Positions 1 through 64,000 of a DNA stretch of 64,000 bases are shown here, piece after piece. The translations under genes were made by a program, and so were the position numbers. This stretch comes from Candidatus Eremiobacterota bacterium (GTDB lineage: Bacteria; Vulcanimicrobiota; Vulcanimicrobiia; Vulcanimicrobiales; Vulcanimicrobiaceae), in NCBI GenBank assembly GCA_019240525.1, contig JAFAYE010000001.1, positions 2,081,300 through 2,145,299 on the forward strand. Direction: 5' to 3'. How positions within the stretch are numbered: the stretch's first letter is position 1; every line of letters starts with the position of its first letter. The notes under the pieces are model-generated. The model saw nothing but the letters and a program-made list of their open reading frames with translations, had not been told where the DNA came from and did not search any database.

Positions 1-2
1 CG

Positions 3-653
3 TTCGTCACAACGATTCTGCTCGCCGTGATGACGGCGCCCTGCGCCGCCGCGACGCAACCGTACTACTATCTCAGCCCGAGGCAGCTCGACTTAACGGT
101 ACTGCTGCCGCCGCCGCCCGACGCTGCGTCGGCCGAACAGCGTTCCGACGAAGAGCAGGTGGCGGCCGCCGTCGCAGCCCGCAGCCCCGCGGAACTTCTC
201 GAAGCGCAAGAAGCTTCCAAACGCAGCGTCTTTTTCTTCGTCGCGTCGGTAGCGCCGCAGTTCACCGCGCAGCGTCTTCCGATCACGGCGCGATTCTTTT
301 CCCGCGTGCGCTCCGACGTTGAAAATTTGATCGACTCGGCAAAGGCCTACTGGCAACGGCCGCGGCCCTACGGAGTGCAAAGACAGCGCGGATCGTATCC
401 AAGCGGCCATGCTGCGTTCGCCGCATCGGCGGCGATCATACTCTCGCAATTGATTCCGTCCAAGCGCGACGCGATTTTCGCGCAGGCCCGCACGTTTGCC
501 GAGAATCGAATTCTCTTAGGGCTGCACTATCCCAGTGACGTGGCCTCGGGTTGGACCGCGGGGACCTTGGCCGCCTACGTGATGATGCACGATCCCGCGT
601 TTACGCGCGATTACGCCGCTGCCAAAGCGGAGCTTGCCCGAGCGAATCTCTGA
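3..653 (+). CDS. PAP2-superfamily (class A type) acid phosphatase, 5' end outside window
   Basis: Secreted phosphomonoesterase/lipid phosphatase of the PAP2 superfamily, which uses a His nucleophile. The three-part signature is visible: a KAYWQRPRPY block (about nt 342-372), YPSGHAAFA (nt 394-420) and ENRILLGLHYPSDV (nt 500-541). The reading frame is open to the window edge, and codons 3-56 read as the end of a hydrophobic signal peptide (FVTTILLAV followed by TAPCAAA). The true start therefore lies upstream, and the GTG at 27 is probably internal. The middle holds a Pro/Ala/Glu-rich linker before the catalytic core. Its stop codon abuts truA. Substrate unknown; periplasmic location inferred from the signal peptide. 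Confidence 0.85.
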   Translation, partial: FVTTILLAVMTAPCAAATQPYYYLSPRQLDLTVLLPPPPDAASAEQRSDEEQVAAAVAARSPAELLEAQEASKRSVFFFVASVAPQFTAQRLPITARFFSRVRSDVENLIDSAKAYWQRPRPYGVQRQRGSYPSGHAAFAASAAIILSQLIPSKRDAIFAQARTFAENRILLGLHYPSDVASGWTAGTLAAYVMMHDPAFTRDYAAAKAELARANL

Positions 654-664
654 CGAATCTTCGG

Positions 665-1468
665 TTGACCGTCGAATACGACGGGACGGATTTTTGCGGC
701 TTTCAGTGGCAACCCAACCTTCGGACCGTTGCCGGCGTCTTGGAGATAACGCTCGCGCGTTTGTTTTCGCACCCCGTCAAACTTACCGCGGCCGGCCGAA
801 CCGATGGCGGCGTTCATGCGACCGGGCAGGTCGTTTCGCTCGCGACCTCCGCCACGTTTCCGTTCGAACGACTCCTCCCCGCCCTGCAGGCGTTGCTGCC
901 GGCCGATTGCAGCGTGCGCCGAGCCGAGGTCGTGCCGGAGGGCTTCTCCGCGCGCTTTTCGGCCGTCGAGCGGACCTATTGCTACGCAATCTCGAACCGG
1001 CGCGAGCCGAGTCCGTTGCTGAGCCGCTACGCCGCTCACGAATCCCAGCCGCTTGACCTTGCCGCGATGCGCGCGGCAGCGGAACACCTCGTCGGCGAGC
1101 ACGACTTTCGCTCGTTCAGCGCGCTCGGAGACGGAGCACCGACGACCATACGACGGGTTGGCCAGCTTCGCATCGCCGCCCGAGGCGAGCTGGTCGGCCT
1201 CCAGATTACGGCCGGGGGCTTCCTCCATCACATGGTCCGGACGATTGCCGGCACGCTGATCGAGTGCGGGGTTGGCCGCCGACGGCCGGCGGAAATGCCG
1301 GGGATCCTCGCGGCGCTCGACCGGCGCGCGGCCGGGGCTACGGCGCCGCCGCAGGGACTCTACCTGGCCGGCGTCCGCTACGCCGACGGCTATGACTCGT
1401 ACGCCGACCCTCCGGCCCTGCGCGGCTTCGCCGAGGCTGCGCTTGACGGCCCCTGCGCTTTCCCGTAG
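665..1468 (+). CDS. truA: tRNA pseudouridine(38-40) synthase TruA
   Basis: Converts U38, U39 and U40 in the tRNA anticodon arm to pseudouridine. It begins with TVEYDGTDFCGFQWQ, the usual TruA N-terminus, and contains AAGRTDGGVHATGQV with the catalytic Asp. The later FLHHMVRTIAGTLIECG block is also typical. The length of about 267 residues fits the family. No ATG lies at the expected N-terminus. TTG at 665 gives the best-fitting start; CTG at 650, overlapping the phosphatase stop, is the alternative. An ATG at 551 would add a tail with no family resemblance. It sits 6 bp upstream of rplM-rpsI, a common truA-rplM-rpsI arrangement. Confidence 0.92.
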   Translation: MTVEYDGTDFCGFQWQPNLRTVAGVLEITLARLFSHPVKLTAAGRTDGGVHATGQVVSLATSATFPFERLLPALQALLPADCSVRRAEVVPEGFSARFSAVERTYCYAISNRREPSPLLSRYAAHESQPLDLAAMRAAAEHLVGEHDFRSFSALGDGAPTTIRRVGQLRIAARGELVGLQITAGGFLHHMVRTIAGTLIECGVGRRRPAEMPGILAALDRRAAGATAPPQGLYLAGVRYADGYDSYADPPALRGFAEAALDGPCAFP

Positions 1469-1474
1469 GATACC

Positions 1475-1915
1475 TTGGTTGTGCGCACCTACCAACAGAA
1501 AACGGCACAGACGCAGCACGAATGGTATCTCGTCGATGCGTCGGGAGAACGGCTCGGCACCCTTGCGGTGCGGATTGCGCGCGCGCTCTCGGGCAAGCAC
1601 AAGCCCACTTGGACCCCCCACATCGACGACGGCGACCACGTGATCGTCGTTAACGCCGATAAGGTAGAGCTCGGCGGTAACAAGTGGACGCAAAAACTTT
1701 ACTACCGCCATAGCAACTTTCCCGGCGGGCTGAAAGTGCAGACCGCGCGCGAAATCGCCGCGAAGCATCCCGAACGCCTAATCGAGAAGGCCGTACGCGG
1801 CATGCTCGCGACCAATCGCATGCGCGACGTGCAGCTCGGGCGCTTGAACGTCTATAGCGGGTCCGATCATCCGCACGAGGCGCAGAAGCCGGCGCCGCTT
1901 TCGTCGCTGCCGTAG
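1475..1915 (+). CDS. rplM: 50S ribosomal protein L13
   Basis: Large-subunit ribosomal protein L13. The core is clear: WYLVDASGERLGTLA, ARALSGKHKPTWTPH, GDHVIVVNADKVELGG, KLYYRHSNFPGGLK, and the C-terminal LNVYSGSDHPHEAQKP. The length of 146 residues is normal. The start is TTG at 1475 or GTG at 1481; AGGA at 1467-1470 is close to both. It is followed after 8 bp by rpsI, the conserved L13-S9 pair. Confidence 0.97.
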   Translation: MVVRTYQQKTAQTQHEWYLVDASGERLGTLAVRIARALSGKHKPTWTPHIDDGDHVIVVNADKVELGGNKWTQKLYYRHSNFPGGLKVQTAREIAAKHPERLIEKAVRGMLATNRMRDVQLGRLNVYSGSDHPHEAQKPAPLSSLP

Positions 1916-1923
1916 GAGTCATA

Positions 1924-2322
1924 TTGGAAAATACCGTCGACGTCATTCAATCGACCGGGCGCCGAAAACGCGCTGTCGCGCGCGTCAAACTTTCGCTCGG
2001 TCAGGGCGTCATCACGGTAAACGGAAAACCCGCCGACGAGTATTTCCCCCGGCCGCAGCTCATGATGATCGTGCGTCAGCCGCTCGAAGCGACCGATAGC
2101 AGTGCCCGCTTCGACGTGAGCGTGAAAGCCGAAGGCGGCGGCGTCACCGGACAGGCGGGCGCGATTCGTCACGGCATCGCCCGCGCGCTCGTGGCCATCG
2201 ACGAGGGCTTCAAAGCGACGCTTCGCAAGAATGGTTTTCTCACGCGCGATCCGCGCGAAAAGGAATCGAAGAAGTACGGTCGCAAGCGCGCCCGCAAGCG
2301 ATTCCAGTACAGCAAACGCTAA
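1924..2322 (+). CDS. rpsI: 30S ribosomal protein S9
   Basis: Small-subunit protein S9. Diagnostic stretches are STGRRKRAVARVKL near the N-terminus, GGGVTGQAGAIRHGIARAL in the middle and the basic tail ending RKRFQYSKR, which reaches the ribosomal P site. The start is TTG at 1924, supported by AGGAG at 1914-1918. The length is 132 residues. It is cotranscribed with rplM. Confidence 0.97.
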   Translation: MENTVDVIQSTGRRKRAVARVKLSLGQGVITVNGKPADEYFPRPQLMMIVRQPLEATDSSARFDVSVKAEGGGVTGQAGAIRHGIARALVAIDEGFKATLRKNGFLTRDPREKESKKYGRKRARKRFQYSKR

Positions 2323-2342
2323 AAACCAGCTTCAGCGTTCTC

Positions 2343-3359
2343 CTGGTCGCGCTTGGCGCGACCGCGCTTTTCATTCAGCCCAGCGCGCAATGGATCGAGC
2401 GCGCCTATGCTAACGGCGCCTATCCGCACTGGGAGCATTTCGCTTCGAGCATCACCGCATCGTTGCCGTGGTCACTCGGGGATTTCGCCGCGCTCGCCGG
2501 CATTGCAGCGATTATTTGGCAAATCGTCGTCTTCGCGCGCCTGCGCCGGCGCCGCGCGCCGCAAGTTGCGGCTTTACTCCTCACCTGTGCGGCCATCGCG
2601 GGGCTCTATGCGCTGTGGTTTGAATTGAGCTGGGGCTGGAACTACGCGCGCGCGCCGCTCGAATCGCGGGTGCAGTTCGATCCGGCGCGGGTCACTCCGC
2701 GGGCTGCAGCGGACTTGCGCGCGCGGGCGATGGCGCAAATGAATGTGCTCGCAGCGGCGGCGCATGGCCGTGCGGCAATCCCGCTCGACCGTGGCGCACT
2801 CTATACCGCATGGCTTCCGGCCGTCCTGCGCGCCGGCGATAGCTGGACGCCCTGGGTCGGCGGGCCAAAACCGACGATTGCCGATCCGTTCATGATCGCA
2901 ACGGGAACGAGCGGCTTCATCAATCCACTCACGCTCAACGTCGCCATGGCCTCCGATTTGCTTTGGTTCGAGCGGCCGTTCGATCTGGCGCACGAGTGGA
3001 GTCACGACGCAGCCTATGCGCGCGAAGACGAAGCGAACTACCTCGCCATCGTCACGTGTCTGCGGTCGCCCGATGCCGCGGTGCGCTATTCAGGCTGGTT
3101 CGAGCTTTTTTTGTACCTGCCGCAGAAGCGCCATTACCTACGTCGCGAGTTCGTGCCGCTTGTTTTACAAGATTTCGCCGCGATTCGCCGCCGTGACGCG
3201 CGTCACATCAACGTCATGCTGGCCCATTGGTCATGGCGCACGTACAACGTTTACTTGAAAAGCAATCGCATCGCTTCGGGCATCGCCAACTACGACGAGG
3301 TGACACGGCTGATGCTCGGCGTGCCGCGCGACGCGGCCGGCTTGCCGATCGCGCGATAG
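2343..3359 (+). CDS. DUF3810-like membrane-anchored zinc metallopeptidase candidate
   Basis: Resembles DUF3810 membrane proteins, which carry a metallopeptidase-like HExxH. Here the motif is HEWSH (nt 2991-3005), followed by REDEANYLA, where a Glu could be the third ligand. Upstream are two hydrophobic segments (nt about 2343-2375 and 2485-2535) and the stretch WIERAYANGAYPHW, as in DUF3810 N-termini. Those residues lie before the first canonical start (TTG at 2463), so translation must begin further upstream. No ATG, GTG or TTG exists there in frame; CTG at 2343 is used here as a placeholder. Proteolytic activity is inferred, not shown. The gene ends at a strong hairpin. Confidence 0.7.
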   Translation: MVALGATALFIQPSAQWIERAYANGAYPHWEHFASSITASLPWSLGDFAALAGIAAIIWQIVVFARLRRRRAPQVAALLLTCAAIAGLYALWFELSWGWNYARAPLESRVQFDPARVTPRAAADLRARAMAQMNVLAAAAHGRAAIPLDRGALYTAWLPAVLRAGDSWTPWVGGPKPTIADPFMIATGTSGFINPLTLNVAMASDLLWFERPFDLAHEWSHDAAYAREDEANYLAIVTCLRSPDAAVRYSGWFELFLYLPQKRHYLRREFVPLVLQDFAAIRRRDARHINVMLAHWSWRTYNVYLKSNRIASGIANYDEVTRLMLGVPRDAAGLPIAR

Positions 3360-3361
3360 TG

Positions 3362-3389
3362 AAACGGGGACTCGGATGAGTCCCCGTTT
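3362..3389. terminator. Bidirectional terminator hairpin between convergent genes
   Basis: Perfect 11-bp stem: AAACGGGGACT (3362-3372) and AGTCCCCGTTT (3379-3389) around a 6-nt loop. It lies immediately after the DUF3810-like stop and 24 bp beyond the end of the minus-strand YXWGXW gene. The T-run at the plus-strand 3' side and the A-run on the other side allow termination in both directions. Confidence 0.75.
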
Positions 3390-3412
3390 GCAGCGAGTGT
3401 TTTATTACGTGG

Positions 3413-4459
3413 TTAGCGTCGCGGCGGTTTGCCCGGATGGTCGCCGCCACCGTTAGGATGGCCTTCCATCGACCCGCCCTGCGGGGGATGTCCGCCCTGC
3501 GGATGTCCGCCCTGCGGAGGATGCCCACCCTGCGGAGGATGGCCGCCATTCATCGAGCCGTTGGGGTGTGAATACTGATTGTAATGATGCGGTTGGGCTT
3601 GCATCGTGTTGTGATGCGGTTGTCCCTGCATAGAGTTGTAGTGAGGCTGCCCTTGCATCGAGTTGGTATGAGTCTGCCCCTGCGTCGTTGTTGTGTGAGT
3701 CTGCCGGTCGGCAGCGGTTACCGGAGCGAAGTTTGCGGGCTTATTGCTCGCGTTGAACGGATGAGCTGCCGCGGTGACCGGCGGATGTCCGTGATTGACG
3801 TTCGCGTATTGATTGCGATCCGCGGCCGAGACCGAATCGTGTTGGCGTTGCACGGTCGTGGGCGCGATTCCGTGCTGACGCGCGGTAACTTGCGTCGGCG
3901 TTGGTCGGGCGGTGATGCCGCCGTGACCGCCGTTATAGCTTACGTGGCAGTTGTTGCCGCAGACGACGCCATGGTTGACGACGGTCTTATTCACGTAAAC
4001 GTTGCGCACGACGTTGCGGTTGACGTTGACGATTGCGGTGTTGTAACGGAACGCACCGCCCGACCAATAGCCACCGTAGAAGCCGGTGCCATAGTAGCCG
4101 AAGCCGTAGTTAATGCCGCCGTAAAAGCCGACGCTGCCGCCCCAATAGCCGTTGTTCCAAACGTAGCCGCCGTTTAAGCCGCCGCCCCAGTAGCCCGGCG
4201 TCCAGTAGAGGCCCACCGAGGGCGGCGCAACCCAGGTTCCCGGAACCCAGTAGTAGCCGGCCGGTCCGTAGCCCCAGTAACCCGGCGTCCATTGATAGTT
4301 GGGGTAGGGTGCCGGGGGCATCGAGTAGACCGGCAACGGCGGGGGCGGCCCCCCGACATTGAAGCCGACGCCAATGCTGACTTGTGCCGGGGCTGCCAAC
4401 GGCACCACGGCGATAAGAATGGTTGCGATAATTGCGTAAAACGATCTTTTGTTTCGCAC
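3413..4459 (-). CDS. Secreted YXWGXW-repeat protein with His/Gln/Pro-rich tandem-repeat tail
   Basis: A secreted low-complexity protein of about 348 residues. The GTG start at 4459 is chosen because AAAGGAGGA (complement of 4463-4471) lies 3-4 nt ahead; a longer frame to 4540 has no such signal. A signal peptide follows (RSFYAIIATILIAVVPLAAPAQ). Next come repeated aromatic modules of the type WTPGYWGYGPAGYYWVPGTW, as in YXWGXW-repeat proteins, then a Gly/Tyr-rich stretch, and finally a tail of 9-residue QGQPHxNSM units and GGHPPQ units. The His-rich tail could bind metal, but this is only inference. Function unknown; an envelope or surface role is likely. Confidence 0.75.
   Translation of the reverse strand: MRNKRSFYAIIATILIAVVPLAAPAQVSIGVGFNVGGPPPPLPVYSMPPAPYPNYQWTPGYWGYGPAGYYWVPGTWVAPPSVGLYWTPGYWGGGLNGGYVWNNGYWGGSVGFYGGINYGFGYYGTGFYGGYWSGGAFRYNTAIVNVNRNVVRNVYVNKTVVNHGVVCGNNCHVSYNGGHGGITARPTPTQVTARQHGIAPTTVQRQHDSVSAADRNQYANVNHGHPPVTAAAHPFNASNKPANFAPVTAADRQTHTTTTQGQTHTNSMQGQPHYNSMQGQPHHNTMQAQPHHYNQYSHPNGSMNGGHPPQGGHPPQGGHPQGGHPPQGGSMEGHPNGGGDHPGKPPRR
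3473..3547 (-). repeat. GGHPPQ-coding short tandem repeats
   Basis: In-frame tandem units of 15-18 bp encode repeated GGHPPQ / GGHPQ in the C-terminus of the YXWGXW protein. Unit length differs by one codon between copies, as expected of slippage. Confidence 0.8.
3575..3682 (-). repeat. Four 27-bp tandem repeats coding QGQPHxNSM
   Basis: Four consecutive 27-bp units (3575-3601, 3602-3628, 3629-3655, 3656-3682) encode 9-residue repeats of the pattern QGQPHxNSM in the same secreted protein. The units have diverged, mostly in the residue after His. Confidence 0.85.
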
Positions 4460-4653
4460 GAGTCCTCCTTTATGGGGATCATTATAGACGAAATGGAGCC
4501 CAAGTCCGCCGATGGAATGGCGCGGTGGAGGCGGTTTCACCCGATTCTTACTCCTTCGTTATAGGTTGCTCACTCGGTTTTCACCCAGCTTTCGTCACAA
4601 TCCGGCTATCGAGGGTATCTTCAGCGGCTACGTCGGCCTAGTAGCATCGAGCT

Positions 4654-4872
4654 ATGTTTGACGTGGGTGAGTCGTTGCGCGAAGCTTTTTCGGATGCGCG
4701 ACTGCGTTTGGCGCAAGCGCAGCGTGCCGTAGCCGTCGCGAATTTCGGGAAGGAGCACGGCCGGTCTGCCGATGCGGCGCTAGCGCAAACCGCTGGAGCC
4801 GCAATCTTTAGCGAGGCATTGCTCGCTACGGAGCGTGCCCGCTTCGCCGAGATCAAAGCCGTGACGAAATGA
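4654..4872 (+). CDS. Small protein in the flgB position; possible degenerate FlgB rod protein
   Basis: A 72-residue protein that opens the flagellar-type secretion gene run and overlaps flgC by 4 bp (ATGA). The position immediately before flgC is where flgB normally lies. The segment LAQAQRAVAVANFGKE loosely resembles the FlgB N-terminal helix (L..RQQ..ANNIAN), but the TPGYK signature is absent. The length is about half of a normal FlgB (about 130 residues). A reduced rod component is the best guess; an unrelated small chaperone or coiled-coil protein is possible. No recognised domain. Confidence 0.45.
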   Translation: MFDVGESLREAFSDARLRLAQAQRAVAVANFGKEHGRSADAALAQTAGAAIFSEALLATERARFAEIKAVTK

Positions 4873-5201
4873 ATCTGGATCTACTCGACTCGGCGGCGAG
4901 CGGAATGGACGCGCAGCGCGCGGCACTCGACGTTGCGGCGCGCAACGTTGCCGCCGCGGAGGCCGCCGGGCCCAACGGCGACTACGAACGTATGATTCCG
5001 GTCTTTCGCGTCGCTGATGATCCTGAGGGCGAAGCGCATGTCGATTTCGCCGGGACGCGCATCGAACGCGGCACGAACGTCGACATTCTCACCGAAATGA
5101 TCGGCGTAATGAATGCATCGCGCGCCTACGAATCCGATGCCGCCATTTTTGACGTCGGCAAGCGGCTTGCCGAAAAGACGCTCGACTTGGAGCGTTTATG
5201 A
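4869..5201 (+). CDS. flgC: Flagellar basal-body rod protein FlgC, shortened
   Basis: Proximal rod protein. The N-terminal SAASGMDAQRAALDVAARNVAAAE and the C-terminal TEMIGVMNASRAYESDAAIFDVGKRLAEKTL match the two helices that pack in rod proteins of the FlgC type. At 110 residues it is shorter than usual (about 135-150), and the middle is trimmed. It overlaps both neighbours by 4 bp, so translational coupling is likely. In a flagellar or flagellum-derived secretion system it would form the base of the rod above the MS ring. Confidence 0.85.
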   Translation: MNLDLLDSAASGMDAQRAALDVAARNVAAAEAAGPNGDYERMIPVFRVADDPEGEAHVDFAGTRIERGTNVDILTEMIGVMNASRAYESDAAIFDVGKRLAEKTLDLERL

Positions 5202-5464
5202 AGGTCGAAATGCTAATCCCGGATGCGCCGCCGGCGGAGTCCGCGCAGCGGGGCGACGGCGCGGCGTTCGCACGCGCACTCGATGCGCTCCACGGGCTTT
5301 TCTCGGATGCCTCGCAAGCCGAAGACGACTTTGCGTACGGACGCGGGACCTTGCAGGCCGCAGTTTACGAACGGGCACAGGCCGACGTCGCGCTCTCCGT
5401 CGCCACCGCCGCGGCGCAGCGTTTGACGCAGTCCGTGCAGTCCATTCTCAACATGCAAGTCTAG
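5198..5464 (+). CDS. fliE: Flagellar hook-basal body complex protein FliE
   Basis: Links the MS ring and export gate to the rod. The C-terminal DVALSVATAAAQRLTQSVQSILNMQV is a textbook FliE ending. The length of 88 residues is slightly short. The ATG at 5198 overlaps the flgC stop, and fliF follows 3 bp after the stop. Confidence 0.9.
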   Translation: MKVEMLIPDAPPAESAQRGDGAAFARALDALHGLFSDASQAEDDFAYGRGTLQAAVYERAQADVALSVATAAAQRLTQSVQSILNMQV

Positions 5465-5467
5465 ATC

Positions 5468-6952
5468 GTGCTGGGTATCGCGCAGCTGCTCGCCCGATGG
5501 AAGGCGGTGCCGAAAGCGGCGCGGTTGCTCGTCGGTGGCTTCGTCCTCGTTGCGCTCGGCATTGCGGTTGCCGCCGTCATCGTCGGACACCCCGCGCGCA
5601 ACGCGCTTTTCGCGGCGCCGCTCCACCCCGAGCAGCTCGCGGAGGTTGAAGAACGTCTGGCAGGCTGGAGCGTCGCGTTCACGCCGACTGCCGAAAACGT
5701 GATCGTCGATGCGAGCCGGCGAAACGATCTGTTGCTGCGACTCTCGCTTGCCGGCGTTCCACATCCGCATCTGTCGAGTACGGACGAGGCGCTGGCGAAC
5801 GTTGGCGTTCTGACGCCGCAAGCGGTCATTGACGCGCAGACACGCGCGGGCCTTGCCGGCGATATCGAATCGGGATTGCGCGGCATCGACGGAGTAGACG
5901 ACGCGCGCGTCATCGTTGCGCCGGCGAAAACGGGCGAGTTCGCCGACGAGTCGGCGCACGATGCGAGTGCCTCCGTGCGACTTCGATTGCGCGCCGGCGC
6001 ACGGCTTTCGCGCGATGCAATCGCCGGAGTTCGAGCGTTCGTCGCCGCCAGCGTTCCCGAGCTCGAGCCGGCACGAGTAACGATTCTCGACGATCGTGGC
6101 GTTGCGCTCGGAACCGATGTCGCGGGGGTCGACGCGGCAGACGACGACACGGCAGAGGTTCAGCGCTCGTTGCAATCCGCGCTCGACACCGCCTTCGGGG
6201 CTGGTGCTGCCATCGTCCGCATTCGCTCCGAATACGACGCCGCCCGCACGTCGCGACACGACATCCGCCGGTCGCCGATCCTCGGCACGGGCGTCGAACG
6301 CGTGCGCCATAGCGAAAGTTACGACGGCGGCGGGAAACGCTACCGCCGCACGGACGAAGGCGAAGACCGCGGAAGCGAAACGCACGAGTCCCTCGCACAG
6401 ATCCCCGCTGGTGCGCTCAAACGGTTGTCGGCCGCAGTCTTCGTCGATCAGAGCCGCGCGCTCGATCTCGTTAAAGTGCGCGGACTCGCTGCAGCCGCGA
6501 TCGGCTTTGACGCTGCGCGCGGTGACGCGCTGGCCGTCGAGGCGGTCGACTTCCACCGCGATCCGCTCCCGCGAGCAAATCCGTGGTTGATGCTCTACGG
6601 AGCGATCGCTCCGATGATGCCCGCGGTTGTCGTCGCGCTTGCGCTCGTCGTCTGCGCGCGTTTCGCACTCTCGCCCGTCGCGGCACTCGTGCAAACGGTG
6701 CTCGAGCGCGGCTTGGTCGAACGCACGACGAAAGCTGCCGCCACGTTTCCGCCGGCACGCGTGCGGAGTCTGCTCGAACGCGAACCGCCGCACGCAGCGG
6801 CGGCCATCATAAGCGCGCTGCCGGCCGCGACCGCGACGGCGGTGCTCGAGCTCTACCCGCCGCACGAGCGCGAGGCGATCGTCGCTCGAATGCAACGGCG
6901 CCATTCGCCGTTGCTCGCCGACGCTCAGGAACTACTGCGCCGCCGTGTCTAG
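5468..6952 (+). CDS. fliF: MS-ring protein FliF fused to a FliG middle-domain-like segment
   Basis: Inner-membrane MS-ring protein of 494 residues. TM1 is at about residues 18-37, and the ring-building domains follow (EQLAEVEERLAGWSVAFTPT, then TQTRAGLAGDIESGLRGIDGVDDARVIVAP-like sequence). TM2 lies near 375-397 (LMLYGAIAPMMPAVVVALAL). Instead of a short FliG-binding tail, residues of about 420-480 read RVRSLLEREPPHAAAAIISALP, then TATAVLELYPPHEREAIVARM. This resembles the FliG middle (ARM) domain with its EHPQ-type motif (here EPPH). The FliG C-terminal torque domain is absent, and no separate fliG is present nearby. The start is GTG at 5468, 3 bp after fliE. Confidence 0.85.
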   Translation: MLGIAQLLARWKAVPKAARLLVGGFVLVALGIAVAAVIVGHPARNALFAAPLHPEQLAEVEERLAGWSVAFTPTAENVIVDASRRNDLLLRLSLAGVPHPHLSSTDEALANVGVLTPQAVIDAQTRAGLAGDIESGLRGIDGVDDARVIVAPAKTGEFADESAHDASASVRLRLRAGARLSRDAIAGVRAFVAASVPELEPARVTILDDRGVALGTDVAGVDAADDDTAEVQRSLQSALDTAFGAGAAIVRIRSEYDAARTSRHDIRRSPILGTGVERVRHSESYDGGGKRYRRTDEGEDRGSETHESLAQIPAGALKRLSAAVFVDQSRALDLVKVRGLAAAAIGFDAARGDALAVEAVDFHRDPLPRANPWLMLYGAIAPMMPAVVVALALVVCARFALSPVAALVQTVLERGLVERTTKAAATFPPARVRSLLEREPPHAAAAIISALPAATATAVLELYPPHEREAIVARMQRRHSPLLADAQELLRRRV

Positions 6953-7412
6953 TGCGTTCGTGCCGCTTGCACTTTTCTTGCGTCCGGTCACGCGCGCAGC
7001 CGCCGCCGAGGAAGCGCCACCACCGCCCGCGGTCGCCGCGCCGGTTTGCGGCGACATCGATGAAGCGTTGCGCGCTGCACGGCGATTTCGCGCAGGACTA
7101 CAAGACGCGATCGATGCTGCCGTCGAGGAACTCTTGCCCGCAATTGCGCGCGACGTGCTCGCGCGCGAGCTTCAGATCGCCGCCGCCGACGTCGCCGAGA
7201 TCGTGCGCGGCGCCCTGGGTTCCGATTCGCACGACGTCACTTCCATTCGCGCACATCCGGACGATCTCGATGCGCTCTGCGCGGTCGAGTTCGAACGCAT
7301 TCCCGACGCGACGTTGAGCCGCGGGAGCGTTCGGCTCGAACTGCGCAGCGGCACGATCGATCTAACGCTCGACGCGCGTCTCGACGCCGTTCTTCGCGCG
7401 CGGGTGCAGTGA
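6945..7412 (+). CDS. fliH: FliH-like stator of the export ATPase
   Basis: A 155-residue protein between fliF and fliI with the character of FliH/SctL. It has an Ala/Pro-rich N-terminus, a helical segment (EALRAARRFRAGLQDAIDAAVEELLPAIARDVLARELQ), and a C-terminal beta/alpha domain ending in LSRGSVRLELRSGTIDLTLDARLDAVL, like the FliH C-terminus that caps FliI. It is shorter than typical FliH (about 220 residues). The GTG start overlaps the fliF stop, and the end overlaps fliI by 4 bp. Assigned largely by position and the C-terminal pattern. Confidence 0.7.
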   Translation: MSSAFVPLALFLRPVTRAAAAEEAPPPPAVAAPVCGDIDEALRAARRFRAGLQDAIDAAVEELLPAIARDVLARELQIAAADVAEIVRGALGSDSHDVTSIRAHPDDLDALCAVEFERIPDATLSRGSVRLELRSGTIDLTLDARLDAVLRARVQ

Positions 7413-8456
7413 CTGCGCCGCAGCGCCTCACATTAGGCACCTGCGCCCTGGGTCGCGCAATTGACGCCCGCGGCGCGCCCCTCGACCGCGGACCGTTGCT
7501 GCGAGGCCGAAGCGTTTCGCTGGAGTTGCGGCCGCCTCGACCGAACGAGCGAATCGCAATCGCCGCTCCGCTCTGGACGGGAACTCGCGCGATTGACGCG
7601 TTGCTGACAATCGGGCGAGGCGCGCGCGTCGGCATTTTTGGGGCGCCCGGAGCTGGTAAAACGACGTTGCTGGAGTCGATTGCGCAGGGTTGCGCGGCCG
7701 ATGCGACCGTTGTTGCGCTCGTCGGTGAGCGCGGACGGGAAGCCCAGCGTTGGATCGAACGGCGCGACCATCGCACGACAGTCGTTTGCGCGACCAGCGA
7801 CCGTCCGGCCCGGGAACGCAGCGCCGCCGCGCACGTCGCAGCCGCCCACGCCCGGGCCTTGCGCGAGCGCGGATTGCACGTGCTCTTCGTGCTCGATAGC
7901 TTAGCACGCTGTGCTGCGGCCTGGCGCGAACTGCGTGTCGCCGAGGGCGAAAGCGCCGGACGAGGGGGATATCCGCCGGGCGTCTTCGCGCAAATGGCCC
8001 AGCTCGTGGAAGTCGCCGGCTCGCTGGATTGCGGATCGATTACACTGGTTTGCACCGTGATCAACGACGGCGACGATCGGGATCCGGTCAGCGAGGCGGC
8101 GCGCTCGCTGCTCGACGGACACGTCGTGCTTTCGGCGCGTCTGGCCGAGGCCGGATGGTTTCCCGCCGTCGACGTTCTCGCCAGCGCGAGCCGTACGATG
8201 GATGCAGTTGCCGATGAGTCGCATCGGCATGCGGCTCATATGGTCCGTCGCGCGCTCGCTCTGCTCGATCGGACCGCCGATGCTCGCTCGTTGGGCATCG
8301 ATCCGGATACCGATGCCGCGCGTGTGGCAATGGCGGCTGAAAGCGGCCCTCGAAGCCTTCTTGCGCCAAGAGCAGGCGTGCGCGCACGATGAGACGCTCG
8401 CGGCGCTTGCGAGCCTTGCAACGCGGCTCGTTCTCAACTCGGCAATTTCGCGATGA
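7409..8456 (+). CDS. fliI: Export ATPase FliI, lacking most of the N-terminal domain and frameshifted near its 3' end
   Basis: Flagellar/T3SS-type F1-like ATPase. The P-loop GAPGAGKTT is at residues 78-86, Walker B LFVLDS at about 159-164, and GRGGYPPGVFAQMAQLVEVAG matches the FliI catalytic core. The beta-barrel N-terminal domain is mostly missing (only about 60 residues precede the core). The first frame stops at 8392 after an atypical tail. From about 8335 the +1 frame reads LKAALEAFLRQEQACAHDETLAALASLATRL, the expected FliI C-terminal helices, and stops at 8456. A 1-nt indel (real, programmed or an assembly error) is therefore likely. The uninterrupted protein would be about 348 residues. 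Confidence 0.85.
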
Positions 8457-8490
8457 GCGCGCGATCATCGCCGTTTGCAATCATCGTGCG

Positions 8491-9057
8491 ATGATGACGC
8501 ATCAGCTCGAAGTGAGCATTCTCGCGGCGCCGTTGGCGAGTATCGACCGCCGAGTTCTTTCGCAGGCGTGGTACTCGGCACTCGGTTTCGTGCCCAACGC
8601 GTTGCCGGCGCGAGGCTGCAGAAATAACGCTTGCGGTGTTTCCGGCCGCTCATTTCCACATCGCGACACCGTCGAACCGGCGAAGCGGCTCGCGACTCAA
8701 CTTTTCCGTACCAGTATCGTGCCGGCGAAGCAGCCGCCACGCCGCGGGAAAGACGAACACGATGTGCGTCGAGTTCGCACGCGCTGCGCGAAAGGCGCGG
8801 CACTCGAGCAACGAATCGAACGGGTCTTTTCTAACGCGAGCTTCAGTCCGCGACGAGCGACCTTTTCGCTGGGCCGAGGATCGGCTCGCATCCATGTGAT
8901 CCTTCAAACGCAGGGATCGCGAACAACCTTGCTCGCACTCTGCCGGCCCGAGATGCGCGCGCTCGTTGCCGAGGCGCTGTCACACGCGCGCATTGCATTG
9001 GCCGCACGAAACATCGGCGTGGAAATGCGCCCCGTCGGAGGGCGTGAATGTTCTTAA
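8491..9057 (+). CDS. Divergent FliK/SctP-like protein (probable secretion ruler/switch)
   Basis: A 188-residue protein starting at ATG 8491 (a second ATG follows at 8494); upstream codons in frame look non-coding. The N-terminal 130 residues are Arg-rich and unrecognised. The end (ARIHVILQTQGSRTTLLAL, then EMRALVAEALSHARIALAARNIGVEM) has the strand-strand-helix pattern of the FliK/SctP C-terminal domain, which contacts FlhB to switch substrate class. Its place between the ATPase and a rod/hook protein supports that role. It overlaps the next gene by 10 bp. FliJ is the alternative by position, but this is not a simple coiled coil. Confidence 0.5.
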   Translation: MMTHQLEVSILAAPLASIDRRVLSQAWYSALGFVPNALPARGCRNNACGVSGRSFPHRDTVEPAKRLATQLFRTSIVPAKQPPRRGKDEHDVRRVRTRCAKGAALEQRIERVFSNASFSPRRATFSLGRGSARIHVILQTQGSRTTLLALCRPEMRALVAEALSHARIALAARNIGVEMRPVGGRECS

Positions 9058-9770
9058 ATCCCAACCTCAGCGGAGCGCTCGACCGCATCGCCGAGCGGGC
9101 CGCCGACGTGCGCCGTGCCTATACGCCGGGCGCGATCCCGCGGAACGACGACGTTGCAACCTCGTCAAGCGTGGCCGACTTCACGTTGGATCCGCTCGCC
9201 GTCGCACTGCCCGACGCGACATACCTTGTTACGAACGAGGGGGACGGCACGCGAACCTACACGCGCAACGGCGCCTTGCATCTGGGAGAGGACGGCCTTT
9301 GTGACGCCGACGGAAAGCTCATTTTCGGCGTTCGCACGCCCGGCGCCGCGCTCGCACCACTCTGCGTCGATGCCGTCGACGAGGCCTTGGGAGGCGTGCG
9401 CGACGCCTCGATCGAGCGCGACGGCACGCTCGTCTATCTTCGTGAAACGATCGACCCGCGCAGTGGAAATCACGAATCGCAACGCGTCGTCGTGGGACGC
9501 GTCGCACTCGCGCGATTTCCGGCCGGCACTCGACTCGAAACGAGCGACGGCAACCATTGCGCCGCGCCGCCCGGCGTAACTGCGCACGTCGGCGTTCCCA
9601 ACACCGAGGGCTTTGCGCCGTTGCTGCCGATGCACCGCGAACGCAGCCGGATTGATGTCAATGAAAGCCTCGTTCGCCTCAAGGAAGCGTATCTTGCCTT
9701 CGACGCGCTGCAAGCCGCGGAAACAGCGAAGGGGCGACTGGGCAAGACGGCGATGGATCTGCTCAAGTGA
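9048..9770 (+). CDS. FlgF/FlgG-like flagellar rod or hook protein
   Basis: A 240-residue axial protein. The stretch YLVTNEGDGTRTYTRNGALHLGEDGLCDADGKLIFG matches the FlgE/F/G family signature (FTRDGsF...dG.LvtadG). A later segment (SIERDGTLVYLRE, VGRVALARFPAGTRLETSDGN) matches the D1/D2 region. The C-terminus (RLKEAYLAFDALQAAETAKGRLGKTAMDLLK) replaces the usual QRAYEAN-type helix with a diverged one. It is the only distal-rod/hook-type protein in the window. It overlaps fliM by 4 bp. Confidence 0.8.
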   Translation: MFLNPNLSGALDRIAERAADVRRAYTPGAIPRNDDVATSSSVADFTLDPLAVALPDATYLVTNEGDGTRTYTRNGALHLGEDGLCDADGKLIFGVRTPGAALAPLCVDAVDEALGGVRDASIERDGTLVYLRETIDPRSGNHESQRVVVGRVALARFPAGTRLETSDGNHCAAPPGVTAHVGVPNTEGFAPLLPMHRERSRIDVNESLVRLKEAYLAFDALQAAETAKGRLGKTAMDLLK

Positions 9771-10573
9771 AGTCGCTGGCCTTTGACAAGGCCTGCCGGC
9801 AAAACGATGCGGCGAACGGCCGTCGCGTGCGCCGCGCGCGCTTCGAGACCCATTCATCGCTGCCGATCGGTGCCGCGTGCGTGGTTGCAAACGCCGTGCG
9901 TGAAACGCTGAGCTCGCTGCTGGCAGCGCCCGTCATCATGCGCCTGGTCGAGCCTGCCGTACCTCCGCCCGTCGCATGGAAGGCGATCGAACGCGACGCG
10001 CGCCTCTATTGCGTGCGCGCAAGCATTGCCGACGCTGCGATCATCGTGAAGCGGCCCGATGCAATCGCGCTGGCGGCCGCGCTGTTCGGAGAATCCAGCA
10101 CTTGCGCCGAAGAGCGCGCGCTCTCGCCGCTCGAATGCGATGTCCTCGATCGATTGGTCGGCGTGATTGCCACCAACCTCAGCGCGGTCTGCGGGGCCCG
10201 CGACGGGCATAGCGTCGAACGCGTCGCTGCGATTGACGCCTTCACTACCTACTTCGACCTGCTCGTTGACGAGCCGGTGCACGGAAGAATCGGCATCGCG
10301 CTTTCGCGTGAACCCTCAGCGGAGTCCGGTCCGAAGCTGGACGTTGCTCATTTGGCCGGCGTGAGACTCAAGCCCCGCGCATTTCTTGCGCTGGGAACGA
10401 TGGAAGCGAGCGCGATTGCGCGTTTCGACGTCGGATCGATCGTTTCAATGAGCGCGGCAACATTCGAGCGCGGCGTGCTTTCGCTGGCCGGTCGTCGGCT
10501 CGCTGCCGGAGCCTGCGGCGTTACCAACGGGCGATTTGCTTTGTCGGTTGCGGCCGTGCGCGAAGCGATGTGA
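9767..10573 (+). CDS. fliM: C-ring protein FliM/SctQ-like
   Basis: Cytoplasmic ring/sorting platform component of 268 residues. LSPLECDVLDRLVGVIATNLSAVC fits the FliM middle domain, and the end (FERGVLSLAGRRLAAGACGVTNGRFAL) fits a SpoA fold. It lacks the short acidic N-terminal peptide by which FliM binds CheY, and it is shorter than motility-type FliM (about 330). In these respects it is closer to a secretion-only SctQ. It overlaps fliN by 4 bp. Confidence 0.7.
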   Translation: MKSLAFDKACRQNDAANGRRVRRARFETHSSLPIGAACVVANAVRETLSSLLAAPVIMRLVEPAVPPPVAWKAIERDARLYCVRASIADAAIIVKRPDAIALAAALFGESSTCAEERALSPLECDVLDRLVGVIATNLSAVCGARDGHSVERVAAIDAFTTYFDLLVDEPVHGRIGIALSREPSAESGPKLDVAHLAGVRLKPRAFLALGTMEASAIARFDVGSIVSMSAATFERGVLSLAGRRLAAGACGVTNGRFALSVAAVREAM

Positions 10574-10815
10574 CGGAGAACGATACCATGGGCCTGCTGA
10601 TGCAGGTCCCGCTGCGCCTCACGGTTGCCATTGGCAGCTGCACGATGCCGGTCGCCGAGATCCTCAAGCTCGGCGCCGGCTCGATTGTGGAGCTGGATCG
10701 CAGCGTTAACGTTCCGGTCGATCTGCTCGTGAACGAAAAGCCGATCGCTCGCGGCGAAATCGTTGCCGTAGAAGAGAGTTTCGGCTTGCGCATTACGGAG
10801 TTGCTCGCGCTGTGA
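10570..10815 (+). CDS. fliN: C-ring protein FliN (SpoA domain)
   Basis: An 81-residue, single-SpoA-domain protein. MQVPLRLTVAIGSCTMPVAEILKLGAGSIVELDR, then NEKPIARGEIVAVEESFGLRITE, is the compact FliN core. There is no N-terminal extension. The GTG start at 10570 overlaps the fliM stop, and the stop overlaps the fliP start (GTGA). Confidence 0.93.
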   Translation: MTENDTMGLLMQVPLRLTVAIGSCTMPVAEILKLGAGSIVELDRSVNVPVDLLVNEKPIARGEIVAVEESFGLRITELLAL

Positions 10816-11441
10816 GCCACGCAGCCATCCCGCTCGATCTCCTGGTTACCTTGACGATGCTCTCGCTCGTCCCGTTGATCCTGGTCATGTGCACGTCGTT
10901 CGTGCGCATCGTCGTTGTCCTGTCGCTCGTTCGCTCTGCCATCGGAGCGTCGGCGCTTCCACCGAATTCGGTGCTTACGGGGCTGGCGCTTGTCTTGACG
11001 TTGGTGGTGATGGCCCCAACGGCGCAGCGCATCGGCCGTGAGGCGGTCGATCCTTACTCGCGCGGTACCATCACGCCGTCGCAAGCGCTCGCGCGCGGCG
11101 CTGCGCCGCTGCGATCGTTTATGCTCCGCCAGACACGAGTCGCCGACGTGGCGGTCTTCGCGCGCATTGCGCGGCGGCCGCCCGAACCCGTACAGCGTGT
11201 TCCAATCACCGTGCTCGTTCCGGCCTTCGTCGTCGGCGAGTTGCGGAGTGCCTTTGCCATTGGGTTCGCCCTCTATTTGCCCTTCGTGGCCATCGACTTA
11301 GCAGTTGCGGCAATGCTGATGGGGCTGGGCATGATGATGCTCAGTCCGCCGGTGGTCTCGCTTCCGGTGAAGTTATTGCTCTTTGTTATGGTCGACGGCT
11401 GGGCGATGCTCTGCGGAGGCGTTGCGGCAAGCTTTCGATAA
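10812..11441 (+). CDS. fliP: Export gate protein FliP
   Basis: Core export-gate membrane protein (SctR type), 209 residues. It has hydrophobic segments at both ends, the conserved TSFVRIVVVLSLVRSAIG near residue 30, the FMLRQTR region, and the C-terminal VPAFVVGELRSAFAIGFALYLPFVAIDLAVAAMLMGLGMMMLSP. There is no long signal peptide. The start is GTG at 10812. The next export-gate genes resume only after metF. Confidence 0.97.
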   Translation: MSHAAIPLDLLVTLTMLSLVPLILVMCTSFVRIVVVLSLVRSAIGASALPPNSVLTGLALVLTLVVMAPTAQRIGREAVDPYSRGTITPSQALARGAAPLRSFMLRQTRVADVAVFARIARRPPEPVQRVPITVLVPAFVVGELRSAFAIGFALYLPFVAIDLAVAAMLMGLGMMMLSPPVVSLPVKLLLFVMVDGWAMLCGGVAASFR

Positions 11442-11452
11442 GGCCAGACGCC

Positions 11453-12355
11453 ATGCGCATCAGCGACGCATTGGCAACGCAGCGGCCGTTCTTCTCATTT
11501 GAATTTTTTCCGCCCAAGGATGACGAAGGCTCCCGACAGCTGTTTGAGACGATCGCAGCGTTGCGGCCGCTGCGCCCGGCATTCGTTTCCATCACCTACG
11601 GTGCCGGCGGTTCCACCCGGGCGCGAACCGTCGCGCTCGCGAAGGAGATCCAACAACACATCGGTCTCACAGTCGTGGCGCACGTCACCTGTATTGGCGC
11701 AGACCGCGGACAACTACGAACGCTCTTTGACGACTTGGCCCGCGCCGGTATCGAGAACGTCCTGGCGCTGCGCGGCGATGCGCCGCCGGGTAGCGAGTTC
11801 AAAGCGGCGCCCGGCGGCTTTTCGCACGCAAACGAACTGATCGCGATGTTGCGCCGCAACTACGGCTTTTGCATCGGCGCCGCGTGTTATCCCGAGAAGC
11901 ATCCCGAGGCCGCGAGTTCTAACGACGATCTCGCTAACCTCAAGCTCAAGGCCGATGCGGGCGCCCAATTTCTGGTTTCCCAGCTATTCTTCGACAACGA
12001 GCTTTTCTTCGAGTTCGAGCGCCGGACGCGCGCAGCCGGCATCACCCTGCCGATTCTTCCCGGGCTCATGCCCATCACCAACTACGCCCAGATCCAGCGT
12101 TTCGTCGCCATGTGCGGCGCGAGCATCCCGCCGAAGCTGCGCGTCGAAATGGAAGCCCGCAAAGGCGACGTCAAAGCGGTCGAGGATCTCGGGGTTGCGT
12201 TCGCGTCGATGCAGGCGCTCGGACTGCTGCAAGCCGGCGCGCCGGGCATTCATTTTTATACGTTGAACCGCTCGCCCGCAACCCGCGCGATCGTATCGTC
12301 GCTGTTGGCCGCCAGCGCCTGGCGACCGGCATTTCAAGCTTCAACAACCCGGTAA
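11453..12355 (+). CDS. metF: 5,10-methylenetetrahydrofolate reductase MetF
   Basis: FAD-dependent reduction of methylene-THF to methyl-THF for methionine synthesis. Visible family blocks are FSFEFFPPKD with the catalytic Glu, SITYGAGGSTR, VVAHVTCIGADR, ENVLALRGDAP, KADAGAQFLVSQLFFDN, LPGLMPITNY, and APGIHFYTLNRS at the end. The length of 300 residues is normal. It lies 11 bp after fliP and 34 bp before fliQ on the same strand, so it is embedded in and probably cotranscribed with the secretion genes, although it has no known role in secretion. Confidence 0.97.
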   Translation: MRISDALATQRPFFSFEFFPPKDDEGSRQLFETIAALRPLRPAFVSITYGAGGSTRARTVALAKEIQQHIGLTVVAHVTCIGADRGQLRTLFDDLARAGIENVLALRGDAPPGSEFKAAPGGFSHANELIAMLRRNYGFCIGAACYPEKHPEAASSNDDLANLKLKADAGAQFLVSQLFFDNELFFEFERRTRAAGITLPILPGLMPITNYAQIQRFVAMCGASIPPKLRVEMEARKGDVKAVEDLGVAFASMQALGLLQAGAPGIHFYTLNRSPATRAIVSSLLAASAWRPAFQASTTR

Positions 12356-12389
12356 CGATCCCGTAACTGCACGCCGGTACCGTTGAGAG

Positions 12390-12677
12390 GTGGAGGTCCT
12401 CGACGGATTGCTGCACGACGCGCTCGTAACCACAGCGACGCTTGCGCTTCCCGTGCTTGGCGTCGCGGCACTCGTCGGCACGGCGGTCGCCGTGGTGCAA
12501 GCGGCAACGCAAGTGCAAAAACAGACGCTCACCTTGCTGCCGAAAATCGTGGCCGTGGGTGCCACCGTAGCATTCTTCGGCTGGCCCGCGATGCATCTCG
12601 TCGCCGAACTCTTCGAACGATCGCTGGCAGCGATTCCGAGCCTGACCGCGGTTCCGGTACAGACTTCGCCGTGGTAA
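12390..12677 (+). CDS. fliQ: Export gate protein FliQ
   Basis: A small two-helix export-gate protein (SctS type), 95 residues. LPVLGVAALVGTAVAVVQAATQVQKQTLTLLPKIVAV is the conserved FliQ core. The start is GTG at 12390 after GAGAGGTGG. The C-terminus is slightly longer than usual. It overlaps the fliR start by 7 bp. Confidence 0.95.
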   Translation: MEVLDGLLHDALVTTATLALPVLGVAALVGTAVAVVQAATQVQKQTLTLLPKIVAVGATVAFFGWPAMHLVAELFERSLAAIPSLTAVPVQTSPW

Positions 12678-13375
12678 CGGGGTTACTCGTCTTCGCGCGT
12701 TGTGTTGGCTTCGTTTTTCGCGCTCCGGGCTTCTCGCATCCAAGCGTGCCCTCGAGCCTGCGCGCCGGCCTTGCGGTGGTCCTTACTGGCGGAATTCTCT
12801 CCGGGCGACACGAGGCCGTTCGCGCCTTCGACGATGCCGCGCTGGTCGCGGCGCTGCTGACTGAGTTTCTGATCGGCAGCGCGCTTGGAATGACGGCGTC
12901 GCTGGTGTACGACGGTGCCTACGCCGGCGGTCGCATCGTCGACGACTACGTCGGCGTGCGCGCAATTGCGCCGAGTTTGCAGCTTGTCGCACCGAGCGGC
13001 TTCGGTCGGGTCTGGTCGCTCGCATTGACCGGTGGGTTCTTTCTCTCGGGCGCGTATCGTCCCGCGTTGCTCGGCTTTGCGCAGAGTTTCGCGCGAATGG
13101 CACCGGGAGCGCCACTGCAGCGGACGGGGTGGATTGAGTACGCGAGCGCGTTCTCGGAAACGATCGTCGTCGTCGCATTGCAGATTGCGGCACCGGCGTT
13201 AGCGACGGCATTCGTCGCTCAAATCGCACTCGGCGCGCTGTCGCGCGTGATTCCGCGCTTCGGCAGCTTCACGCTTGCGTTCCCACTAACGTTTGCCGCG
13301 GCGCTGATCGCGACGGCGATTTGTATGCCGGTGATGGCCGTTCACGTACGGGAACCCCTGCTTTCGATTCCGTGA
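12671..13375 (+). CDS. fliR: Export gate protein FliR
   Basis: Membrane export-gate subunit (SctT type), 234 residues with about six hydrophobic segments. Recognisable parts are LVFARCVGFVFRAPGFSHPSVPSSLRAGLAVVL near the N-terminus, LLTEFLIGSALGMTASLVYDGAYAGGRIVDD in the middle, and ALATAFVAQIALGALSRVIPRFGSF near the C-terminus. GTG at 12671 is chosen because it places the N-terminus at the family position; the longer open frame upstream is shadow sequence over fliQ. Confidence 0.92.
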   Translation: MVTGLLVFARCVGFVFRAPGFSHPSVPSSLRAGLAVVLTGGILSGRHEAVRAFDDAALVAALLTEFLIGSALGMTASLVYDGAYAGGRIVDDYVGVRAIAPSLQLVAPSGFGRVWSLALTGGFFLSGAYRPALLGFAQSFARMAPGAPLQRTGWIEYASAFSETIVVVALQIAAPALATAFVAQIALGALSRVIPRFGSFTLAFPLTFAAALIATAICMPVMAVHVREPLLSIP

Positions 13376-13382
13376 TGCTTGA

Positions 13383-14390
13383 ATGAGCGATGCGTCGGAG
13401 AAGCCGTTCGAGCCGACGCCGCATCGAATCCGCAAGGCCCGACGTGAAGGAAACGTCGCCCGCTCGAGCGAGTTCGGGGCGAACTGTTCCTTCGCAGCCG
13501 GCGCTTTGGCGCTCGCGGCCGTCGCACCGGTACTCGGCGTGGTAACTCACCGGGCGTTCGTTGCTGCCGCGAGGCAGAGCGTGAAAGAAAGCTGGCTCAT
13601 CGTCGCCGTCGCATTGTTGCCGATCGCTGCTGCCTCGATCGCCGGCGCGTTCGGTAACCTCTTGCAGAACGGCGGGCTGATGACCGTAGCGATCGGGCCT
13701 CAGTTCGGGCGCATCAATCCCTTCGAAGGTATCAAACGCATTCTCTCGCGTGAAACGGCGGCGCATTCACTGCGCTCGTTCCTCGCCTTCATCTGTGCTG
13801 TCGGCGCGATGGCGCCGTTCTTTGCGTGGGGCGGTTCGGTGGTCGTGCAGGCCACGACGCTCAACGATGTCGCGGTCTCTGCTTGGAGTGCCGCGCGCGG
13901 GGTGATGACCGCGGCGTGCATTGTCGGCTTCGCTTTCGCCGTTGCCGAGTACGGTGCGGCGCGCGGCACTTGGCTACGGCGCCTGCGCATGAGCTTCGAC
14001 GAACGCAAACGCGAAGCTCGCGAGGAAGAAGGCGACGCGATAACCCGAGGCCGCCGCCGCGCGCTGCATCGTTCCGTATTGCGCGGCGGTCTTCGCGCTC
14101 TGAGCAAGGCGGCGTTCGTCGTCGCCAATCCCGAGCATGTCGCGATCGCATTGCAATACCGGCCGCCGGAGATTCCAGTGCCGCGGGTGCTCGTACGCGC
14201 CGCAGACTCGCTGGCGATGCGCGTGCGCGCGGCGGCGAAAACGTACGGCATTCCGGTCGTCGAGAACGTTTGGCTCGCGCGAGCCCTCTACCGCGATGCG
14301 CGCGCCGGCGAGGCGATCCCGCACGTCCACTACGTCGCCGTCGCCGAGGTCGTCTCGGCGCTGTTGCGTGCCAACGAGATCGCGGGATGA
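13383..14390 (+). CDS. flhB: Export switch protein FlhB
   Basis: Export apparatus protein that controls substrate class, 335 residues. It begins KPFEPTPHRIRKARREGNVARSSEF, as FlhB does, then has four hydrophobic segments and the cytoplasmic domain (VAEYGAARGTWLRRLRMSFDERKREAREEEGD). The self-cleavage site, normally NPTH, is NPEH here (ANPEHVAIALQY). The Asn-Pro pair needed for cleavage is kept. It overlaps flhA by 4 bp. Confidence 0.96.
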   Translation: MSDASEKPFEPTPHRIRKARREGNVARSSEFGANCSFAAGALALAAVAPVLGVVTHRAFVAAARQSVKESWLIVAVALLPIAAASIAGAFGNLLQNGGLMTVAIGPQFGRINPFEGIKRILSRETAAHSLRSFLAFICAVGAMAPFFAWGGSVVVQATTLNDVAVSAWSAARGVMTAACIVGFAFAVAEYGAARGTWLRRLRMSFDERKREAREEEGDAITRGRRRALHRSVLRGGLRALSKAAFVVANPEHVAIALQYRPPEIPVPRVLVRAADSLAMRVRAAAKTYGIPVVENVWLARALYRDARAGEAIPHVHYVAVAEVVSALLRANEIAG

Positions 14391-16444
14391 GCTCGCAAAA
14401 ACGGGCGGTGTATGCGTTTGCCGCCATTTTATTGACGGTCGTGGCCATTCTGATCGTACCCCTGCCGCCATGGCTGCTGGACGCGTTGCTCGGGATTAAC
14501 ATCTTTGGTTCGGCGCTGGTTTTGCTGCTCGCCGTAACCGTTGAGGATCCGCTCGAGTTCTCGGCGTTTGCGCCGGCATTGCTGGTCGCCACGCTCTTTC
14601 GGCTCTCCCTCGACGTGTCGGCCACGCGTCTAATTTTAACCTCGGGCTCGACGCCGGGCGCCGTCGGCTCGATCATTCCAGCGTTCGGCGCGTTCGTGGT
14701 TCATGGAAATCTCGTTGTCGGCATCATCGTTTTTGCGATCTTGGTCACCATCCAGTTCGTCGTCATCGCCAGCGGCTCGCAGCGTGTGGCAGAAGTTGCG
14801 GCGCGGTTCACCCTCGACGCCATGCCGGGAAAGCAGATGGCGATCGATGCCGACGTGCACGCGGGCGCGCTCGACGCTGAAGGCGCGCGCCGTAAACGCG
14901 AAACGGTGCAGCGCGAGGCCGACTTCTACGGCGCCATGGACGGCGCCGGAAAATTTGTGAAGGGCGACGCGATCGCCGCGCTGGTGATCGTCGCGCTCAA
15001 TCTGACCGGCGGCATCGTTGTTGGTGTGGCCTATCACGCGCTCTCGCCGCTCGACGCGCTCAACACCTTCGCGCTGCTTTCCATCGGCAACGCGCTCGTC
15101 ACGACGCTTCCGGCATTTCTTATCTCGACGGGGATGGGAATGATGGTGACGCGAGTCGCGTCCGAAGGATCGCTGGGCGTCGACCTCGCCGCACAGCTCT
15201 TCGCGCGACCCGACGCGTTGCGCAGCGCCGGCGGCCTGATGCTCGCGCTCGCGCTCGTCCCGGCGCTGCCGCGTCCGCTCTTTTTCGTGCTCGGCGCGAG
15301 CGCGTTTTCGATTGCCCATGCGGCGCAACGGCAACGCAAACGACGCGAAGCCGAGTCAAACGAAACGCGCGAGCGCATCAGGCGAAATGCTATGCGCCGG
15401 CCGGAGCTCGCGCTCGGCCTGGTCGGCGTCGACGCCATCTCGATCGACATCGGCGCCGACCTAGCGAATCTGCTCGCAGCACCGCTGGCCGACGCGCTGC
15501 TCGATAGGATTGGCGAAGTTCGCCGCGCGCTCGCCGCCGACATCGGCGTCGTGCTTCCCGGCGTACGACTGCGTGACGACCTTTCACGCGATCCGCACAG
15601 TTACCGCATTCGAGTTCGCGATCGTCTGGTCGCGACAGGTCGTCTCGATCTCGAGCGCGTGCTGGCGGTGGCCGGCGAGACGGTGCTCGAACGATTGAAC
15701 GGCGCCATCGAACGAGAGCCGGTCTATGGCTTGCCCGCCGCCTGGATCGACCCGGCGGCACGCGAACTCGCGGCCGACCTCGGAGCGCTCGTCTTCGATC
15801 CGATCTCCGTCTTGGGTTCGCATCTGGCGGAGATCTCACGGACGTATGCCGCCCAGCTTGTGGGACGTCAAGAACTGCAGACGCTGCTCGAGCATTTGCG
15901 TTCGACGATGCCGGCGTTGGTCAAAGAAGTGGGAAGCGACGCGTTGCCATTGCGCGCGTTCCACCGCGCCGTTACGCTATTGTTGCGCGAGGGCGCGTGG
16001 CCGCGCGATCCGGTCGCCGTGATCGAGGCGATGCTCGAAGCGAACACGCACGATCCGGCCGAGCTCGCCGAAGCGGCTCGCCGAGCAATCGTGCCCGATC
16101 TGTTGCGCCGTCGCGGCATCTCGCAACTCGAGCCGGCGATCTTCGAACCCGAGTTCGAAGGGAGACTGGTTGCCGCATGGTGCCGGTACGGTACCGACGG
16201 GCTCGAGCCGAGAACCGCACTTGCGCTGCGCGCCCGCATCGAAGGTTATGCTGCAACGACACCGCGTGACCGCGCGGCAGTCGTCTGTACCGCCGCACTG
16301 CGTCCGGTGCTGGCCGACTTCTTGCTGCGTTCCGGTATTCGCATCGGCGTCTACGCGTTCGGCGAATTGCCGAACGAGGTGAAGCTGGCGCCCGCCGAGG
16401 TGCTCGCGGAAGTCGAACCGAACGCGCTGGCGGCATGCACCTAA
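14387..16444 (+). CDS. flhA: Export apparatus protein FlhA
   Basis: The large export-gate protein (SctV type), 685 residues. The N-terminal half has about eight transmembrane segments, with the conserved VEDPLEFSAFAPALLVATLFRLSLDVSATRLIL and the FHIPEP-like cytoplasmic loop (RFTLDAMPGKQMAIDADVHAGALD, READFYGAMDGAGKFVKGDAIA). The C-terminal half is the nonameric substrate-docking domain. ATG at 14387 overlaps the flhB stop; the longer open frame upstream is not FlhA-like. It is the last secretion gene in this run. Confidence 0.97.
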   Translation: MSSQKRAVYAFAAILLTVVAILIVPLPPWLLDALLGINIFGSALVLLLAVTVEDPLEFSAFAPALLVATLFRLSLDVSATRLILTSGSTPGAVGSIIPAFGAFVVHGNLVVGIIVFAILVTIQFVVIASGSQRVAEVAARFTLDAMPGKQMAIDADVHAGALDAEGARRKRETVQREADFYGAMDGAGKFVKGDAIAALVIVALNLTGGIVVGVAYHALSPLDALNTFALLSIGNALVTTLPAFLISTGMGMMVTRVASEGSLGVDLAAQLFARPDALRSAGGLMLALALVPALPRPLFFVLGASAFSIAHAAQRQRKRREAESNETRERIRRNAMRRPELALGLVGVDAISIDIGADLANLLAAPLADALLDRIGEVRRALAADIGVVLPGVRLRDDLSRDPHSYRIRVRDRLVATGRLDLERVLAVAGETVLERLNGAIEREPVYGLPAAWIDPAARELAADLGALVFDPISVLGSHLAEISRTYAAQLVGRQELQTLLEHLRSTMPALVKEVGSDALPLRAFHRAVTLLLREGAWPRDPVAVIEAMLEANTHDPAELAEAARRAIVPDLLRRRGISQLEPAIFEPEFEGRLVAAWCRYGTDGLEPRTALALRARIEGYAATTPRDRAAVVCTAALRPVLADFLLRSGIRIGVYAFGELPNEVKLAPAEVLAEVEPNALAACT

Positions 16445-18231
16445 GTAGGCTTGATTGGATCATCGTCGCCGTCTCGTTAGGTGTCAGCTTCGTTCCGGCG
16501 ATCGTTATGGCGCGCCGAGCCGGGCGCAACATCACCGAATTCTTCGCGGCTGGGCGGGCGGCGCCGTGGTGGTTGATCGGTATCTCGCTCGTCGCGACCA
16601 CGTTTTCTACCGATACGCCCAATCTCGTCACTAATCTCGTTCGCGACGGCGGCGTTGCCGAAAACTGGGTCTGGTGGTCGTTTCTGCTCACCGGCATGGC
16701 GACGGTCTTTTTTTATGCGCGCCTCTGGCGGCGATCGCGCGTGCTGACCGATCTCGAGTTTTACGAACTTCGCTATGCGGGGCGCGCGGCGTCCTTCGTG
16801 CGCGGCTTCCGCGCGCTCTATCTCGGACTCTTTTTCAACTGCTGGATCATCGCGACGGTCAATCTTGCGCTGGTAAAGATCGCCGGCATCCTCTTCGGCT
16901 GGCCGCGTGCCGAAACGCTGGCAATTTCCGTCGCGATTCCCATTATCTTTGCGGCGACGGCAGGGCTGTGGGGCGTCATGGTCACCGATATGATTCAGTT
17001 TTGCATCACCATGACCTCAGCGTTCGCCGCGGCCTATTTTGCGATTCATGCGCCCGGAGTCGGCGGATTGCACGGGTTGATCGCACATGTGAGGGCTGCC
17101 AATCCCGGCGCGCTCGCGCTTGTGCCGGACTTCAAAGATTGGCACACGGCGCTCGGCATCTTCGTGATTCCGATCACGGTCTTGTGGTGGTCGGTCTGGT
17201 ATCCCGGCGCCGAACCCGGCGGCGGAAGCTACGTCGCGCAGCGAATGCTCGCCGCGCGCAGCGAATCCGACGCGCTCTTCGGCACGTTCGCCTTCCAAGT
17301 GATGCATTACGCGCTGCGGCCCTGGCCGTGGATCGTCGTCGCACTCGCCTCGACAATCGTCTATCCGACCATGCACGACATTCAACTGCGTTTTCCGGGA
17401 GTCGCACCGAGTCTGCTCGGGAACGACATCGCCTATCCGGCGATGCTCGTCTTTCTGCCCTCGGGTTTCGCGGGTTTCATGGTCGCGGGAATCTTCGCGG
17501 CCTATCGCTCGACGATCGAGACCCACCTGAACTGGGGGACGTCGTATCTCGTCCACGATTTCTATCAGCGCTTCATCGCGCCCGGCGCGAGCCAGCGCGA
17601 ACTTGTCTTCGCGGGCCGCCTCGTGACCGTACTCTTGATGGTGCTCGGCGTCGCGTTCACGCTCGCGCTCGACAACGCGAAGAACGCGTTCAATCTCTTG
17701 CTTTCGATCGGCGCGGGTACGGGTCTGATCTACTTGCTGCGCTGGTTTTGGTGGCGCATCAACGCCTGGAGCGAAGTAAGCGCGATGGCGGCGTCGTTCG
17801 TCGTCTCGCTCGGCTTCTTCGCCGCGGCCAAGTTGGGGCATACCGTCGACACGAGCGTCATGCTCTTGACGACCATCGCTACAACGACGGCGGTGTGGCT
17901 TGCCGTGACCTTTGCGACGCCGCCCGTCGACGCAAACGTGCTCGCCGAATTTTACGCGCGCGTCCGTCCTGCCGGTCCGGGCTGGTCGCGCATCCGGCGG
18001 CAGTTTGCCTTGGAGCGCTCGCCCGACTCGATGCCGCTGGCGCTCGCCGGCTGGGTTTTTGGGCTTGCCGCGGTCTACGGCGCACTCTTTGCCGCCGGGG
18101 GCTTCGTTTACGGACGGCCGGCAACCGGCATCGTTTGGAGCGGCATCGCCGCAGCGGCCATCGCCGGGCTGCTCGTCACCGGCCGCCATCTCTGGGAGGT
18201 CGCGGCAGGCCCGGCACGCGTGGAAGGCTAA
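16435..18231 (+). CDS. Sodium:solute symporter family (SSS) transporter
   Basis: A 598-residue polytopic transporter of the SSS/SLC5 type with about 13 hydrophobic helices. Features include ITEFFAAGRAAPWWLIGISLVATTFSTDTPN near TM1-2, a typical SSS opening, then GLWGVMVTDMIQFCITM, and PSGFAGFMVAGIFAAYRSTIETHLNWGTSYLVHDFYQRF in the later core. The substrate cannot be read from the sequence. It overlaps the flhA 3' end by 10 bp but is not a secretion gene by family. Confidence 0.9.
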   Translation: MHLSRLDWIIVAVSLGVSFVPAIVMARRAGRNITEFFAAGRAAPWWLIGISLVATTFSTDTPNLVTNLVRDGGVAENWVWWSFLLTGMATVFFYARLWRRSRVLTDLEFYELRYAGRAASFVRGFRALYLGLFFNCWIIATVNLALVKIAGILFGWPRAETLAISVAIPIIFAATAGLWGVMVTDMIQFCITMTSAFAAAYFAIHAPGVGGLHGLIAHVRAANPGALALVPDFKDWHTALGIFVIPITVLWWSVWYPGAEPGGGSYVAQRMLAARSESDALFGTFAFQVMHYALRPWPWIVVALASTIVYPTMHDIQLRFPGVAPSLLGNDIAYPAMLVFLPSGFAGFMVAGIFAAYRSTIETHLNWGTSYLVHDFYQRFIAPGASQRELVFAGRLVTVLLMVLGVAFTLALDNAKNAFNLLLSIGAGTGLIYLLRWFWWRINAWSEVSAMAASFVVSLGFFAAAKLGHTVDTSVMLLTTIATTTAVWLAVTFATPPVDANVLAEFYARVRPAGPGWSRIRRQFALERSPDSMPLALAGWVFGLAAVYGALFAAGGFVYGRPATGIVWSGIAAAAIAGLLVTGRHLWEVAAGPARVEG

Positions 18232-18246
18232 GCTCCACCGGCTCCA

Positions 18247-19617
18247 ATGGACTGGAAAAATTTAAAGGCGCCGTTCAAGGCGCTGGTCATCCTCGCTATT
18301 TGCGCGATTTCCATCTTCGTGGTCGTGCCGATCCAGAAGACGATTCATCTCGGGCTCGATCTGCAGGGCGGAGCGCGGCTCTTGCTGCAGCTCAACCCCA
18401 CCGCCGAGGTTCAGAAGATCACCGCGGAGGTGCAGGCCCAGACCCGCGAAGTGATCGATCGTCGCATCAACGGCCTCGGCGTCGCCGAACCGTCGATCAG
18501 CAACGTGGGAACGGATCGCATCTTGGTCGAGCTTCCCGCCGTCAAGGATCCCGATCAAGCCGAGCAGGTGCTCAAACAAGTTGCCGTGCTTGAGTATAAG
18601 ATCGTGCCGTTCGACGTCGCTCAGAAAGCCGAAGCCGCGCTCGCGGTGCAGCAACAGCCCAATGCGCCGGCGAAAGACAAGGCAGCCGCGGAACTCTATC
18701 TGTCAAAGACCGCCTATGAAAAGAGCGGCCCGGTCGTCTATTCCGGTAAGGACCTGAAAGGCGCACAGGCCAGCTACGATCAAGCGGGCCGGCCGAACAT
18801 CACCTTTCAAACCAAAGATCCGGCGAGATTCGGCAAGTTGACAACGGCGAACGTGCAAAAGCCGCTGGGGATCTTTCTCGATCATCGTTATGTCTCGGCG
18901 CCGACCGTGATCAGCCCGATCTACGATAGCGGCGAGATCACCGGATCGTTTACGCAAGAGCAAACGATAACCTTAGCCAACGAGCTCAACGCCGGCGCGC
19001 TTCCCGCGCGCATCTCAATTATCGAAAAAGAAACGATCGGACCCACGCTCGGAAAGATCGATCTCGTCCAATCCATGCGCGCCGCGGCACTCGGGTTGGG
19101 CTTGGTTTTGATCTTCATGGTCGGCGTCTACCGTTTACCGGGTTTGCTCGCCAACTTGGCTCTGGCGATCTACGTGCTGATCATGATGGCGATTCTCGCG
19201 CTCTCGCACGCCACGCTCACCTTGCCGGGCATCGCCGGTTTCGTGCTTTCGATCGGCATGGCCGTCGACGCGAACGTGCTGATCTTCGAACGCATCAAAG
19301 AGGAGCTCTGGAACGGCAAGACGATGCGCGCCGCCGTGCGTGTCGGATTCCAGCGCGCCTTCTCGGCCGTCTTCGACAGTCACTTCACTACGATCGTCGG
19401 CGCGGGCGTTCTCTACATGCTCGGGACCGGAACGGTTAAAGGCTTTGCCTTCACGCTTTTCTGGGGCACGGTCGTTTCGCTCTTCACGGCCGTCTTCATC
19501 ACGCGGTTCTTCGTCGACGTGCTGGTTGACAACGAGATCTTGACGTCACCGGAGCTGTACGGCGTCAAGCGGTCCGAGCTGGGAATCTTCGCCAAAACCG
19601 CCGGAGCGGAGACCTAA
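18247..19617 (+). CDS. secD: Protein translocase subunit SecD
   Basis: Sec accessory subunit that uses the proton gradient to help late translocation. LGLDLQGGARLLLQLN follows TM1. A P1-type periplasmic domain (EVIDRRINGLGVAEPSISNVG) spans to about residue 270, then five more TMs with VLSIGMAVDANVLIFERIKEEL, the SecD signature. The length of 456 residues is on the short side of normal. It is followed by secF after 3 bp. Confidence 0.97.
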   Translation: MDWKNLKAPFKALVILAICAISIFVVVPIQKTIHLGLDLQGGARLLLQLNPTAEVQKITAEVQAQTREVIDRRINGLGVAEPSISNVGTDRILVELPAVKDPDQAEQVLKQVAVLEYKIVPFDVAQKAEAALAVQQQPNAPAKDKAAAELYLSKTAYEKSGPVVYSGKDLKGAQASYDQAGRPNITFQTKDPARFGKLTTANVQKPLGIFLDHRYVSAPTVISPIYDSGEITGSFTQEQTITLANELNAGALPARISIIEKETIGPTLGKIDLVQSMRAAALGLGLVLIFMVGVYRLPGLLANLALAIYVLIMMAILALSHATLTLPGIAGFVLSIGMAVDANVLIFERIKEELWNGKTMRAAVRVGFQRAFSAVFDSHFTTIVGAGVLYMLGTGTVKGFAFTLFWGTVVSLFTAVFITRFFVDVLVDNEILTSPELYGVKRSELGIFAKTAGAET

Positions 19618-19620
19618 GCG

Positions 19621-20943
19621 GTGCTGTTCAGGCGGCTCAACTGGAATATCGTCGGCTGGTTCCGCACCGTCTCGTGGATTTCGTCCATCGTGATTGCGCT
19701 GGGCCTGGGCTCGATGATCTACCACGGCTTCGCCGGCGGCGACGGGTTCCACGCCAATCGGATGCTGCGGCTTGGCTTGTCGTTTACGGGCGGCACCGAC
19801 ATCGACGTTCAGTTTACGCAACCAACGACGACCGACAAGGTGAAGCAGGCGCTGGCCGGGCTCGGTATGAGCGAAGAATCGATTACGACGGCCGGCACCG
19901 ACGGTAAAGGCTTTGTCATTCAAACGCAAACGGCATACGCAAACGATTCGGCCCCGGTCTGGGCGGCGTTGAACACCGTGGCGCCGGTCGATCGCGCGGC
20001 GTCACAAATAACGTCGGTCGGCCCATCGCTGGGCCGCGAATACTTGACCAAGGCGCTCTGGGCGCTGGTCATTGCGCTCAGCATCCAGTTCATCTACATT
20101 GCCTTCCGATTCGGCTGGAACTACATTTTCGGCTTGGTGACGGTGATCGCGCTCTTGCGCGATGCGGCGATGATGATCGGCATCTATGCGCTGGCTAACC
20201 GCCGCGCCGACGACGCGTTCTTAGCCGCGGTGCTGACGGTTATCGGCTACTCGGTCATGGATACGATCGTCATTCTCGACCGAATCCGCGAGAATACCAA
20301 GCTCATGGCGGGCGCGGCCTACGAGAAGATCGTGAACGAGTCGATCAAGCAGACGATGACGCGTTCGTTCAATACGCTGGCGACGGTCGTCATCACGTTG
20401 GTGGCCCTCCTGGCTTTGGGCGGCGCCAGTCTGAAGAACTTTGCCTTTGCGCTGCTCGTCGGCATCTGCTCGGGCGGCTATCATTCCATCTTCTTTTCGG
20501 CGCCGCTGGTTCTCGTTTTTCGGCGGCGGCAGCTCGAAGCCGCCGCAAAGCGACGCCGCGCCAATCTCGCGCACGATCGTACGGTTACGTCGCGCTCGCG
20601 CTCCGAATCGGCCGTGCTCCAGAGCCGCGGCGGTATGCCGCGCGAGGACATCGTCGCCGCGCGCCGCGAGCGGCGCCAGAAAGCCAAAACCGCCCGTACC
20701 GTCGTGCCTGTGGCGGCGCCGCGCTATCGCAAGAAACGCGCCGACGATGCCGTGGCCGGCGTTGCCGTTGAAGAACAGCCCTACGGTAGTGAAGAAGTAA
20801 TGGATCCGCTCGACGCGCAGGAGGCGGGGTTGCACGATGCGGCGCTGGAGAAAGGGCACGAAGAAATCGCCCTCAATTTCGACGACCTCCCTGCGACAGG
20901 TTCCGCAGACGCCGAGCAGCGCGAAGAAGGGCCCCAGCACTAA
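19621..20943 (+). CDS. secF: Protein translocase subunit SecF with a long charged C-terminal extension
   Basis: SecF partner of SecD. The core, residues 1-310, has GLSFTGGTDIDVQF after TM1 and TVIGYSVMDTIVILDRIREN in the TM4 region. About 130 further residues follow the last TM: a basic part (RRRQLEAAAKRRRANLAHDR, RRERRQKAKTAR) and then an acidic tail. This extension is not part of the usual SecF and is probably cytoplasmic and disordered. The start is GTG at 19621. Confidence 0.95.
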   Translation: MLFRRLNWNIVGWFRTVSWISSIVIALGLGSMIYHGFAGGDGFHANRMLRLGLSFTGGTDIDVQFTQPTTTDKVKQALAGLGMSEESITTAGTDGKGFVIQTQTAYANDSAPVWAALNTVAPVDRAASQITSVGPSLGREYLTKALWALVIALSIQFIYIAFRFGWNYIFGLVTVIALLRDAAMMIGIYALANRRADDAFLAAVLTVIGYSVMDTIVILDRIRENTKLMAGAAYEKIVNESIKQTMTRSFNTLATVVITLVALLALGGASLKNFAFALLVGICSGGYHSIFFSAPLVLVFRRRQLEAAAKRRRANLAHDRTVTSRSRSESAVLQSRGGMPREDIVAARRERRQKAKTARTVVPVAAPRYRKKRADDAVAGVAVEEQPYGSEEVMDPLDAQEAGLHDAALEKGHEEIALNFDDLPATGSADAEQREEGPQH

Positions 20944-22936
20944 AGGACTGCCTGCGCCGACGCCCTCGGAGGCCGCATTTGAAGCGGCCTTTTGCGATTT
21001 TTCGTCGGCGAGCGAGTCGGCGAGCGAATCGACGAGCGCGTTCCTCGATCGCGTCTTTGCCAAAAGCGACGAGTATCTCCAGGATCCCTATTCGACCATC
21101 GGCGACGCGCCGCGATTCCATACCAAACTTGCCGGGGTTTCCTTCGAAGGGCGGCAGGACATCATCGCCGGTCTGCGCGCCGATGCCGCGCTCAAGCTCC
21201 TGCGCCAACCCGATAATCCGCACGACCGCAACGCGATCGCGGTGCACTACGGCGATCTTCAGCTCGGTTTTTTCAACAAGCGTCTGGCGGCGCACATCGC
21301 GCCCCGTATGGATGCGGGTGCGCGCTATCGCGCGCGTGTCGCCTCGCTCACCGGCGGACCGCAATACGCCAAGAATCGCGGCGTGAACGTTTTCGTCGAG
21401 CGCGAGGCGGATCTCATGGTCGGCGCGCATGGGCGATCTTCTACTGGCATTCTCGCTGCACGCTCGCCCGATCCCGGAGCCGATTCGCAGGACTCCGCCG
21501 CGGCGGTGCAGGCGGCGTTGATCGGCGCCGCGCAGCCGCACGAAGCGCAGCGAGCGGTACTCGAGCGTATCGCCGCCGGGAAGAACACGCTCGCCGTCAT
21601 GGGGACCGGTCGCGGTAAGTCGTTTTGCTTTCAGTTTTCCGCCGCAATGCGCGCCTTTGCCGGCTCCGGCAAGACGTTGGTCGTCTATCCGTTGCGCGCC
21701 CTGGCCAACGATCAATACGAGGCTTTGCGACGCACGCTCGAGCCGCTGGGGCTGCGTTGCTTTCGTGCCAACGGCTCGATCGATCACGACGAGCGAGCGC
21801 AGCTCTTCGAGGCGCTCAGTCGGGGATCGTGGGATCTCGTTCTGGCGACGCCGGAGTTTCTGGAGTTTCATCGCGATGCGTTGCGCGGGGTAAGCGCGCC
21901 GTCGTTCGCGGTGATTGACGAGGCGCATCACGTTCATGAATCGCGGCACCGGCCCGCGTATGCCCGCTTAGCCACGACCGTGCGCGGCCTGGGCAATCCG
22001 CAGATACTCGCGCTCACCGCAACGGCCGGCGAGGAGAGCTTCCGCCGCATCGTCGAGGAGTTGCGGATCGAGGCGTGGGTCATCGACCCGACCGTACGCG
22101 AGAATCTACACGTCGTCGATGCTCGCGAAACGCGAAACAAGAACTCGTACTTGGTCGAGCTCTTCGGCCGTGAGGGGTCGGGTGAGAAGGGCATCGTCTA
22201 TTGCAACTCGCGCACGGAAGCGACCGGCGTTGCTCGGCGGCTGCGTAAAGCGCTCGGCAACGATGTCGCCTTCTATCACGCGAAGATGCCCAACGCCGAT
22301 CGGCTCGAGGTCGAACGCCTCTTTCGCCAGGGCGAGTTGCGAGTGGTCGTCGCAACCTCCGCCTTCGGCGAAGGCATCGATTTGCCCGACGTTTCCAATG
22401 TCGTGCTCTTTCACCTCAACTTCGATTTCGGAGAGTTCAATCAGCAAGCGGGACGCGCCGGACGTAACGGCGCGCCGGCGCAAATTCACCTGCTCTATGG
22501 CCAACGAGATCGCGGGCTCAACGACTTCCTCATCGATCTCGACGCTCCAGCGCTGCCGATGTTGCGCGAACTCTATCGCGGAATCAAGAGCCTGGCGGGT
22601 AATGGCATTCTCCGCGCCGGCGACGCGGATATTGCGAGCAAGCTCGACGGCGAGCGGTTTCGCGACCGGCATGTCGGCGCCGCGCTGCGAATCTTTGCCG
22701 ACTCAGGGCTCGTCGAACTGGGCGATGATGACGAAGGGCGCTTCGTGCGCTTTCGTCCGGTCAGTGGCCGCATCGAAATGGAGCGCAACGCGCGTTACGT
22801 CGAAGGTGAGGCCACGCGCGAGTCGTTTGCGCGCTTCGCCGAAATCGCGTTGCGCGCGCCCGCCGAAACCCTGGAGCGGATCATCAATCGGCCGATTTAT
22901 CCGTCGAGCGTGCCGCTCCAGCGCGAGGGAATCTAA
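20837..22936 (+). CDS. HIRAN domain fused to a RecQ-like DEAH helicase
   Basis: Putative DNA helicase. A HIRAN domain (about residues 93-165: KLAGVSFEGRQDIIAGL, LLRQPDNPHDRNAIAV, LGFFNKRLAAHIA), a fold that binds DNA ends in other proteins, precedes a superfamily 2 helicase core. The core has Walker A MGTGRGKS, DEAH box VIDEAHH, LALTATAGEE, and motif VI QQAGRAGRNG. The C-terminus is a winged-helix-like region. The frame is open from ATG 20837, but the first 36 residues overlap secF and look like shadow. A hairpin terminator follows secF, and no ATG/GTG/TTG lies between 20944 and the HIRAN domain, so the true start is unresolved (CTG 20947 is one option). Role in DNA repair inferred. Confidence 0.8.
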   Translation: MRRWRKGTKKSPSISTTSLRQVPQTPSSAKKGPSTKGLPAPTPSEAAFEAAFCDFSSASESASESTSAFLDRVFAKSDEYLQDPYSTIGDAPRFHTKLAGVSFEGRQDIIAGLRADAALKLLRQPDNPHDRNAIAVHYGDLQLGFFNKRLAAHIAPRMDAGARYRARVASLTGGPQYAKNRGVNVFVEREADLMVGAHGRSSTGILAARSPDPGADSQDSAAAVQAALIGAAQPHEAQRAVLERIAAGKNTLAVMGTGRGKSFCFQFSAAMRAFAGSGKTLVVYPLRALANDQYEALRRTLEPLGLRCFRANGSIDHDERAQLFEALSRGSWDLVLATPEFLEFHRDALRGVSAPSFAVIDEAHHVHESRHRPAYARLATTVRGLGNPQILALTATAGEESFRRIVEELRIEAWVIDPTVRENLHVVDARETRNKNSYLVELFGREGSGEKGIVYCNSRTEATGVARRLRKALGNDVAFYHAKMPNADRLEVERLFRQGELRVVVATSAFGEGIDLPDVSNVVLFHLNFDFGEFNQQAGRAGRNGAPAQIHLLYGQRDRGLNDFLIDLDAPALPMLRELYRGIKSLAGNGILRAGDADIASKLDGERFRDRHVGAALRIFADSGLVELGDDDEGRFVRFRPVSGRIEMERNARYVEGEATRESFARFAEIALRAPAETLERIINRPIYPSSVPLQREGI
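20970..20993 (+). terminator. Likely intrinsic terminator after secDF
   Basis: AGGCCGC (20970-20976), 7-nt loop, GCGGCCT (20984-20990), then a short TTT run. It sits 27 bp after the secF stop. It also lies within the open frame of the helicase gene, so it may instead attenuate that gene or be a coincidence of coding sequence. Confidence 0.45.
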
Positions 22937-24183
22937 GCGATAACCCGCGTCATCGCGCCCTGATCGACCTTGCGATAGAAGTCGTTATTGGTTTCGCTCA
23001 CTCCGGCCGATGCCCAGGGATCAATTTCGCGGCACGACGTTGGCAAGTGGATCGTCGGGCCTGCGGCGTCGGAATAGTCGGCGCCGCCGAACGGCGCAAA
23101 GTGAGCGCTTTCGCGGTGCGCCAAGACCAAATTTCGGACGGCGGCGCTGGCGGCGCGTGCGTCGGCCCGCACGGTTGCATCGAGTCGGCCGTCACTTGCA
23201 AGCGTATCGTAAAACGCAATCGCCGGGCGATCGGCGTGCCACGGCAGGTTCTTTTCGTCGAGTGGCGCGCGTACCATACCATCGATTGCGCGCGCATCCT
23301 CGCGCAGCACATCGCGAACGCCCAAATCGCGCGCTTGCGCGGCCGCGTCGTCGTTGAGGCGTCGAATCGCGGCTTCGGCGCGGTCAATTTTCGCCGAATC
23401 GAGGTCGAGTACGTCGAACGCGGCGGCCGGGCCGAATCCGCCGAACGCGCCGACGTCGTACTTCGTGCGCATCACGTCGCCGACGATGGCCTTCGCCATT
23501 TGTACGGGTTCGTTTTCGTGCGACGCAATGGCGTGAGCGACATTGCTTGGAACCCCCGGCGCGAGCATTGTCTCGGGGCTGGCCGCTAGCCACTTGACGT
23601 TGGCGTGCGATAACGCATCGGCGAAGCCCATGGTATCCATCAAGCATTGATTGGCGACGACGCCGTCGACGCCACGCCCTGCGTCCTCGGGGTGCTCGCG
23701 CGCATGCAGCGCAACTCCGTCGGAAATCGCTTTGGCGATGTCCGGCATCGTCATGCACGACCCGTCCCTCGTCTCCAACCCGCCGCCGTCGCCGCCGCCG
23801 TGATCCACGAGGTCGATCCAGGTCTGCTTTGCGCCCGACGCCTCGGCATTGTCGAGGGTCGTGGCGACGAATGCCGACAAATTTCGTTCGTCACTCATGT
23901 TGTGCGCTTTGAGGCTGTCGACGGGGCCGAGGGCGCCGTCGGAAATTGTGAATTGATCGGTGTGGAGTCCGTGCCGCGTGTCGCCCTGAGCTTGCCGGGC
24001 GGCACCGGGGCGTGTTGCGGTCGTATCCTCCACGGTAAACTGGATGCGCGAATCGCTCGCACTGGTTCGCAGCGCCTGTGAGACGACGCTCTCTTGAATC
24101 GGATCGAGGTTATTATCACCGTCGCGGTAGATGCCGAACTCCAAAGAGCGGCGCGAGGGCGTAGACGTAACGTTCTGCAGCAT
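22933..24183 (-). CDS. Clostripain-like (C11 family) cysteine peptidase without signal peptide
   Basis: A caspase-fold protein of 416 residues. FGIYRDGDNNLD near residue 17 matches the clostripain N-terminal strand. DLVDHGGGDGGG puts the catalytic His at about 128, and VVANQCLMDTMGFADAL puts the catalytic Cys at about 180. The ATG at 24183 is chosen because GGGAGG (complement of 24188-24193) lies 4-5 nt ahead; the ATG at 24198 is weaker. No signal peptide or TM is visible, unlike secreted C11 enzymes, so it is cytosolic or exported by another route. The end overlaps the convergent helicase stop by 4 bp. Specificity (Arg/Lys in relatives) is not established here. Confidence 0.75.
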   Translation of the reverse strand: MLQNVTSTPSRRSLEFGIYRDGDNNLDPIQESVVSQALRTSASDSRIQFTVEDTTATRPGAARQAQGDTRHGLHTDQFTISDGALGPVDSLKAHNMSDERNLSAFVATTLDNAEASGAKQTWIDLVDHGGGDGGGLETRDGSCMTMPDIAKAISDGVALHAREHPEDAGRGVDGVVANQCLMDTMGFADALSHANVKWLAASPETMLAPGVPSNVAHAIASHENEPVQMAKAIVGDVMRTKYDVGAFGGFGPAAAFDVLDLDSAKIDRAEAAIRRLNDDAAAQARDLGVRDVLREDARAIDGMVRAPLDEKNLPWHADRPAIAFYDTLASDGRLDATVRADARAASAAVRNLVLAHRESAHFAPFGGADYSDAAGPTIHLPTSCREIDPWASAGVSETNNDFYRKVDQGAMTRVIA

Positions 24184-24375
24184 GAAACCTCCCGGCATAG
24201 TGAGCCGGAGAGCTTACTGCGACGGCTGGGCGGCATGGCTAGGCCCTTGCGGCGGCTACGAAACGCATAGGCGCCCCGTCCTCGGCTTGCTAGCATCAGA
24301 GCGAAGCACTATGCGCATGAAGCATCGAACAGGCGTTCGGAATGTAGGCGTTCCTTTTCGGGAAACTACCGGCTC

Positions 24376-26058
24376 GTGATCGCAGACCACGATATCGTCG
24401 TACTCGGCGCCGGCTTAGCGGGCATGCGCGCGGCGCTCGAAGCCGCGCGAGCCGGGTCCAATGTGGCCATCGTTACCAAAGTCCATCCAATTCGCAGTCA
24501 CTCGAGTGCCGCACAGGGCGGAATCAACGCCGCAATCGCCGAGGAAGACACGTGGGAGTCGCATGCCTTCGACACCGTCAAGGGCAGCGATTACCTGGCC
24601 GATCAAGAGGCCGTCGAAATCATGTGCCGCGAAGCGCCGGCCGACATCATCGAGTTCGAGCACATGGGAGTCATCTTCTATCGCAACGAGGAGGGCATGC
24701 TCGGTCGCCGCGCGTTCGGCGGGGCCTCGCTCGCGCGAACCTACTTCGTCGGCGACATCACCGGCCAGGCGTTGCTGGTAACCCTCTACGATCAGATTCT
24801 CAAAGCCGGCGTCAAGGTCTACGAGGAGTGGTTCGCAACCGCCATCGACATGGAAGATGGGAAATGCCGCGGCGTCGTGGCCTTGGAAATGATCACCGGC
24901 GAGCTACACCTGCTTCGCGCGAAAGCGCTGATCTTTGCCACCGGCGGCCTGGGGCGGCTCTACGAACCCAGCACGAATGCGCTGATCTGCACGGGCGACG
25001 GATATTCGCTCGCCTACCGCGCCGGCGCCCCGCTCATGGACATGGCGATGGTGCAATATCATCCCACGACGCTCGCCGGCAGTGGCTTTTTGATGACGGA
25101 AGCGGCACGCGGCGAGGGCGCCTACCTCCTGAACTCGCTCGACGAGCGCTTCATGCAGAAGTACGCACCGAATAAGATGGAGCTCGCTGCGCGCGATGTG
25201 ACGTCGCGGGCCGAAGCCACTGAAATAGCCCAGGGGCGGGGCATCGACGGCAACGTTTTGCTCGATTTGCGTCACCTCGGACGCGACGTGATTCTCAAGA
25301 AGCTGCCGCAGATTCACGAAATGGCGCTCGACTATCTGGGCATCGATATGATCGAGCAGCCCGTTCCCGTGCGGCCCGGCATGCATTACCAGATGGGCGG
25401 CATCAAGACCGACGTCGACGGCGCAACGCGCGTGCCCGGCATCTACGCCGCGGGAGAGGTTGCCTGCGTGAGCGTGCACGGCGGAAATCGCCTCGGCGCC
25501 AACTCACTGCTCGATACGATCGTTTTTGGGCGCCGCTCGGGCCGAGCCGCGGCGCTCTACGCGCAAAGCGTCGAACTCTCCGCCGGCGGCGAGATTCTTC
25601 TGCGCGAGGAACAAGAGCGGCTCGACGACTTGCTGTCGCGGCCGTATACGGGCGAAACCTGCGCGGGTTTGCGCCTTGAACTGGCTACGATGATGGACGA
25701 GAAAGTCGGACTTTACCGCGACGAAGCCGGCTTGAACGAGGCACTTGCGGCATTGAACGAATATCGCAAGCGCTACCGCAACGTCGCCGTCGGCGACAAA
25801 GGCCGCGTCTTCAATCAGGCGCTCACCTTCGTATTGGAGCTCGGCTTTATGCTCGATTGCGGCGAAACGATCATTCGCGACGCGCTCGACCGAACGGAGA
25901 GCCGGGGCGCGCACACTCGCACCGATTATCCCGAGCGCAACGATCGCGATTGGCTCAAGCATACGCTGCTTACGTACCGGGGCGAAGGAGCGGAGCCGGA
26001 ACTCTCCTACATGCCGGTGACGATCACCCAATGGCAACCTGAGGTACGCACCTACTAA
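24376..26058 (+). CDS. sdhA: Succinate dehydrogenase/fumarate reductase flavoprotein subunit
   Basis: FAD-bearing catalytic subunit, 560 residues. The dinucleotide site is DIVVLGAGLAGMRAALEAA. The covalent FAD histidine region is VHPIRSHSSAAQGGINAA, substrate residues lie in MVQYHPTTLAGSGFLMTEAARGEGAYLLN, and VHGGNRLGANSLLDTIVFGRRSG is the capping signature. There is no Tat signal, so it is cytoplasmic-facing. The start is GTG at 24376. It overlaps sdhB by 1 bp. Confidence 0.97.
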   Translation: MIADHDIVVLGAGLAGMRAALEAARAGSNVAIVTKVHPIRSHSSAAQGGINAAIAEEDTWESHAFDTVKGSDYLADQEAVEIMCREAPADIIEFEHMGVIFYRNEEGMLGRRAFGGASLARTYFVGDITGQALLVTLYDQILKAGVKVYEEWFATAIDMEDGKCRGVVALEMITGELHLLRAKALIFATGGLGRLYEPSTNALICTGDGYSLAYRAGAPLMDMAMVQYHPTTLAGSGFLMTEAARGEGAYLLNSLDERFMQKYAPNKMELAARDVTSRAEATEIAQGRGIDGNVLLDLRHLGRDVILKKLPQIHEMALDYLGIDMIEQPVPVRPGMHYQMGGIKTDVDGATRVPGIYAAGEVACVSVHGGNRLGANSLLDTIVFGRRSGRAAALYAQSVELSAGGEILLREEQERLDDLLSRPYTGETCAGLRLELATMMDEKVGLYRDEAGLNEALAALNEYRKRYRNVAVGDKGRVFNQALTFVLELGFMLDCGETIIRDALDRTESRGAHTRTDYPERNDRDWLKHTLLTYRGEGAEPELSYMPVTITQWQPEVRTY

Positions 26059-27068
26059 TGCAGTTTACGATCGAAGTCGGACGCTACAACCCCGAGGGCC
26101 ACTACGCCGAAACCGCGGTTCCCGGCCAACCGTTTCCACCGCCCTGGAACGCCTCTCCAGCGCGCCGCTATCAGACCTATACGGTCGACTTACCCTCGCA
26201 TGCGGTCGTCTTGGATGCACTCATCGCCATTCGCGAATACCAGGATCCTTCGCTGGCCGTGCGCTGCGCCTGTCGAAGCGCGATCTGCGGTTCGTGCGGG
26301 ATGTGGATCAACGGCCACGCCAACCTGGCGTGCAAGAGCAAGCTCGAAGCCTTTACTCAGGACGGAAAGACTCGGGTTGAATCGCCGCCGTCGATGCCGA
26401 TCATACGCGATTTGGTCTGCGACATGACGCCGTTCTGGGATAAACATTTGGCGGTCAAGCCATGGCTGCAAAACAAAGAACCATTGCCCTCGCCCGACGA
26501 GGAGTACCGCGTTCCCAATGCGGCGATGGAAGAACTCATTCAAGAGGTCAGTTGCATCAGCTGCGGCGCTTGCTTGATGGATTGCGAATCCTTTGCCGTG
26601 AACCCAGACTTTCTCGGTCCGCAGGCACTCGCTCAGGCCTACCGCTACGTGGGCGATCCGCGCGACGCGAAAACGAAAGAGCGCCTGGGCGAGCTCAGCC
26701 GTCCCGGTGGTATTTGGGACTGCACGCACTGCTTTGAATGCGTGCAGCAGTGCCCCAAGGGCGTCGCGCCGCTCGACCAGATTCTCAAGCTGCGCAAGCT
26801 CGCGGTTGACGCCGGATATACGAACAACGCCGGAACGCGCCATGCCGATGCGTTCGCGGATTCGGTCAAGCATAGCGGACGGCTCAACGAGCTGACCCTG
26901 CTGCCCAAATCCGTCGGTTTTTTCAACATCATGGATCAACTCAAGACCTTGCCGAGCGCGATCAACATGGCACGAGCCGGCAAGCTGCCGCCGCTGATTC
27001 ATAAAGCAATTCCGGGTGTCGAGCGCATCAAGAAGATTTTCCAACGCGTCGGAGGTCGGTTCAAGTGA
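26058..27068 (+). CDS. sdhB: Succinate dehydrogenase iron-sulfur subunit
   Basis: Electron-transfer subunit, 336 residues, longer than the usual 230-260. The plant-type 2Fe-2S site is CACRSAICGSCGMWINGHANLAC. Two further cluster motifs follow: CISCGACLMDCESF and CTHCFECVQQCPKGVAP. The spacing suits one 4Fe-4S plus one 3Fe-4S or 4Fe-4S cluster. A C-terminal extension of about 80 residues (after DQILKLRKLAV) is typical of the type-E complexes that pair with a CCG-domain subunit. It overlaps the next gene by 4 bp. Confidence 0.95.
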   Translation: MQFTIEVGRYNPEGHYAETAVPGQPFPPPWNASPARRYQTYTVDLPSHAVVLDALIAIREYQDPSLAVRCACRSAICGSCGMWINGHANLACKSKLEAFTQDGKTRVESPPSMPIIRDLVCDMTPFWDKHLAVKPWLQNKEPLPSPDEEYRVPNAAMEELIQEVSCISCGACLMDCESFAVNPDFLGPQALAQAYRYVGDPRDAKTKERLGELSRPGGIWDCTHCFECVQQCPKGVAPLDQILKLRKLAVDAGYTNNAGTRHADAFADSVKHSGRLNELTLLPKSVGFFNIMDQLKTLPSAINMARAGKLPPLIHKAIPGVERIKKIFQRVGGRFK

Positions 27069-27949
27069 AGGTTGCCTTTTATCCGGGTTGCGTCTCGCGA
27101 GGCGCCTGTCCCGAGCTCTACGTCTCGGCAAAGCTCATCGCCGAGCCGCTCGGTCTCGAGCTGCACGAGCTGCAGTCGGCGCCGTGCACGGGCGCCGGCG
27201 TCTTGAGCGAGCAGAATCGTGAGCTGGCCGACGCGCTCAACGGATTGACGCTCGCAATGGCCGAAGCGCAGCACGCCGATCTCATGACGATCTGCAGCAC
27301 GTGCCAAGGCGTGCTTTCGGATCACAACTATCATTTGAAGAACGACGAAACGCGGCGCGACCAAGCCAATGCGACGATCGCCGACCAAGGGTTTCGTTAC
27401 GGCGGCACGACCACGGTGAAGCATCTGCTCTGGATGCTCTTTGAAGATATCGGCGTCGATCGTGTGGCCGGCGCCATCAAGCGTAAGCTGACCGGCCTGA
27501 AGATTGCGCCGTTCTACGGCTGCTACATACTGCGCCCCAGCGAGGCTCTGGGTTTGCGCGAACGACCGGAACGCAAAACGTACCTCAATCGTTTGATCGA
27601 AATGCTCGGTGCGGAGGCCGTCGAGTATCGCGGCGCGACCAAATGTTGCGGATTTCCGATGCTGACCTTCAATCGCGACAAAGCGCTAGCGATGGGCGGC
27701 AATCACATCATCGAGGCGAAGGAGAAGGGCGCCGATCTGCTCGTCACACCGTGTCCGCTTTGTCATCTCAATCTCGACGGGCAGCAACCCGATGCGGCGC
27801 GAGTGCTCAAGAAAGACATCGGCGTTCCCATCTTCCATCTGCCGCAGCTCTTGGGTCTAGCCTTTGGCTTCGAGCCCGAGCAACTTCGTCTCGACCATCA
27901 CGTCGTTTCGACCAAAGGCGCCCTCGAAAAAGTAGAACTCAAAGTCTAG
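27065..27949 (+). CDS. sdhE: CCG-domain (HdrB-like) subunit of type-E succinate dehydrogenase
   Basis: Third subunit of the complex, 294 residues, with two cysteine-rich CCG-type regions as in HdrB and in archaeal/cyanobacterial SdhE. The first is YPGCVSRGACPELY, then APCTGAG, then CSTCQG, which deviates from strict CCG. The second is YGCYILRP, KCCGFPMLTF, and CPLCHLNLD. It replaces the SdhC/SdhD membrane anchors, which are absent, and probably tethers the complex to the membrane and quinone. The symbol follows the archaeal usage, not the flavinylation factor of the same name. Confidence 0.85.
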   Translation: MKVAFYPGCVSRGACPELYVSAKLIAEPLGLELHELQSAPCTGAGVLSEQNRELADALNGLTLAMAEAQHADLMTICSTCQGVLSDHNYHLKNDETRRDQANATIADQGFRYGGTTTVKHLLWMLFEDIGVDRVAGAIKRKLTGLKIAPFYGCYILRPSEALGLRERPERKTYLNRLIEMLGAEAVEYRGATKCCGFPMLTFNRDKALAMGGNHIIEAKEKGADLLVTPCPLCHLNLDGQQPDAARVLKKDIGVPIFHLPQLLGLAFGFEPEQLRLDHHVVSTKGALEKVELKV

Positions 27950-28772
27950 GCGAGGTTCGAGCGGCACTCCGCGCTAAGCCGGCGGGAGAAGCCGTGGCCG
28001 CAGGACAGTCGTTGAGCAAGGTCATTCCATCGGCCGTGCTGTGCGCCACGACATATTGCACCAACGTCGGCTCGCCGCCGCTCTTATTCGGGGGCGGTGC
28101 TTGGAAACGCGTCGGAAAGTTGGCGTCCTTCAGATTTCGATCCGACCATGGGTTGGCCGCTTCGCTCGCATAGTACCAGGGATAATCGAGCAGCATCGAC
28201 TGCGCGGTGCCGTCGGCAAAGTGGACCGACATGCGGATGTCGACCCAAAAGCCGCGCGTGTCCGGGTCGTAGCGCGAGCCATGCGGATCGGAGAAGGTCA
28301 CAAAGCCGCAGGGCTCCTCGGAGCTTGCCGCGCCGCTGCCGTTGCCGGCACTGCCGGTTCCGCTACCGGAGCTCGTCAGTGCGCCGTTGCCGCGAAGCGA
28401 CTGACTCGAGCCGGCGCTGACGGCTGCCAAATCCCACACGGGTTTTGAGTTGGCGAGTGGCCGCGCAGCGGGTGCTACGGAAGTGCGTTTGGGCGCAAGG
28501 TGGCCGCCGGCGCGGCCTTGCGAAGCGGATATTAGGTCGTGGTGGGCGAGTCTGATGCGCCGGGGCACGACAACCTGCGCGGGTTCCGGCGTCGGCGCGG
28601 GCGGCCGCCGGACGATCGCTAGGATATGCGCGCGGGTGAGGGTTTCAACACGTTCCGGCGGCGCCGCGAGGTTCGAGGGAATAGAACCGGCGGCGACTTC
28701 ATGCAGAGCGATTGCGATGGCAAACGCAATGGCGAGTCGCCGCCCGTTCGTATCGAGTGGGATCTTACCCAG
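27939..28772 (-). CDS. TonB-like proline-rich envelope protein, start codon unresolved
   Basis: The N-terminal hydrophobic segment RRLAIAFAIAIALHE is followed by a Pro-rich stretch (VRRPPAPTPEPAQVVVP), a layout seen in TonB-family energy transducers. A Ser/Gly linker and a C-terminal globular domain of about 110 residues containing two Cys follow. The domain does not clearly match TonB. The only canonical start is GTG at 28568, which would remove the hydrophobic segment. CTG at 28772, overlapping the stop of the upstream gene, or an ATC nearby is more likely. It converges on sdhE with an 11-bp overlap. Function unknown. Confidence 0.5.
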   Translation of the reverse strand: MGKIPLDTNGRRLAIAFAIAIALHEVAAGSIPSNLAAPPERVETLTRAHILAIVRRPPAPTPEPAQVVVPRRIRLAHHDLISASQGRAGGHLAPKRTSVAPAARPLANSKPVWDLAAVSAGSSQSLRGNGALTSSGSGTGSAGNGSGAASSEEPCGFVTFSDPHGSRYDPDTRGFWVDIRMSVHFADGTAQSMLLDYPWYYASEAANPWSDRNLKDANFPTRFQAPPPNKSGGEPTLVQYVVAHSTADGMTLLNDCPAATASPAGLARSAARTSPRL

Positions 28773-29073
28773 GGTTGGTGTGGTACGTCTGCACGTACCA
28801 TTGCTTGAACTGATCGTCGGTCGGATAGTAGCCGTACTTGTGATAGTACCAATCGCGGTACGCGTCTTGCCGGCGCGTTACTTCTTGCTGCTCGACGCGT
28901 TTTTCGCGGACTTTGTGGTTGTAGTTGACGACCAAGGGAACCGAGGCTGCCGCGGCTGCACTTACCAGAATGATCGTGTTGGTGCTTCCGCCGCCGTCTG
29001 CTAACGCAGGCGCGGCGAAGCTTGCAGCGAGCGCCGCCGTCATTGCGGCAGCCAGGGCTTGCGGTTTTTTCAT
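28765..29073 (-). CDS. Small secreted/membrane protein of unknown function
   Basis: A 102-residue protein. The start at ATG 29073 is preceded by AAAGGA; a longer frame to 29124 lacks an RBS and runs into apt's leader. It has a signal peptide (MKKPQALAAAMTAALAASFAAPALADGG), then a second hydrophobic stretch (TNTIILVSAAAAASVPLVVNYN) and a charged, Tyr-rich tail (RDWYYHKYGYYPTDDQFKQWY). No recognised family. It is divergent from apt by 51 bp and precedes the TonB-like gene on the minus strand. Confidence 0.65.
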   Translation of the reverse strand: MKKPQALAAAMTAALAASFAAPALADGGGSTNTIILVSAAAAASVPLVVNYNHKVREKRVEQQEVTRRQDAYRDWYYHKYGYYPTDDQFKQWYVQTYHTNPG

Positions 29074-29124
29074 GTCCGGTCCTTTCTGCAGGCCATTCGA
29101 CCCCCCGGCTCCAACCCGGACCAC

Positions 29125-29637
29125 GTGGAGATCGAAGCCCTAATTCGACCGATCCCGGATTTTCCGATTCCCGGGATCCTTTTCCGTGACATTACCCCGT
29201 TGTTGAAAGATAAGCAAGGGTTTCGGCAAGCAATCGATCTTTTCGTCGAGCGTTTTCGCGGCCGCGGCATCGATTATGTTGTCGGCGTTGAGTCGCGTGG
29301 TTACATTTTCGCGGCCCCGATTGCATATGCGATTGGGGCTGGTTTCATCCCGGTGCGCAAGCCGGGAAAACTTCCGAGCGAGAAATTCAGCGAAGAGTAT
29401 GCGCTCGAGTATGGCACCAATTCGCTGGAGATTCACGCCGACGCGCTGTCGCGCGGCGACCGGGTTGTCGTCGTCGACGATTTGCTCGCGACGGGCGGCA
29501 CGGCAGCGGCCACGGGTCGGCTTTTGGAGCGCCTGGGAGCGACGGTCGAGGCATATGCATTCTTAGTCGAGCTCACCGCGCTGGATGGCCGTCGAAAGTT
29601 GCCGGGCGCCGAGATCGTTGCCTTCGTTGCGTATTAA
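29125..29637 (+). CDS. apt: Adenine phosphoribosyltransferase
   Basis: Adenine salvage: adenine + PRPP to AMP. It begins with IRPIPDFPIPGILFRDITPLL, the APRT signature, and the PRPP loop is DRVVVVDDLLATGGTAAA. GTG at 29125 gives 170 residues, the normal length. In many bacteria apt precedes relA/spoT, as it does here with one gene between them. Confidence 0.96.
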   Translation: MEIEALIRPIPDFPIPGILFRDITPLLKDKQGFRQAIDLFVERFRGRGIDYVVGVESRGYIFAAPIAYAIGAGFIPVRKPGKLPSEKFSEEYALEYGTNSLEIHADALSRGDRVVVVDDLLATGGTAAATGRLLERLGATVEAYAFLVELTALDGRRKLPGAEIVAFVAY

Positions 29638-30121
29638 CGGCGCGATCGTTTTTACGGTGGCGTTGGCCCTGGTTGGGGCACCGGCACTCTTCGCCGTTCC
29701 CTCCGCCGGCTGGGCGAAATCGCATCCCACACCCAGCCCCTCGCCGACCCCGGTCGCCGATCCGGCCGTGACAAAAATCGCGCGCCAGCAGTTCGTGCAG
29801 TGGCAGGCCGGTGCCGTCAACAAGAGCGTTTACGCCGAGCAGCTCCTTCCCCAGCTGACCGACGCAAAAATCGCCGACACGTCGCATGCGCTCGCGCAGC
29901 TCGGCGCCCTCATCGATACCGTCTTCATCGGCGACTGGCTCAATCCCGATTTCCCGGCCGGCACCCGCGGCTACATCTATCAGATGCGCTGCACGATTGC
30001 AAACGTTTACGAATGGATCGCTTTCGGCCCCGATGGCAAGCTGGTGAGATTTTTCTTCCGCGACCGCCTCGACGTCGAAACCGTAACCCCCGCGCCCTCG
30101 GCGACGCCATCCGGGTTATAA
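29618..30121 (+). CDS. Secreted protein of unknown function
   Basis: About 167 residues from TTG 29618 (or TTG 29627), overlapping the apt 3' end by about 20 bp. It has a signal peptide (GAIVFTVALALVGAPALFAVPSAGWA), a short TPSPSPTP linker, then a mixed alpha/beta domain (VTKIARQQFVQWQAGAVNKSVYAEQL, then TIANVYEWIAFGPDGKLVRFFFRDRL) that resembles small secreted NTF2-like or DUF folds only vaguely. It is 13 bp upstream of the rel gene. Confidence 0.65.
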   Translation: MPSLRINGAIVFTVALALVGAPALFAVPSAGWAKSHPTPSPSPTPVADPAVTKIARQQFVQWQAGAVNKSVYAEQLLPQLTDAKIADTSHALAQLGALIDTVFIGDWLNPDFPAGTRGYIYQMRCTIANVYEWIAFGPDGKLVRFFFRDRLDVETVTPAPSATPSGL

Positions 30122-30134
30122 TGAGCAGATAGTC

Positions 30135-32297
30135 ATGGCTATCGACGAGCTGATCGACCGAGTTCGACGCTACGAGCCCGGCGCGGACGCGCAGTGGCTA
30201 CGGTCCGTCTACGAGCTTGCAGTCGCCGCTCACCAAGGTCAGCGTCGCGCCTCAGGCGAGTCGTACATCGAACATCCCTTGGCGGTTGCCGGTATTCTCA
30301 CCGAGCTCGAAGTCGATGCTCAAACCATCGCTGCGGCGCTGTTGCACGACGTTGTCGAAGACACCTCGATCACGAGCGAACAGGTCACCGAACAGTTCGG
30401 CGACGAGGTAGCGCGCCTCGTCGAAGGCGTGACCAAGCTCACACGGATTCCCTATCAGTCGAAGGAAGACGCCCAGGTCGAGAATCTTCGCAAGATGTTC
30501 TTGGCGATGGCCAGAGACATTCGCGTCATTATCATCAAGCTTGCGGACCGATTGCATAACATGCGCACGCTCGCGAGCCTGCCCGCATCGAAACAACAGG
30601 CGATCGCCCGCGAGACACTCGACATCTACGCTCCGATCGCGCATCGTTTAGGCATTTGGAAGATCAAGTGGGAGATCGAGGACGAGTGCCTGCGTTATCT
30701 GGATCCGGGCTCGTTCCACGACATCGTCGAGCAGGTCGCGAAGACTCGTCGCGAGCGAGAGGCCGACGTTGAAAAAGCGATCGCGCGGCTGCGGGACGAG
30801 TTCAAGGAACTCAAGATCAATGCGGAAATCCAAGGCCGGCCAAAGCATTTTTACTCGATTTACTCCAAAATCAAGACAGGCCGAGATTTCTCGACAATCT
30901 ACGACCTCACGGCGATTCGAATCATTGTCGATACGGTCAAAGATTGTTACGCGGCGCTGGGCGCGGTCCATGCGATGTGGACGCCGCTTCCGGGCCGCTT
31001 CAAAGATTACATCGCGATGCCCAAGCCAAATATGTATCAATCGTTGCATACGACCGTCGTCGGGCCGAGCGGCGATCCGCTCGAGATCCAGATACGCACG
31101 TGGGAGATGCATCGCACCAGCGAATACGGCATAGCCGCGCATTGGCGCTATAAAGAAGGCGGCAAGGCCGACCAGTTCGAGAACAAGCTTTCGTGGCTGA
31201 GGGCCCTGCTCGAATGGCAGAAGGATATGCGCGATTCTCGCGTGTTCATGGAGAACCTCAAGCTCGATCTCTTCGATTCGCAGGTCTTCATCTTTTCGCC
31301 CCGCGGCGACGTCTACTCGATTTCGGCCGGGGGCACGCCGCTCGACTTCGCCTATCAGGTGCACACGGACGTGGGCAATCATTGCGTCGGTGCCAAAGTG
31401 AACGGTCGCATCGTTCCGCTCGACTACGCAATGCAAAACGGCGATATCTGCGAGATTCTCGTCAATAAGTCGAGCGGACGGCCGTCGCTCGACTGGCTTT
31501 CGATCGTCAAGACGTCGGGTGCGAAACACAAGATCAAGCAGTGGTTTCGCAAGGAGCGGCGCGAGGAAAACGTACTCGCCGGACAAGAGGCGCTCGAACA
31601 GGAACTGGCGCGCGCGGGCTTGCGCACCGACGTGGCGCGCGGAGCGCTGCTGGAACGCATCGCGTCGCGCCTGAACTATGCGACCCCGACCGACCTCTAT
31701 GCGGCGATCGGTTTCGGCGATGCCTCGGCGCAGTCGGTCGTCAACCGGTTGCGCGACGAGGTCAAGCACGACAACGTGGTCGACCTCACCAAGATCGGGC
31801 GCAAACCGTCCGCACGGCGCGCGCTGCGTCCATCCAGCGGCGTACGGATCGCAGGCGTGGACGACGTCTTGGTGCGGCTATCGAAATGTTGTTCGCCCGT
31901 ACCCGGCGATCCGATCATCGGCTACGTTACCATCGGTCGAGGCGTGAGCATCCATCGGGCCGACTGTCCGAACGTGGCCTTCATGAACGCAACGCCGGAG
32001 CGAATTCTGCAAGCCCAGTGGCTCGAGACGGCGGGGCTCACGCACGGCGTCGACGTCGAAGTCGAGGCCGACGACCGCTCGCAGCTGCTCCAAGATATCA
32101 TGGCCGTCTTTGCCGAGCTCAAAACACAAGTCAGCTCGGTGAACGCGCGCGTTCGAAAGGACGGAGTCGCGGTGGCGAGCTTGACGGTGCAGATCCGCGA
32201 TCTCGACCATCTCCACAAGCTGCTCACCAAGCTGCAAACGCTCAAGAACGTTCGTCGAGTCTATCGCGTCACGAAGCGCGAACGCCCGGCACTGTAG
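30135..32297 (+). CDS. rel: RelA/SpoT bifunctional (p)ppGpp synthetase/hydrolase
   Basis: Stringent-response enzyme of 720 residues with full architecture. The HD hydrolase domain has the conserved HPLAVAGIL, LLHDVVEDT and KLADRLHNM. The synthetase domain has YSIYSKIKTGRDFSTIYDLTAIRI, RFKDYIAMPKPNMYQSLHTTV, and QIRTWEMHRTSEYGIAAHW. TGS (VFIFSPRGDVYSISAGGTPLDFAY), a helical region, the CC finger (SKCCSPVPGDPIIGYVTIGRGVSIHR) and ACT follow. The HD and synthetase residues are intact, so both activities are likely. Start ATG 30135. Confidence 0.96.
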   Translation: MAIDELIDRVRRYEPGADAQWLRSVYELAVAAHQGQRRASGESYIEHPLAVAGILTELEVDAQTIAAALLHDVVEDTSITSEQVTEQFGDEVARLVEGVTKLTRIPYQSKEDAQVENLRKMFLAMARDIRVIIIKLADRLHNMRTLASLPASKQQAIARETLDIYAPIAHRLGIWKIKWEIEDECLRYLDPGSFHDIVEQVAKTRREREADVEKAIARLRDEFKELKINAEIQGRPKHFYSIYSKIKTGRDFSTIYDLTAIRIIVDTVKDCYAALGAVHAMWTPLPGRFKDYIAMPKPNMYQSLHTTVVGPSGDPLEIQIRTWEMHRTSEYGIAAHWRYKEGGKADQFENKLSWLRALLEWQKDMRDSRVFMENLKLDLFDSQVFIFSPRGDVYSISAGGTPLDFAYQVHTDVGNHCVGAKVNGRIVPLDYAMQNGDICEILVNKSSGRPSLDWLSIVKTSGAKHKIKQWFRKERREENVLAGQEALEQELARAGLRTDVARGALLERIASRLNYATPTDLYAAIGFGDASAQSVVNRLRDEVKHDNVVDLTKIGRKPSARRALRPSSGVRIAGVDDVLVRLSKCCSPVPGDPIIGYVTIGRGVSIHRADCPNVAFMNATPERILQAQWLETAGLTHGVDVEVEADDRSQLLQDIMAVFAELKTQVSSVNARVRKDGVAVASLTVQIRDLDHLHKLLTKLQTLKNVRRVYRVTKRERPAL

Positions 32298-32308
32298 GCC
32301 GCCGGCGC

Positions 32309-33058
32309 GTGACGAGCGCCCAATTCGTGGTTCCAGGGATCGCGGCGTTTGCGGCGGGAGCGCTGAACAGCGTTGCCGGCGGCGGCAGTTTTCTCTCGTT
32401 TCCAGCCCTGCTCTTCGCCGGCGTGCCCGCGATTTCGGCCAATGCGACCAACAACGCCGCGATGTGGGTTGGGACGATCGGAAGCGCGCGCGGCTATCGT
32501 GAAGAGATCGCCGAGCATCGCGGACTTTTGCTGCCGGTCGTATGGGTGAGTCTTGCCGGCTCGCTGATCGGCGCGTCGCTGCTCTTGCTGACGCCGCAAA
32601 CGCTCTTCGAACGCATGATACCGTGGCTCTTACTCTTTGCGACCGTCGTTTTTGCGGCGAGCCCCCGCTTGACGAAAGGTGCGACCGCGGCCCCGCGCCA
32701 CGCGCCGTGGCAGATCGCCGTCCAGTTCTTCGTCGCAATCTATGGGGGCTATTTCGGGGCAGGCATGGGTATTTTGATGCTGGCCGTTCTGGCCTTTACC
32801 GGGCTGCCCAGCTTCAACGCGCAGAATGCAATCAAGAACGTGCTCGCCGTCTCGATCAACGGCATTGCGTTAGTGCCGTTCGTGCTTGCGCGCGTCATCG
32901 ATTGGCGCTTTGCGTTTCCGATGGCGGCCATTGCGCTGTTGGGCGGATATTGCGGCGCGCGCTTTTTTCGTCGCATGCCGCAACGATTCGCGCGCGCACT
33001 CGTCGTCGCAATTGGAGCTACGATGACTATAGTATTTTTTGCTCGCTATTTCACGTAA
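32309..33058 (+). CDS. TauE/SafE-family permease
   Basis: A membrane permease of 249 residues. The start is GTG at 32309, 11 bp after the rel stop; the longer open frame upstream is shadow. GIAAFAAGALNSVAGGGSFLSFPALLF is the TauE/SafE N-terminal signature, repeated as YGGYFGAGMGILMLAVLAFTG in the second half, with about eight TMs. Relatives export sulfite or sulfonates or transport organic anions; the substrate here is unknown. Confidence 0.88.
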   Translation: MTSAQFVVPGIAAFAAGALNSVAGGGSFLSFPALLFAGVPAISANATNNAAMWVGTIGSARGYREEIAEHRGLLLPVVWVSLAGSLIGASLLLLTPQTLFERMIPWLLLFATVVFAASPRLTKGATAAPRHAPWQIAVQFFVAIYGGYFGAGMGILMLAVLAFTGLPSFNAQNAIKNVLAVSINGIALVPFVLARVIDWRFAFPMAAIALLGGYCGARFFRRMPQRFARALVVAIGATMTIVFFARYFT

Positions 33059-33151
33059 AAAGTGACGCGGGTTGCTTGTCCTTGCAGGGCGAGCAAAAAG
33101 CCGATTCGAATGGCGCGCAAACCATTACGACGCATTCCAGCGAGGTATAGC

Positions 33152-34306
33152 ATGGCGTTTTCCAACAAATCTGCGGTCCTGATTGCAACCGGTGCGCTGC
33201 TTGTAGCGCTCGCCGCATGCAACGGGAACAGCGCGGTTCCTTCGAGTCAGTCCGGCGCGCAAACTGGTGCGCGGCAGACCGTTGCGGAGTCGAACGCGGC
33301 GCAGCCGGCAGTCGACACCACGTCGATTCTCAAGAAACTGACCAAAGACGTCGTAATTGGAACGACGATCGATCCGACCAACGGTGACATGGGTCCGCGC
33401 GGGCTCAGCGTGATTCAACTGGATTATCATTTCAAGAAGGGCCAACTGCTCGTCTGCAACTTTGACGATAAGACGGGCGCCCCGGGAAAGGGAACGACGA
33501 TCGATCTCTTCAACCCGCAGCCGAGCTCGTCGCCGCAAACCGTCGTGCAGAGCAGCGATATCGAAGGCTGCGACGGCACGACCCCCACGAGCAATAACGA
33601 CGTCTACGCGACCGGACTGACCAGCCACTTACTGACGGGTTTTATGTCGAACGGCAAGGTCGTGAAAAGTTACGGAAAGCCGTTCGTCGCTCCGTTAAGC
33701 CTCGTCGACGCCGCTAATCCGAAGATGTATTCGGCCGAGTACATTTTCGGCAGCGACGCGAGAACCGGTGGAATCATCAGCTTCAGCATCAACATGTACG
33801 GTAATAACAAGCCGACTGAAGTGGGCTCGGGCTTCGACGTCAACCAAAAACCCGACTGGGGCAAGCTCGGGCCGTCAGGCCTGCAATACGAAAAGAAGAG
33901 CAACGTTCTGTACATCGCGGACGGAGTCGACAACGTGATCGACGAGTTCACAAATGTGAGCGAGTTGCTGGTTCCCAAGGAGATCGTCGTTCAAGACAAA
34001 GGCCTGAAGTTTGCATGCAAGTACCCGCATACGACCTGCGGGAAGGTTCTCTTCAGCGGCGCCCCGCTCAACGCTCCCGTCGCACTGGCGTTGCTGCCCA
34101 ACGGCAACTTGATCGCGGCCAACACGGCGGGTGGCAATACCCTCGTCGAGATTAGCTCAGCCGGCAAGGTACTCGACACCAAAGTCGTCGACACCAGCAG
34201 CACCGCCGGGATCTTCGGCATCGCCGCAAGTGGTACGAGCGACAGCAACACCGTGCTGTTCTACACCGACACGAACACGAACACGCTGCACGAGCTCGAA
34301 CAGTAA
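33152..34306 (+). CDS. Lipoprotein with beta-propeller (NHL-like) fold
   Basis: A 384-residue lipoprotein. The lipobox is LLVALAACNG, so it is lipidated at that Cys. After a Ser/Gln linker, repeated strands (SVIQLDYHFKKGQLLVCNF, PSGLQYEKKSNVLYIADG, APVALALLPNGNLIAANTAGGNTLVEIS, IFGIAASGTSDSNTVLFYTDTNTNTL) suggest NHL/YncE-like propeller blades. The ATG at 33152 follows GAGG; the upstream frame is not signal-like. Ligand unknown. It ends at a strong terminator. Confidence 0.8.
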   Translation: MAFSNKSAVLIATGALLVALAACNGNSAVPSSQSGAQTGARQTVAESNAAQPAVDTTSILKKLTKDVVIGTTIDPTNGDMGPRGLSVIQLDYHFKKGQLLVCNFDDKTGAPGKGTTIDLFNPQPSSSPQTVVQSSDIEGCDGTTPTSNNDVYATGLTSHLLTGFMSNGKVVKSYGKPFVAPLSLVDAANPKMYSAEYIFGSDARTGGIISFSINMYGNNKPTEVGSGFDVNQKPDWGKLGPSGLQYEKKSNVLYIADGVDNVIDEFTNVSELLVPKEIVVQDKGLKFACKYPHTTCGKVLFSGAPLNAPVALALLPNGNLIAANTAGGNTLVEISSAGKVLDTKVVDTSSTAGIFGIAASGTSDSNTVLFYTDTNTNTLHELEQ

Positions 34307-34323
34307 GAGCGCGCTCTGAAATA

Positions 34324-34355
34324 AAAAAGACCTCCGCTCGCGCGGGGGTCTTTTT
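34324..34355. terminator. Bidirectional rho-independent terminator
   Basis: AAGACCTCCGC (34327-34337), loop TCGC, GCGGGGGTCTT (34342-34352), with one wobble pair. An A-run precedes and a T-run follows, so it serves the lipoprotein gene on plus and the phosphoesterase gene on minus. Confidence 0.85.
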
Positions 34356-34372
34356 CATTGTTGCGCTGGGAG

Positions 34373-35842
34373 CTATTCGTAGTCGACCGGCAAGTTCGAC
34401 GGCGGCTCATGCAGGAAGTGCGACTTGGGATAGTCGGAGGGAATGTTTTGGAACGGTCGCGGCGATTGCGTAAAATCGAAGGCGTTGTCGAGACTGGTTG
34501 CGCGGGCATCGGTGTAGCCCTGTGCCGTCGAGCCGATGCTGCCCGCGGGCAACGCGTTGACTTCTTCAATGAAGCGTAGGATGCTCCCGTATTCGTACTG
34601 CGTGGTATCGACGTAGCCTTGCTTCGCGTAGGGCGAAATAATCAGGCAGGGAACGCGGATGCCGAGGCCGCGATAATCGAGCTGCGGCGGCGACGCGTTG
34701 TCGTAGAAGCCCCCCCAATCGTCCCAAACGACGATGATCGCGCTCTGCGACCAGTACGAGCTGTTGCCGATCGCGTTGACGACCGAAGCGACCCACGACG
34801 GCCCCGAAGCGCTGTGGTACGTCGGATGATCGGAGTCGAGATGGCTCGGCGTCACCCAACTGACGGATGCAAGCGTGCCGTTCGTGGCGTCGGTCAGGAC
34901 GTTCGACGACGGAGCGCTGATATCGGTCTTCCAATCGGGACCGTAGCGAACGTACTTGATCGCTTCGAACGGCTCCCAAAAACCGGCGTCGAGTACCTTC
35001 GATGCGTAGATTCGCCACGAGATGCCGGCGCCGTCGAGCACCTGAGCCATCGTATTGAACTGATCGAAGCACGGAAACGGTCCCTTGAAGCGATACTCTT
35101 GACGGTACGGAGACGACGTGATGTACGAGCTCTTCGTTCCTTTGGGCGAATCGCAGTCGTCGGGGGATGCGTTGGGAAAATCGACTTCGGCTTCAGTCGG
35201 AAGCTTAATGTCATCGGTTCCGGCCACGAGCGTCAAGTGGGCGGTGAAGCTGCCGCCGAACTCGGTCGGGAACATCGCGTCGGCTAGGACGTACTGCTGC
35301 GCCATCGTCCAGTACGGCTGTACCTGCGAGCGCTCGATATAGTTGTACGCTTTTGGCTGGCCGTTCTGATACCCCCACGACGAGAAGCCATCCATCTGGC
35401 CGTTGTTCCAATCGACCATGGACGAGTCCCAATCGTGGCGCGAGTCGGGATTGTTCTTGAACGTATCTTGATGCAAGGTCACCTGCGTGTCGCCGCTCGG
35501 ACACCCCGAACCTGAACCCGATCCGCGATGTCCTCGCAAAACGCGCACGAACGCCGGTCGCCGGTCGCTGCCGCTCGGCGGCGGTGTCGGCGAAGCGCAG
35601 CCGGTCAATGGTGCGTTTGCGCCGGGGTAACCGGCGAAAAAATTCTCGAAGCTGCGGTTTTCCTGGACGATGACGATGACGTTCTTGATGTATTGGCTCG
35701 CCGAGCCGCCGCTGAGATGGCGTGTCGCCGGAAGCGTCGACGACGGGGCATTGCCGGCGGTGTTGCCTCCGTTTGCAGAGCAACCAACCGAAAGCGCGAG
35801 CCCGAAAAGCGCGAATACGAACAACGAGTTAGAGAGCCTCAT
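34373..35842 (-). CDS. Phosphoesterase-family lipoprotein (phospholipase C / acid phosphatase type), copy 1
   Basis: An extracytoplasmic enzyme of the alkaline-phosphatase-like phosphoesterase family, 489 residues from ATG 35842. The lipobox is LALSVGCSAN. The motif NVIVIVQENRSFENFFAGYPG carries the metal-binding Glu/Asn of this family. Later come FGGSFTAHLTLVAGTDD, SAIIVVWDDWGGFYDN and RVPCLIISPYAKQGYVD. Relatives hydrolyse phospholipids or phosphomonoesters. A close paralogue lies at 39078-40499, with the same domain order and a similar unusual insertion (SGSGCPSGD). Divergent from rpsF. Confidence 0.9.
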   Translation of the reverse strand: MRLSNSLFVFALFGLALSVGCSANGGNTAGNAPSSTLPATRHLSGGSASQYIKNVIVIVQENRSFENFFAGYPGANAPLTGCASPTPPPSGSDRRPAFVRVLRGHRGSGSGSGCPSGDTQVTLHQDTFKNNPDSRHDWDSSMVDWNNGQMDGFSSWGYQNGQPKAYNYIERSQVQPYWTMAQQYVLADAMFPTEFGGSFTAHLTLVAGTDDIKLPTEAEVDFPNASPDDCDSPKGTKSSYITSSPYRQEYRFKGPFPCFDQFNTMAQVLDGAGISWRIYASKVLDAGFWEPFEAIKYVRYGPDWKTDISAPSSNVLTDATNGTLASVSWVTPSHLDSDHPTYHSASGPSWVASVVNAIGNSSYWSQSAIIVVWDDWGGFYDNASPPQLDYRGLGIRVPCLIISPYAKQGYVDTTQYEYGSILRFIEEVNALPAGSIGSTAQGYTDARATSLDNAFDFTQSPRPFQNIPSDYPKSHFLHEPPSNLPVDYE

Positions 35843-35885
35843 AAAGGCGCCAGGTTCAAAAACTCGGGGCCGGACTCCTATACCG

Positions 35886-35938
35886 CCGCGGCGAAACGCG
35901 GCCATTATGCACCTACTGCCCGCCGCTTCACGGTGGGC
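35886..35938 (+). promoter_or_regulatory. GC-rich hairpins in the rpsF leader; possible ribosomal-protein leader element
   Basis: Two stem-loops precede rpsF: CCGCG/CGCGG (35886-35901) and GCCCGCC/GGTGGGC (35918-35938). In many bacteria the rpsF leader RNA binds the S6:S18 complex for feedback control. These hairpins are in the right place, but the conserved CCG bulge was not confirmed by folding. Confidence 0.25.
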
Positions 35939-35968
35939 CGCCTGCGGGCGTCCATAGTAAGGAAAAAG

Positions 35969-36313
35969 ATGACTGAGTACGAGGTTACCTACATTTTGCG
36001 TCCCTCGCTCGAAGAGAGCGAGGTCGAGGAACGGGCCAATGCGATCGCGGAAATTGTGAAAAGCCGAAACGGCGAGGTCGTCGCGCTCGAGCGGCTGGGT
36101 AAGAAACGGCTGGCGTATGAGATCAAGGACGTTCGCGAAGGCTCGTACGTCGTGATGCAGTTCAAGAGCGACGCGGCCGTATCAAAGGAGCTCGATCGGC
36201 AGCTCGGGCTGCACGAAGACGTTCTCAGGGCGCTGATCGTCAAGCTCGATGCGAAGATGCTGACCCATATGTCGGCGCTGGCCTCGGCTGCGCCGCCCCC
36301 GCACCAGCCATGA
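35969..36313 (+). CDS. rpsF: 30S ribosomal protein S6
   Basis: Small-subunit protein S6, 114 residues. YEVTYILRPSLEESEVEERANAIAEIVKSRNGEVVALERLGKKRLAYEIKDVREGSYVVMQF is the conserved ferredoxin-like core. ATG at 35969 follows AAGGAAAAAG; the long open frame upstream is shadow over the phosphoesterase promoter. ssb follows, but the usual rpsR and rplI are about 18 kb further on. Confidence 0.96.
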   Translation: MTEYEVTYILRPSLEESEVEERANAIAEIVKSRNGEVVALERLGKKRLAYEIKDVREGSYVVMQFKSDAAVSKELDRQLGLHEDVLRALIVKLDAKMLTHMSALASAAPPPHQP

Positions 36314-36358
36314 AATCGAGAGTCTTTCCGTAATATCTGTGCCATACAGTTGACACTC

Positions 36359-36374
36359 GGAGGCGATAGCCTCC
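36359..36374 (+). other. Hairpin between rpsF and ssb
   Basis: GGAGGC, loop GATA, GCCTCC, a perfect 6-bp stem 35 bp before ssb. Without a T-run it is not an obvious terminator. It could be a processing or attenuation element. Confidence 0.35.
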
Positions 36375-36408
36375 CGGTATGAACGCATGCGGCGAAAGAG
36401 AGTAAGCA

Positions 36409-36855
36409 ATGGCAGGTTCTTATAATCGAGTGATTCTGGTCGGCAACCTTACGCGCGATCCCGAGATTCGATATACGCAATCCGGAAAAGGCGTCACGAA
36501 GTTCACGCTTGCCGTGAACAACCCGCGTAACAAGGAGGAGACGACGTTCGTCGACATCGTCGCGTGGGATCGCCTCGGCGAAACCTGTAACACCTACTTG
36601 AAGAAAGGTTCGAATTGTCTGGTCGAGGGCCGTCTGGTCATTCGCAGCTACGATGACAAGGACGGCAACAAGCGCAAAGCAACCGAAGTCGTTATCGATA
36701 ACATGCAGATGCTGGGGTCACCGCGCGATCGCGGCGCAGGCGGCGATCGTGATGAGAGCGCGAGCTTTAACGGTGGCGGCGCGCCGGTAGCTGCCCGCGC
36801 GACCGGAGCGGGAGAGTCGTTCGCTGACGACTTGGAAGACGAAATCCCCTTCTAG
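36409..36855 (+). CDS. ssb: Single-stranded DNA-binding protein
   Basis: SSB with an OB fold (NRVILVGNLTRDPEIRYTQSGKGVTKFTLAVNN, NCLVEGRLVIRSYDDKDGNKR), a Gly/Ala linker and the partner-binding tip EDEIPF at the end. The length is 148 residues. ATG at 36409 follows AGAGAGTAAGCA. Confidence 0.97.
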   Translation: MAGSYNRVILVGNLTRDPEIRYTQSGKGVTKFTLAVNNPRNKEETTFVDIVAWDRLGETCNTYLKKGSNCLVEGRLVIRSYDDKDGNKRKATEVVIDNMQMLGSPRDRGAGGDRDESASFNGGGAPVAARATGAGESFADDLEDEIPF

Positions 36856-36894
36856 CCATCGGCGACTACGCCGAAGCCGATCGAATTCGGTCGC

Positions 36895-39069
36895 TTGATT
36901 TTCGAACTGGCGCTCTGCGGATCGCTGCTGGCGTCTGATTCGCTCGACGCCAAAGCCGCGCAGTTACTCTCAGCGATGACGTTCTCCGAACGTTTGCAGT
37001 TGGTCCGCGGGGAGATCGGCCGACCGGTTCGCGACGGCGTTCGTACGGCCGCAATCGGTTCGGCCGGCTACGTGCCGGGGGTGCCGCGGCTCGGCATTCC
37101 GGCCCTGCAAGAGACCGATGCAAGCCTGGGCATCGCCAATCCCGATAACGTTCGTCACGGCGACGTCGCCACCGCGTTACCGTCGGGACTTTCGCTTGCC
37201 TCGACATGGGATCCGCAGATCGCGTACGGCAACGGTTCGGTGCTTGGCGACGAAGCCTGGCGCAAGGGCTTCAACGTCCTGTTGGGGCCGGGCTTGAACC
37301 TGACGCGCGATCCGCGAAACGGCCGAGACTTCGAATATCTCGGTGAAGACCCGCTGCTCGCCGGGACGTTGGCGGCCGCGGAGGTCTGCGGGATTCAGGA
37401 ACGCCATGTCATCGCTGCGGTGAAACACTTTGCGTTCAACGATCAAGAGACGGGGCGCTTCGTGCTCTCCGCGGATATCGGCGAGCAGGCTGCGCGTGAG
37501 AGCGATTTGCTCGCCTTCGAGCTGGCGATCGAACGTGGTCACCCCGGTGCGGTCATGTGTGCGTACGTTCGCGTCAACGGAGTCAGTGCGTGCCAGAACG
37601 CGCACCTTTTGAACGATGTCTTGAAGCGCGATTGGTCTTTCGCGGGCTGGATCATGTCGGATTGGGGAGCGGTCCACGCTTTGCAAGCCGCGCCGAACGG
37701 ACTCGATCAAGAGTCGGCGGCAGAGATCGATCGTGCCGTCAGCGGCGCCGAGTTTTTCGGCGAACCGCTCAGCCGCGCGGTTAGGTCGGGCGAAATCTCC
37801 GAATCGCGGCTCACCGAAATGAACCGCAGGATTCTGCGATCGATGCTCGATGTCGGTTTGTTCGACGAACCGCCGCAGCGTACCGCGATCGATTATCGTG
37901 CCCACGCGGCGGTCGCCCTCGACGCTGCGCAACGGGGCATCGTCCTGCTCAAGAACGACGGGCTGCTTCCGCTTGGAGCACAAATCCGTCGAATCGCGGT
38001 CATCGGCGGTCATGCGGATGCGGGGGTCCTCTCCGGAGGCGGCTCTGCGGAAGTCATTCCGTTCGGTCATGCACTCGGCGTGCCGATCGGAAACGATGAC
38101 GCCGTCCTGGCACTCTACGATCGATCGCCGCCCCTTGCCGCAATTCGCGCATTAGCTGCGCACACTGCGGTGAGCTTTTCGAACGGACGCTATCCCAGCG
38201 AAGCCGCCGCGCTCGCTGGGCACGCCGACGTTGCAATCGTCTTTGCCACGGAATGGGCCTCCGAGGGAATGGACGCTCCGGATTTGAGCTTGCCCGACGA
38301 GCAAGCCGCACTCATTGCCGCGGTTGCCGCTGCCAACCCACGCACGATCGTGGTACTCGAGACCGGCAATCCGGTGACGATGCCGTGGCTTGCTCGCGTC
38401 GGTGCGGTGATCGAAGCGTGGTATTCCGGAGAACGCGGCGGCGACGCGATCGCCAACGTGCTTTTCGGCAGAGTCGATGCGACGGGCCGCTTGCCGATTA
38501 CGTTTCCGGGCACGCAAGCTCAGCTCGTCTATCCCGAACTGCCGGGGTTGGATTCCTTGATTTCGCAGTGGGCGGCCGGTGCGAGTCGATTTCAGAGCGC
38601 GCGCGCACTGCCGCCGTTTTCGGTCGCGTACTCCGAGGGAAGCGACGTTGGCTATCGCCGCTTTGCCAAACAAGGTCTCACGCCGCTATTCGCTTTCGGT
38701 CACGGCCTTTCGTACACGCGGTTTCGCTACGGCGATTTCGCGCTTCGCGGAGGGCAGACGCTAACGGCAAGCTTTACGATAGCTAATACCGGATTACGCG
38801 CAGGGACCGATACGCCGCAAATCTATCTCACGAACAGGCCGGGTGGTCGCGCCATGCGGCTGCTCGGGTGGTCGCAGGTGATGCTCAATCCGGGCGAGCG
38901 CCGCCGCGTCGCAGTAAGCGTGGAACCGCGGCTGCTCGCCGATTTCGATCCTCAGGCAAATGCCTGGATTATTCGAGCGGGGCCGTACGAAGCGTCGCTC
39001 GGCGCTGCCTCGGACGCGCTGCAACTCCGCGCCGAGGCGTATGTCGGCGCGCGGACGCTCAAACCTTGA
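36895..39069 (+). CDS. Glycoside hydrolase family 3 (beta-glucosidase-like)
   Basis: A GH3 enzyme of 724 residues. The N-terminal TIM barrel has GPGLNLTRDPRNGRDFEYLGEDPLLAG and VIAAVKHFAFNDQE, with the nucleophile Asp in WIMSDWGAVHAL (residue about 256). The C-terminal alpha/beta domain (QRGIVLLKNDGLLPL, VVLETGNPVTMPWL, EAWYSGERGGDAIANVLFG) and fibronectin-III-like tail (FGHGLSYTRFRYGDF) complete a beta-glucosidase layout. TTG at 36895 starts after the ssb stop; a weak hydrophobic start (FELALCGSLLAS) may be an export signal. Substrate unknown. First gene of the block that separates ssb from rpsR. Confidence 0.92.
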   Translation: MIFELALCGSLLASDSLDAKAAQLLSAMTFSERLQLVRGEIGRPVRDGVRTAAIGSAGYVPGVPRLGIPALQETDASLGIANPDNVRHGDVATALPSGLSLASTWDPQIAYGNGSVLGDEAWRKGFNVLLGPGLNLTRDPRNGRDFEYLGEDPLLAGTLAAAEVCGIQERHVIAAVKHFAFNDQETGRFVLSADIGEQAARESDLLAFELAIERGHPGAVMCAYVRVNGVSACQNAHLLNDVLKRDWSFAGWIMSDWGAVHALQAAPNGLDQESAAEIDRAVSGAEFFGEPLSRAVRSGEISESRLTEMNRRILRSMLDVGLFDEPPQRTAIDYRAHAAVALDAAQRGIVLLKNDGLLPLGAQIRRIAVIGGHADAGVLSGGGSAEVIPFGHALGVPIGNDDAVLALYDRSPPLAAIRALAAHTAVSFSNGRYPSEAAALAGHADVAIVFATEWASEGMDAPDLSLPDEQAALIAAVAAANPRTIVVLETGNPVTMPWLARVGAVIEAWYSGERGGDAIANVLFGRVDATGRLPITFPGTQAQLVYPELPGLDSLISQWAAGASRFQSARALPPFSVAYSEGSDVGYRRFAKQGLTPLFAFGHGLSYTRFRYGDFALRGGQTLTASFTIANTGLRAGTDTPQIYLTNRPGGRAMRLLGWSQVMLNPGERRRVAVSVEPRLLADFDPQANAWIIRAGPYEASLGAASDALQLRAEAYVGARTLKP

Positions 39070-39077
39070 TCGTTCGT

Positions 39078-40499
39078 TTACTCGTCGTCGACAGGTTGGT
39101 GCGAAGGAGGCTCTCGCAAGAAATGCTCGAGCGAATATTTTGCCGGTATCATCTGGAACGAACGGGGCTGTTGCGTGAAGTCGAAGGCGTCGTCGAGACT
39201 TGCCGCGCGGGAGTCCGTGTACCCCAGCGATGTCGGGCCGATGCTTCCCGCCGGTAATCCATTGACCTCTTCGATAAATCGCAGGATGCTGCCGAACTCG
39301 TACGGGACGTGTGAAACGTAGCCTTGCTTCGCATAGGGTGAAATGATCAAGCAGGGTATGCGCATCCCCAGCCCGCGATAATCGAGCTGCGGCGGCGGCG
39401 CGTTGTCGTAGAAACCGCCCCAATCGTCCCAGACGATAACGATCGCGCTGTTCGCCCAGTACGAGCTCTCGCCGATTGCATTGACGACCGATGCAACCCA
39501 GGACGGGCCCTGATCGCTCAACTGCGCCGGGTGATCGGAATCGGGCTTGCTGGGGGTTACCCAGCTCACCGTCGCGAGATTCCCGTATTGCGCGTCGTTG
39601 AGCACCTGCGTTTGCGGCGCAATGATCTTCGTGTTCCAGTCGCTGCCGTAGCGAACGTACTTGATCGCTTCGAACGGTTCCCAAAAACCGGCGTCGAGAA
39701 GCTTCGTCGCGTAATACTTCCATGAAATTCCGGCGCCGTCGAGCACTTCCGCCATGGTGTTGAACTGACTAAAGCAAGGGAAAGGGCCCTGAAACGTGTG
39801 GACCTTACGATAAGGCTTCTCCGCAACGTACGAACTCTTCGTTCCCGGAGGCGAGTCGCAGTCATCCGGAACGGCGCTGGGAAAGTTGACTTCGGCGTGA
39901 GCGGGAAGTTTGATATCGTCGGTACCAGCAACCAAGGTCAGATGTGCGGTGAAGCTGCCACCGAACTCCGTTGGAAACATCTCGTCGGCGAGAACGTACT
40001 GCTGCGCCATCGTCCAGTACGGCTCGATTTCAGCTTGGTCGACGTAGGCGTAGGGTTCGTCCGGGTCGCTCGGCGAGCCCTCATGGACGAATCCGTCCAT
40101 GTTGCCGTCGTTCCAATCAGTCATCGACGACTTCCAATCGTGTTGAAGGTCGGGATTGTTTTCGAAGGTTACTTGGTGAAGCGGCACGACAATGTCGCCG
40201 ACCGGACAACCTGAACCCGAACTGCGCCGGCGCATCGACGCGTGCGCGCGCATCCTTGCGCTGCCCGGCAGCCCGCAGCCCGAAGTTGGAGCATTTGCGC
40301 CGGGGTAGCCCGCGAAAAAGTTTTCGAAGCTGCGGTTCTCCTGAACGATGACGATCACGTTCTTGATGTACTGGCTGGCGGCGGTACGGGTGGATCGCAT
40401 CGCCGGCATCGAGTGGACCGGTGCCGAAGTCTCCGGCGAACACCCCGCGCAGAGCGCGAACCCAGTGAGCCCAACGGAGGTCCAGATCCGCGCGATCAC
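39078..40499 (-). CDS. Phosphoesterase-family lipoprotein, copy 2
   Basis: A 473-residue paralogue of the gene at 34373-35842. It has a lipobox (GFALCAGCSPE), NVIVIVQENRSFENFFAGYPG, FGGSFTAHLTLVAGTDD, AIVIVWDDWGGFYDN, and IPCLIISPYAKQGYV. The GTG start at 40499 overlaps the yceI stop (GTGA), which makes it the last gene of a sigma factor/anti-sigma/YceI operon. It is probably a surface-anchored phosphatase or phospholipase C; the substrate is not readable. Confidence 0.9.
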   Translation of the reverse strand: MIARIWTSVGLTGFALCAGCSPETSAPVHSMPAMRSTRTAASQYIKNVIVIVQENRSFENFFAGYPGANAPTSGCGLPGSARMRAHASMRRRSSGSGCPVGDIVVPLHQVTFENNPDLQHDWKSSMTDWNDGNMDGFVHEGSPSDPDEPYAYVDQAEIEPYWTMAQQYVLADEMFPTEFGGSFTAHLTLVAGTDDIKLPAHAEVNFPSAVPDDCDSPPGTKSSYVAEKPYRKVHTFQGPFPCFSQFNTMAEVLDGAGISWKYYATKLLDAGFWEPFEAIKYVRYGSDWNTKIIAPQTQVLNDAQYGNLATVSWVTPSKPDSDHPAQLSDQGPSWVASVVNAIGESSYWANSAIVIVWDDWGGFYDNAPPPQLDYRGLGMRIPCLIISPYAKQGYVSHVPYEFGSILRFIEEVNGLPAGSIGPTSLGYTDSRAASLDDAFDFTQQPRSFQMIPAKYSLEHFLREPPSHQPVDDE

Positions 40500-41074
40500 G
40501 GTTGCGGGCCGTCGGCCTCCACGTCGATCGACAGGTCGATATTGTTACTGACGACCACCGCTCCGTAGGTCATGCCCCACTGCGTTCGGTCGATCGTCCC
40601 CCTTGCCGCGTAGGCGATAATCGGGCGGCCGCGCGGCGACTTGCCGGAGGCCAGCACGCGCGCGTCGAGCGAGACGGGATGAGTCTGGCCGTGCATCGTC
40701 AGATTGCCGGCAATCGTGAAGTGGGCCGGATCGGTGCCGACGATCTTGGTGCTGACGAATTCAATGGTGGGTGTGGCCGAGGCGTTGAAAAAATGATCCG
40801 AACGAAGATCGCTATCGCGCATGTCGTTCCGGGTATCGAGCTTTGATGCGTCGAGGCTCGCCGATACCGTGACGGGGATCTGCGATCCGGAATTGAGTTG
40901 CACCGACGCTTTGACGATCGGAATGGTACCGATGACCGGAACGATGCCGAAGTGGCGCGCCGTGAACTGCGCGGTCGAGTGGACTGGATCCACCGTCCAG
41001 GTTTCGGCGGCCAAGGCCGACGCGGACGCGGCCCACGCGAGGGACCAAAGAGTAAATAAAGCTGCTTTTCTCAC
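40496..41074 (-). CDS. YceI-family lipocalin-like periplasmic protein
   Basis: A secreted YceI protein of 192 residues; members bind polyisoprenoids or amphiphiles. It has a signal peptide (AALFTLWSLAWAASASALA), then the YceI core: WTVDPVHSTAQFTARHFGIVPVIGTI, DLRSDHFFNASATPTIEFVSTKI, HGQTHPVSLDARV, and DRTQWGMTYG. GTG at 41074 is preceded by GAAGAGGC. Within the ECF-sigma operon it lies between the anti-sigma-like gene and the phosphoesterase. Confidence 0.92.
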   Translation of the reverse strand: MRKAALFTLWSLAWAASASALAAETWTVDPVHSTAQFTARHFGIVPVIGTIPIVKASVQLNSGSQIPVTVSASLDASKLDTRNDMRDSDLRSDHFFNASATPTIEFVSTKIVGTDPAHFTIAGNLTMHGQTHPVSLDARVLASGKSPRGRPIIAYAARGTIDRTQWGMTYGAVVVSNNIDLSIDVEADGPQP

Positions 41075-41088
41075 GCAGCGCCTCTTCG

Positions 41089-41841
41089 TTACGGGAGGCG
41101 ATACTGCTTCTCGATCGTCCCCGTTTGCGGCGGCCATACGCCCGGGAAGGGAACTCCGTGCATCGCGGCCCGAATCGCTCGGATCTCGGCGGCACTGAGC
41201 CCTTCGCCGGCAACGGCGTTCATGACCTGATCGCCGTTGCGCCAAGCGAAATTCTCGTGCCTTTCGAGGACTTCATGCCCGTTGCGCCTTCCTTGATCGA
41301 GAAAAACATACTTCGACGGAGGACCTTGGCGCGGATCTACCCGATCGGCCAGCAAGCTGAACGTGTCGCCTCTTGCGCGTCGGTAAACGAAATAAACAGC
41401 GGGATTGCCCACGCTCCATGAATGCGTAATCTTCGAGTAGACGGCCGTCGGGGTCGTAGCGATTTTTTCGCGGACGGCGCCGCTGGGCAAGCCGGCGGGC
41501 GGAACGATCGTGAAATCCACTCGACGCTGCGCGTCTGCCAGATCGCCCGTTGTCGCGCGTATCGCGGCTTCGACCGATTTCGGAGGCGGTGGTGGCGGCG
41601 TCCAACGTAAAATCGACTCGATTTCTGCCTCGATATTTTGCGTGAACCCTGGAGCGACCAAAGGCGCTATAACCACGAGGGCGGCGACGGCGGCGGCCGC
41701 CGGTAGAAAAAAGCGCCGGGTTCGTGCCGGCTGCGGCGCTTGCGACGCTCGCTCCCGAATTGCGTGAATCGGCGCGGGCGGCGCTTCGATGTTTTCGAGC
41801 ATGGCTTGAATCGCTCCGGCGATGCGCAGATTGCTAAACAT
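41089..41841 (-). CDS. Membrane-anchored anti-sigma-factor-like protein
   Basis: A 250-residue protein whose ATG (41841) overlaps the sigma factor stop, with GGAGG upstream. It has a short cytoplasmic N-terminus (residues 1-42), one TM (FFLPAAAAVAALVVIAPLVAPGF, about 43-65) and an extracytoplasmic domain (TTGDLADAQRRVDFTIVPPAGLP, then VYFVYRRARGDTFSLLADRV). The layout and overlap with the ECF gene suggest it is the cognate anti-sigma or a sensor. No ZAS zinc motif (HxxxCxxC) is visible, so assignment rests on context. Confidence 0.65.
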   Translation of the reverse strand: MFSNLRIAGAIQAMLENIEAPPAPIHAIRERASQAPQPARTRRFFLPAAAAVAALVVIAPLVAPGFTQNIEAEIESILRWTPPPPPPKSVEAAIRATTGDLADAQRRVDFTIVPPAGLPSGAVREKIATTPTAVYSKITHSWSVGNPAVYFVYRRARGDTFSLLADRVDPRQGPPSKYVFLDQGRRNGHEVLERHENFAWRNGDQVMNAVAGEGLSAAEIRAIRAAMHGVPFPGVWPPQTGTIEKQYRLP

Positions 41842-42373
41842 TGTCGCGTGCCTCCGCAAGGAGATCCGGCGCTCGCGTCGCCGAGAGTGCTTTTCGCAGC
41901 GCTCGCCGGGCGAGCATCAGATGAAAACGAACCGTGGAGGCGGGCAGTTGCGTGCTTTCGCCGATCTCCACACTGCTAAAACCCGCATAATAGTGGAGCA
42001 GCACGACCGCACGCGCGAGCGGTGTCAGCGATGCCATTGCCTCCTCAAGCGCGAGGAAATCGCTGGGGTCGTTGACGCATCGCCTTTGAAGTGCCTCAAG
42101 CGGCTCTGCCGGCCGCCGGCGGCGGCCTTCGGAAAGGGCGTGCCTGACGACGATCTTATAGAACCACGCCGGAAACGCGCCGGGATTTTTGAGGGCCGGA
42201 AGCGATCGCACGATCGCGGCGCAGGCGTCCTGCGCTACGTCTTCGGCGAGCCCGCGATCGCGGAGAATGCTCGCGGCCAAACGAAATGCCTGCGGCCACA
42301 TTGCGGCGACCAGCGCTTCGAGTGCTGCATCTTCGGATCGGGCCCGCTCGACGAGCCCGCGTTCCACGTTCAT
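41834..42373 (-). CDS. ECF-type RNA polymerase sigma factor
   Basis: A group 4 sigma-70 factor of 179 residues. Region 2 is WPQAFRLAASILRDRGLAEDVAQDACAAIVRSLPAL, and region 4 is LTPLARAVVLLHYYAGFSSVEIGESTQLPASTVRFHLMLARRALRKAL. Head of a four-gene minus-strand unit (ECF, anti-sigma-like, YceI, phosphoesterase). ECF factors usually autoregulate, so its promoter is expected in the 50 bp between it and the divergent sedolisin. Confidence 0.92.
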   Translation of the reverse strand: MNVERGLVERARSEDAALEALVAAMWPQAFRLAASILRDRGLAEDVAQDACAAIVRSLPALKNPGAFPAWFYKIVVRHALSEGRRRRPAEPLEALQRRCVNDPSDFLALEEAMASLTPLARAVVLLHYYAGFSSVEIGESTQLPASTVRFHLMLARRALRKALSATRAPDLLAEARDNV

Positions 42374-42422
42374 GCCTTAAGAGACGCGCGTAGCGGGCAA
42401 AGTGTTGGCGAAGGAGAGTCTC

Positions 42423-43931
42423 ATGGAAAATCGATGGACCGTTCCCGGAAGCGAGCGGGTTGCTCTGCCGTCGACCGAGGTGCTGGGGAACGCCGACTCG
42501 GCGCAGGAGGTGACCGTTACCGTCGTCGTTCGTTCCCGACGCTCGGGGATGGCGCCGACCGGCACGATGTCGCGCCAAGCCTTCGCCGACGAGTATGGCG
42601 CCGACGCGGCCGATTTGGAGCAGGTCGTGCTCTTCGGCCAGCGCGCGGGCCTGAGCGTGGTCGAGCGCAGTTCTGCGCGGCGCAGCGTCGTTCTTCGCGG
42701 TAGCGTGGCGCAGATGAACATCGCGTTCGGCGTCAGCCTTCAGCGTTGTCTCTGCGCGGGTGTCGAGTACCGCGGCCGCGCCGGGACGCTCAGCGTGCCG
42801 AGCGATCTTGCCGGCGTCGTCGAGGCCGTGTTGGGGCTCGACAATCGGCCGCAGGCATTCCCGCGCGTGCGCATTGCCGCAGAGCCGTCCGCGTCATTCA
42901 CGCCGCTGCAGATCGCGCAGCTCTACGATTTTCCCACCGGGGTCGACGGGAGCGGTCAGTGCATCGGCATCATCGAGCTCGGCGGCGGTTTCAGTCAAAC
43001 GGACTTTGCCGCCTACCTTTCGCCGCTCGGCGTTAGCGCGCAGACCGTCACGGTCGTTTCGGTCGACGGAGCGAAAGGCGTCCCCGGACAAGATTCCAAC
43101 GCCGACGTCGAGGTAATGCTCGACGCGGAGATCGCCGGCGCGATCGCTCCCGGTGCGAACATCGTGATGTACTTCGCGCCAAATACGGATCAAGGATTCG
43201 TCGACGCCGTGACGACTGCGGTGCACGATCAGACTCACCAACCGTCGGTCGTCTCGATAAGTTGGGGCGCGCCGGAATCGAGCTGGACGCAACAGGCGCT
43301 CAACGCATTGAATCAAGCGATCGCGGCGGCGTCGGCAATCGGGGTTACCGTCTGCGTTGCCTCGGGTGACGGCGGCTCGAGTGACGGCGTCACCGACGGC
43401 GCGGCACATGTTGACTTTCCGGCATCGAGTCCGAACGCGCTTGGCTGCGGGGGCACCACCTTGCGCGCCGCGGGCCAAACGATCGCGTCAGAGAGTGCGT
43501 GGAGCGATTCGGGCGGCGGTGTGAGCAGCGTCTTTGCTCTTCCGACGTGGCAAGCGACGGCAAACGTTCCGCCGCCTCCGACGACGGGCGGCGGACGCGG
43601 CGTTCCCGACGTTTCCGCCGACGCCGATCCGGATACCGGTTATCAGATTCGCGTCGACGGAGCGAGTATGGTCGCGGGCGGGACGAGCGCGGCTGCGCCC
43701 TTGTGGGCGGCGCTCATCGCCCTAACCAATCAGCGGCTTGGGCGTCACGTCGGCTTTCTCAATACGAACCTCTACGCGGTGGCCGCCAAGGGCGGCACTC
43801 CCGGACCGCTGCACGATGTCACGACGGGGAGTAACGGCGCTTACGCAGCTGGGCCGGGCTGGGATCCCTGTACCGGTCTTGGAACACCCGACGGCACACG
43901 TTTGGCCGAAGCGCTTTTACCGGGTGGATAA
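42423..43931 (+). CDS. S53-family serine-carboxyl peptidase (sedolisin)
   Basis: An acid-acting endopeptidase of the sedolisin/kumamolisin type, 502 residues. Residues 1-150 are the propeptide (DLEQVVLFGQRAGLSVVE). The catalytic Glu and Asp sit in DVEVMLDAEIAGAIAPGAN (E230, D234), the oxyanion Asp in VASGDGG (D315) and the nucleophile in GGTSAAAPLWAAL (S422). The C-terminal DVTTGSNGAYAAGPGWDPCTGLG is the calcium site. No signal peptide is seen, as in some kumamolisins. The start at ATG 42423 follows GGAGAG. It is divergent from the ECF sigma gene. Confidence 0.93.
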   Translation: MENRWTVPGSERVALPSTEVLGNADSAQEVTVTVVVRSRRSGMAPTGTMSRQAFADEYGADAADLEQVVLFGQRAGLSVVERSSARRSVVLRGSVAQMNIAFGVSLQRCLCAGVEYRGRAGTLSVPSDLAGVVEAVLGLDNRPQAFPRVRIAAEPSASFTPLQIAQLYDFPTGVDGSGQCIGIIELGGGFSQTDFAAYLSPLGVSAQTVTVVSVDGAKGVPGQDSNADVEVMLDAEIAGAIAPGANIVMYFAPNTDQGFVDAVTTAVHDQTHQPSVVSISWGAPESSWTQQALNALNQAIAAASAIGVTVCVASGDGGSSDGVTDGAAHVDFPASSPNALGCGGTTLRAAGQTIASESAWSDSGGGVSSVFALPTWQATANVPPPPTTGGGRGVPDVSADADPDTGYQIRVDGASMVAGGTSAAAPLWAALIALTNQRLGRHVGFLNTNLYAVAAKGGTPGPLHDVTTGSNGAYAAGPGWDPCTGLGTPDGTRLAEALLPGG

Positions 43932-43997
43932 AGGCGCGTCGTCGAGCTCGTGCAACGGCTGCGATAATACGCTGGCCGCAACCGAGGAGAACGAGCG

Positions 43998-45449
43998 ATG
44001 AATTCGACGGATATCCCGACCGGTGCCGAGTTGCGCGATTTTCTCGCGCTCTCCTATTCCGAACTCGAGGACCTGAATCTGCGCGCGAAGGCGCAGCGTC
44101 AAGAACGAGTTCCGATGCGCGCGCTGCAAGAAGAGCGATTACGTTATCTTGCCGAGGAGCCGCGCATCAAAGCCCTGACCGTGCTCTTCAGCGATCTCGA
44201 GGGCAGGCTCCACATGCTCGACTACGACAAAAAGTTCTTGTTGCGCTCGCACGACAATCTGACATTCGACGGGTCGTCGATCCGCGGCTTCACTCCGCAG
44301 CGTGAGAGCGACTTGCGCTTGTCACTCGACTGGAGCGCGTTTTACTGGGGACCCGCCGATATTTTCGGCCCTGGCAAAGTTCTCGTCTTTGGCGATGTCT
44401 TCGATCGCGACGGAAAGCCCTTTGCCGGCGATATCCGCGGGTCGCTCAAGAAGCTTGCGAACGAGTGTTACACCAAAGAAGGCTACGCGCTCAACGCCGC
44501 CAACGAAATCGAAGGCTTTCTCTTCAAGGGTCTCGATGCCGAACGGCGCTACCACGAGACGGGCAAGTTCGAGTACGTCAACACCGGCGGTTATTACCAC
44601 TCGCTCCCCGGCGATCCGCTGCGAACCTTCATCGATACGGTCGCCGAGGTTCAGCGCGCGATGGGTTTCCAGAACGAAAAGGACCATCCTGAGGTCGCGC
44701 CCTCGCAGTTTGAGATTAACTACGGCTACGGGGAAGTTGTTGCCGCCGCCGATCAGATCCAGTTGTACAAGCTCATCTGCCGCCAGGTTGCCACCAAGCT
44801 CGGCATGACCTCCAGCTTTCTGCCCAAGCCAGTGGTCGGCGTCAATGGCAGCGGTATGCATACCAACGTTTCCGTGAGCAAGAACGGAAAGAATCTCTTC
44901 TGGGATCCCAAAGGACAGGAACAGCTCAGCGCGTTCGGGTGGAAATTCGTCGACCGCATTCTGACGCACGGGAAAGATATTTGCTTGATGCTCAATTCGA
45001 GCGTCAACTCATATCGCCGTCTCGACCCGCACTTCGAAGCGCCGAATCAGCTCAAAGCTTCGGCGATCGATCGCGGTTCGATGGTTCGTATTCCGATCGG
45101 AAACGAGCGCAGCATGCGCACGGAAGTGCGCTCGGTGGCGCCCGACGCCAATCCCTATATGGTGATGCTCGCCGTCTTTAGGACGGGACTCGACGGCAGC
45201 ACCAGCAGCATAAAAAACCTACGTCAGGCCGATCGCTACTTGCCCGACAACATCTACGACGCGCTTGAATCGTTCCGCGCTTCGGAATGGACGACGAAAC
45301 TACTGGGCGAGGAGGTAAAATCGCGCTACGCCGACCTCAAGCAAGCCAGTGCCGATCGCTGTCCGCGACTGCTCGGTACGTCCGTCAAAGCACAAGAAGT
45401 GATCTATCACCACGAGGTCTACAATCAATATCTCTGGGGTTTGTTCTAA
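43998..45449 (+). CDS. glnA: Glutamine synthetase, type I
   Basis: Glutamate + NH3 + ATP to glutamine. The 483 residues include FSDLEGRLHMLDYDKKFLL, NLTFDGSSIRGF (Ser/Gly substrate loop), EVAPSQFEINYGYGEVVAAADQIQLYK, SSFLPKPVVGVNGSGMHTNVSVSKNGKNLF, and SYRRLDPHFEAPNQLKAS. The N-terminus is somewhat extended, and the usual NLYDL adenylylation Tyr is replaced around YLPDNIYDALESF, so regulation by adenylylation is uncertain. ATG at 43998 follows GAGGAGAACGAGC. Confidence 0.95.
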   Translation: MNSTDIPTGAELRDFLALSYSELEDLNLRAKAQRQERVPMRALQEERLRYLAEEPRIKALTVLFSDLEGRLHMLDYDKKFLLRSHDNLTFDGSSIRGFTPQRESDLRLSLDWSAFYWGPADIFGPGKVLVFGDVFDRDGKPFAGDIRGSLKKLANECYTKEGYALNAANEIEGFLFKGLDAERRYHETGKFEYVNTGGYYHSLPGDPLRTFIDTVAEVQRAMGFQNEKDHPEVAPSQFEINYGYGEVVAAADQIQLYKLICRQVATKLGMTSSFLPKPVVGVNGSGMHTNVSVSKNGKNLFWDPKGQEQLSAFGWKFVDRILTHGKDICLMLNSSVNSYRRLDPHFEAPNQLKASAIDRGSMVRIPIGNERSMRTEVRSVAPDANPYMVMLAVFRTGLDGSTSSIKNLRQADRYLPDNIYDALESFRASEWTTKLLGEEVKSRYADLKQASADRCPRLLGTSVKAQEVIYHHEVYNQYLWGLF

Positions 45450-45470
45450 ACCGACGCGTTAGCGGCCGCT

Positions 45471-47429
45471 TTACCGAAAATGCTGGGCGATGTAATCGAT
45501 CCAGTACGTGTAGATGTCGACGATGCGAACGGGATCGTCGGGAAAGTGGCCGCTAACGGGCCAAACTCGCAGGGTGGCGTCTTTATGATTGTCGCGCAGA
45601 GCGCGCCAGTACATTGAGGAGGTCGCGAAGGGATCGCGGTTGTCGCCGACGTCGGAGAGAATCAATACCGGCGTGGTAACGTCGGCGGCGTAAGAAATCG
45701 CCGACACACTGCGCCATTGCGCCGCATTGTCACCGACGAAAGGCGAACCCCGCAGCATATCGACGTCGGCGAGGCTGTCGTCGGCGGTGCCGTAATCGAC
45801 GATCCAGTCGTTGACCGAGGCGCCCGAGACGGCGGCTTTCCAAATGTGGTACTTCGAGATCAACCACGCGGTCATGATGCCGCCGTACGACCACCCGCAG
45901 ACCGCAACCCGCGAGTCGTCAACGAAACCGCGCGCCCGCACGGCATTTACCGCCGACACGATGTCTTTTCCCGGTCCTTCCTCGGGATCGTTGAGGATTG
46001 CGTGCTGGTAACGCAGACCGAGGTTTGGGCTGCCGCGATAGTTCGGACGCAACACGAGCCAGCCGCGCGCCGCCATGACCTGCGCCCAAAAATCGAACTC
46101 GAGCATCGAAGGGTCGCCCGGTCCGCCATGGATGAAAACGACGAGCGGGTACTTTCGCGCGGGGGAAAAGCCGGGCGGATAATAGAGCGCACCGTCGGCC
46201 GTGACGCCCGTGGTTGTCGGAAACACGATAGGTTGGGCCGTCGCCCAATCGTACTGGCGCATCGCCGCGTTGAAGGTGGTTACTTGCTGCACCGTTCCGG
46301 AGCGAGGCGAATATTGGAAAAGCTCGAGCGGCTGTGCCGTCGAGCTCGCGAGAAAGAGCAGCGTACCGTCGGCCGCGAGCGCATTGCTCAACGACGGAAC
46401 GCTGGCTCCGCCGGTCGTGTTCAGCGGGGTGCCGGGAACGATGTTGCCGACATCAAGGCGCTGCACGTCGCCGCGCAGCGTCAACCGATAGAGCCCATTG
46501 GTCGTGCGATCCGGTGCGGTGACGATCAGGCTGTTCGAATCGTGCGACCAGACGAAATCGCCGACCGGCCGGTCGATCGCCGCCGAGATTAGCGCCCCCG
46601 GGCCGCCCTGCGGCGTGGTCAGGTAGAGTTGCGTGAGCTGTATTTGCGGATCACCGTTGGAGTACGTATAGGCGATGTGGGTTCCGTCGGGTGAGAAGAG
46701 CGGATCGCTTTCCCACATCGTCCGTCCCGTAAGCACGCGAACGCGTTTTGTTGCCACGTCCACCACCGCGGCTTGGGAATAGCTCGCGTCATTGGTGATC
46801 GCATTCGGGCAGAGCGTAAAAGCGATGGCCCTCCCGTCGGGTGACCATGAAATCGTCGAGCCGCCGACGCTCTGCGGTCCGCGAGTGAGTTGCGCGACCG
46901 AACCATCGTCCATGTCGATGCTGAAGAGATGGTCGGGTTCAGGGAAGCTGCGCGACGTAATCGGCTCCGTCGTGAAAACAAAGCTGTCGCGGAAACGATC
47001 GGCGCCGGTTCGCGGCATCTGCGGGTCGGCAGCCGCGTACGCGAGGGCACGGCCGTCGGGACGCCAGGCAAACTCGTCCACGTCACTTTCAGCGCGCGTT
47101 ACCGGGCGCGCTTCTCCGCCACCGGCCGGCATGACGAAAATTTGCGTGTGAGTGGCGTCGTTCGTTCTTTGGTCGGCGAGAAAGGCGAGCTGCGTTCCGT
47201 CGGGCGAGAAGGCGGGATCCGCGAGCCCACCACGCCCGGCGAGTACCGTCGTGGTCGTTGCGGTCCGCAGGTCGACAAGAACGAGATCGCTGCGCCGCCG
47301 GTCATCGTCCCAGAGCGTACGCGAAACCACGAGCGCAGCACGTTCTCCGTCGGGCGCGATTGCCGGAGAATGCAACGCGACGATTCGCTGAAAATCCAAG
47401 GCCGAAACGACGGCCAATGCGGCGATCAT
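45471..47429 (-). CDS. S9-family prolyl-oligopeptidase-like serine peptidase, copy b
   Basis: A 652-residue peptidase with an N-terminal TolB/WD-like propeller (LADPAFSPDGTQLAFLAD, VDEFAWRPDGRALAYAAAD repeats) and a C-terminal alpha/beta hydrolase. The catalytic Ser is in CGWSYGGIMTAW (about S514), Asp in DVGDNRDPF (about D599) and His in PVSGHFP (about H628). It is the tandem paralogue of the next gene, overlapping it by 4 bp. Its N-terminus is short for a signal peptide. It is the last gene of the minus-strand run that includes pqq. Confidence 0.92.
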   Translation of the reverse strand: MIAALAVVSALDFQRIVALHSPAIAPDGERAALVVSRTLWDDDRRRSDLVLVDLRTATTTTVLAGRGGLADPAFSPDGTQLAFLADQRTNDATHTQIFVMPAGGGEARPVTRAESDVDEFAWRPDGRALAYAAADPQMPRTGADRFRDSFVFTTEPITSRSFPEPDHLFSIDMDDGSVAQLTRGPQSVGGSTISWSPDGRAIAFTLCPNAITNDASYSQAAVVDVATKRVRVLTGRTMWESDPLFSPDGTHIAYTYSNGDPQIQLTQLYLTTPQGGPGALISAAIDRPVGDFVWSHDSNSLIVTAPDRTTNGLYRLTLRGDVQRLDVGNIVPGTPLNTTGGASVPSLSNALAADGTLLFLASSTAQPLELFQYSPRSGTVQQVTTFNAAMRQYDWATAQPIVFPTTTGVTADGALYYPPGFSPARKYPLVVFIHGGPGDPSMLEFDFWAQVMAARGWLVLRPNYRGSPNLGLRYQHAILNDPEEGPGKDIVSAVNAVRARGFVDDSRVAVCGWSYGGIMTAWLISKYHIWKAAVSGASVNDWIVDYGTADDSLADVDMLRGSPFVGDNAAQWRSVSAISYAADVTTPVLILSDVGDNRDPFATSSMYWRALRDNHKDATLRVWPVSGHFPDDPVRIVDIYTYWIDYIAQHFR

Positions 47430-49402
47430 TCGCCGAAGTGCGAAGCGATGTAGTCGATCCAGTAGTGGAAGACGTCGGCGGTCCGAACCGGATCGTGGGG
47501 AAAGTGCCCGTTGATCGGCCAGACGCGCAGGGTCGCATCCTTGCGATTGTCGCGCAGCGCGCGCCAGTACATTGAGGACGTTGCGAAGCTATCGCGATTG
47601 TCGCCGACGTCGGAAAGAATCAATACCGGCGTGGTAACGTCGCCAACGTACGAAATTGCCGAGGCTCGTCGCCACTCGGCGGCGTTCGAGCCGACGAACG
47701 GCGAGCCATGAAAAAGATCGGCATCCGAGAGACTGTCGTCGGCAGTTCCGTAATCGGCGATCCAGTCGTTCACCGAGGCCCCGGAGACGGCGGCTCTCCA
47801 AATGTGATACTTAGAAATCATCCACGCCGTCATAATGCCGCCGTAGGACCAGCCGCCGACGGCGATTCGCGACGAATCGACGATTCCACGGGCTCGCACG
47901 GTATTCACGGCGGCCATGATATCTTTGCCCGGGCCCGCTTCTGGGTCGTAGAGTACCGCTCGCTGATAGGCAAGGCCGAGATCGTCGCTGCCGCGATAGT
48001 TTGGTTGTAATATGAGCCAGCCGCGTGCCGCCATGACTTGCGCCCAAAAACTGAATGCCAATGTCGACGAGCTCGTCGGGCCGCCGTGAATGAGCAAAAC
48101 CAGCGGATATTTACGCCCCGCCGTAAAGCCGGGCGGAAAATAGAGAACGCCATCCGCGCGAATGCCAGTAGAGGTTGGAAAACTGATCCGCTCGGCGCGG
48201 GCAAGGTCGAGGCTTGCGATTTGCGCGTTGAAGTTGGTGAGCTGCGAAATTGATTCGGCCGGAGCCCTCAGGTAGAGCTCGGACGGCCTCGTGGTCGCGC
48301 TGCCGACGAAAATCATCGTGCCGCCGGCGGCGACCGCATTCGTTATATCGGATCCGATCGAAATGCCGTCCGTCTGCAGGCGCTGCGCGCGGCCGTGCAA
48401 AGGAGCGCGAAAGAGCGCCGTGGTGGCGCGGTCGGGAGCGGTGAGATAGAGGCTCGACGAATCCGCCCATGCGGCGCTTGCAATGGGTCGATCGATCGAG
48501 GAGAGCGCATCGCCGCGGCCACCCTGCGGCGTCGTCACGCAAACCTGCTGGAGATTCACCTGTGGATCGCCATCGGCGCAGGCGTAGGCGATGTGCGCGC
48601 CGTCGGGTGAAAAGATGGGGTTGCTCTCCCAGGCGCTTGCGCCGGTGATCGCGCGCACGCTGTGAGTCGCCACGTCGACGAGCGCAATGCGCGAATAGCT
48701 CTGATCGTTGAGGATCGCATTTGGCACCAGCGTAAACGCGATCGTCTTTTCATCGGGCGACCACGAGATCGTCGATTGCGCCTCGCCGGTCGCCACGCTC
48801 TGCGGGCCGACCGTCAGCTGCGTGGTCGCGCCGTCGCCGAGGGCAATCGTAAAGAGATGGACCGGACGCGGCGACTCGCGCGCCACGATTGGTTCGGTGG
48901 TGAAGATGAAGCTGTCGCGAAAACGATCGGCGCCGCTCTTCTCGGGATCGGGATCGGCTGCCGCGTAAGCGAAGGCCCGCCCGTCGCGGCGCCAGGCGAA
49001 CTGCTCGACGTCAACCTTGCCGAGCGTAATCGCGCGCGCGTCGCCGCCGTTGGAGGGCATGACGAAAATGTGCGTATGGCTATCTTTGTCCGGCCCGTCG
49101 TCGGCGAGAAAAGCGATTTGCGTGCCGTCGGGTGAGAAGGCCGGATCGGAGAGACCGGCGCGATGGGCCGCCAAGGTCTTCTGCGCGCCCGTCGCGAGAT
49201 CGACGAGCACTAAATCGCTCGCACGTTTGTCGTCGTTCCAGAGAATCCGCGTAACGACGATCGCCGCGCGCTTGCCGTCAGGAGCGATTGCCGACGAGTC
49301 GATGCTCACCGTGCGCTGAAAATCACTCTCGGAAATCGTTTGCGCCGGTGTCGCTCCGATCAGCATCACGCTCGACGCCGCGGCGATCGTCAGTGCTCGC
49401 AT
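47426..49402 (-). CDS. S9-family prolyl-oligopeptidase-like serine peptidase, copy a
   Basis: A 658-residue paralogue of the previous gene, with the same propeller plus hydrolase layout: VGGWSYGGIMTAW, SDVGDNRDSF and INGHFPHDP provide Ser, Asp and His. A signal peptide is clearer here (ALTIAAASSVMLIGATPAQT), so it is probably periplasmic. It starts directly after the PQQ-propeller gene stop and overlaps copy b by 4 bp. Tandem duplication is the likely origin. Confidence 0.92.
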   Translation of the reverse strand: MRALTIAAASSVMLIGATPAQTISESDFQRTVSIDSSAIAPDGKRAAIVVTRILWNDDKRASDLVLVDLATGAQKTLAAHRAGLSDPAFSPDGTQIAFLADDGPDKDSHTHIFVMPSNGGDARAITLGKVDVEQFAWRRDGRAFAYAAADPDPEKSGADRFRDSFIFTTEPIVARESPRPVHLFTIALGDGATTQLTVGPQSVATGEAQSTISWSPDEKTIAFTLVPNAILNDQSYSRIALVDVATHSVRAITGASAWESNPIFSPDGAHIAYACADGDPQVNLQQVCVTTPQGGRGDALSSIDRPIASAAWADSSSLYLTAPDRATTALFRAPLHGRAQRLQTDGISIGSDITNAVAAGGTMIFVGSATTRPSELYLRAPAESISQLTNFNAQIASLDLARAERISFPTSTGIRADGVLYFPPGFTAGRKYPLVLLIHGGPTSSSTLAFSFWAQVMAARGWLILQPNYRGSDDLGLAYQRAVLYDPEAGPGKDIMAAVNTVRARGIVDSSRIAVGGWSYGGIMTAWMISKYHIWRAAVSGASVNDWIADYGTADDSLSDADLFHGSPFVGSNAAEWRRASAISYVGDVTTPVLILSDVGDNRDSFATSSMYWRALRDNRKDATLRVWPINGHFPHDPVRTADVFHYWIDYIASHFGE

Positions 49403-50638
49403 TCAGTCGTGACTGTTGCGAATGGTCTGCAGGGGTACCGCAATAACGCTGCCGGAGTCACTGCCGATGATCAAGGTTTTGCCGTCGACGATTGGCGATC
49501 CGACGTTGAAACGCGTGTGCATGAACTTATCGCCCACCACGTGCCCGGTCTTTGCGTCGAGTGCCCAGAGATAGCCCCCGAGGTCGCCGAAATAGACGAT
49601 CCCGTCGACGTCGACGAGGCCGCCTTTGACATTGCCGCGGGTTGGCATCGCCCAAACGAGCACGCCGCTCGTGGCGTCGATTGCGTGCATCCAGGGTGCG
49701 ATCGCGCTGCCAATGTAGAGCAGGCCGTCGGCGAAGAGGGGGATTGCCGCTTCGTTGCGCTCGGGCAGCGAGCCGCTCTCGAGCGCGATATCCCATAGCA
49801 ACGCGCCATCACTAACGCGCAAGGCATAGGCGCGTTCGACAGTGAGATGTCCGATCACGGTCGACGCGTCCGGCAGCACGGGCGCGACATAATCGCAGTA
49901 GACGCGGATTCCGTCACTGACCGGCGGGCAGTCGCCGATTCCCGAAGCCCCGCGTGAGAAGGCGCTGTGCCAAACGACGGCGCCGCCGTCGGCATGGACG
50001 CGCCACGCCGCATTGCTTCCGACGCCGGTCGTGATGAAATCACCATTGCCCACCGGGAGAGCCGCGGTCATCGATGCCATCGAGCCGATCCAACGCGCGT
50101 AGAGTTTGGTTCCGCTCGACGGGTCCACGCCGCTGATCCACCCGGCGCCGTCGTGGTTGACCATAATGCCGTCGATAATGGCCGGGGTCGGCATTGCCGA
50201 GCCGCTCAGGGGAACTTGCCAGCGAATCGTGCCCGCGGCGCGATCGAATGCGATGAGCGCACTCGGCCCTTGGCCGACCATGACGGGTTCCGACGGCGAT
50301 GAGGATCGGCTGGTGGGATCGCCCTCGCCTACGATGACCATGTCGCCGTAAAGCAGCGGTGCGCTCATCAGCGGATTTGGAACGTGCGCTTTCCAGACGA
50401 CTTGACCGCTGCCGGCGTCGATGGCGTAGAGCCATCCATCGTTATTGCCGATGTAGAGGGTTCCATCGATGACCGTCGGGCTTGCCGAGATCTGACCGCC
50501 AGTCTCAACCCGCCACTCGGTTTCGAGCGGGCCGGCGACGACTGCGTTGTTTTCGGGGCCTAACCGAAACTGAGTCCAACCCGGGGTCGCGGCCGCGAGC
50601 ACAATCGTTGCCAGTAGCCAGCCGCTCAAGATCGCCAT
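49403..50638 (-). CDS. Secreted PQQ-binding-like beta-propeller protein
   Basis: A 411-residue protein with a signal peptide (GWLLATIVLAAATPGW) and repeated blades with the tryptophan-docking pattern of quinoproteins (DGTLYIGNNDGWLYAIDAGSGQVVWKAHV; FADGLLYIGSAIAPWMHAIDATSGVLVWAM; DGIVYFGDLGGYLWALDAKTG). Neighbouring pqqABCDE suggests it may hold PQQ as a quinoprotein dehydrogenase-like component. However, the Asp/Glu-Ca2+ active site and disulfide of PQQ alcohol dehydrogenases were not seen, so it could be only a structural propeller. Confidence 0.8.
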   Translation of the reverse strand: MAILSGWLLATIVLAAATPGWTQFRLGPENNAVVAGPLETEWRVETGGQISASPTVIDGTLYIGNNDGWLYAIDAGSGQVVWKAHVPNPLMSAPLLYGDMVIVGEGDPTSRSSSPSEPVMVGQGPSALIAFDRAAGTIRWQVPLSGSAMPTPAIIDGIMVNHDGAGWISGVDPSSGTKLYARWIGSMASMTAALPVGNGDFITTGVGSNAAWRVHADGGAVVWHSAFSRGASGIGDCPPVSDGIRVYCDYVAPVLPDASTVIGHLTVERAYALRVSDGALLWDIALESGSLPERNEAAIPLFADGLLYIGSAIAPWMHAIDATSGVLVWAMPTRGNVKGGLVDVDGIVYFGDLGGYLWALDAKTGHVVGDKFMHTRFNVGSPIVDGKTLIIGSDSGSVIAVPLQTIRNSHD

Positions 50639-50652
50639 GAAAGAGAGTTCGA

Positions 50653-51552
50653 CTAGAGTGTCAGTTCCATCCCGTCGTACGCGACCTCGGCGCCGAACTC
50701 TCGCACGCTTGCATAGGCCTCCGACGTTGTATCGAGGATGGGGTTGGAGTTATTGACGTGGGTGAAGACGATCCGCGCAGTGGCGCCTCGCAGTTGTTCG
50801 AGCGTGCCATTCGCGCCCCCGAGCGGCTGATGTCCAAGCCGGCTCGCGCGCTTCTCGAGCAGTCCGGCGGCGGAGAGCTCATCATCGTCGTAAAACGTTG
50901 CATCGAGAAACGCAACGGTGGCGCGCCCGATCGCCGCACGCAAAACGTCGTCGATCGCACTAAAGACGGGAGCGAAAAGCAAACGCTTCTCGCTGCCGCG
51001 CTCGCTGATTTCGTAAGCGACGACCGCGCCGGACAGAGCGCGCCGGCCGTCGTAACCGGGCGTCGTCCCAGGCACTGCCAGCGCTCGTACCGATAACTTA
51101 TCGCCGACGAGCGAGTCGCCATCCTGGCAGTACTCGCCGGGCGCAACATCGATCCAGCGGTGCGGAGGCGATGCGAACGGAGCGAAGGCCGGCTGCGCAG
51201 TAGCGACCTCGCGCACGACTTCGCTGGAGCGAACGATGAAGCCGTGCGCACCACGCTGGCGCAGAACTGCCAGACCGCCGATGTGATCGACGTTCGCATC
51301 GGTAAGCAACATTTCGAGTACCGGCGTGGCGCGCGGCGGGGATGGATGCAGTGCGGGAAAGCTCTCGATCTGGATCGCAACGTCGGGTGAAACGTTGAGC
51401 AAGAGCCAGCGTTTGCCGTCCGCGCTTATCGCTAGACTCGATTGCGTCCGGTGCGGTGCACGACCGCTGCGGGCGTTGCTGCAGTTAGCGCAGGCGCAGT
51501 TCCACTGCGGCACGCCGCCACCCGCGGCCGACCCTAAAACACGAACGATCAC
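50653..51552 (-). CDS. pqqB: PQQ biosynthesis protein PqqB
   Basis: Metallo-beta-lactamase-fold oxygenase of PQQ synthesis, 299 residues. It begins VRVLGSAAGGGVPQWNCACANC with the PqqB zinc-site Cys residues, then EMLLTDANVDHIGGLAVLR, and near the end VFTHVNNSNPILDTTSEAY. GTG at 51552 overlaps the pqqE stop (GTGA); a longer upstream frame is shadow. Last of the pqq genes in this operon order (A-C-D-E-B). Confidence 0.96.
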   Translation of the reverse strand: MIVRVLGSAAGGGVPQWNCACANCSNARSGRAPHRTQSSLAISADGKRWLLLNVSPDVAIQIESFPALHPSPPRATPVLEMLLTDANVDHIGGLAVLRQRGAHGFIVRSSEVVREVATAQPAFAPFASPPHRWIDVAPGEYCQDGDSLVGDKLSVRALAVPGTTPGYDGRRALSGAVVAYEISERGSEKRLLFAPVFSAIDDVLRAAIGRATVAFLDATFYDDDELSAAGLLEKRASRLGHQPLGGANGTLEQLRGATARIVFTHVNNSNPILDTTSEAYASVREFGAEVAYDGMELTL

Positions 51553-52610
51553 GCCCGGCGCGGTACGGGCGCGGCTTCTCCGGCGTCTTCGCGTAGCGCG
51601 GCGACGAGCGAATGATGCGGGCTCAACGAACAAGCGGGGTCGGTGGCGCCGGCATCCCCGGTGAGCAGGAAGGCCTGACATCGGCATCCGCCCCAATCCA
51701 TTTCGCGCCGCTCGCACGAGCGGCAAGGTTCGCGCATCCAACCGGTGCCACGATAACGTTCGAACGCTTCCGAGTCGCTCCAAATCTCCGGTAACCGACG
51801 CTCGCGAACGTTTTCGAAATGCAGGCTGGTTATCGCGCCGGCCGCGGGACACGGTAAGACGTCGCCATTGGGCGCGACCGTCAAGAACTGGTTTGCCCAA
51901 CCGTTCATGCACGGCTTTGGGAATTCACCGAAGTAATCGGGGAGCACGTAGACGATTTCCATCCGTCCCCGCAGCCGTTCGCGCGCCGCCGCGACGATCG
52001 ATTCGCCGCGACGGACCTGGTCGAGAGACGGCATCAGCGCGCTGCGGTTGCGATAGGCCCAGCCGTAAAACTGAACGTTGGCAAGCTCCAAGCGCTCGAC
52101 GCGCAGCTCCTCCGCGAGTTCGATCGTCTCGGTCAGCGAATCGTGGTTGCCGCGATGCAGGACGCAGTTCAGGGTGAGCGCCACGTCACGTTCGCGAACG
52201 CGCCGCAGCGTGTCGAGCTTCTTTTCGTGAACGCAGGCGCCGGCGATGCGGTCGGCAAGCTCCGCTTGGGGCGCTTGAATGCTGATTTGAATATGATCGA
52301 GGCCATTGCCGAGGAGTTCGTCGAGCAGCACATCGTTGAGAAACGTGCCTTGCGTGATCAAATTGGTATAAAGTCCGGCGCGCGAAGCCGCATCGACGAG
52401 TACCGGAAGATCGCGGCGCAAGGTTGGCTCCCCGCCGGAGAAGTGCGCTTGCACAACGCCGAGATCGGCGGCATCGCTTACCACAGCGCACCATTGATCA
52501 GTCGAGAGTTCGTCGCGATACGACGCAAGCGCGACGGGATTATAGCAATATGGGCACTGCAAATTGCAGCGATACGTCAGCTCGCAGAGCAACGATAGCG
52601 GTTTACCCAT
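51549..52610 (-). CDS. pqqE: PqqA peptide cyclase PqqE (radical SAM)
   Basis: Radical SAM enzyme that crosslinks Glu and Tyr of PqqA. CNLQCPYC (C15, C19, C22) binds the SAM-linked 4Fe-4S. HFSGGEPTLRRDL is the SAM-binding region, and the auxiliary cluster Cys lie in PCPAAGAI, PCRSCERREMDWGGCRCQAF. ATG at 52610 overlaps the pqqD stop; 353 residues. The frame extends to 52658 but that part lies over pqqD. Confidence 0.97.
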   Translation of the reverse strand: MGKPLSLLCELTYRCNLQCPYCYNPVALASYRDELSTDQWCAVVSDAADLGVVQAHFSGGEPTLRRDLPVLVDAASRAGLYTNLITQGTFLNDVLLDELLGNGLDHIQISIQAPQAELADRIAGACVHEKKLDTLRRVRERDVALTLNCVLHRGNHDSLTETIELAEELRVERLELANVQFYGWAYRNRSALMPSLDQVRRGESIVAAARERLRGRMEIVYVLPDYFGEFPKPCMNGWANQFLTVAPNGDVLPCPAAGAITSLHFENVRERRLPEIWSDSEAFERYRGTGWMREPCRSCERREMDWGGCRCQAFLLTGDAGATDPACSLSPHHSLVAALREDAGEAAPVPRRA

Positions 52611-52887
52611 CCGCGTCTGCTTCTCGAAGGACGAATCGTCGTTCCGACAGGCGGTCAAAAAGGCCGCCGAGGTCCTCGCGAGCGCGCGCTGGTTCGACCT
52701 CGAAGCGCTCGACGACGGCGTCGACGATTTGCGCCAGCGTTCGTTTTCCGTCGACGAGCTCGAGGGCGACCGCCGCCACGCGATTGAGCGTCAGCGCGCC
52801 CTCAGGCACGAGGAGCATGACCGTCCCCTCACGATCGCGATGAAGCTTGACGCCTTTGCCGAGCTTGGGTTGGCATTCGGCGTTCAT
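52603..52887 (-). CDS. pqqD: PqqA-binding chaperone PqqD
   Basis: A small (94-residue) peptide-binding protein that presents PqqA to PqqE. The core is GTVMLLVPEGALTLNRVAAVALELVDGKRTLAQIVDAVVERFE, the PqqD winged fold, with ERRFVL at the end. It overlaps pqqE (ATGGGTAA) and pqqC by 4 bp or more. Confidence 0.94.
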   Translation of the reverse strand: MNAECQPKLGKGVKLHRDREGTVMLLVPEGALTLNRVAAVALELVDGKRTLAQIVDAVVERFEVEPARAREDLGGLFDRLSERRFVLREADADG

Positions 52888-53573
52888 TTGAAGACGCCGC
52901 AGGCGAGGGCAGTCGAATCGAGGATCGACCAGAGAACATCACACTTGAAACGCAGTGCCGCAACGCAACGATCTTCGATTTCCGGCGTCGTGGCTTCTTT
53001 GAGAACCCACGTCAAAGCCGCATCGCCATCGCGTCGCGCCAACGGAATACGTCGTTCGAAGTATTCGAGGCCGGCCGGATCGATCCACGGATATTTTTCG
53101 AGGATGGCCGCGACGCGCCGCTCCATAACGGGCGGACCGAAGAGCTCAGTCAGCGACGAGGCAACGGCCTCGATCCATGGCCGCGAACGCGCAAACGTGA
53201 CGTAGGCATCGACCGCGAAGCGCGTTCCCGCCGCAACCCCGCCCTCGGAGCGCACGTACTCGGCATCGAGTCCGACCGCGCGCGCAAGTGCGATCCACGA
53301 AGCCGTCCCCCCGCAATCATCGTCCTCGCCGTCGTGATCGACGATTCGCGAAAGCCAAACGCGCCGATAGGCCGGCGATGGAAGATTCGCGAGGATGGCC
53401 GCGTCCTTCACCGGGATCTGCTTCTGGTAGTAATAGCGATTCGCTACCCATGCCTGAAGCTGGGCGCGCGAGAGCGTTCCCGCAACGAGTTGCTCGTGGA
53501 AGGGATGCTTGTCGTGATAGCGCTCCCGTCCGACGGCGCGTAGCCGCGAGACGAGGCCGGTGACGGTCTGCGC
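52884..53573 (-). CDS. pqqC: Pyrroloquinoline-quinone synthase PqqC, no canonical start codon
   Basis: Oxidase catalysing the last ring-closing step. Family blocks: RERYHDKHPFHEQL, QAWVANRYYYQKQIPVKDAAIL, VDHDGEDDDCGGTASWIALARAVGL, RFAVDAYVTFAR, SSLTELFGPPV, and YFERRIPLARRD. The first canonical start in frame (GTG 53411) would cut off the conserved first 50 residues. The frame is open to the TAA at 53574-53576, which is the stop of pqqA, and between them there is no ATG, GTG or TTG. The feature is drawn to that stop. A rare start, readthrough from pqqA, or an indel could explain it. Confidence 0.9.
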   Translation of the reverse strand, partial: AQTVTGLVSRLRAVGRERYHDKHPFHEQLVAGTLSRAQLQAWVANRYYYQKQIPVKDAAILANLPSPAYRRVWLSRIVDHDGEDDDCGGTASWIALARAVGLDAEYVRSEGGVAAGTRFAVDAYVTFARSRPWIEAVASSLTELFGPPVMERRVAAILEKYPWIDPAGLEYFERRIPLARRDGDAALTWVLKEATTPEIEDRCVAALRFKCDVLWSILDSTALACGVFK

Positions 53574-53681
53574 TTACGCCTTCGGAATTCGCAGAGGCGT
53601 GGTCACGTAGGCCGTTACCTCGGCGCCGAGCGGGTGTTCTTGGAAATCGGGCCGCTCGTAACGATCGCGAGCTTGTTTCAT
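53574..53681 (-). CDS. pqqA: PQQ precursor peptide PqqA
   Basis: A 35-residue peptide from ATG 53681 to TAA 53574. The core Glu and Tyr that become PQQ are spaced as E-V-T-A-Y (ExxxY), as in known PqqA. The leader before it is short and charged, with a few residues after the Tyr (TTPLRIPKA). The ATG overlaps the desaturase stop (ATGA). In frame with pqqC across one TAA. The order pqqA-pqqC-pqqD-pqqE-pqqB fits an operon. Confidence 0.9.
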   Translation of the reverse strand: MKQARDRYERPDFQEHPLGAEVTAYVTTPLRIPKA

Positions 53682-54517
53682 GGGGCGTCATACGCCAGCC
53701 GGCGCCGCATGACCTCGCTCGGTATTCTGATGCGGTCGGCTAGATGCAAGAACTGAAGGATGCGGACGTGCCACCAGGTCATGTCGACCTCAAACCAGCG
53801 CAAGCCGTGGCGCGCCGAAAACGGGAAGGCGTGATGGTTATTGTGCCAGCCTTCTCCAAACGTCATGATGGCCACCCACCAGCAGTTGGTCGAGCGGTCG
53901 CTCGTGCGGTAGGTGCGGTATCCCAGCATGTGGGCGGCGCTATTGACAAACCACGTCGTGTGGTAACTCACTACGAGCCGCACGAAGACTCCCCAGACAA
54001 CCCAGGCCCAGCCGCCGAGAAGGAAGAGCAGAACTCCGAGCGCGAGCTGAAGCGGCAACGCAAAACGTGCCAGCGCGCGGTAGAAAGGATCGGCACGCAG
54101 ATCGGGTGCGTAGCGCGCGATCTCCTCTTCGGTCGGATAGGCGATGTTATGGCGGTAGAGCCAATCGACGTGGGCCCATTTAAAACCTAACTCGATGCTG
54201 TGCGGATCGCCATCGTGATCGGCGTGAGCATGATGCTTGCGATGGACCGCGACCCAACGAATCGGATCGCCCTGGAGTGCGAGCGTTCCGAAGAGCGCCA
54301 ACAAATATTCAACGGGCTTTCGCAAACGCAAACTTCGATGCGTCAGCACGCGATGATAGCAGAGCGTCACGCCCAACGCGCCGGTGCAATACGAGAGTAC
54401 CGCAACCACGGCCAGATCGGAGAGTCGAAAGAAAGCTGGTATGAACGCGCACAGAGCGCCGATGTGAATAAGCCCCAGGCCCATTCCGGTGCCGTATCTA
54501 GCGAATCGCTCCATCAC
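53678..54517 (-). CDS. Acyl-CoA/acyl-lipid delta-9-type fatty acid desaturase
   Basis: Membrane diiron desaturase of 279 residues. The three His boxes are HRVLTH (55-60), HRKHHAHAD (92-100) and HNNHH (about 225), between two pairs of TM helices. It is close to bacterial stearoyl-CoA desaturases. It is the head of the minus-strand run and overlaps pqqA by 4 bp, so PQQ synthesis may be cotranscribed with it. A functional link to PQQ is not known. Confidence 0.93.
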   Translation of the reverse strand: MMERFARYGTGMGLGLIHIGALCAFIPAFFRLSDLAVVAVLSYCTGALGVTLCYHRVLTHRSLRLRKPVEYLLALFGTLALQGDPIRWVAVHRKHHAHADHDGDPHSIELGFKWAHVDWLYRHNIAYPTEEEIARYAPDLRADPFYRALARFALPLQLALGVLLFLLGGWAWVVWGVFVRLVVSYHTTWFVNSAAHMLGYRTYRTSDRSTNCWWVAIMTFGEGWHNNHHAFPFSARHGLRWFEVDMTWWHVRILQFLHLADRIRIPSEVMRRRLAYDAP

Positions 54518-54597
54518 CGAGCGGTTTTTCGGCCAGACCTCAAAGAGCCTGCCGAAGCAAGCCCTCGTTCCTGAGGTATTTGTCGCAGGGAGTCACT

Positions 54598-54630
54598 CGA
54601 ACGACCCGCGAACGACCGGCGAACGACCGG
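54598..54630. repeat. Three 11-bp direct repeats in the desaturase/rpsR divergent promoter
   Basis: CGAACGACCCG, CGAACGACCGG, CGAACGACCGG in tandem (54598-54608, 54609-54619, 54620-54630). The 11-bp period puts the copies on one DNA face, as with direct-repeat sites of OmpR/PhoB-type regulators. The rest of the 54518-54744 gap shows nothing else certain. Confidence 0.55.
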
Positions 54631-54744
54631 TACCTGAAAAATCCGGCTTCGTGCCGGTGGTGGCGCGGAATCGTTGCGTCACCTGGCTAGGGTCCGCCTT
54701 CGTGCCGAAGACGAGACCGCCAACCACCTAGTCGAGAGGATATC

Positions 54745-54996
54745 ATGGCAACCAAAGTCAAGGTCAAGCGCGCCGTCAAAGACCGGCGCCCCAAACGAAA
54801 GCCGTGCAGTTTTTGCACCGAGCGCGCCATCGCGGTTAACTATCGCGACGTTCCCCGCCTCAAGAAGTTCGTATCGGAACGCGGTAAGATCGTTCCGCGG
54901 CGCATTTCCGGCTGCTGCGCGAAACATCAGCGCATGTTGACGACCGCCGTCAAGCGCGCGCGGCTCATTGCGTTTCTGCCCTTCACGTCCGAGTAA
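54745..54996 (+). CDS. rpsR: 30S ribosomal protein S18
   Basis: S18, 83 residues. [62 protein letters not shown] is the conserved core; CSFC and CC keep the zinc-binding Cys. The start follows GAGAGGATATC. It resumes the S6-SSB-S18-L9 order broken after ssb. Confidence 0.97.
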
Positions 54997-55011
54997 CGCG
55001 AGGACGAGAGG

Positions 55012-55458
55012 GTGAAGCTCGTGCTGTACAGCGACGTCAAGGCGCTGGGAAAGCGAGGCGACGTCGTGGACGTCGCGGACGGCTACGCGCGTAATTTCCT
55101 TTTGCCGCGCAAGCTCGCCGGTGAGGCCGACAAAGGCGCACTCGCGCAGCTCGATGCGCAGCAGAAAGCGCATCAACGACGCGAAGATCAAGAACTCGCC
55201 GACGCGCGGGCGCTCGCCGCGCGTTTGGAATCCGCCAAGCTCAGCGTGCGGGCAAAAGCAGGCGAGAACGGAAAGCTTTTCGGCGCCGTCACCAACGCCG
55301 ACGTTGCCGCCGCGATTGCCGCCTCGCTCTCGATTGCCATCGACAAGCACAAGATCGAGCTCGAACGGCAAATCAAGACGTTGGGCGCCTATTCGGTCGA
55401 GATTAAGCTGCATAAGAACGTCGTCGCGAAGGCCGCCGTCGAGGTCGTGCCGGCGTAA
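55012..55458 (+). CDS. rplI: 50S ribosomal protein L9
   Basis: L9, 148 residues. KLVLYSDVKALGKRGDVVDVADGYARNFLLPRKLA is the N-terminal domain. The central helix and the C-terminal domain (LFGAVTNADVAAAI, KTLGAYSVEIKLH) follow. GTG at 55012 is preceded by GAGAGG. Confidence 0.97.
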   Translation: MKLVLYSDVKALGKRGDVVDVADGYARNFLLPRKLAGEADKGALAQLDAQQKAHQRREDQELADARALAARLESAKLSVRAKAGENGKLFGAVTNADVAAAIAASLSIAIDKHKIELERQIKTLGAYSVEIKLHKNVVAKAAVEVVPA

Positions 55459-55463
55459 GCGCC

Positions 55464-57404
55464 GTGGCAAACGCACCGCAGACCTACGCGACGCGCTTTC
55501 GGCGCAAGTTCGGCGTCGAAGACGAGCTCAGCCGTTACGTCAGCGCGCTCTACGCGATGCTCGGATCGGTTCTCGGACAGGACAAAGTCGTTCTGCGAGC
55601 CGGAAAGGTCAACGCGCTCAAAATGATGCGCTCGCAGAACCTTCCGGATCGGCTCTGTGGATTGCAGCGCCTCGTGCTGGAAGATCCCACGCTCGAGCGT
55701 GCCACGACGCGTCCGCAGCAGCGCAAAGTTTTGGCCGAGATCGAAGAGGCCATGGCGGACGTTATCGCGCTGCGCCACGCCGAAGACTCAATTGAGCGGC
55801 GCGTCAACGAAAAGATGGCCGAACGGCATCACGAGTATGTCAAGGATCTGCGGCTGGAAGCGCTGCGTGAGACGGGCGGCCCCGAAACGCCCTCGTCGCA
55901 GGCCAAGCTCGAGGAGCTGCACGCCCTTTCGCAGCGCACGCTCGCGGCTTCGGCTCTCCAGCAGCTTCGTCCGCAAGCGTTGCGTGACGTCGTCGGGCAA
56001 GATGCCGCGATTCACGCGTTGCTCGCCAAGATGAGCTCGCCCTATCCGCAGCATGCGATTCTCTACGGCCCGCCTGGTGTCGGAAAGACGACCGTTGCAC
56101 GGCTCGTTCTCGACGTGGCAAAATCGCGCCCCTATACGCCCTTTGCCAAAGACGCGCCGTTTGTCGAGGCCAGCGGCACAACCTTGCGCTGGGATCCGCG
56201 CGAGACCGTGAATCCGCTTTTGGGCAGCGTCCACGATCCGATTTATCAGGGGAGCCGTCGCGAGTTTGCCGACGCAGGCGTGCCCGAACCCAAGCTCGGA
56301 CTGGTGACTCGCGCACACGGCGGCGTGCTTTTTATTGACGAGATCGGCGAAATGGACGCGGCTCTCCAATCGCGTTTGCTCAAGGTGCTCGAGGACAAAC
56401 GCGTGACCTTCGAGTCGTCGTACTACGATGAAACCGCTCCGAACGTTCCCGAATACGTCAAGCGCCTCTTTCGCGAAGGTGCACCGGCCGATTTCATTCT
56501 TATCGGCGCGACGACCCGCGAGCCCGACGACATCGACCCGGCGATCCGATCGCGATGCGCCGAGATTTTCTTCTCCCCGCTCACGCAACACCAGATTCTG
56601 ACGATCGTGGTGGGGGCTATCAAGCGGCTTGGCGCGAAGGCGGCGCGCGGCGTTGCCAAACTGATCGCGTCGTATACCATCGAGGGGCGCAAAGCGGTTC
56701 AAATCGTCGCCGATGCCTATGGGCAGGCGCTCTATCGAATCTATCCCGTCAAGGCGGCCGGAATGACGAAGGATCCGGCGATCGTTGAAGACGACGTTCG
56801 CGCCGTCGTTCAGGCCAGCAGGCTCGTGCAGCACACTCTGGTCAAAGGACGCGCGACGCGGGAAATCGGCAAGAGCTTTGGCTTGGGAGTCTTGCATCAT
56901 TTGGGAAGCATCATCGAGATCGAGGCAGTCGCCTTTCCGGCGATGCAGCCGGGAAAGGGAACGATTCGCTTCAACGATACTGCCGGCTCGATGGCAAAGG
57001 ATTCCGTTTTCAATGCGACCAGCGTGCTGCGCGCGATAACGGGCACCGACACGCGCGACTACGATCTGCACATCAACGTCGTCGGCGGTGGAAACATCGA
57101 CGGGCCCTCGGCCGGCTTGGCGATCTTCCTCGCGCTCTACTCAGCCGTAACCAAGACGCCGCTGCCGCAAGATCTTGCCGTCACCGGCGAGTTGTCGATC
57201 CAAGGTAAAGTGCGCGCCGTCGGCGGCATCGTGGAAAAGCTTTATGCCGCGCGCCAGGCAGGCATGCACCGGGTGGTGTTGCCGAAAGAAAACGCGCGTG
57301 AGGTCGACGTTGCACTGGCAGGGCTCGAGGTCGTCCCGATTGCCAACGTCGAGCAAGTGTTACGCGACTTACCGAGAAAGCGCCGCCGCGGCTCACGAGC
57401 GTGA
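55464..57404 (+). CDS. Lon-family ATP-dependent protease (LonB-like)
   Basis: An AAA+ serine protease of 646 residues. The N-terminal region is not the classic LAN domain. The P-loop is YGPPGVGKTT, and Walker B is VLFIDEIGEMD. The protease domain has the Ser in DGPSAGLAIFLALYSAV and Lys in RAVGGIVEKLYAA (Ser-Lys dyad). It lies between rplI and dnaB, where LonB/LonC-like genes occur. GTG at 55464, 5 bp after rplI. Confidence 0.93.
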   Translation: MANAPQTYATRFRRKFGVEDELSRYVSALYAMLGSVLGQDKVVLRAGKVNALKMMRSQNLPDRLCGLQRLVLEDPTLERATTRPQQRKVLAEIEEAMADVIALRHAEDSIERRVNEKMAERHHEYVKDLRLEALRETGGPETPSSQAKLEELHALSQRTLAASALQQLRPQALRDVVGQDAAIHALLAKMSSPYPQHAILYGPPGVGKTTVARLVLDVAKSRPYTPFAKDAPFVEASGTTLRWDPRETVNPLLGSVHDPIYQGSRREFADAGVPEPKLGLVTRAHGGVLFIDEIGEMDAALQSRLLKVLEDKRVTFESSYYDETAPNVPEYVKRLFREGAPADFILIGATTREPDDIDPAIRSRCAEIFFSPLTQHQILTIVVGAIKRLGAKAARGVAKLIASYTIEGRKAVQIVADAYGQALYRIYPVKAAGMTKDPAIVEDDVRAVVQASRLVQHTLVKGRATREIGKSFGLGVLHHLGSIIEIEAVAFPAMQPGKGTIRFNDTAGSMAKDSVFNATSVLRAITGTDTRDYDLHINVVGGGNIDGPSAGLAIFLALYSAVTKTPLPQDLAVTGELSIQGKVRAVGGIVEKLYAARQAGMHRVVLPKENAREVDVALAGLEVVPIANVEQVLRDLPRKRRRGSRA

Positions 57405-57410
57405 TATCGG

Positions 57411-57437
57411 CAGTGTGCCACCACGTCTGGCACACTG
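57411..57437. other. Perfect 10-bp inverted repeat between the lon-family gene and dnaB
   Basis: CAGTGTGCCA (57411-57420), 7-nt spacer, TGGCACACTG (57428-57437). There is no T-run, so it could be a terminator remnant, attenuator or repressor operator for dnaB. Confidence 0.5.
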
Positions 57438-57515
57438 CTCGCCTAAATTCGCATCTATGCACAAGCGCCCCACAAGGCGTTCACCGCTCAAGCGCAGGAC
57501 AGCGGCTCGACGCCA

Positions 57516-58883
57516 ATGACCGCACAACCACTTCCGGCTCCCATCGATCGCCTTCCGCCGCAGAATCTCGAGGCGGAGATGGCGGTTATCGGTTCGGTTC
57601 TCGTGGATCGCGAGATGCTCGCCGCGGTCGGCGAGATCGTGCGACCCAGCGATTTCTACGCCCACGTGCACGAAACGATTTTTACGGCGCTCTGCGATCT
57701 GTACGAGCGAGGCGAGCCGCTTGACAAGATCGCACTCGCCGAAGAGCTTCGCCGCCGCGGCGCGCTCGAGCGCGTTGGAGGTCTTTCGTACGTCAGTGCG
57801 CTGATGGATACGGTGCAGACGGCAGCGTCGGCGCGCTACCATGCGACGATCGTGCGAGAGAAGGCGGTTCTGCGGGCCCTCATCCACGCGGGCACCGAGA
57901 TCACGCAGCTCGGCTTCGAAGGTGAAGAAGACGTTCCGGCGGCGCTCGATCGCTCCGAGCAAATCGTCTATAAGATCGGCGAACGGCGAGGCGTCAGCGA
58001 TTTCATGCCGGTGAACCGGCTGATGAAGAAGGTCTTCGATAACATCGACCGCCGGTATCACTCGCGCGGCGACCGAACCGGTCTGACCGCCGGGTTTCAC
58101 GACATCGATGCCATGACGACCGGCTTTCAGCCGGGCAACTTCATCATCATCGCCGGCCGGCCCGGCATGGGCAAGACATCCTTCGCGCTGAACATGGCGG
58201 TGGCTGCGGCGCGCGACGAGGGCGCTCCGGTCGCGTTCTTTTCGCTTGAAATGTCCAACAGCGAGCTGATCGAGCGCCTGATTTGCTCCGAGGCGCGCAT
58301 TTCGATGAACGACATGCGGCGCGGAAACATCAAGCAGCATCAGTGGGAAGAAATCTCGCGTGCGATGGGCGACGTCAACGATCTGCCAATTTACCTCGAT
58401 GACGTCGGAGCGCTGACCATCGGCGACGTGCGCAGTCGATGCCGTCGCTTAAAGTCGACCGCGGGCCTCGGGGCAATCTTCATCGACTATTTGCAACTCG
58501 TGCGTCCCGGGGCGCTCGCGCGCGGCGCGAACCGCAACGAAGAACTCTCCGAGATCTGCCGCTCCTTGAAAATAACGGCGAAAGATCTCGAAGTCCCGAT
58601 CATTGCGCTCGCACAGCTCAATCGCGGCGTAGAGCTTCGCAGCGAAAAGCGACCGATGCTCGCGGATCTGCGCGACAGCGGCAGCCTCGAAGCGGAAGCC
58701 GACGTCGTCGCGTTTCTCTATCGCGACGGGTACTACAATCCCGAAACGCCCGAACCCGATCTCACGGAGTTCATCATCGCCAAGCATCGCAACGGACCGA
58801 CGGGAATGGTCAAGCTGCGTTTCCAACGCGAATACACGTTGTTCTTGCCGTACGGCGACGCCTCACACTTCCCGGCCGCTTAG
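57516..58883 (+). CDS. dnaB: Replicative DNA helicase DnaB
   Basis: Replicative helicase of 455 residues. The N-terminal domain is PPQNLEAEMAVIGSVLVDREML. The core has ATP-binding IIAGRPGMGKTSFALNMA, VAFFSLEMSNSEL, and FIDYLQLVRP with ALAQLNRGVELRSEKRPMLADLRDSGSLEAEADVV. The length is normal. It ends the core ribosomal/replication cluster. Confidence 0.97.
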   Translation: MTAQPLPAPIDRLPPQNLEAEMAVIGSVLVDREMLAAVGEIVRPSDFYAHVHETIFTALCDLYERGEPLDKIALAEELRRRGALERVGGLSYVSALMDTVQTAASARYHATIVREKAVLRALIHAGTEITQLGFEGEEDVPAALDRSEQIVYKIGERRGVSDFMPVNRLMKKVFDNIDRRYHSRGDRTGLTAGFHDIDAMTTGFQPGNFIIIAGRPGMGKTSFALNMAVAAARDEGAPVAFFSLEMSNSELIERLICSEARISMNDMRRGNIKQHQWEEISRAMGDVNDLPIYLDDVGALTIGDVRSRCRRLKSTAGLGAIFIDYLQLVRPGALARGANRNEELSEICRSLKITAKDLEVPIIALAQLNRGVELRSEKRPMLADLRDSGSLEAEADVVAFLYRDGYYNPETPEPDLTEFIIAKHRNGPTGMVKLRFQREYTLFLPYGDASHFPAA

Positions 58884-58920
58884 ACCTTAGCAGGAAGGCC
58901 GGTCGCCACGTCCTAACCGT

Positions 58921-58952
58921 GTTAACCATGGTTAGCGTTAGCCATGGTTAAC
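58921..58952 (+). promoter_or_regulatory. Double palindromic operator over the mntR start
   Basis: Two adjacent near-identical 16-bp palindromes: GTTAACCATGGTTAGC (58921-58936) and GTTAGCCATGGTTAAC (58937-58952). Together they form a 32-bp inverted repeat that contains the first possible ATG (58944). The TTA...TAA character resembles DtxR/MntR boxes, so autoregulation of mntR-mntH by bound metalloregulator is likely. Confidence 0.7.
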
Positions 58953-59636
58953 AGTCGGAACAAGCTTCTGGCGGTGGGCTCCGACCGGTCGCCCGCGCGC
59001 GCACGTGAAGACTATGTCAAGGCGATTTATCAGCTGGGTACACTGGGGCCGGTTCGCGCGGCAGCGCTGGCACGGTATCTGAACGTCAGCCGCGTCTCCG
59101 TCAGCAAAGCCAAACGTCTGCTCGAGCAGCAAGGCTTACTCGAGCGCGAGTGCTCCGCGTCTCAACCGCTGCGCTTAAGTGCGCGAGGCGAAAAGCTGGC
59201 CGTCGCGATGGTGCGCCGCCACCGCGTGCTCGAAACCTTCCTCCACTGCGCGCTCGGCATCCCGTTGGAACGGGTCCATCCCGAAGCCGAGCGGATCGAG
59301 CACGTTATATCGGACGATCTGGCGATGCGCATCGCCGTGCTGTTAGGCCGCCCGCAGCGCGATCCGCACGGCCATCCGATTCCATACGGCGACGCCGACG
59401 CGCGAAGCATGCCGCTGCCGACCTTGGTCTCGCTGCCGGTCGGCCAAAGCGGGCGCGTGGTCAGTCTGGACGATCGCGACGAAAATGCGGTCGCGGCACT
59501 GGCGGCCGACGGTCTTCTTCCCGGTTCCAGCTTGCGCGTCGAGCGCTGCGAGCGCGCGCGGATTTTCGTCCGGCGCGGAAAGCGCGTTATCGGAATACTT
59601 CGCTCGCATGCGGCGATGGTGCGCATTGCAAGATAG
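58944..59636 (+). CDS. mntR: DtxR/MntR-family metalloregulator
   Basis: Metal-dependent repressor of 230 residues. The winged-helix N-terminus is REDYVKAIYQLGTLGPVRAAALARYLNVSRVSVSKAKRLLEQQGLL. The dimerisation/metal domain is RRHRVLETFLHCALGIPLERVHPEAERIEHVISDDLAMRI. A FeoA/SH3-like domain follows (LPVGQSGRVVSLDDRDENAVAAL). The start could be ATG 58944, inside the operator, or GTG 58974; the latter leaves a more typical N-terminus. mntH overlaps its end by 11 bp, so manganese (or iron) control of the transporter is inferred. Confidence 0.93.
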   Translation: MVNSRNKLLAVGSDRSPARAREDYVKAIYQLGTLGPVRAAALARYLNVSRVSVSKAKRLLEQQGLLERECSASQPLRLSARGEKLAVAMVRRHRVLETFLHCALGIPLERVHPEAERIEHVISDDLAMRIAVLLGRPQRDPHGHPIPYGDADARSMPLPTLVSLPVGQSGRVVSLDDRDENAVAALAADGLLPGSSLRVERCERARIFVRRGKRVIGILRSHAAMVRIAR

Positions 59637-60918
59637 CTACGGCGTAGGGTCGAGCAGCCCGCGGGTCGTGGCCGCGGCCCACGAGGTGCTCGCAGGCACG
59701 CGCCGTGGTTGGCGCGCGCTGCTTCCGTTTACCGGCCCGGCGTTCGTCGCCTCGGTCGCATACATGGATCCCGGAAACTTTGCGACCAATATTCAAGGCG
59801 GAGCGGGCTTCGGTTATCGTCTGCTCTGGGTCGTCGTGCTGGCCAACCTCATGGCGATGCTCTTTCAAGGGCTTTCGGCGAAGCTCGGTATCGTCACGGG
59901 GAAGAATCTCGCGGAGCTCTCACGCGCAAACGCGCCCAGGCCGGTGGCCGTTGGCATGTGGATCGTCAGCGAGTTCGGTGCGATGGCGACGGACCTCGCC
60001 GAGTTCCTCGGCGCGATTATCGGGTTCTATCTGCTTTTTCACATTCCAATGCTTATCGGCGCGATTCTCACGGGCATCATCACGTATCTGGTTTTGGCGC
60101 TGCATCGTTACGGTTTTCGGACGATGGAAACGCTGATCGGTTCGCTCGTCGGCGTAATAGCCGTCTGCTACGTTGTCGAGACCGTGTTATCCAAGCCCGA
60201 TTGGCACCAGGTGCTCTACCACTCCGTCGTGCCGTGGCTGGGATCGTCGTCGAGCGTTCTCCTGGCGGTGGGCATCGTCGGCGCGACCGTGATGCCGCAT
60301 ACCATTTATTTGCATTCCGCACTTACGCAGGACCGCATCGTGCCGCGAGGCGAGTCGCACGTAGGGCCGATCGTACGTTTCGCCTATCTCGACGTTGCGA
60401 TCGCGTTGGGCATCGCGGGCTTAGTGAATTGTGCGATGATGTACATGGCGGCGGCGGTTTTCCATTCGACAGGGCATTCCGAAGTTGCCGACATTTTCAC
60501 CGCCTATCGAACGTTGACGCCGCTATTGGGAAATCTCGCGGTGGTAATCTTCCTGATATCCCTCATGGCTTCGGGTATTTCCAGCTCGGTCGTCGGCACC
60601 ATGGCCGGGCAAGTCATCATGCAGAGTTTCGTGGGGTTCACGGTGCCGCTTTGGCTGCGTCGCCTCATTACGATGCTGCCGGCGGTGGCCGTCGTTGCGC
60701 TCGGTCTGAACGTTACCCAAACCCTCGTCATCAGTCAGGTAATCTTGAGCTTCGTGCTTCCGGTACCGGTCATTGCGCTCGTGCTGCTCAGCGGTCACCG
60801 AAAGACGATGGGAGCGATGGTCAGCCGGCCGTGGGTCACCGTACTCGCCATGGGCGCCGCCCTGGCGATTGTTTCGCTCAACGCGATTCTGCTGTGGACG
60901 ACCTTGCATCCGGCATAG
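59626..60918 (+). CDS. mntH: Nramp-family Mn2+/Fe2+ transporter MntH
   Basis: Proton-coupled divalent metal importer of 430 residues with about 11 TM helices. The metal-site motif DPGNFATNIQGGA is in TM1 and MPHTIYLHSA in TM6, both diagnostic of Nramp. TTG at 59626, overlapping mntR; GTG 59665 is an alternative. Convergent overlap of 41 bp with the carbonic anhydrase gene. Confidence 0.96.
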   Translation: MQDSYGVGSSSPRVVAAAHEVLAGTRRGWRALLPFTGPAFVASVAYMDPGNFATNIQGGAGFGYRLLWVVVLANLMAMLFQGLSAKLGIVTGKNLAELSRANAPRPVAVGMWIVSEFGAMATDLAEFLGAIIGFYLLFHIPMLIGAILTGIITYLVLALHRYGFRTMETLIGSLVGVIAVCYVVETVLSKPDWHQVLYHSVVPWLGSSSSVLLAVGIVGATVMPHTIYLHSALTQDRIVPRGESHVGPIVRFAYLDVAIALGIAGLVNCAMMYMAAAVFHSTGHSEVADIFTAYRTLTPLLGNLAVVIFLISLMASGISSSVVGTMAGQVIMQSFVGFTVPLWLRRLITMLPAVAVVALGLNVTQTLVISQVILSFVLPVPVIALVLLSGHRKTMGAMVSRPWVTVLAMGAALAIVSLNAILLWTTLHPA

Positions 60919-61432
60919 CACCGATACTCTGAGCTAAATATCGCCGCGAGAGCTTAACGTACTCATCGGCCGCAATCTCGATCCATGAAGCAGCCTCGCC
61001 TTCGAGCGGCTTCTTGACCGTTGCCGGCGCTCCGGCGGCGACGACGCGCGGCGGAATCGCGGCGTTCTGTCCAACGACGCTTCCGGCGGCGATCAAAGCG
61101 GCCTCCCCGACGGTGCATCCATTGAGCAAGGTCGCATTGCTTCCGATGAGCGCGTGCGCCTCGATACGGCAATCCTCCATGACCGCGCAGTGGCCGACCG
61201 TCACGTCGTCGCCGACGTACGTGCCGCCGTCTTCACTCACGTGCACCACGGCATTGTCTTGAATCGACGTGCGAGCTCCGATCCGAATCGGCCCGTTGTC
61301 CCCGCGCAGAACCACGCCGAACCAAATGCTCGATGCGGGGCCCACTTCGACGTCGCCGATTAGCACCGCATTGGGCGCGACGAAGGCCGAGGGATCGATT
61401 TTCGGCCGTTTACCCCGATACTCGATGATCAT
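60878..61432 (-). CDS. Gamma-class carbonic anhydrase family protein
   Basis: A left-handed beta-helix hexapeptide protein of 184 residues from ATG 61432. FVAPNAVLIGDVEVGPASSIWFGVVLRGDNGPIRIGARTSIQDNAVVHV, TVGHCAVMEDCRIEAHALIGSNATLLNG and VVGQNAAIPPRVVAAGAPA follow the YrdA/CaiE-like gamma-CA pattern with zinc His residues (VVHV, VGHC). Carbonic anhydrase activity is not guaranteed in this subgroup. The frame to 61531 adds non-family sequence. Confidence 0.9.
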   Translation of the reverse strand: MIIEYRGKRPKIDPSAFVAPNAVLIGDVEVGPASSIWFGVVLRGDNGPIRIGARTSIQDNAVVHVSEDGGTYVGDDVTVGHCAVMEDCRIEAHALIGSNATLLNGCTVGEAALIAAGSVVGQNAAIPPRVVAAGAPATVKKPLEGEAASWIEIAADEYVKLSRRYLAQSIGAMPDARSSTAESR

Positions 61433-61472
61433 ACAGCGAAGCTTCGCACGAAGGCTCGTCGAACCTCGCCGG

Positions 61473-61730
61473 ATGCACCGACACCGCACGCCGCTACGCG
61501 GCGTCAAAGCGACGCCGCATCCCAAGCCCAACGATCCCAGCTACAGCTCGGTGAACTACGACTATGCCGGGCGAACCGGTCACGTGCACGAGGTGGTCGA
61601 AATCGGCGGACGCTCGCTGGCGAAGATTGGGTTCGACGATCGAAAGATCGTGTACTATTTTCTCGATGACCTCGAGCTCGACGAAAGCGCGCGGCGCGGC
61701 ACCTTTCACGACTCGCCGGAGAAGCCTTAA
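61473..61730 (+). CDS. Small protein of unknown function
   Basis: An 85-residue protein from ATG 61473, divergent from the carbonic anhydrase gene. It contains YSSVNYDYAGRTGHVHEVVEIGGRSLAKIGFDDRKIVYYFLDDLEL, a compact beta-rich stretch. No recognised family. It ends 56 bp before the tRNA gene, and a GAAGCC/GGCTTC hairpin follows at about 61720-61740. Confidence 0.5.
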   Translation: MHRHRTPLRGVKATPHPKPNDPSYSSVNYDYAGRTGHVHEVVEIGGRSLAKIGFDDRKIVYYFLDDLELDESARRGTFHDSPEKP

Positions 61731-61785
61731 AAAGGGCTTCGCCAGGCGTCGCGGAACCACCGGCGGCTCGGCCGATGCATTCGAT

Positions 61786-61857
61786 GCCGACGTAGCTCAA
61801 CGGTAGAGCAATCGCTTCGTAAGCGATAGGTTATCGGTTCAAATCCGATCGTCGGCT
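61786..61857 (+). tRNA. tRNA-Thr (anticodon CGT)
   Basis: A complete cloverleaf: acceptor GCCGACG/CGTCGGC, D arm GCTC..GAGC, anticodon arm ATCGC-TTCGTAA-GCGAT giving CGT (Thr, ACG codons), and T arm ATCGG-TTCAAAT-CCGAT. CCA is not encoded. The discriminator T overlaps the stop codon of the minus-strand GNAT gene. Confidence 0.95.
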
Positions 61858-62342
61858 TACCCTTCCGCGTTTATTTCGAAAAGAATCAGCTCCATGTATG
61901 TCGGACACGCGTAGTCGACGGCACCGAACGGCGGCCGTTCTACGAAACCAAGTGAGCGATAGAGCCGGTAGGCCGCTGCGAGCTGATCCTTGTGCGTGTC
62001 CAAGAGGATCCGCTCGTAGCCTCGTTCGCGCGCATAGCGAATCACTGCGGTAACGAGCGCTCGCGCCACACCCACACCGCGGTACTTGGGAGTAACGAAG
62101 AGACGCAACAACACTGCCGTTCGATCGTCTCGGCGAGTCACCGCGACGCAGCCAACGGGCTCGCCGTTGTTGACAGCTAGGAATGCGGCATTTTCGCCGT
62201 GATAGGCTCGTTCGAGTTCTTCTGAGTCGGGCACCGAGCCGTGACGTAGTTCCCGCGGCAGATCCGTTTCATACTCCGCGAGGAGCCGCGCAAGCCGGCG
62301 GAAGGCGGCCGCTCCCTCGACGCGACGAATCGCTACTCGCAC
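61857..62342 (-). CDS. GNAT-family N-acetyltransferase
   Basis: A 161-residue acyltransferase. The acetyl-CoA loop is RLFVTPKYRGVGVARALVTAVIRYARERGYERILLDTHKDQLAAAYRLYRSLGFVERPPF. GTG at 62342 is chosen because it overlaps the neighbouring GNAT stop; the much longer frame upstream (to 62882) is shadow over that gene. Substrate unknown. Confidence 0.88.
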   Translation of the reverse strand: MRVAIRRVEGAAAFRRLARLLAEYETDLPRELRHGSVPDSEELERAYHGENAAFLAVNNGEPVGCVAVTRRDDRTAVLLRLFVTPKYRGVGVARALVTAVIRYARERGYERILLDTHKDQLAAAYRLYRSLGFVERPPFGAVDYACPTYMELILFEINAEG

Positions 62343-62794
62343 GTCGTGCCGAGCGGTTTGATCAAACGATTCTGCGCTTTTATCGCCGAGTAGCCGTGCC
62401 GTTGATAGAATCCGAGCGCGCGCTTTCGAACGACGTTCGATCGAACGCGCATTTGCGCACAGCCGCGTTCGCGCGCCCACACTTCCGCGGCTTCGATTAA
62501 ACACGCCCCGACGCCATGACTTCGCGCGCATTCCGCGACGACCAAACCCTCTAACTCTGCGCCGAAGCCCTCGACGAACGGGTCGTCGGTGGAAACTGCG
62601 GCCCACCCAATCGGATCGCTCGCGACCGCCTCGTCGACAGCGACGAAAACTTCGCGTCGCGCCGAGCGCTCGCGTAAGCGTTTGGCGACTTCTTCGGGCG
62701 GCACTCGGTATCCGAGCTGGGCCATGAGCGAGGCGATCGCGCGTGCATCGTTCTCCCGCGCGGGCCGGACTCGCACCGTGCGCGCCGCCCGCAT
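62333..62794 (-). CDS. GNAT-family N-acetyltransferase
   Basis: A 153-residue acyltransferase. It begins VRVRPARENDARAIASLMAQLGYRVPPEEV, and the acetyl-CoA site is ELEGLVVAECARSHGVGACLIEAAEVWARERGCAQMRVRSNVVRKRALGFYQRHGYS. It overlaps the second GNAT gene by 10 bp. Its ATG directly follows the acylase stop, so the three genes look cotranscribed. Confidence 0.9.
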   Translation of the reverse strand: MRAARTVRVRPARENDARAIASLMAQLGYRVPPEEVAKRLRERSARREVFVAVDEAVASDPIGWAAVSTDDPFVEGFGAELEGLVVAECARSHGVGACLIEAAEVWARERGCAQMRVRSNVVRKRALGFYQRHGYSAIKAQNRLIKPLGTTCE

Positions 62795-64000
62795 TTACGG
62801 TGCGAGGATTTCGCGCGCGATGGCGGCGTGGTGTACGGCCGCCCCGCCGAAGGGCAGTGACCGGAGGCGTCCCGACACCCACGCCTGCGCCTGATCGGTG
62901 TAGTGCCCCGATGCCGGTTCGCCCGATTCGCCCTGCGGCAAGGTAATGCCGCCGGCATTCCAGTCTCCGACTTCCCAGACGGCGCGGAAGCTCTGAGAAT
63001 AGCCCGATGTCTGTACGTGCAAGGTGAAAGCATCGCCGTATCCCGGCAGCAGAGTGCCGTTCAAGAAGCTCATGCCAATCTTTGCCAGGGGATGCGATAC
63101 GCGAACCGCGCCGGCGATCGCCCAGGGGGCCGGCGATGACAACGCGGCGCGCGAAAGGTCGTGAATGCGCGGCGCGTTGGCGACGACGGCCGGCATGCGA
63201 CCGTTATGCTTTTGGGTCAAGCGCAATCGCAACGCAACGACGACGGCCGCGGTTTGCGAGTCGCCGGTCATCTCGCCGTTCCACGTCGCGAACTGGTCGC
63301 CAAGATTCGCATCGAGCTTGCGAACTGCCGGCGCGAGCGCATGCGCGAGCTCGCGCTCGGGCAACGAGAGCGCGTCCATCTGCATCTGCTCGAAATAGGG
63401 AAGATCGTATTGCGGCCGCGCACGTAGCAGCTGGGCGATACGATAGGCCCGATAAGGCGGTGCGAACTGCGGACTGAGTTGCAGCGGATACCCGTCGCCA
63501 TACATTTTATTGTTGGCCGTCCAAAGAACCGCGCTGCGCGACGGAGCGACCTTCGGAAGCCGCGCGAACGGAATCATCGCATACCGGTTGGCAAGATCGG
63601 CGGGTCGATGGAACCAGCGTGCACGCACCGGGTCGTTCGGGATTTGTCCGGCAAGGACGTACGCAGCGCGGCCGGTCGTATCGGCCAGAACGAAGTTTAA
63701 TGTCGGACCGGGGAAGGTCGAGAGCGCTCGGGTTGCTGCTTCGATCGAAGCTGCACGATCGAGCGCGATGAAGTTCTGTGCTGCTGAGAACGGAGCATCG
63801 TACGCGTTCCAGCGCACTAACACGAAACGCTTGTCGCTCGTCACCACGCCGAACTCGCGTGGAGTTCGGTAGTATCGCTCGACGACGTCGGGGCGAAAGC
63901 GGACCGCGAAACGCTCGCTTTCCCAGCCGCGCGGATTAAGGTGCCCTGGCGGGCGAAAGACCGAGAGGGAGGCGACCGTGCCGGCGGTTACGCCCCACGC
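62795..64000 (-). CDS. Penicillin-acylase-type (S45) Ntn-hydrolase, 5' end outside window
   Basis: An at least 400-residue fragment that continues past the window end. The first codons in the window read AWGVTAGTV, the position after the beta-chain Ser in penicillin amidases (IAWGVT), then RYYRTPREFGVV and FVLVRWNAYDAPFSAAQNFIALDRAASIEAATRAL. The C-terminal half has WTANNKMYGDGYPLQLSPQFAPPYRAYRI and DNWGTGG-like loops. The catalytic Ser and the signal peptide lie outside. Substrate (beta-lactam, acyl-homoserine lactone or other amide) unknown. Confidence 0.85.
   Translation of the reverse strand, partial: AWGVTAGTVASLSVFRPPGHLNPRGWESERFAVRFRPDVVERYYRTPREFGVVTSDKRFVLVRWNAYDAPFSAAQNFIALDRAASIEAATRALSTFPGPTLNFVLADTTGRAAYVLAGQIPNDPVRARWFHRPADLANRYAMIPFARLPKVAPSRSAVLWTANNKMYGDGYPLQLSPQFAPPYRAYRIAQLLRARPQYDLPYFEQMQMDALSLPERELAHALAPAVRKLDANLGDQFATWNGEMTGDSQTAAVVVALRLRLTQKHNGRMPAVVANAPRIHDLSRAALSSPAPWAIAGAVRVSHPLAKIGMSFLNGTLLPGYGDAFTLHVQTSGYSQSFRAVWEVGDWNAGGITLPQGESGEPASGHYTDQAQAWVSGRLRSLPFGGAAVHHAAIAREILAP

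Follow-up and report, generated by a model that had tools for sequence, protein, structure and literature searches.

What can a run of flagellar genes make when the 64,000 nucleotides analysed around it (the window) hold no filament, motor or chemotaxis genes? The window comes from an Eremiobacterota genome (Vulcanimicrobiota/Eremiobacterota), here G000, that is 97% complete and belongs to a non-motile bacterium of soil type. A first-pass annotation had read the run as a flagellum-derived export machine and not a motility locus. Extending the analysis to the whole genome and to relatives supports that view: no filament or hook gene was found, nor, in a weaker search with MotA_N, a motor gene. 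We consider it probable (about 0.7) that the locus encodes a non-motile type III export machine of flagellar descent, whose assembly goes as far as the rod and no further.

A flagellar-type operon interrupted by metF

Profile and HHalign searches identified positions 4654–16444 as genes of a flagellar-type export apparatus (Table 1), bearing out the proposed run of flgC, fliE, fliF, fliH, fliI, a flgG-like gene, fliM, fliN, fliP, fliQ, fliR, flhB and flhA. This run had been called near-contiguous; its genes are present, and metF, which is not a component of the machine, is additionally lodged between fliP and fliQ. FlhA, FliP, FliQ, FliR, FliF and FliN all scored highest with flagellar models, and FlhA and FliF each occur once in the whole genome.

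Table 1 Genes of the export locus and the evidence for their assignment (positions in the window)
Feature	Position	Strand	Evidence
Reduced FlgB-like proximal rod protein, 72 aa	4654..4872	+	Position upstream of flgC kept in the family
FlgC-like rod protein, 110 aa	4869..5201	+	Pfam Flg_bbr_C 8.7e-6; HHalign to FlgC E=4e-19
FliE, rod/MS-ring adaptor, 88 aa	5198..5464	+	Pfam FliE 2e-6
FliF MS-ring protein with putative C-terminal FliG middle-domain stub	5468..6952	+	Pfam YscJ_FliF 1.4e-23
FliH, ATPase regulator	6945..7412	+	Pfam FliH 1.3e-8
FliI export ATPase, without N-terminal domain, C terminus altered	7409..8392	+	Pfam ATP-synt_ab 1e-59
FliK-like protein	8389..9057	+	Operon position; HHalign of C-terminal 70 aa to FliK E=0.002
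FlgE/F/G-family rod or hook-type protein, usual flgE position	9048..9770	+	
FliM-like switch-ring protein	9767..10573	+	HHalign to FliM E=2.4e-10; Pfam FliMN_C 0.003
FliN	10570..10815	+	NCBIfam fliN 91.0 vs cut-off 84.05 bits
FliP export-gate protein	10812..11441	+	NCBIfam fliP 228 vs cut-off 217 bits; SctR model 189 bits
metF (MTHFR), housekeeping	11453..12355	+	Pfam MTHFR 5e-90
FliQ export-gate protein	12390..12677	+	NCBIfam fliQ 1.8e-14
FliR export-gate protein	12674..13375	+	NCBIfam fliR 4e-25
FlhB, NPEH at autocleavage (NPTH) position	13383..14390	+	Pfam 1.8e-71
FlhA, divergent clade	14387..16444	+	Pfam FHIPEP 1.8e-191

We infer the FlgB identity of the first open reading frame, because direct HHalign comparison with FlgB gave only E=0.04, which is too weak by itself; the assignment was accepted through a class-sister form (locus L063, 8845–9174) that matches FlgB models at 7e-8 and bridges to the short protein. 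The short product of the gene in the flgE position matched the Pfam FlgE/F/G D1 domain below the cut-off (2.8e-4), an NCBIfam FlgEFG subfamily at 4.5e-10 and, by HHalign, FlgF at 1.5e-21. The proposed FliK-like gene has weak support from its HHalign match, with a probable true start at about 8494, and is kept in the loci of 14 relatives. Several members had been described as shortened, and this holds for FlgB, FlgC, FliI (327 aa) and the FlgF of a second locus described below (117 aa).

Kept residues and a putative FliG remnant

FliI keeps its Walker A (GAPGAGKT), Walker B (LFVLDS) and GER motifs, and has a dN/dS of 0.17 despite its shortening; alignment with relatives revealed a missing N-terminal domain and a changed C-terminal end. 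A local deletion beside that end also took out the operon's lytic transglycosylase, which is present in relatives; a 174-aa SLT paralogue lies elsewhere in G000 (C1:1543664). Because FliI is shortened at both ends and the operon's transglycosylase has been deleted, the G000 copy of the machine may work less well than those of its relatives. The FlhB motif NPxH, mostly NPTH, was found in 21 of the 22 loci, and the invariant FlhA residues R94, R147, R154, D158, K203 and D208 are all present.

The end of FliF is predicted to carry a fused stub of the FliG middle domain. FliG_M (PF14841) was detected at about 6752–6895 (Pfam 1e-5), HHalign of the tail against FliG gave E=1.2e-5, and, among the contact residues that are kept, the stub has E-P-P-H where FliG has EHPQ. 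A sequence search of the PDB found no relative of the tail; the best PDB fold matches of its AF2 model (mean pLDDT 72.9) were FliG and FliG–FliM complexes, with E-values of at least 0.04. The first-pass claim that fliG is absent thus holds for the FliG C domain, genome-wide (see below), but not for the middle domain.

Missing flagellar parts and a second locus

Whole-genome searches of G000 found no flagellin, no FlgD hook cap and no CheW, and its Flg_bbr_C proteins comprise FlgC, FlgF and FlgG only, with no FlgE or FlgK, so the lack of filament, hook and chemotaxis genes first seen in the window extends to the genome. The FliG C (torque) domain (PF01706) was likewise not found in G000; it was present in all seven genomes with a detected canonical FliF and in no others. 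The FlgI P-ring protein, also not found in G000, occurred in eight genomes, all of which have canonical flagellar genes. MotA_N had no match in G000, a weak absence because the model reached its cut-off in only two of the seven flagellated relatives. Searches for fliC, hook genes and motAB were also negative in 11 other non-flagellated relatives, and the same searches, MotA_N excepted, detected these genes in the seven flagellated ones. No secretin or needle was seen in the operons examined (G000 and relatives). One flagellin-like match below the cut-off (C1:508343) was rejected as an EmrA/HlyD membrane-fusion coiled-coil protein beside an MFS pump. In micrographs, the cultured Vulcanimicrobium alpinum has an outer membrane covered with LPS, and flagella are not seen (PMC9758169).

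A second locus lies 83 kb upstream (C1:1997393–2001971). It encodes FlgF, FlgG, a sigma factor of the FliA type and a FlgJ-like rod cap, and was found in genomes possessing the system. The regions upstream of flgB and flgF had no good match to a sigma-28 promoter motif in common. The combined gene set predicts that base and rod are complete (FliE, FlgB, FlgC, FlgF, FlgG and the FlgJ-like protein), with nothing past the rod. With the FliG stub and the second locus added to the parts list, the machine would comprise an MS ring, a switch-ring platform, an export gate, an ATPase and a rod. The description 'stripped-down' is therefore apt in that no parts beyond the rod were found, but this is not a bare gate: it has a base and rod, a second locus and a FliG remnant.

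Phylogeny and conservation

G000 belongs to a divergent clade that was monophyletic in the FlhA and FliP trees (SH-aLRT 100 in both). Grouping its FlhA with the family's own flagellar FlhA was rejected (AU p=0.0006). This FlhA scored 600 bits with the FlhA model TIGR01398 versus 483 bits with the SctV model TIGR01399, and the tree places it apart from SctV; grouping it with SctV was not rejected (AU p=0.195). Membership of the injectisome clade was not supported. Abby and Rocha (2012) used the absence of FliE, FlgB and FlgC as a criterion for NF-T3SS; all three are present in G000, FlgB in reduced form.

The operon and its site (rpsI-DUF3810 ... secD-secF) are shared across the family and order, gene order included, and in the class sister the equivalent parts are spread over three loci. 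Nearly all relatives of G000 carry the machine, in many genomes side by side with an intact canonical flagellum. It is probably passed on vertically within the class, independently of the true flagellum of some relatives. Ten sampled family members do not have the gene, and the few relatives without the machine display clean deletion or visible shredding (G044). G026 and G044 have lost FlhA and FliF together with every Flg_bbr_C protein and the orthologue of the sigma factor, and the machine was deleted yet metF retained in G026, G079, G075 and G106. The operons of some relatives (L033, L034, L041 and L050) contain inserted genes that look metabolic and were rejected as cargo; neither the operon nor these inserts yielded an exported cargo candidate, and no exit through the outer membrane was found.

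A putative rod-tipped export machine and its alternatives

In the machine that we propose, FliP, FliQ, FliR, FlhA and FlhB would assemble in the inner membrane within the FliF ring, and the FliG stub on the FliF tail would hold FliM and FliN as a fixed sorting platform, not a rotor. FliH and FliI would bring unfolded FliE and rod subunits, and the FlgJ-like cap, with a lytic transglycosylase, would take the rod through the peptidoglycan. Because no P-ring or hook would be made, the rod would end at the outer membrane. FliK and FlhB may still switch specificity toward late cargo. The end product would be a periplasm-spanning, rod-tipped conduit through which, we infer, proteins are exported into or across the envelope, and expression is probably driven by the machine's own FliA-type sigma factor.

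Instead, the locus could be what is left of a lost flagellum, decaying and retained by chance. The shortened FlgB, FlgC, FlgF and FliI, and the transglycosylase deletion in G000, fit such a history, and the family members without the gene indicate that reduction and loss do occur. Yet every gene is under purifying selection (dN/dS 0.07–0.40), gene order and site are kept across the family and order, active-site residues are retained, and true losses take the form of clean deletion or shredding, with metF staying, all of which argues that the machine is apparently working, not decaying. It also occurs beside intact flagella, and descent of its FlhA from the family's own flagellum was rejected. 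The idea of a relic is thus largely refuted, and we regard it as highly improbable.

Among working systems, one resembling the needleless, secretin-less T3SS* of Myxococcus, exporting lytic proteins where cells touch, to prey on or compete with other cells, is possible though unlikely; Vulcanimicrobiota are soil and surface bacteria, and we know of no predation among them. T3SS* is needed for prey lysis and works without needle or secretin (PMC12075869), and both systems are reduced, combine a gate, an ATPase and a sorting platform, apparently without needle or outer-membrane ring, are vertical in their own group and keep their gene order. By contrast, the Myxococcus NF-T3SS lacks FlgBCDEK and FliE/FliG (PMC3459982), whereas G000 has kept FlgB, FlgC, FliE and other rod proteins. 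It is doubtful that the locus is a retained flagellar export system aiding type IV pilus motility and secretion. Such a system, functional without flagella, is required for twitching and toxin secretion in Lysobacter enzymogenes OH11 (PMC9927559), and V. alpinum uses type IV pili to move (PMC9758169); however, the Lysobacter genes are the remnant of its own flagellar set after a recent loss, whereas those of G000 form an ancient, separate clade inherited class-wide. It seems very unlikely that the locus makes a platform for membrane nanotubes or for 'hat' particles of the inner membrane in place of a secretion channel. Nanotubes and a hat-like structure at the inner membrane have both been tied to core fT3SS proteins (PMC9380563), but in those cases it is the core gate that takes part. 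In this system the gate is conserved together with rod proteins and a FlgJ-like cap, and in relatives also with a peptidoglycan lytic enzyme, pointing to a wall-crossing structure.

Comparison with known systems

The proposed export machine shares with the flagellar basal body FliPQR–FlhAB, FliHI, FliF, FliM, FliN, FliE, FlgB/C/F/G, a FlgJ-like cap and a FliA-type sigma factor. It differs in that no filament, hook cap, FlgE/FlgK-type Flg_bbr_C protein, P-ring, stator or chemotaxis component was detected in G000, in its missing torque domain and apparent FliF–FliG fusion, and in its own FlhA and FliP clade. A second flagellar-type operon (L160/L161) in G018, a Xenobia-like member of the phylum, has the same gene order, flgB-flgC-fliE-fliF-(fliG)-fliH-fliI-(fliJ)-SLT-fliK-flgE/G-like-fliM-fliN-(fliO)-fliP-fliR-flhB-flhA, and also no motAB or flgD within the operon. 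Its FlhA is sister to the G000 clade (SH-aLRT 99), a placement seen in the FlhA tree only and not in the FliP tree, and both have N at position 249; unlike G000, G018 keeps FliG as a protein of its own, with both the middle and the C domain, and has genes in the FliJ and FliO positions. Chlamydial FliF, FliI and FlhA also occur in non-flagellated bacteria. The NCBIfam model NF004606 has the length of chlamydial FliF (341 aa) and shows matches to FliF at 81–153 and to the FliG middle domain at 294–337, so that chlamydial FliF probably carries a like fusion. Chlamydiae differ in that a full injectisome accompanies the few flagellar genes that they have kept (PMC2830194).

No rod-only flagellum-derived export machine was found described in the literature searched. 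At even odds, this would be one more case, beside the injectisome, of a flagellum reused independently: an ancient phylum-level paralogue forming a fixed, rod-tipped secretion conduit, with a FliG docking stub on its MS ring and its own sigma factor, kept by nearly a whole diderm class, whether or not its members swim.

Implications

The system touches on the open question of how secretion systems arose from flagella, because the machine keeps a rod that is absent from injectisomes and loses the torque-making parts. It should be testable, because V. alpinum, a cultured relative without visible flagella, very probably carries it. Across the class, base and rod alone have been kept by selection, in some members alongside true flagella, and this offers a natural experiment in the use of a flagellum that is unable to turn.

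Gene content of the operon

The run of flagellar-type export genes proposed by the first-pass annotation proved real in Pfam, NCBIfam and profile comparisons. Pfam matched FlgC, FliE, FliF, FliH, FliI, a FlgE/F/G-like protein, FliN, FliP, FliR, FlhB and FlhA; NCBIfam models added FliQ, and profile comparison identified FliM (E = 2e-10). The match for the FliK-like gene, also claimed, is weak (E = 0.002). Flagellar NCBIfam models outscored injectisome models for FlhA, FliP, FliQ, FliR, FliF and FliN, with FliP and FliN exceeding the curated cut-offs; for FlhB and FliI, injectisome models were slightly ahead, all far under cut-off. The genes overlap or nearly abut, as had been described, except that metF (MTHFR) lies between fliP and fliQ. 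The 72-aa ORF at 4654 is a predicted shrunken FlgB, and its 109-aa counterpart in the sister family f3 matches FlgB models.

Between fliI and fliK, relatives carry a lytic transglycosylase, some with an aspartyl protease as well. In the window, the transglycosylase has been removed by deletion and the adjoining FliI C terminus is altered; further SLT-domain genes are retained in the source genome. The retropepsin-like protease gene that follows the transglycosylase in L037 (Pfam PF13650, 8e-20) is found likewise in the operons of L034, L035, L038, L040 and L043. Outside the window, a second locus encodes a FlgF of 117 aa and a FlgJ-like cap (HHalign, 4.6e-6). Elsewhere in the window, a gene pair suggests RiPP-type peptide modification.

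Coordinates of the machine loci and of other features observed
Feature	Sequence	Coordinates	Content
Export operon	Window	4654-16444	Flagellar-type gene run
Peptidase-like gene	Window	22933-24198	Clostripain-family (C11) peptidase-like protein, slightly under Pfam cut-off
Modification gene pair	Window	51549-52887	PqqD-domain gene beside radical SAM/SPASM gene
Protease gene	Window	55464-57404	AAA+/Lon-C protease gene, with ribosomal protein L9 and dnaB-like genes on either side
Second locus	Source genome, C1 (L053)	1997393-2001971 (L053 8894-13475)	FlgF, FlgG, FlgJ-like cap, FliA/WhiG-type sigma factor
Insertion in source genome	L053	9986-12644	Between flgG and FlgJ-like gene; short repeat of flgG 3' end at flanks
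Aspartyl protease gene	L037	3295-4863	Retropepsin-like, after lytic transglycosylase
Solitary FlhA-like gene	L048	12337-14442	Amid unrelated genes

A FliG remnant on FliF

fliG had been listed as absent, which holds for the torque domain; the first half of the FliG middle domain, however, is fused to the end of FliF. This tail matches Pfam FliG_M (1e-5) and, by HHalign, canonical FliG (1.2e-5, against 0.04 or worse for negative controls). The top PDB matches of its AlphaFold model (single-sequence, mean pLDDT 73) are FliG and FliG–FliM complexes, with E-values of only 0.04-0.7. The EHPQ motif of FliG has a role in FliM binding, and the stub keeps E-P-P-H at this position. NCBIfam NF004606 equals chlamydial FliF in length and seems to combine segments of FliF and of the FliG middle domain; the fusion may thus have had more than one origin.

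Genome-wide search for motility genes

The lack of filament and chemotaxis genes, and probably that of motor genes, extends beyond the window. The source genome (2.81 Mb, 5 contigs, 97% complete) contains one FlhA and one FliF, and a genome search found no flagellin over cut-off, FliG torque domain, FlgI, FlgD or CheW; MotA_N, a weak test, also gave no match. A sub-threshold flagellin match was instead an EmrA-type coiled coil. As expected, family genomes with a canonical FlhA, that of a true flagellum, contain these genes, with MotA_N over cut-off in only 2 of 7 flagellated relatives. Of 60 family members with results from both searches, 28 had flagellin and canonical FlhA, 3 flagellin only, 1 canonical FlhA only and 28 neither (Fisher p about 1e-12). 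Among the 29 flagellin-free genomes, 23 carry the machine's divergent FlhA alone and 5 have no FlhA.

Origin and spread

In the FlhA tree, the divergent copies stand apart from the family's flagellar FlhA and from SctV. Those of the source family f1, order f2 and class sister f3 group into a single clade (SH-aLRT 100), adjoining FlhA from a second flagellar-type operon in Xenobia-like phylum members (SH-aLRT 99). The FliP tree likewise gives one divergent clade (100), and does not resolve the Xenobia link. Grouping divergent FlhA with the family's own flagellar copies was rejected (AU test, p = 0.0006), so the machine did not branch recently from that flagellum; the test did not reject a grouping with SctV (p = 0.195), and judged by FlhA phylogeny only, there may be an injectisome link. 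In one Xenobia-like genome (G018), the second operon follows nearly the machine's gene order and retains FliG as a protein of its own, middle and C domains included; this suggests the route by which today's machine was reduced.

In a scan of named genomes, close copies among the matches listed came from 'Candidatus Eremiobacterota' (L080, L082) and one bin (L081), the remaining listed matches being ≤45% identical. Large genomes from other classes of the phylum (G009, G017, G018, G027, G029, G033, G039, G045, G049 and G051) hold 7-9 FlhA/SctV-family genes each, far above usual; some of these genes probably belong to injectisomes or to other derived systems. The solitary gene in L048 belongs to the Xenobia clade, as does L049, and no further export-gate gene occurs over roughly 12 kb on its upstream side or 4 kb on its downstream side.

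Conservation and loss

Operon order and site (rplM-rpsI-DUF3810 ... secD-secF) are identical across f1 and f2; in f3, the same parts are spread over three loci, two of which still adjoin rplM-rpsI and secD-secF. Every operon gene tested between genus members had a dN/dS of 0.07-0.40, indicating purifying selection, although these values are rough because dS is close to saturation. FlhB NPxH is kept in 21 of 22 loci, and FlhA retains the charged residues R94, R147, R154, D158, K203 and D208; FliI Walker motifs are present in all f1 and f2 loci read over the entire ORF, and f3 gave no match to the strict pattern. Four genomes (G026, G079, G075 and G106) have the intact site with metF and zero machine genes, and in G044 the machine is reduced to fragments. 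G026 and G044 have jointly lost FlhA, FliF, all Flg_bbr_C rod proteins and the sigma orthologue, though these lie in separate loci; G075 and G106 retain the sigma orthologue, so its link to the machine is not absolute.

A proposed rod-only export machine

We favour a working, rod-only, non-motile export machine, at a probability of roughly 0.7. Beyond the observed parts list, conservation and absences, we infer that the gate and ATPase would export rod subunits, that the FliF-borne FliG stub would carry FliM/FliN as a fixed platform, and that the FlgJ-like cap and transglycosylase would take the rod across the wall. With P-ring and hook absent, the rod would end at the outer membrane, and FlhB and FliK may switch export to late cargo. 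Vulcanimicrobium alpinum WC8-2 (3.50 Mb, 68.4% GC) has a typical gram-negative LPS outer membrane and type IV pili. Negative staining showed no flagella, and a flagellin gene is likewise missing (PMC9758169). For the phylum more broadly, outer-membrane genes have also been reported (PMC6664022). V. alpinum WC8-2 very probably corresponds to our genome G008 (3.51 Mb, single contig, loci 68-70% GC), which encodes the machine (L033, L069).

Roles in predation or pilus support are readings of the machine's use and overlap with rod-only export. Non-motile reuse has precedents in the Myxococcus T3SS*, which acts in prey lysis (PMC12075869), the retained FT3SS of Lysobacter (PMC9927559) and the chlamydial flagellar paralogues. 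The literature searched, whose coverage was incomplete, contained no description of such a machine. Rather than a separate kind of machine, it is a form of the flagellar type III system.
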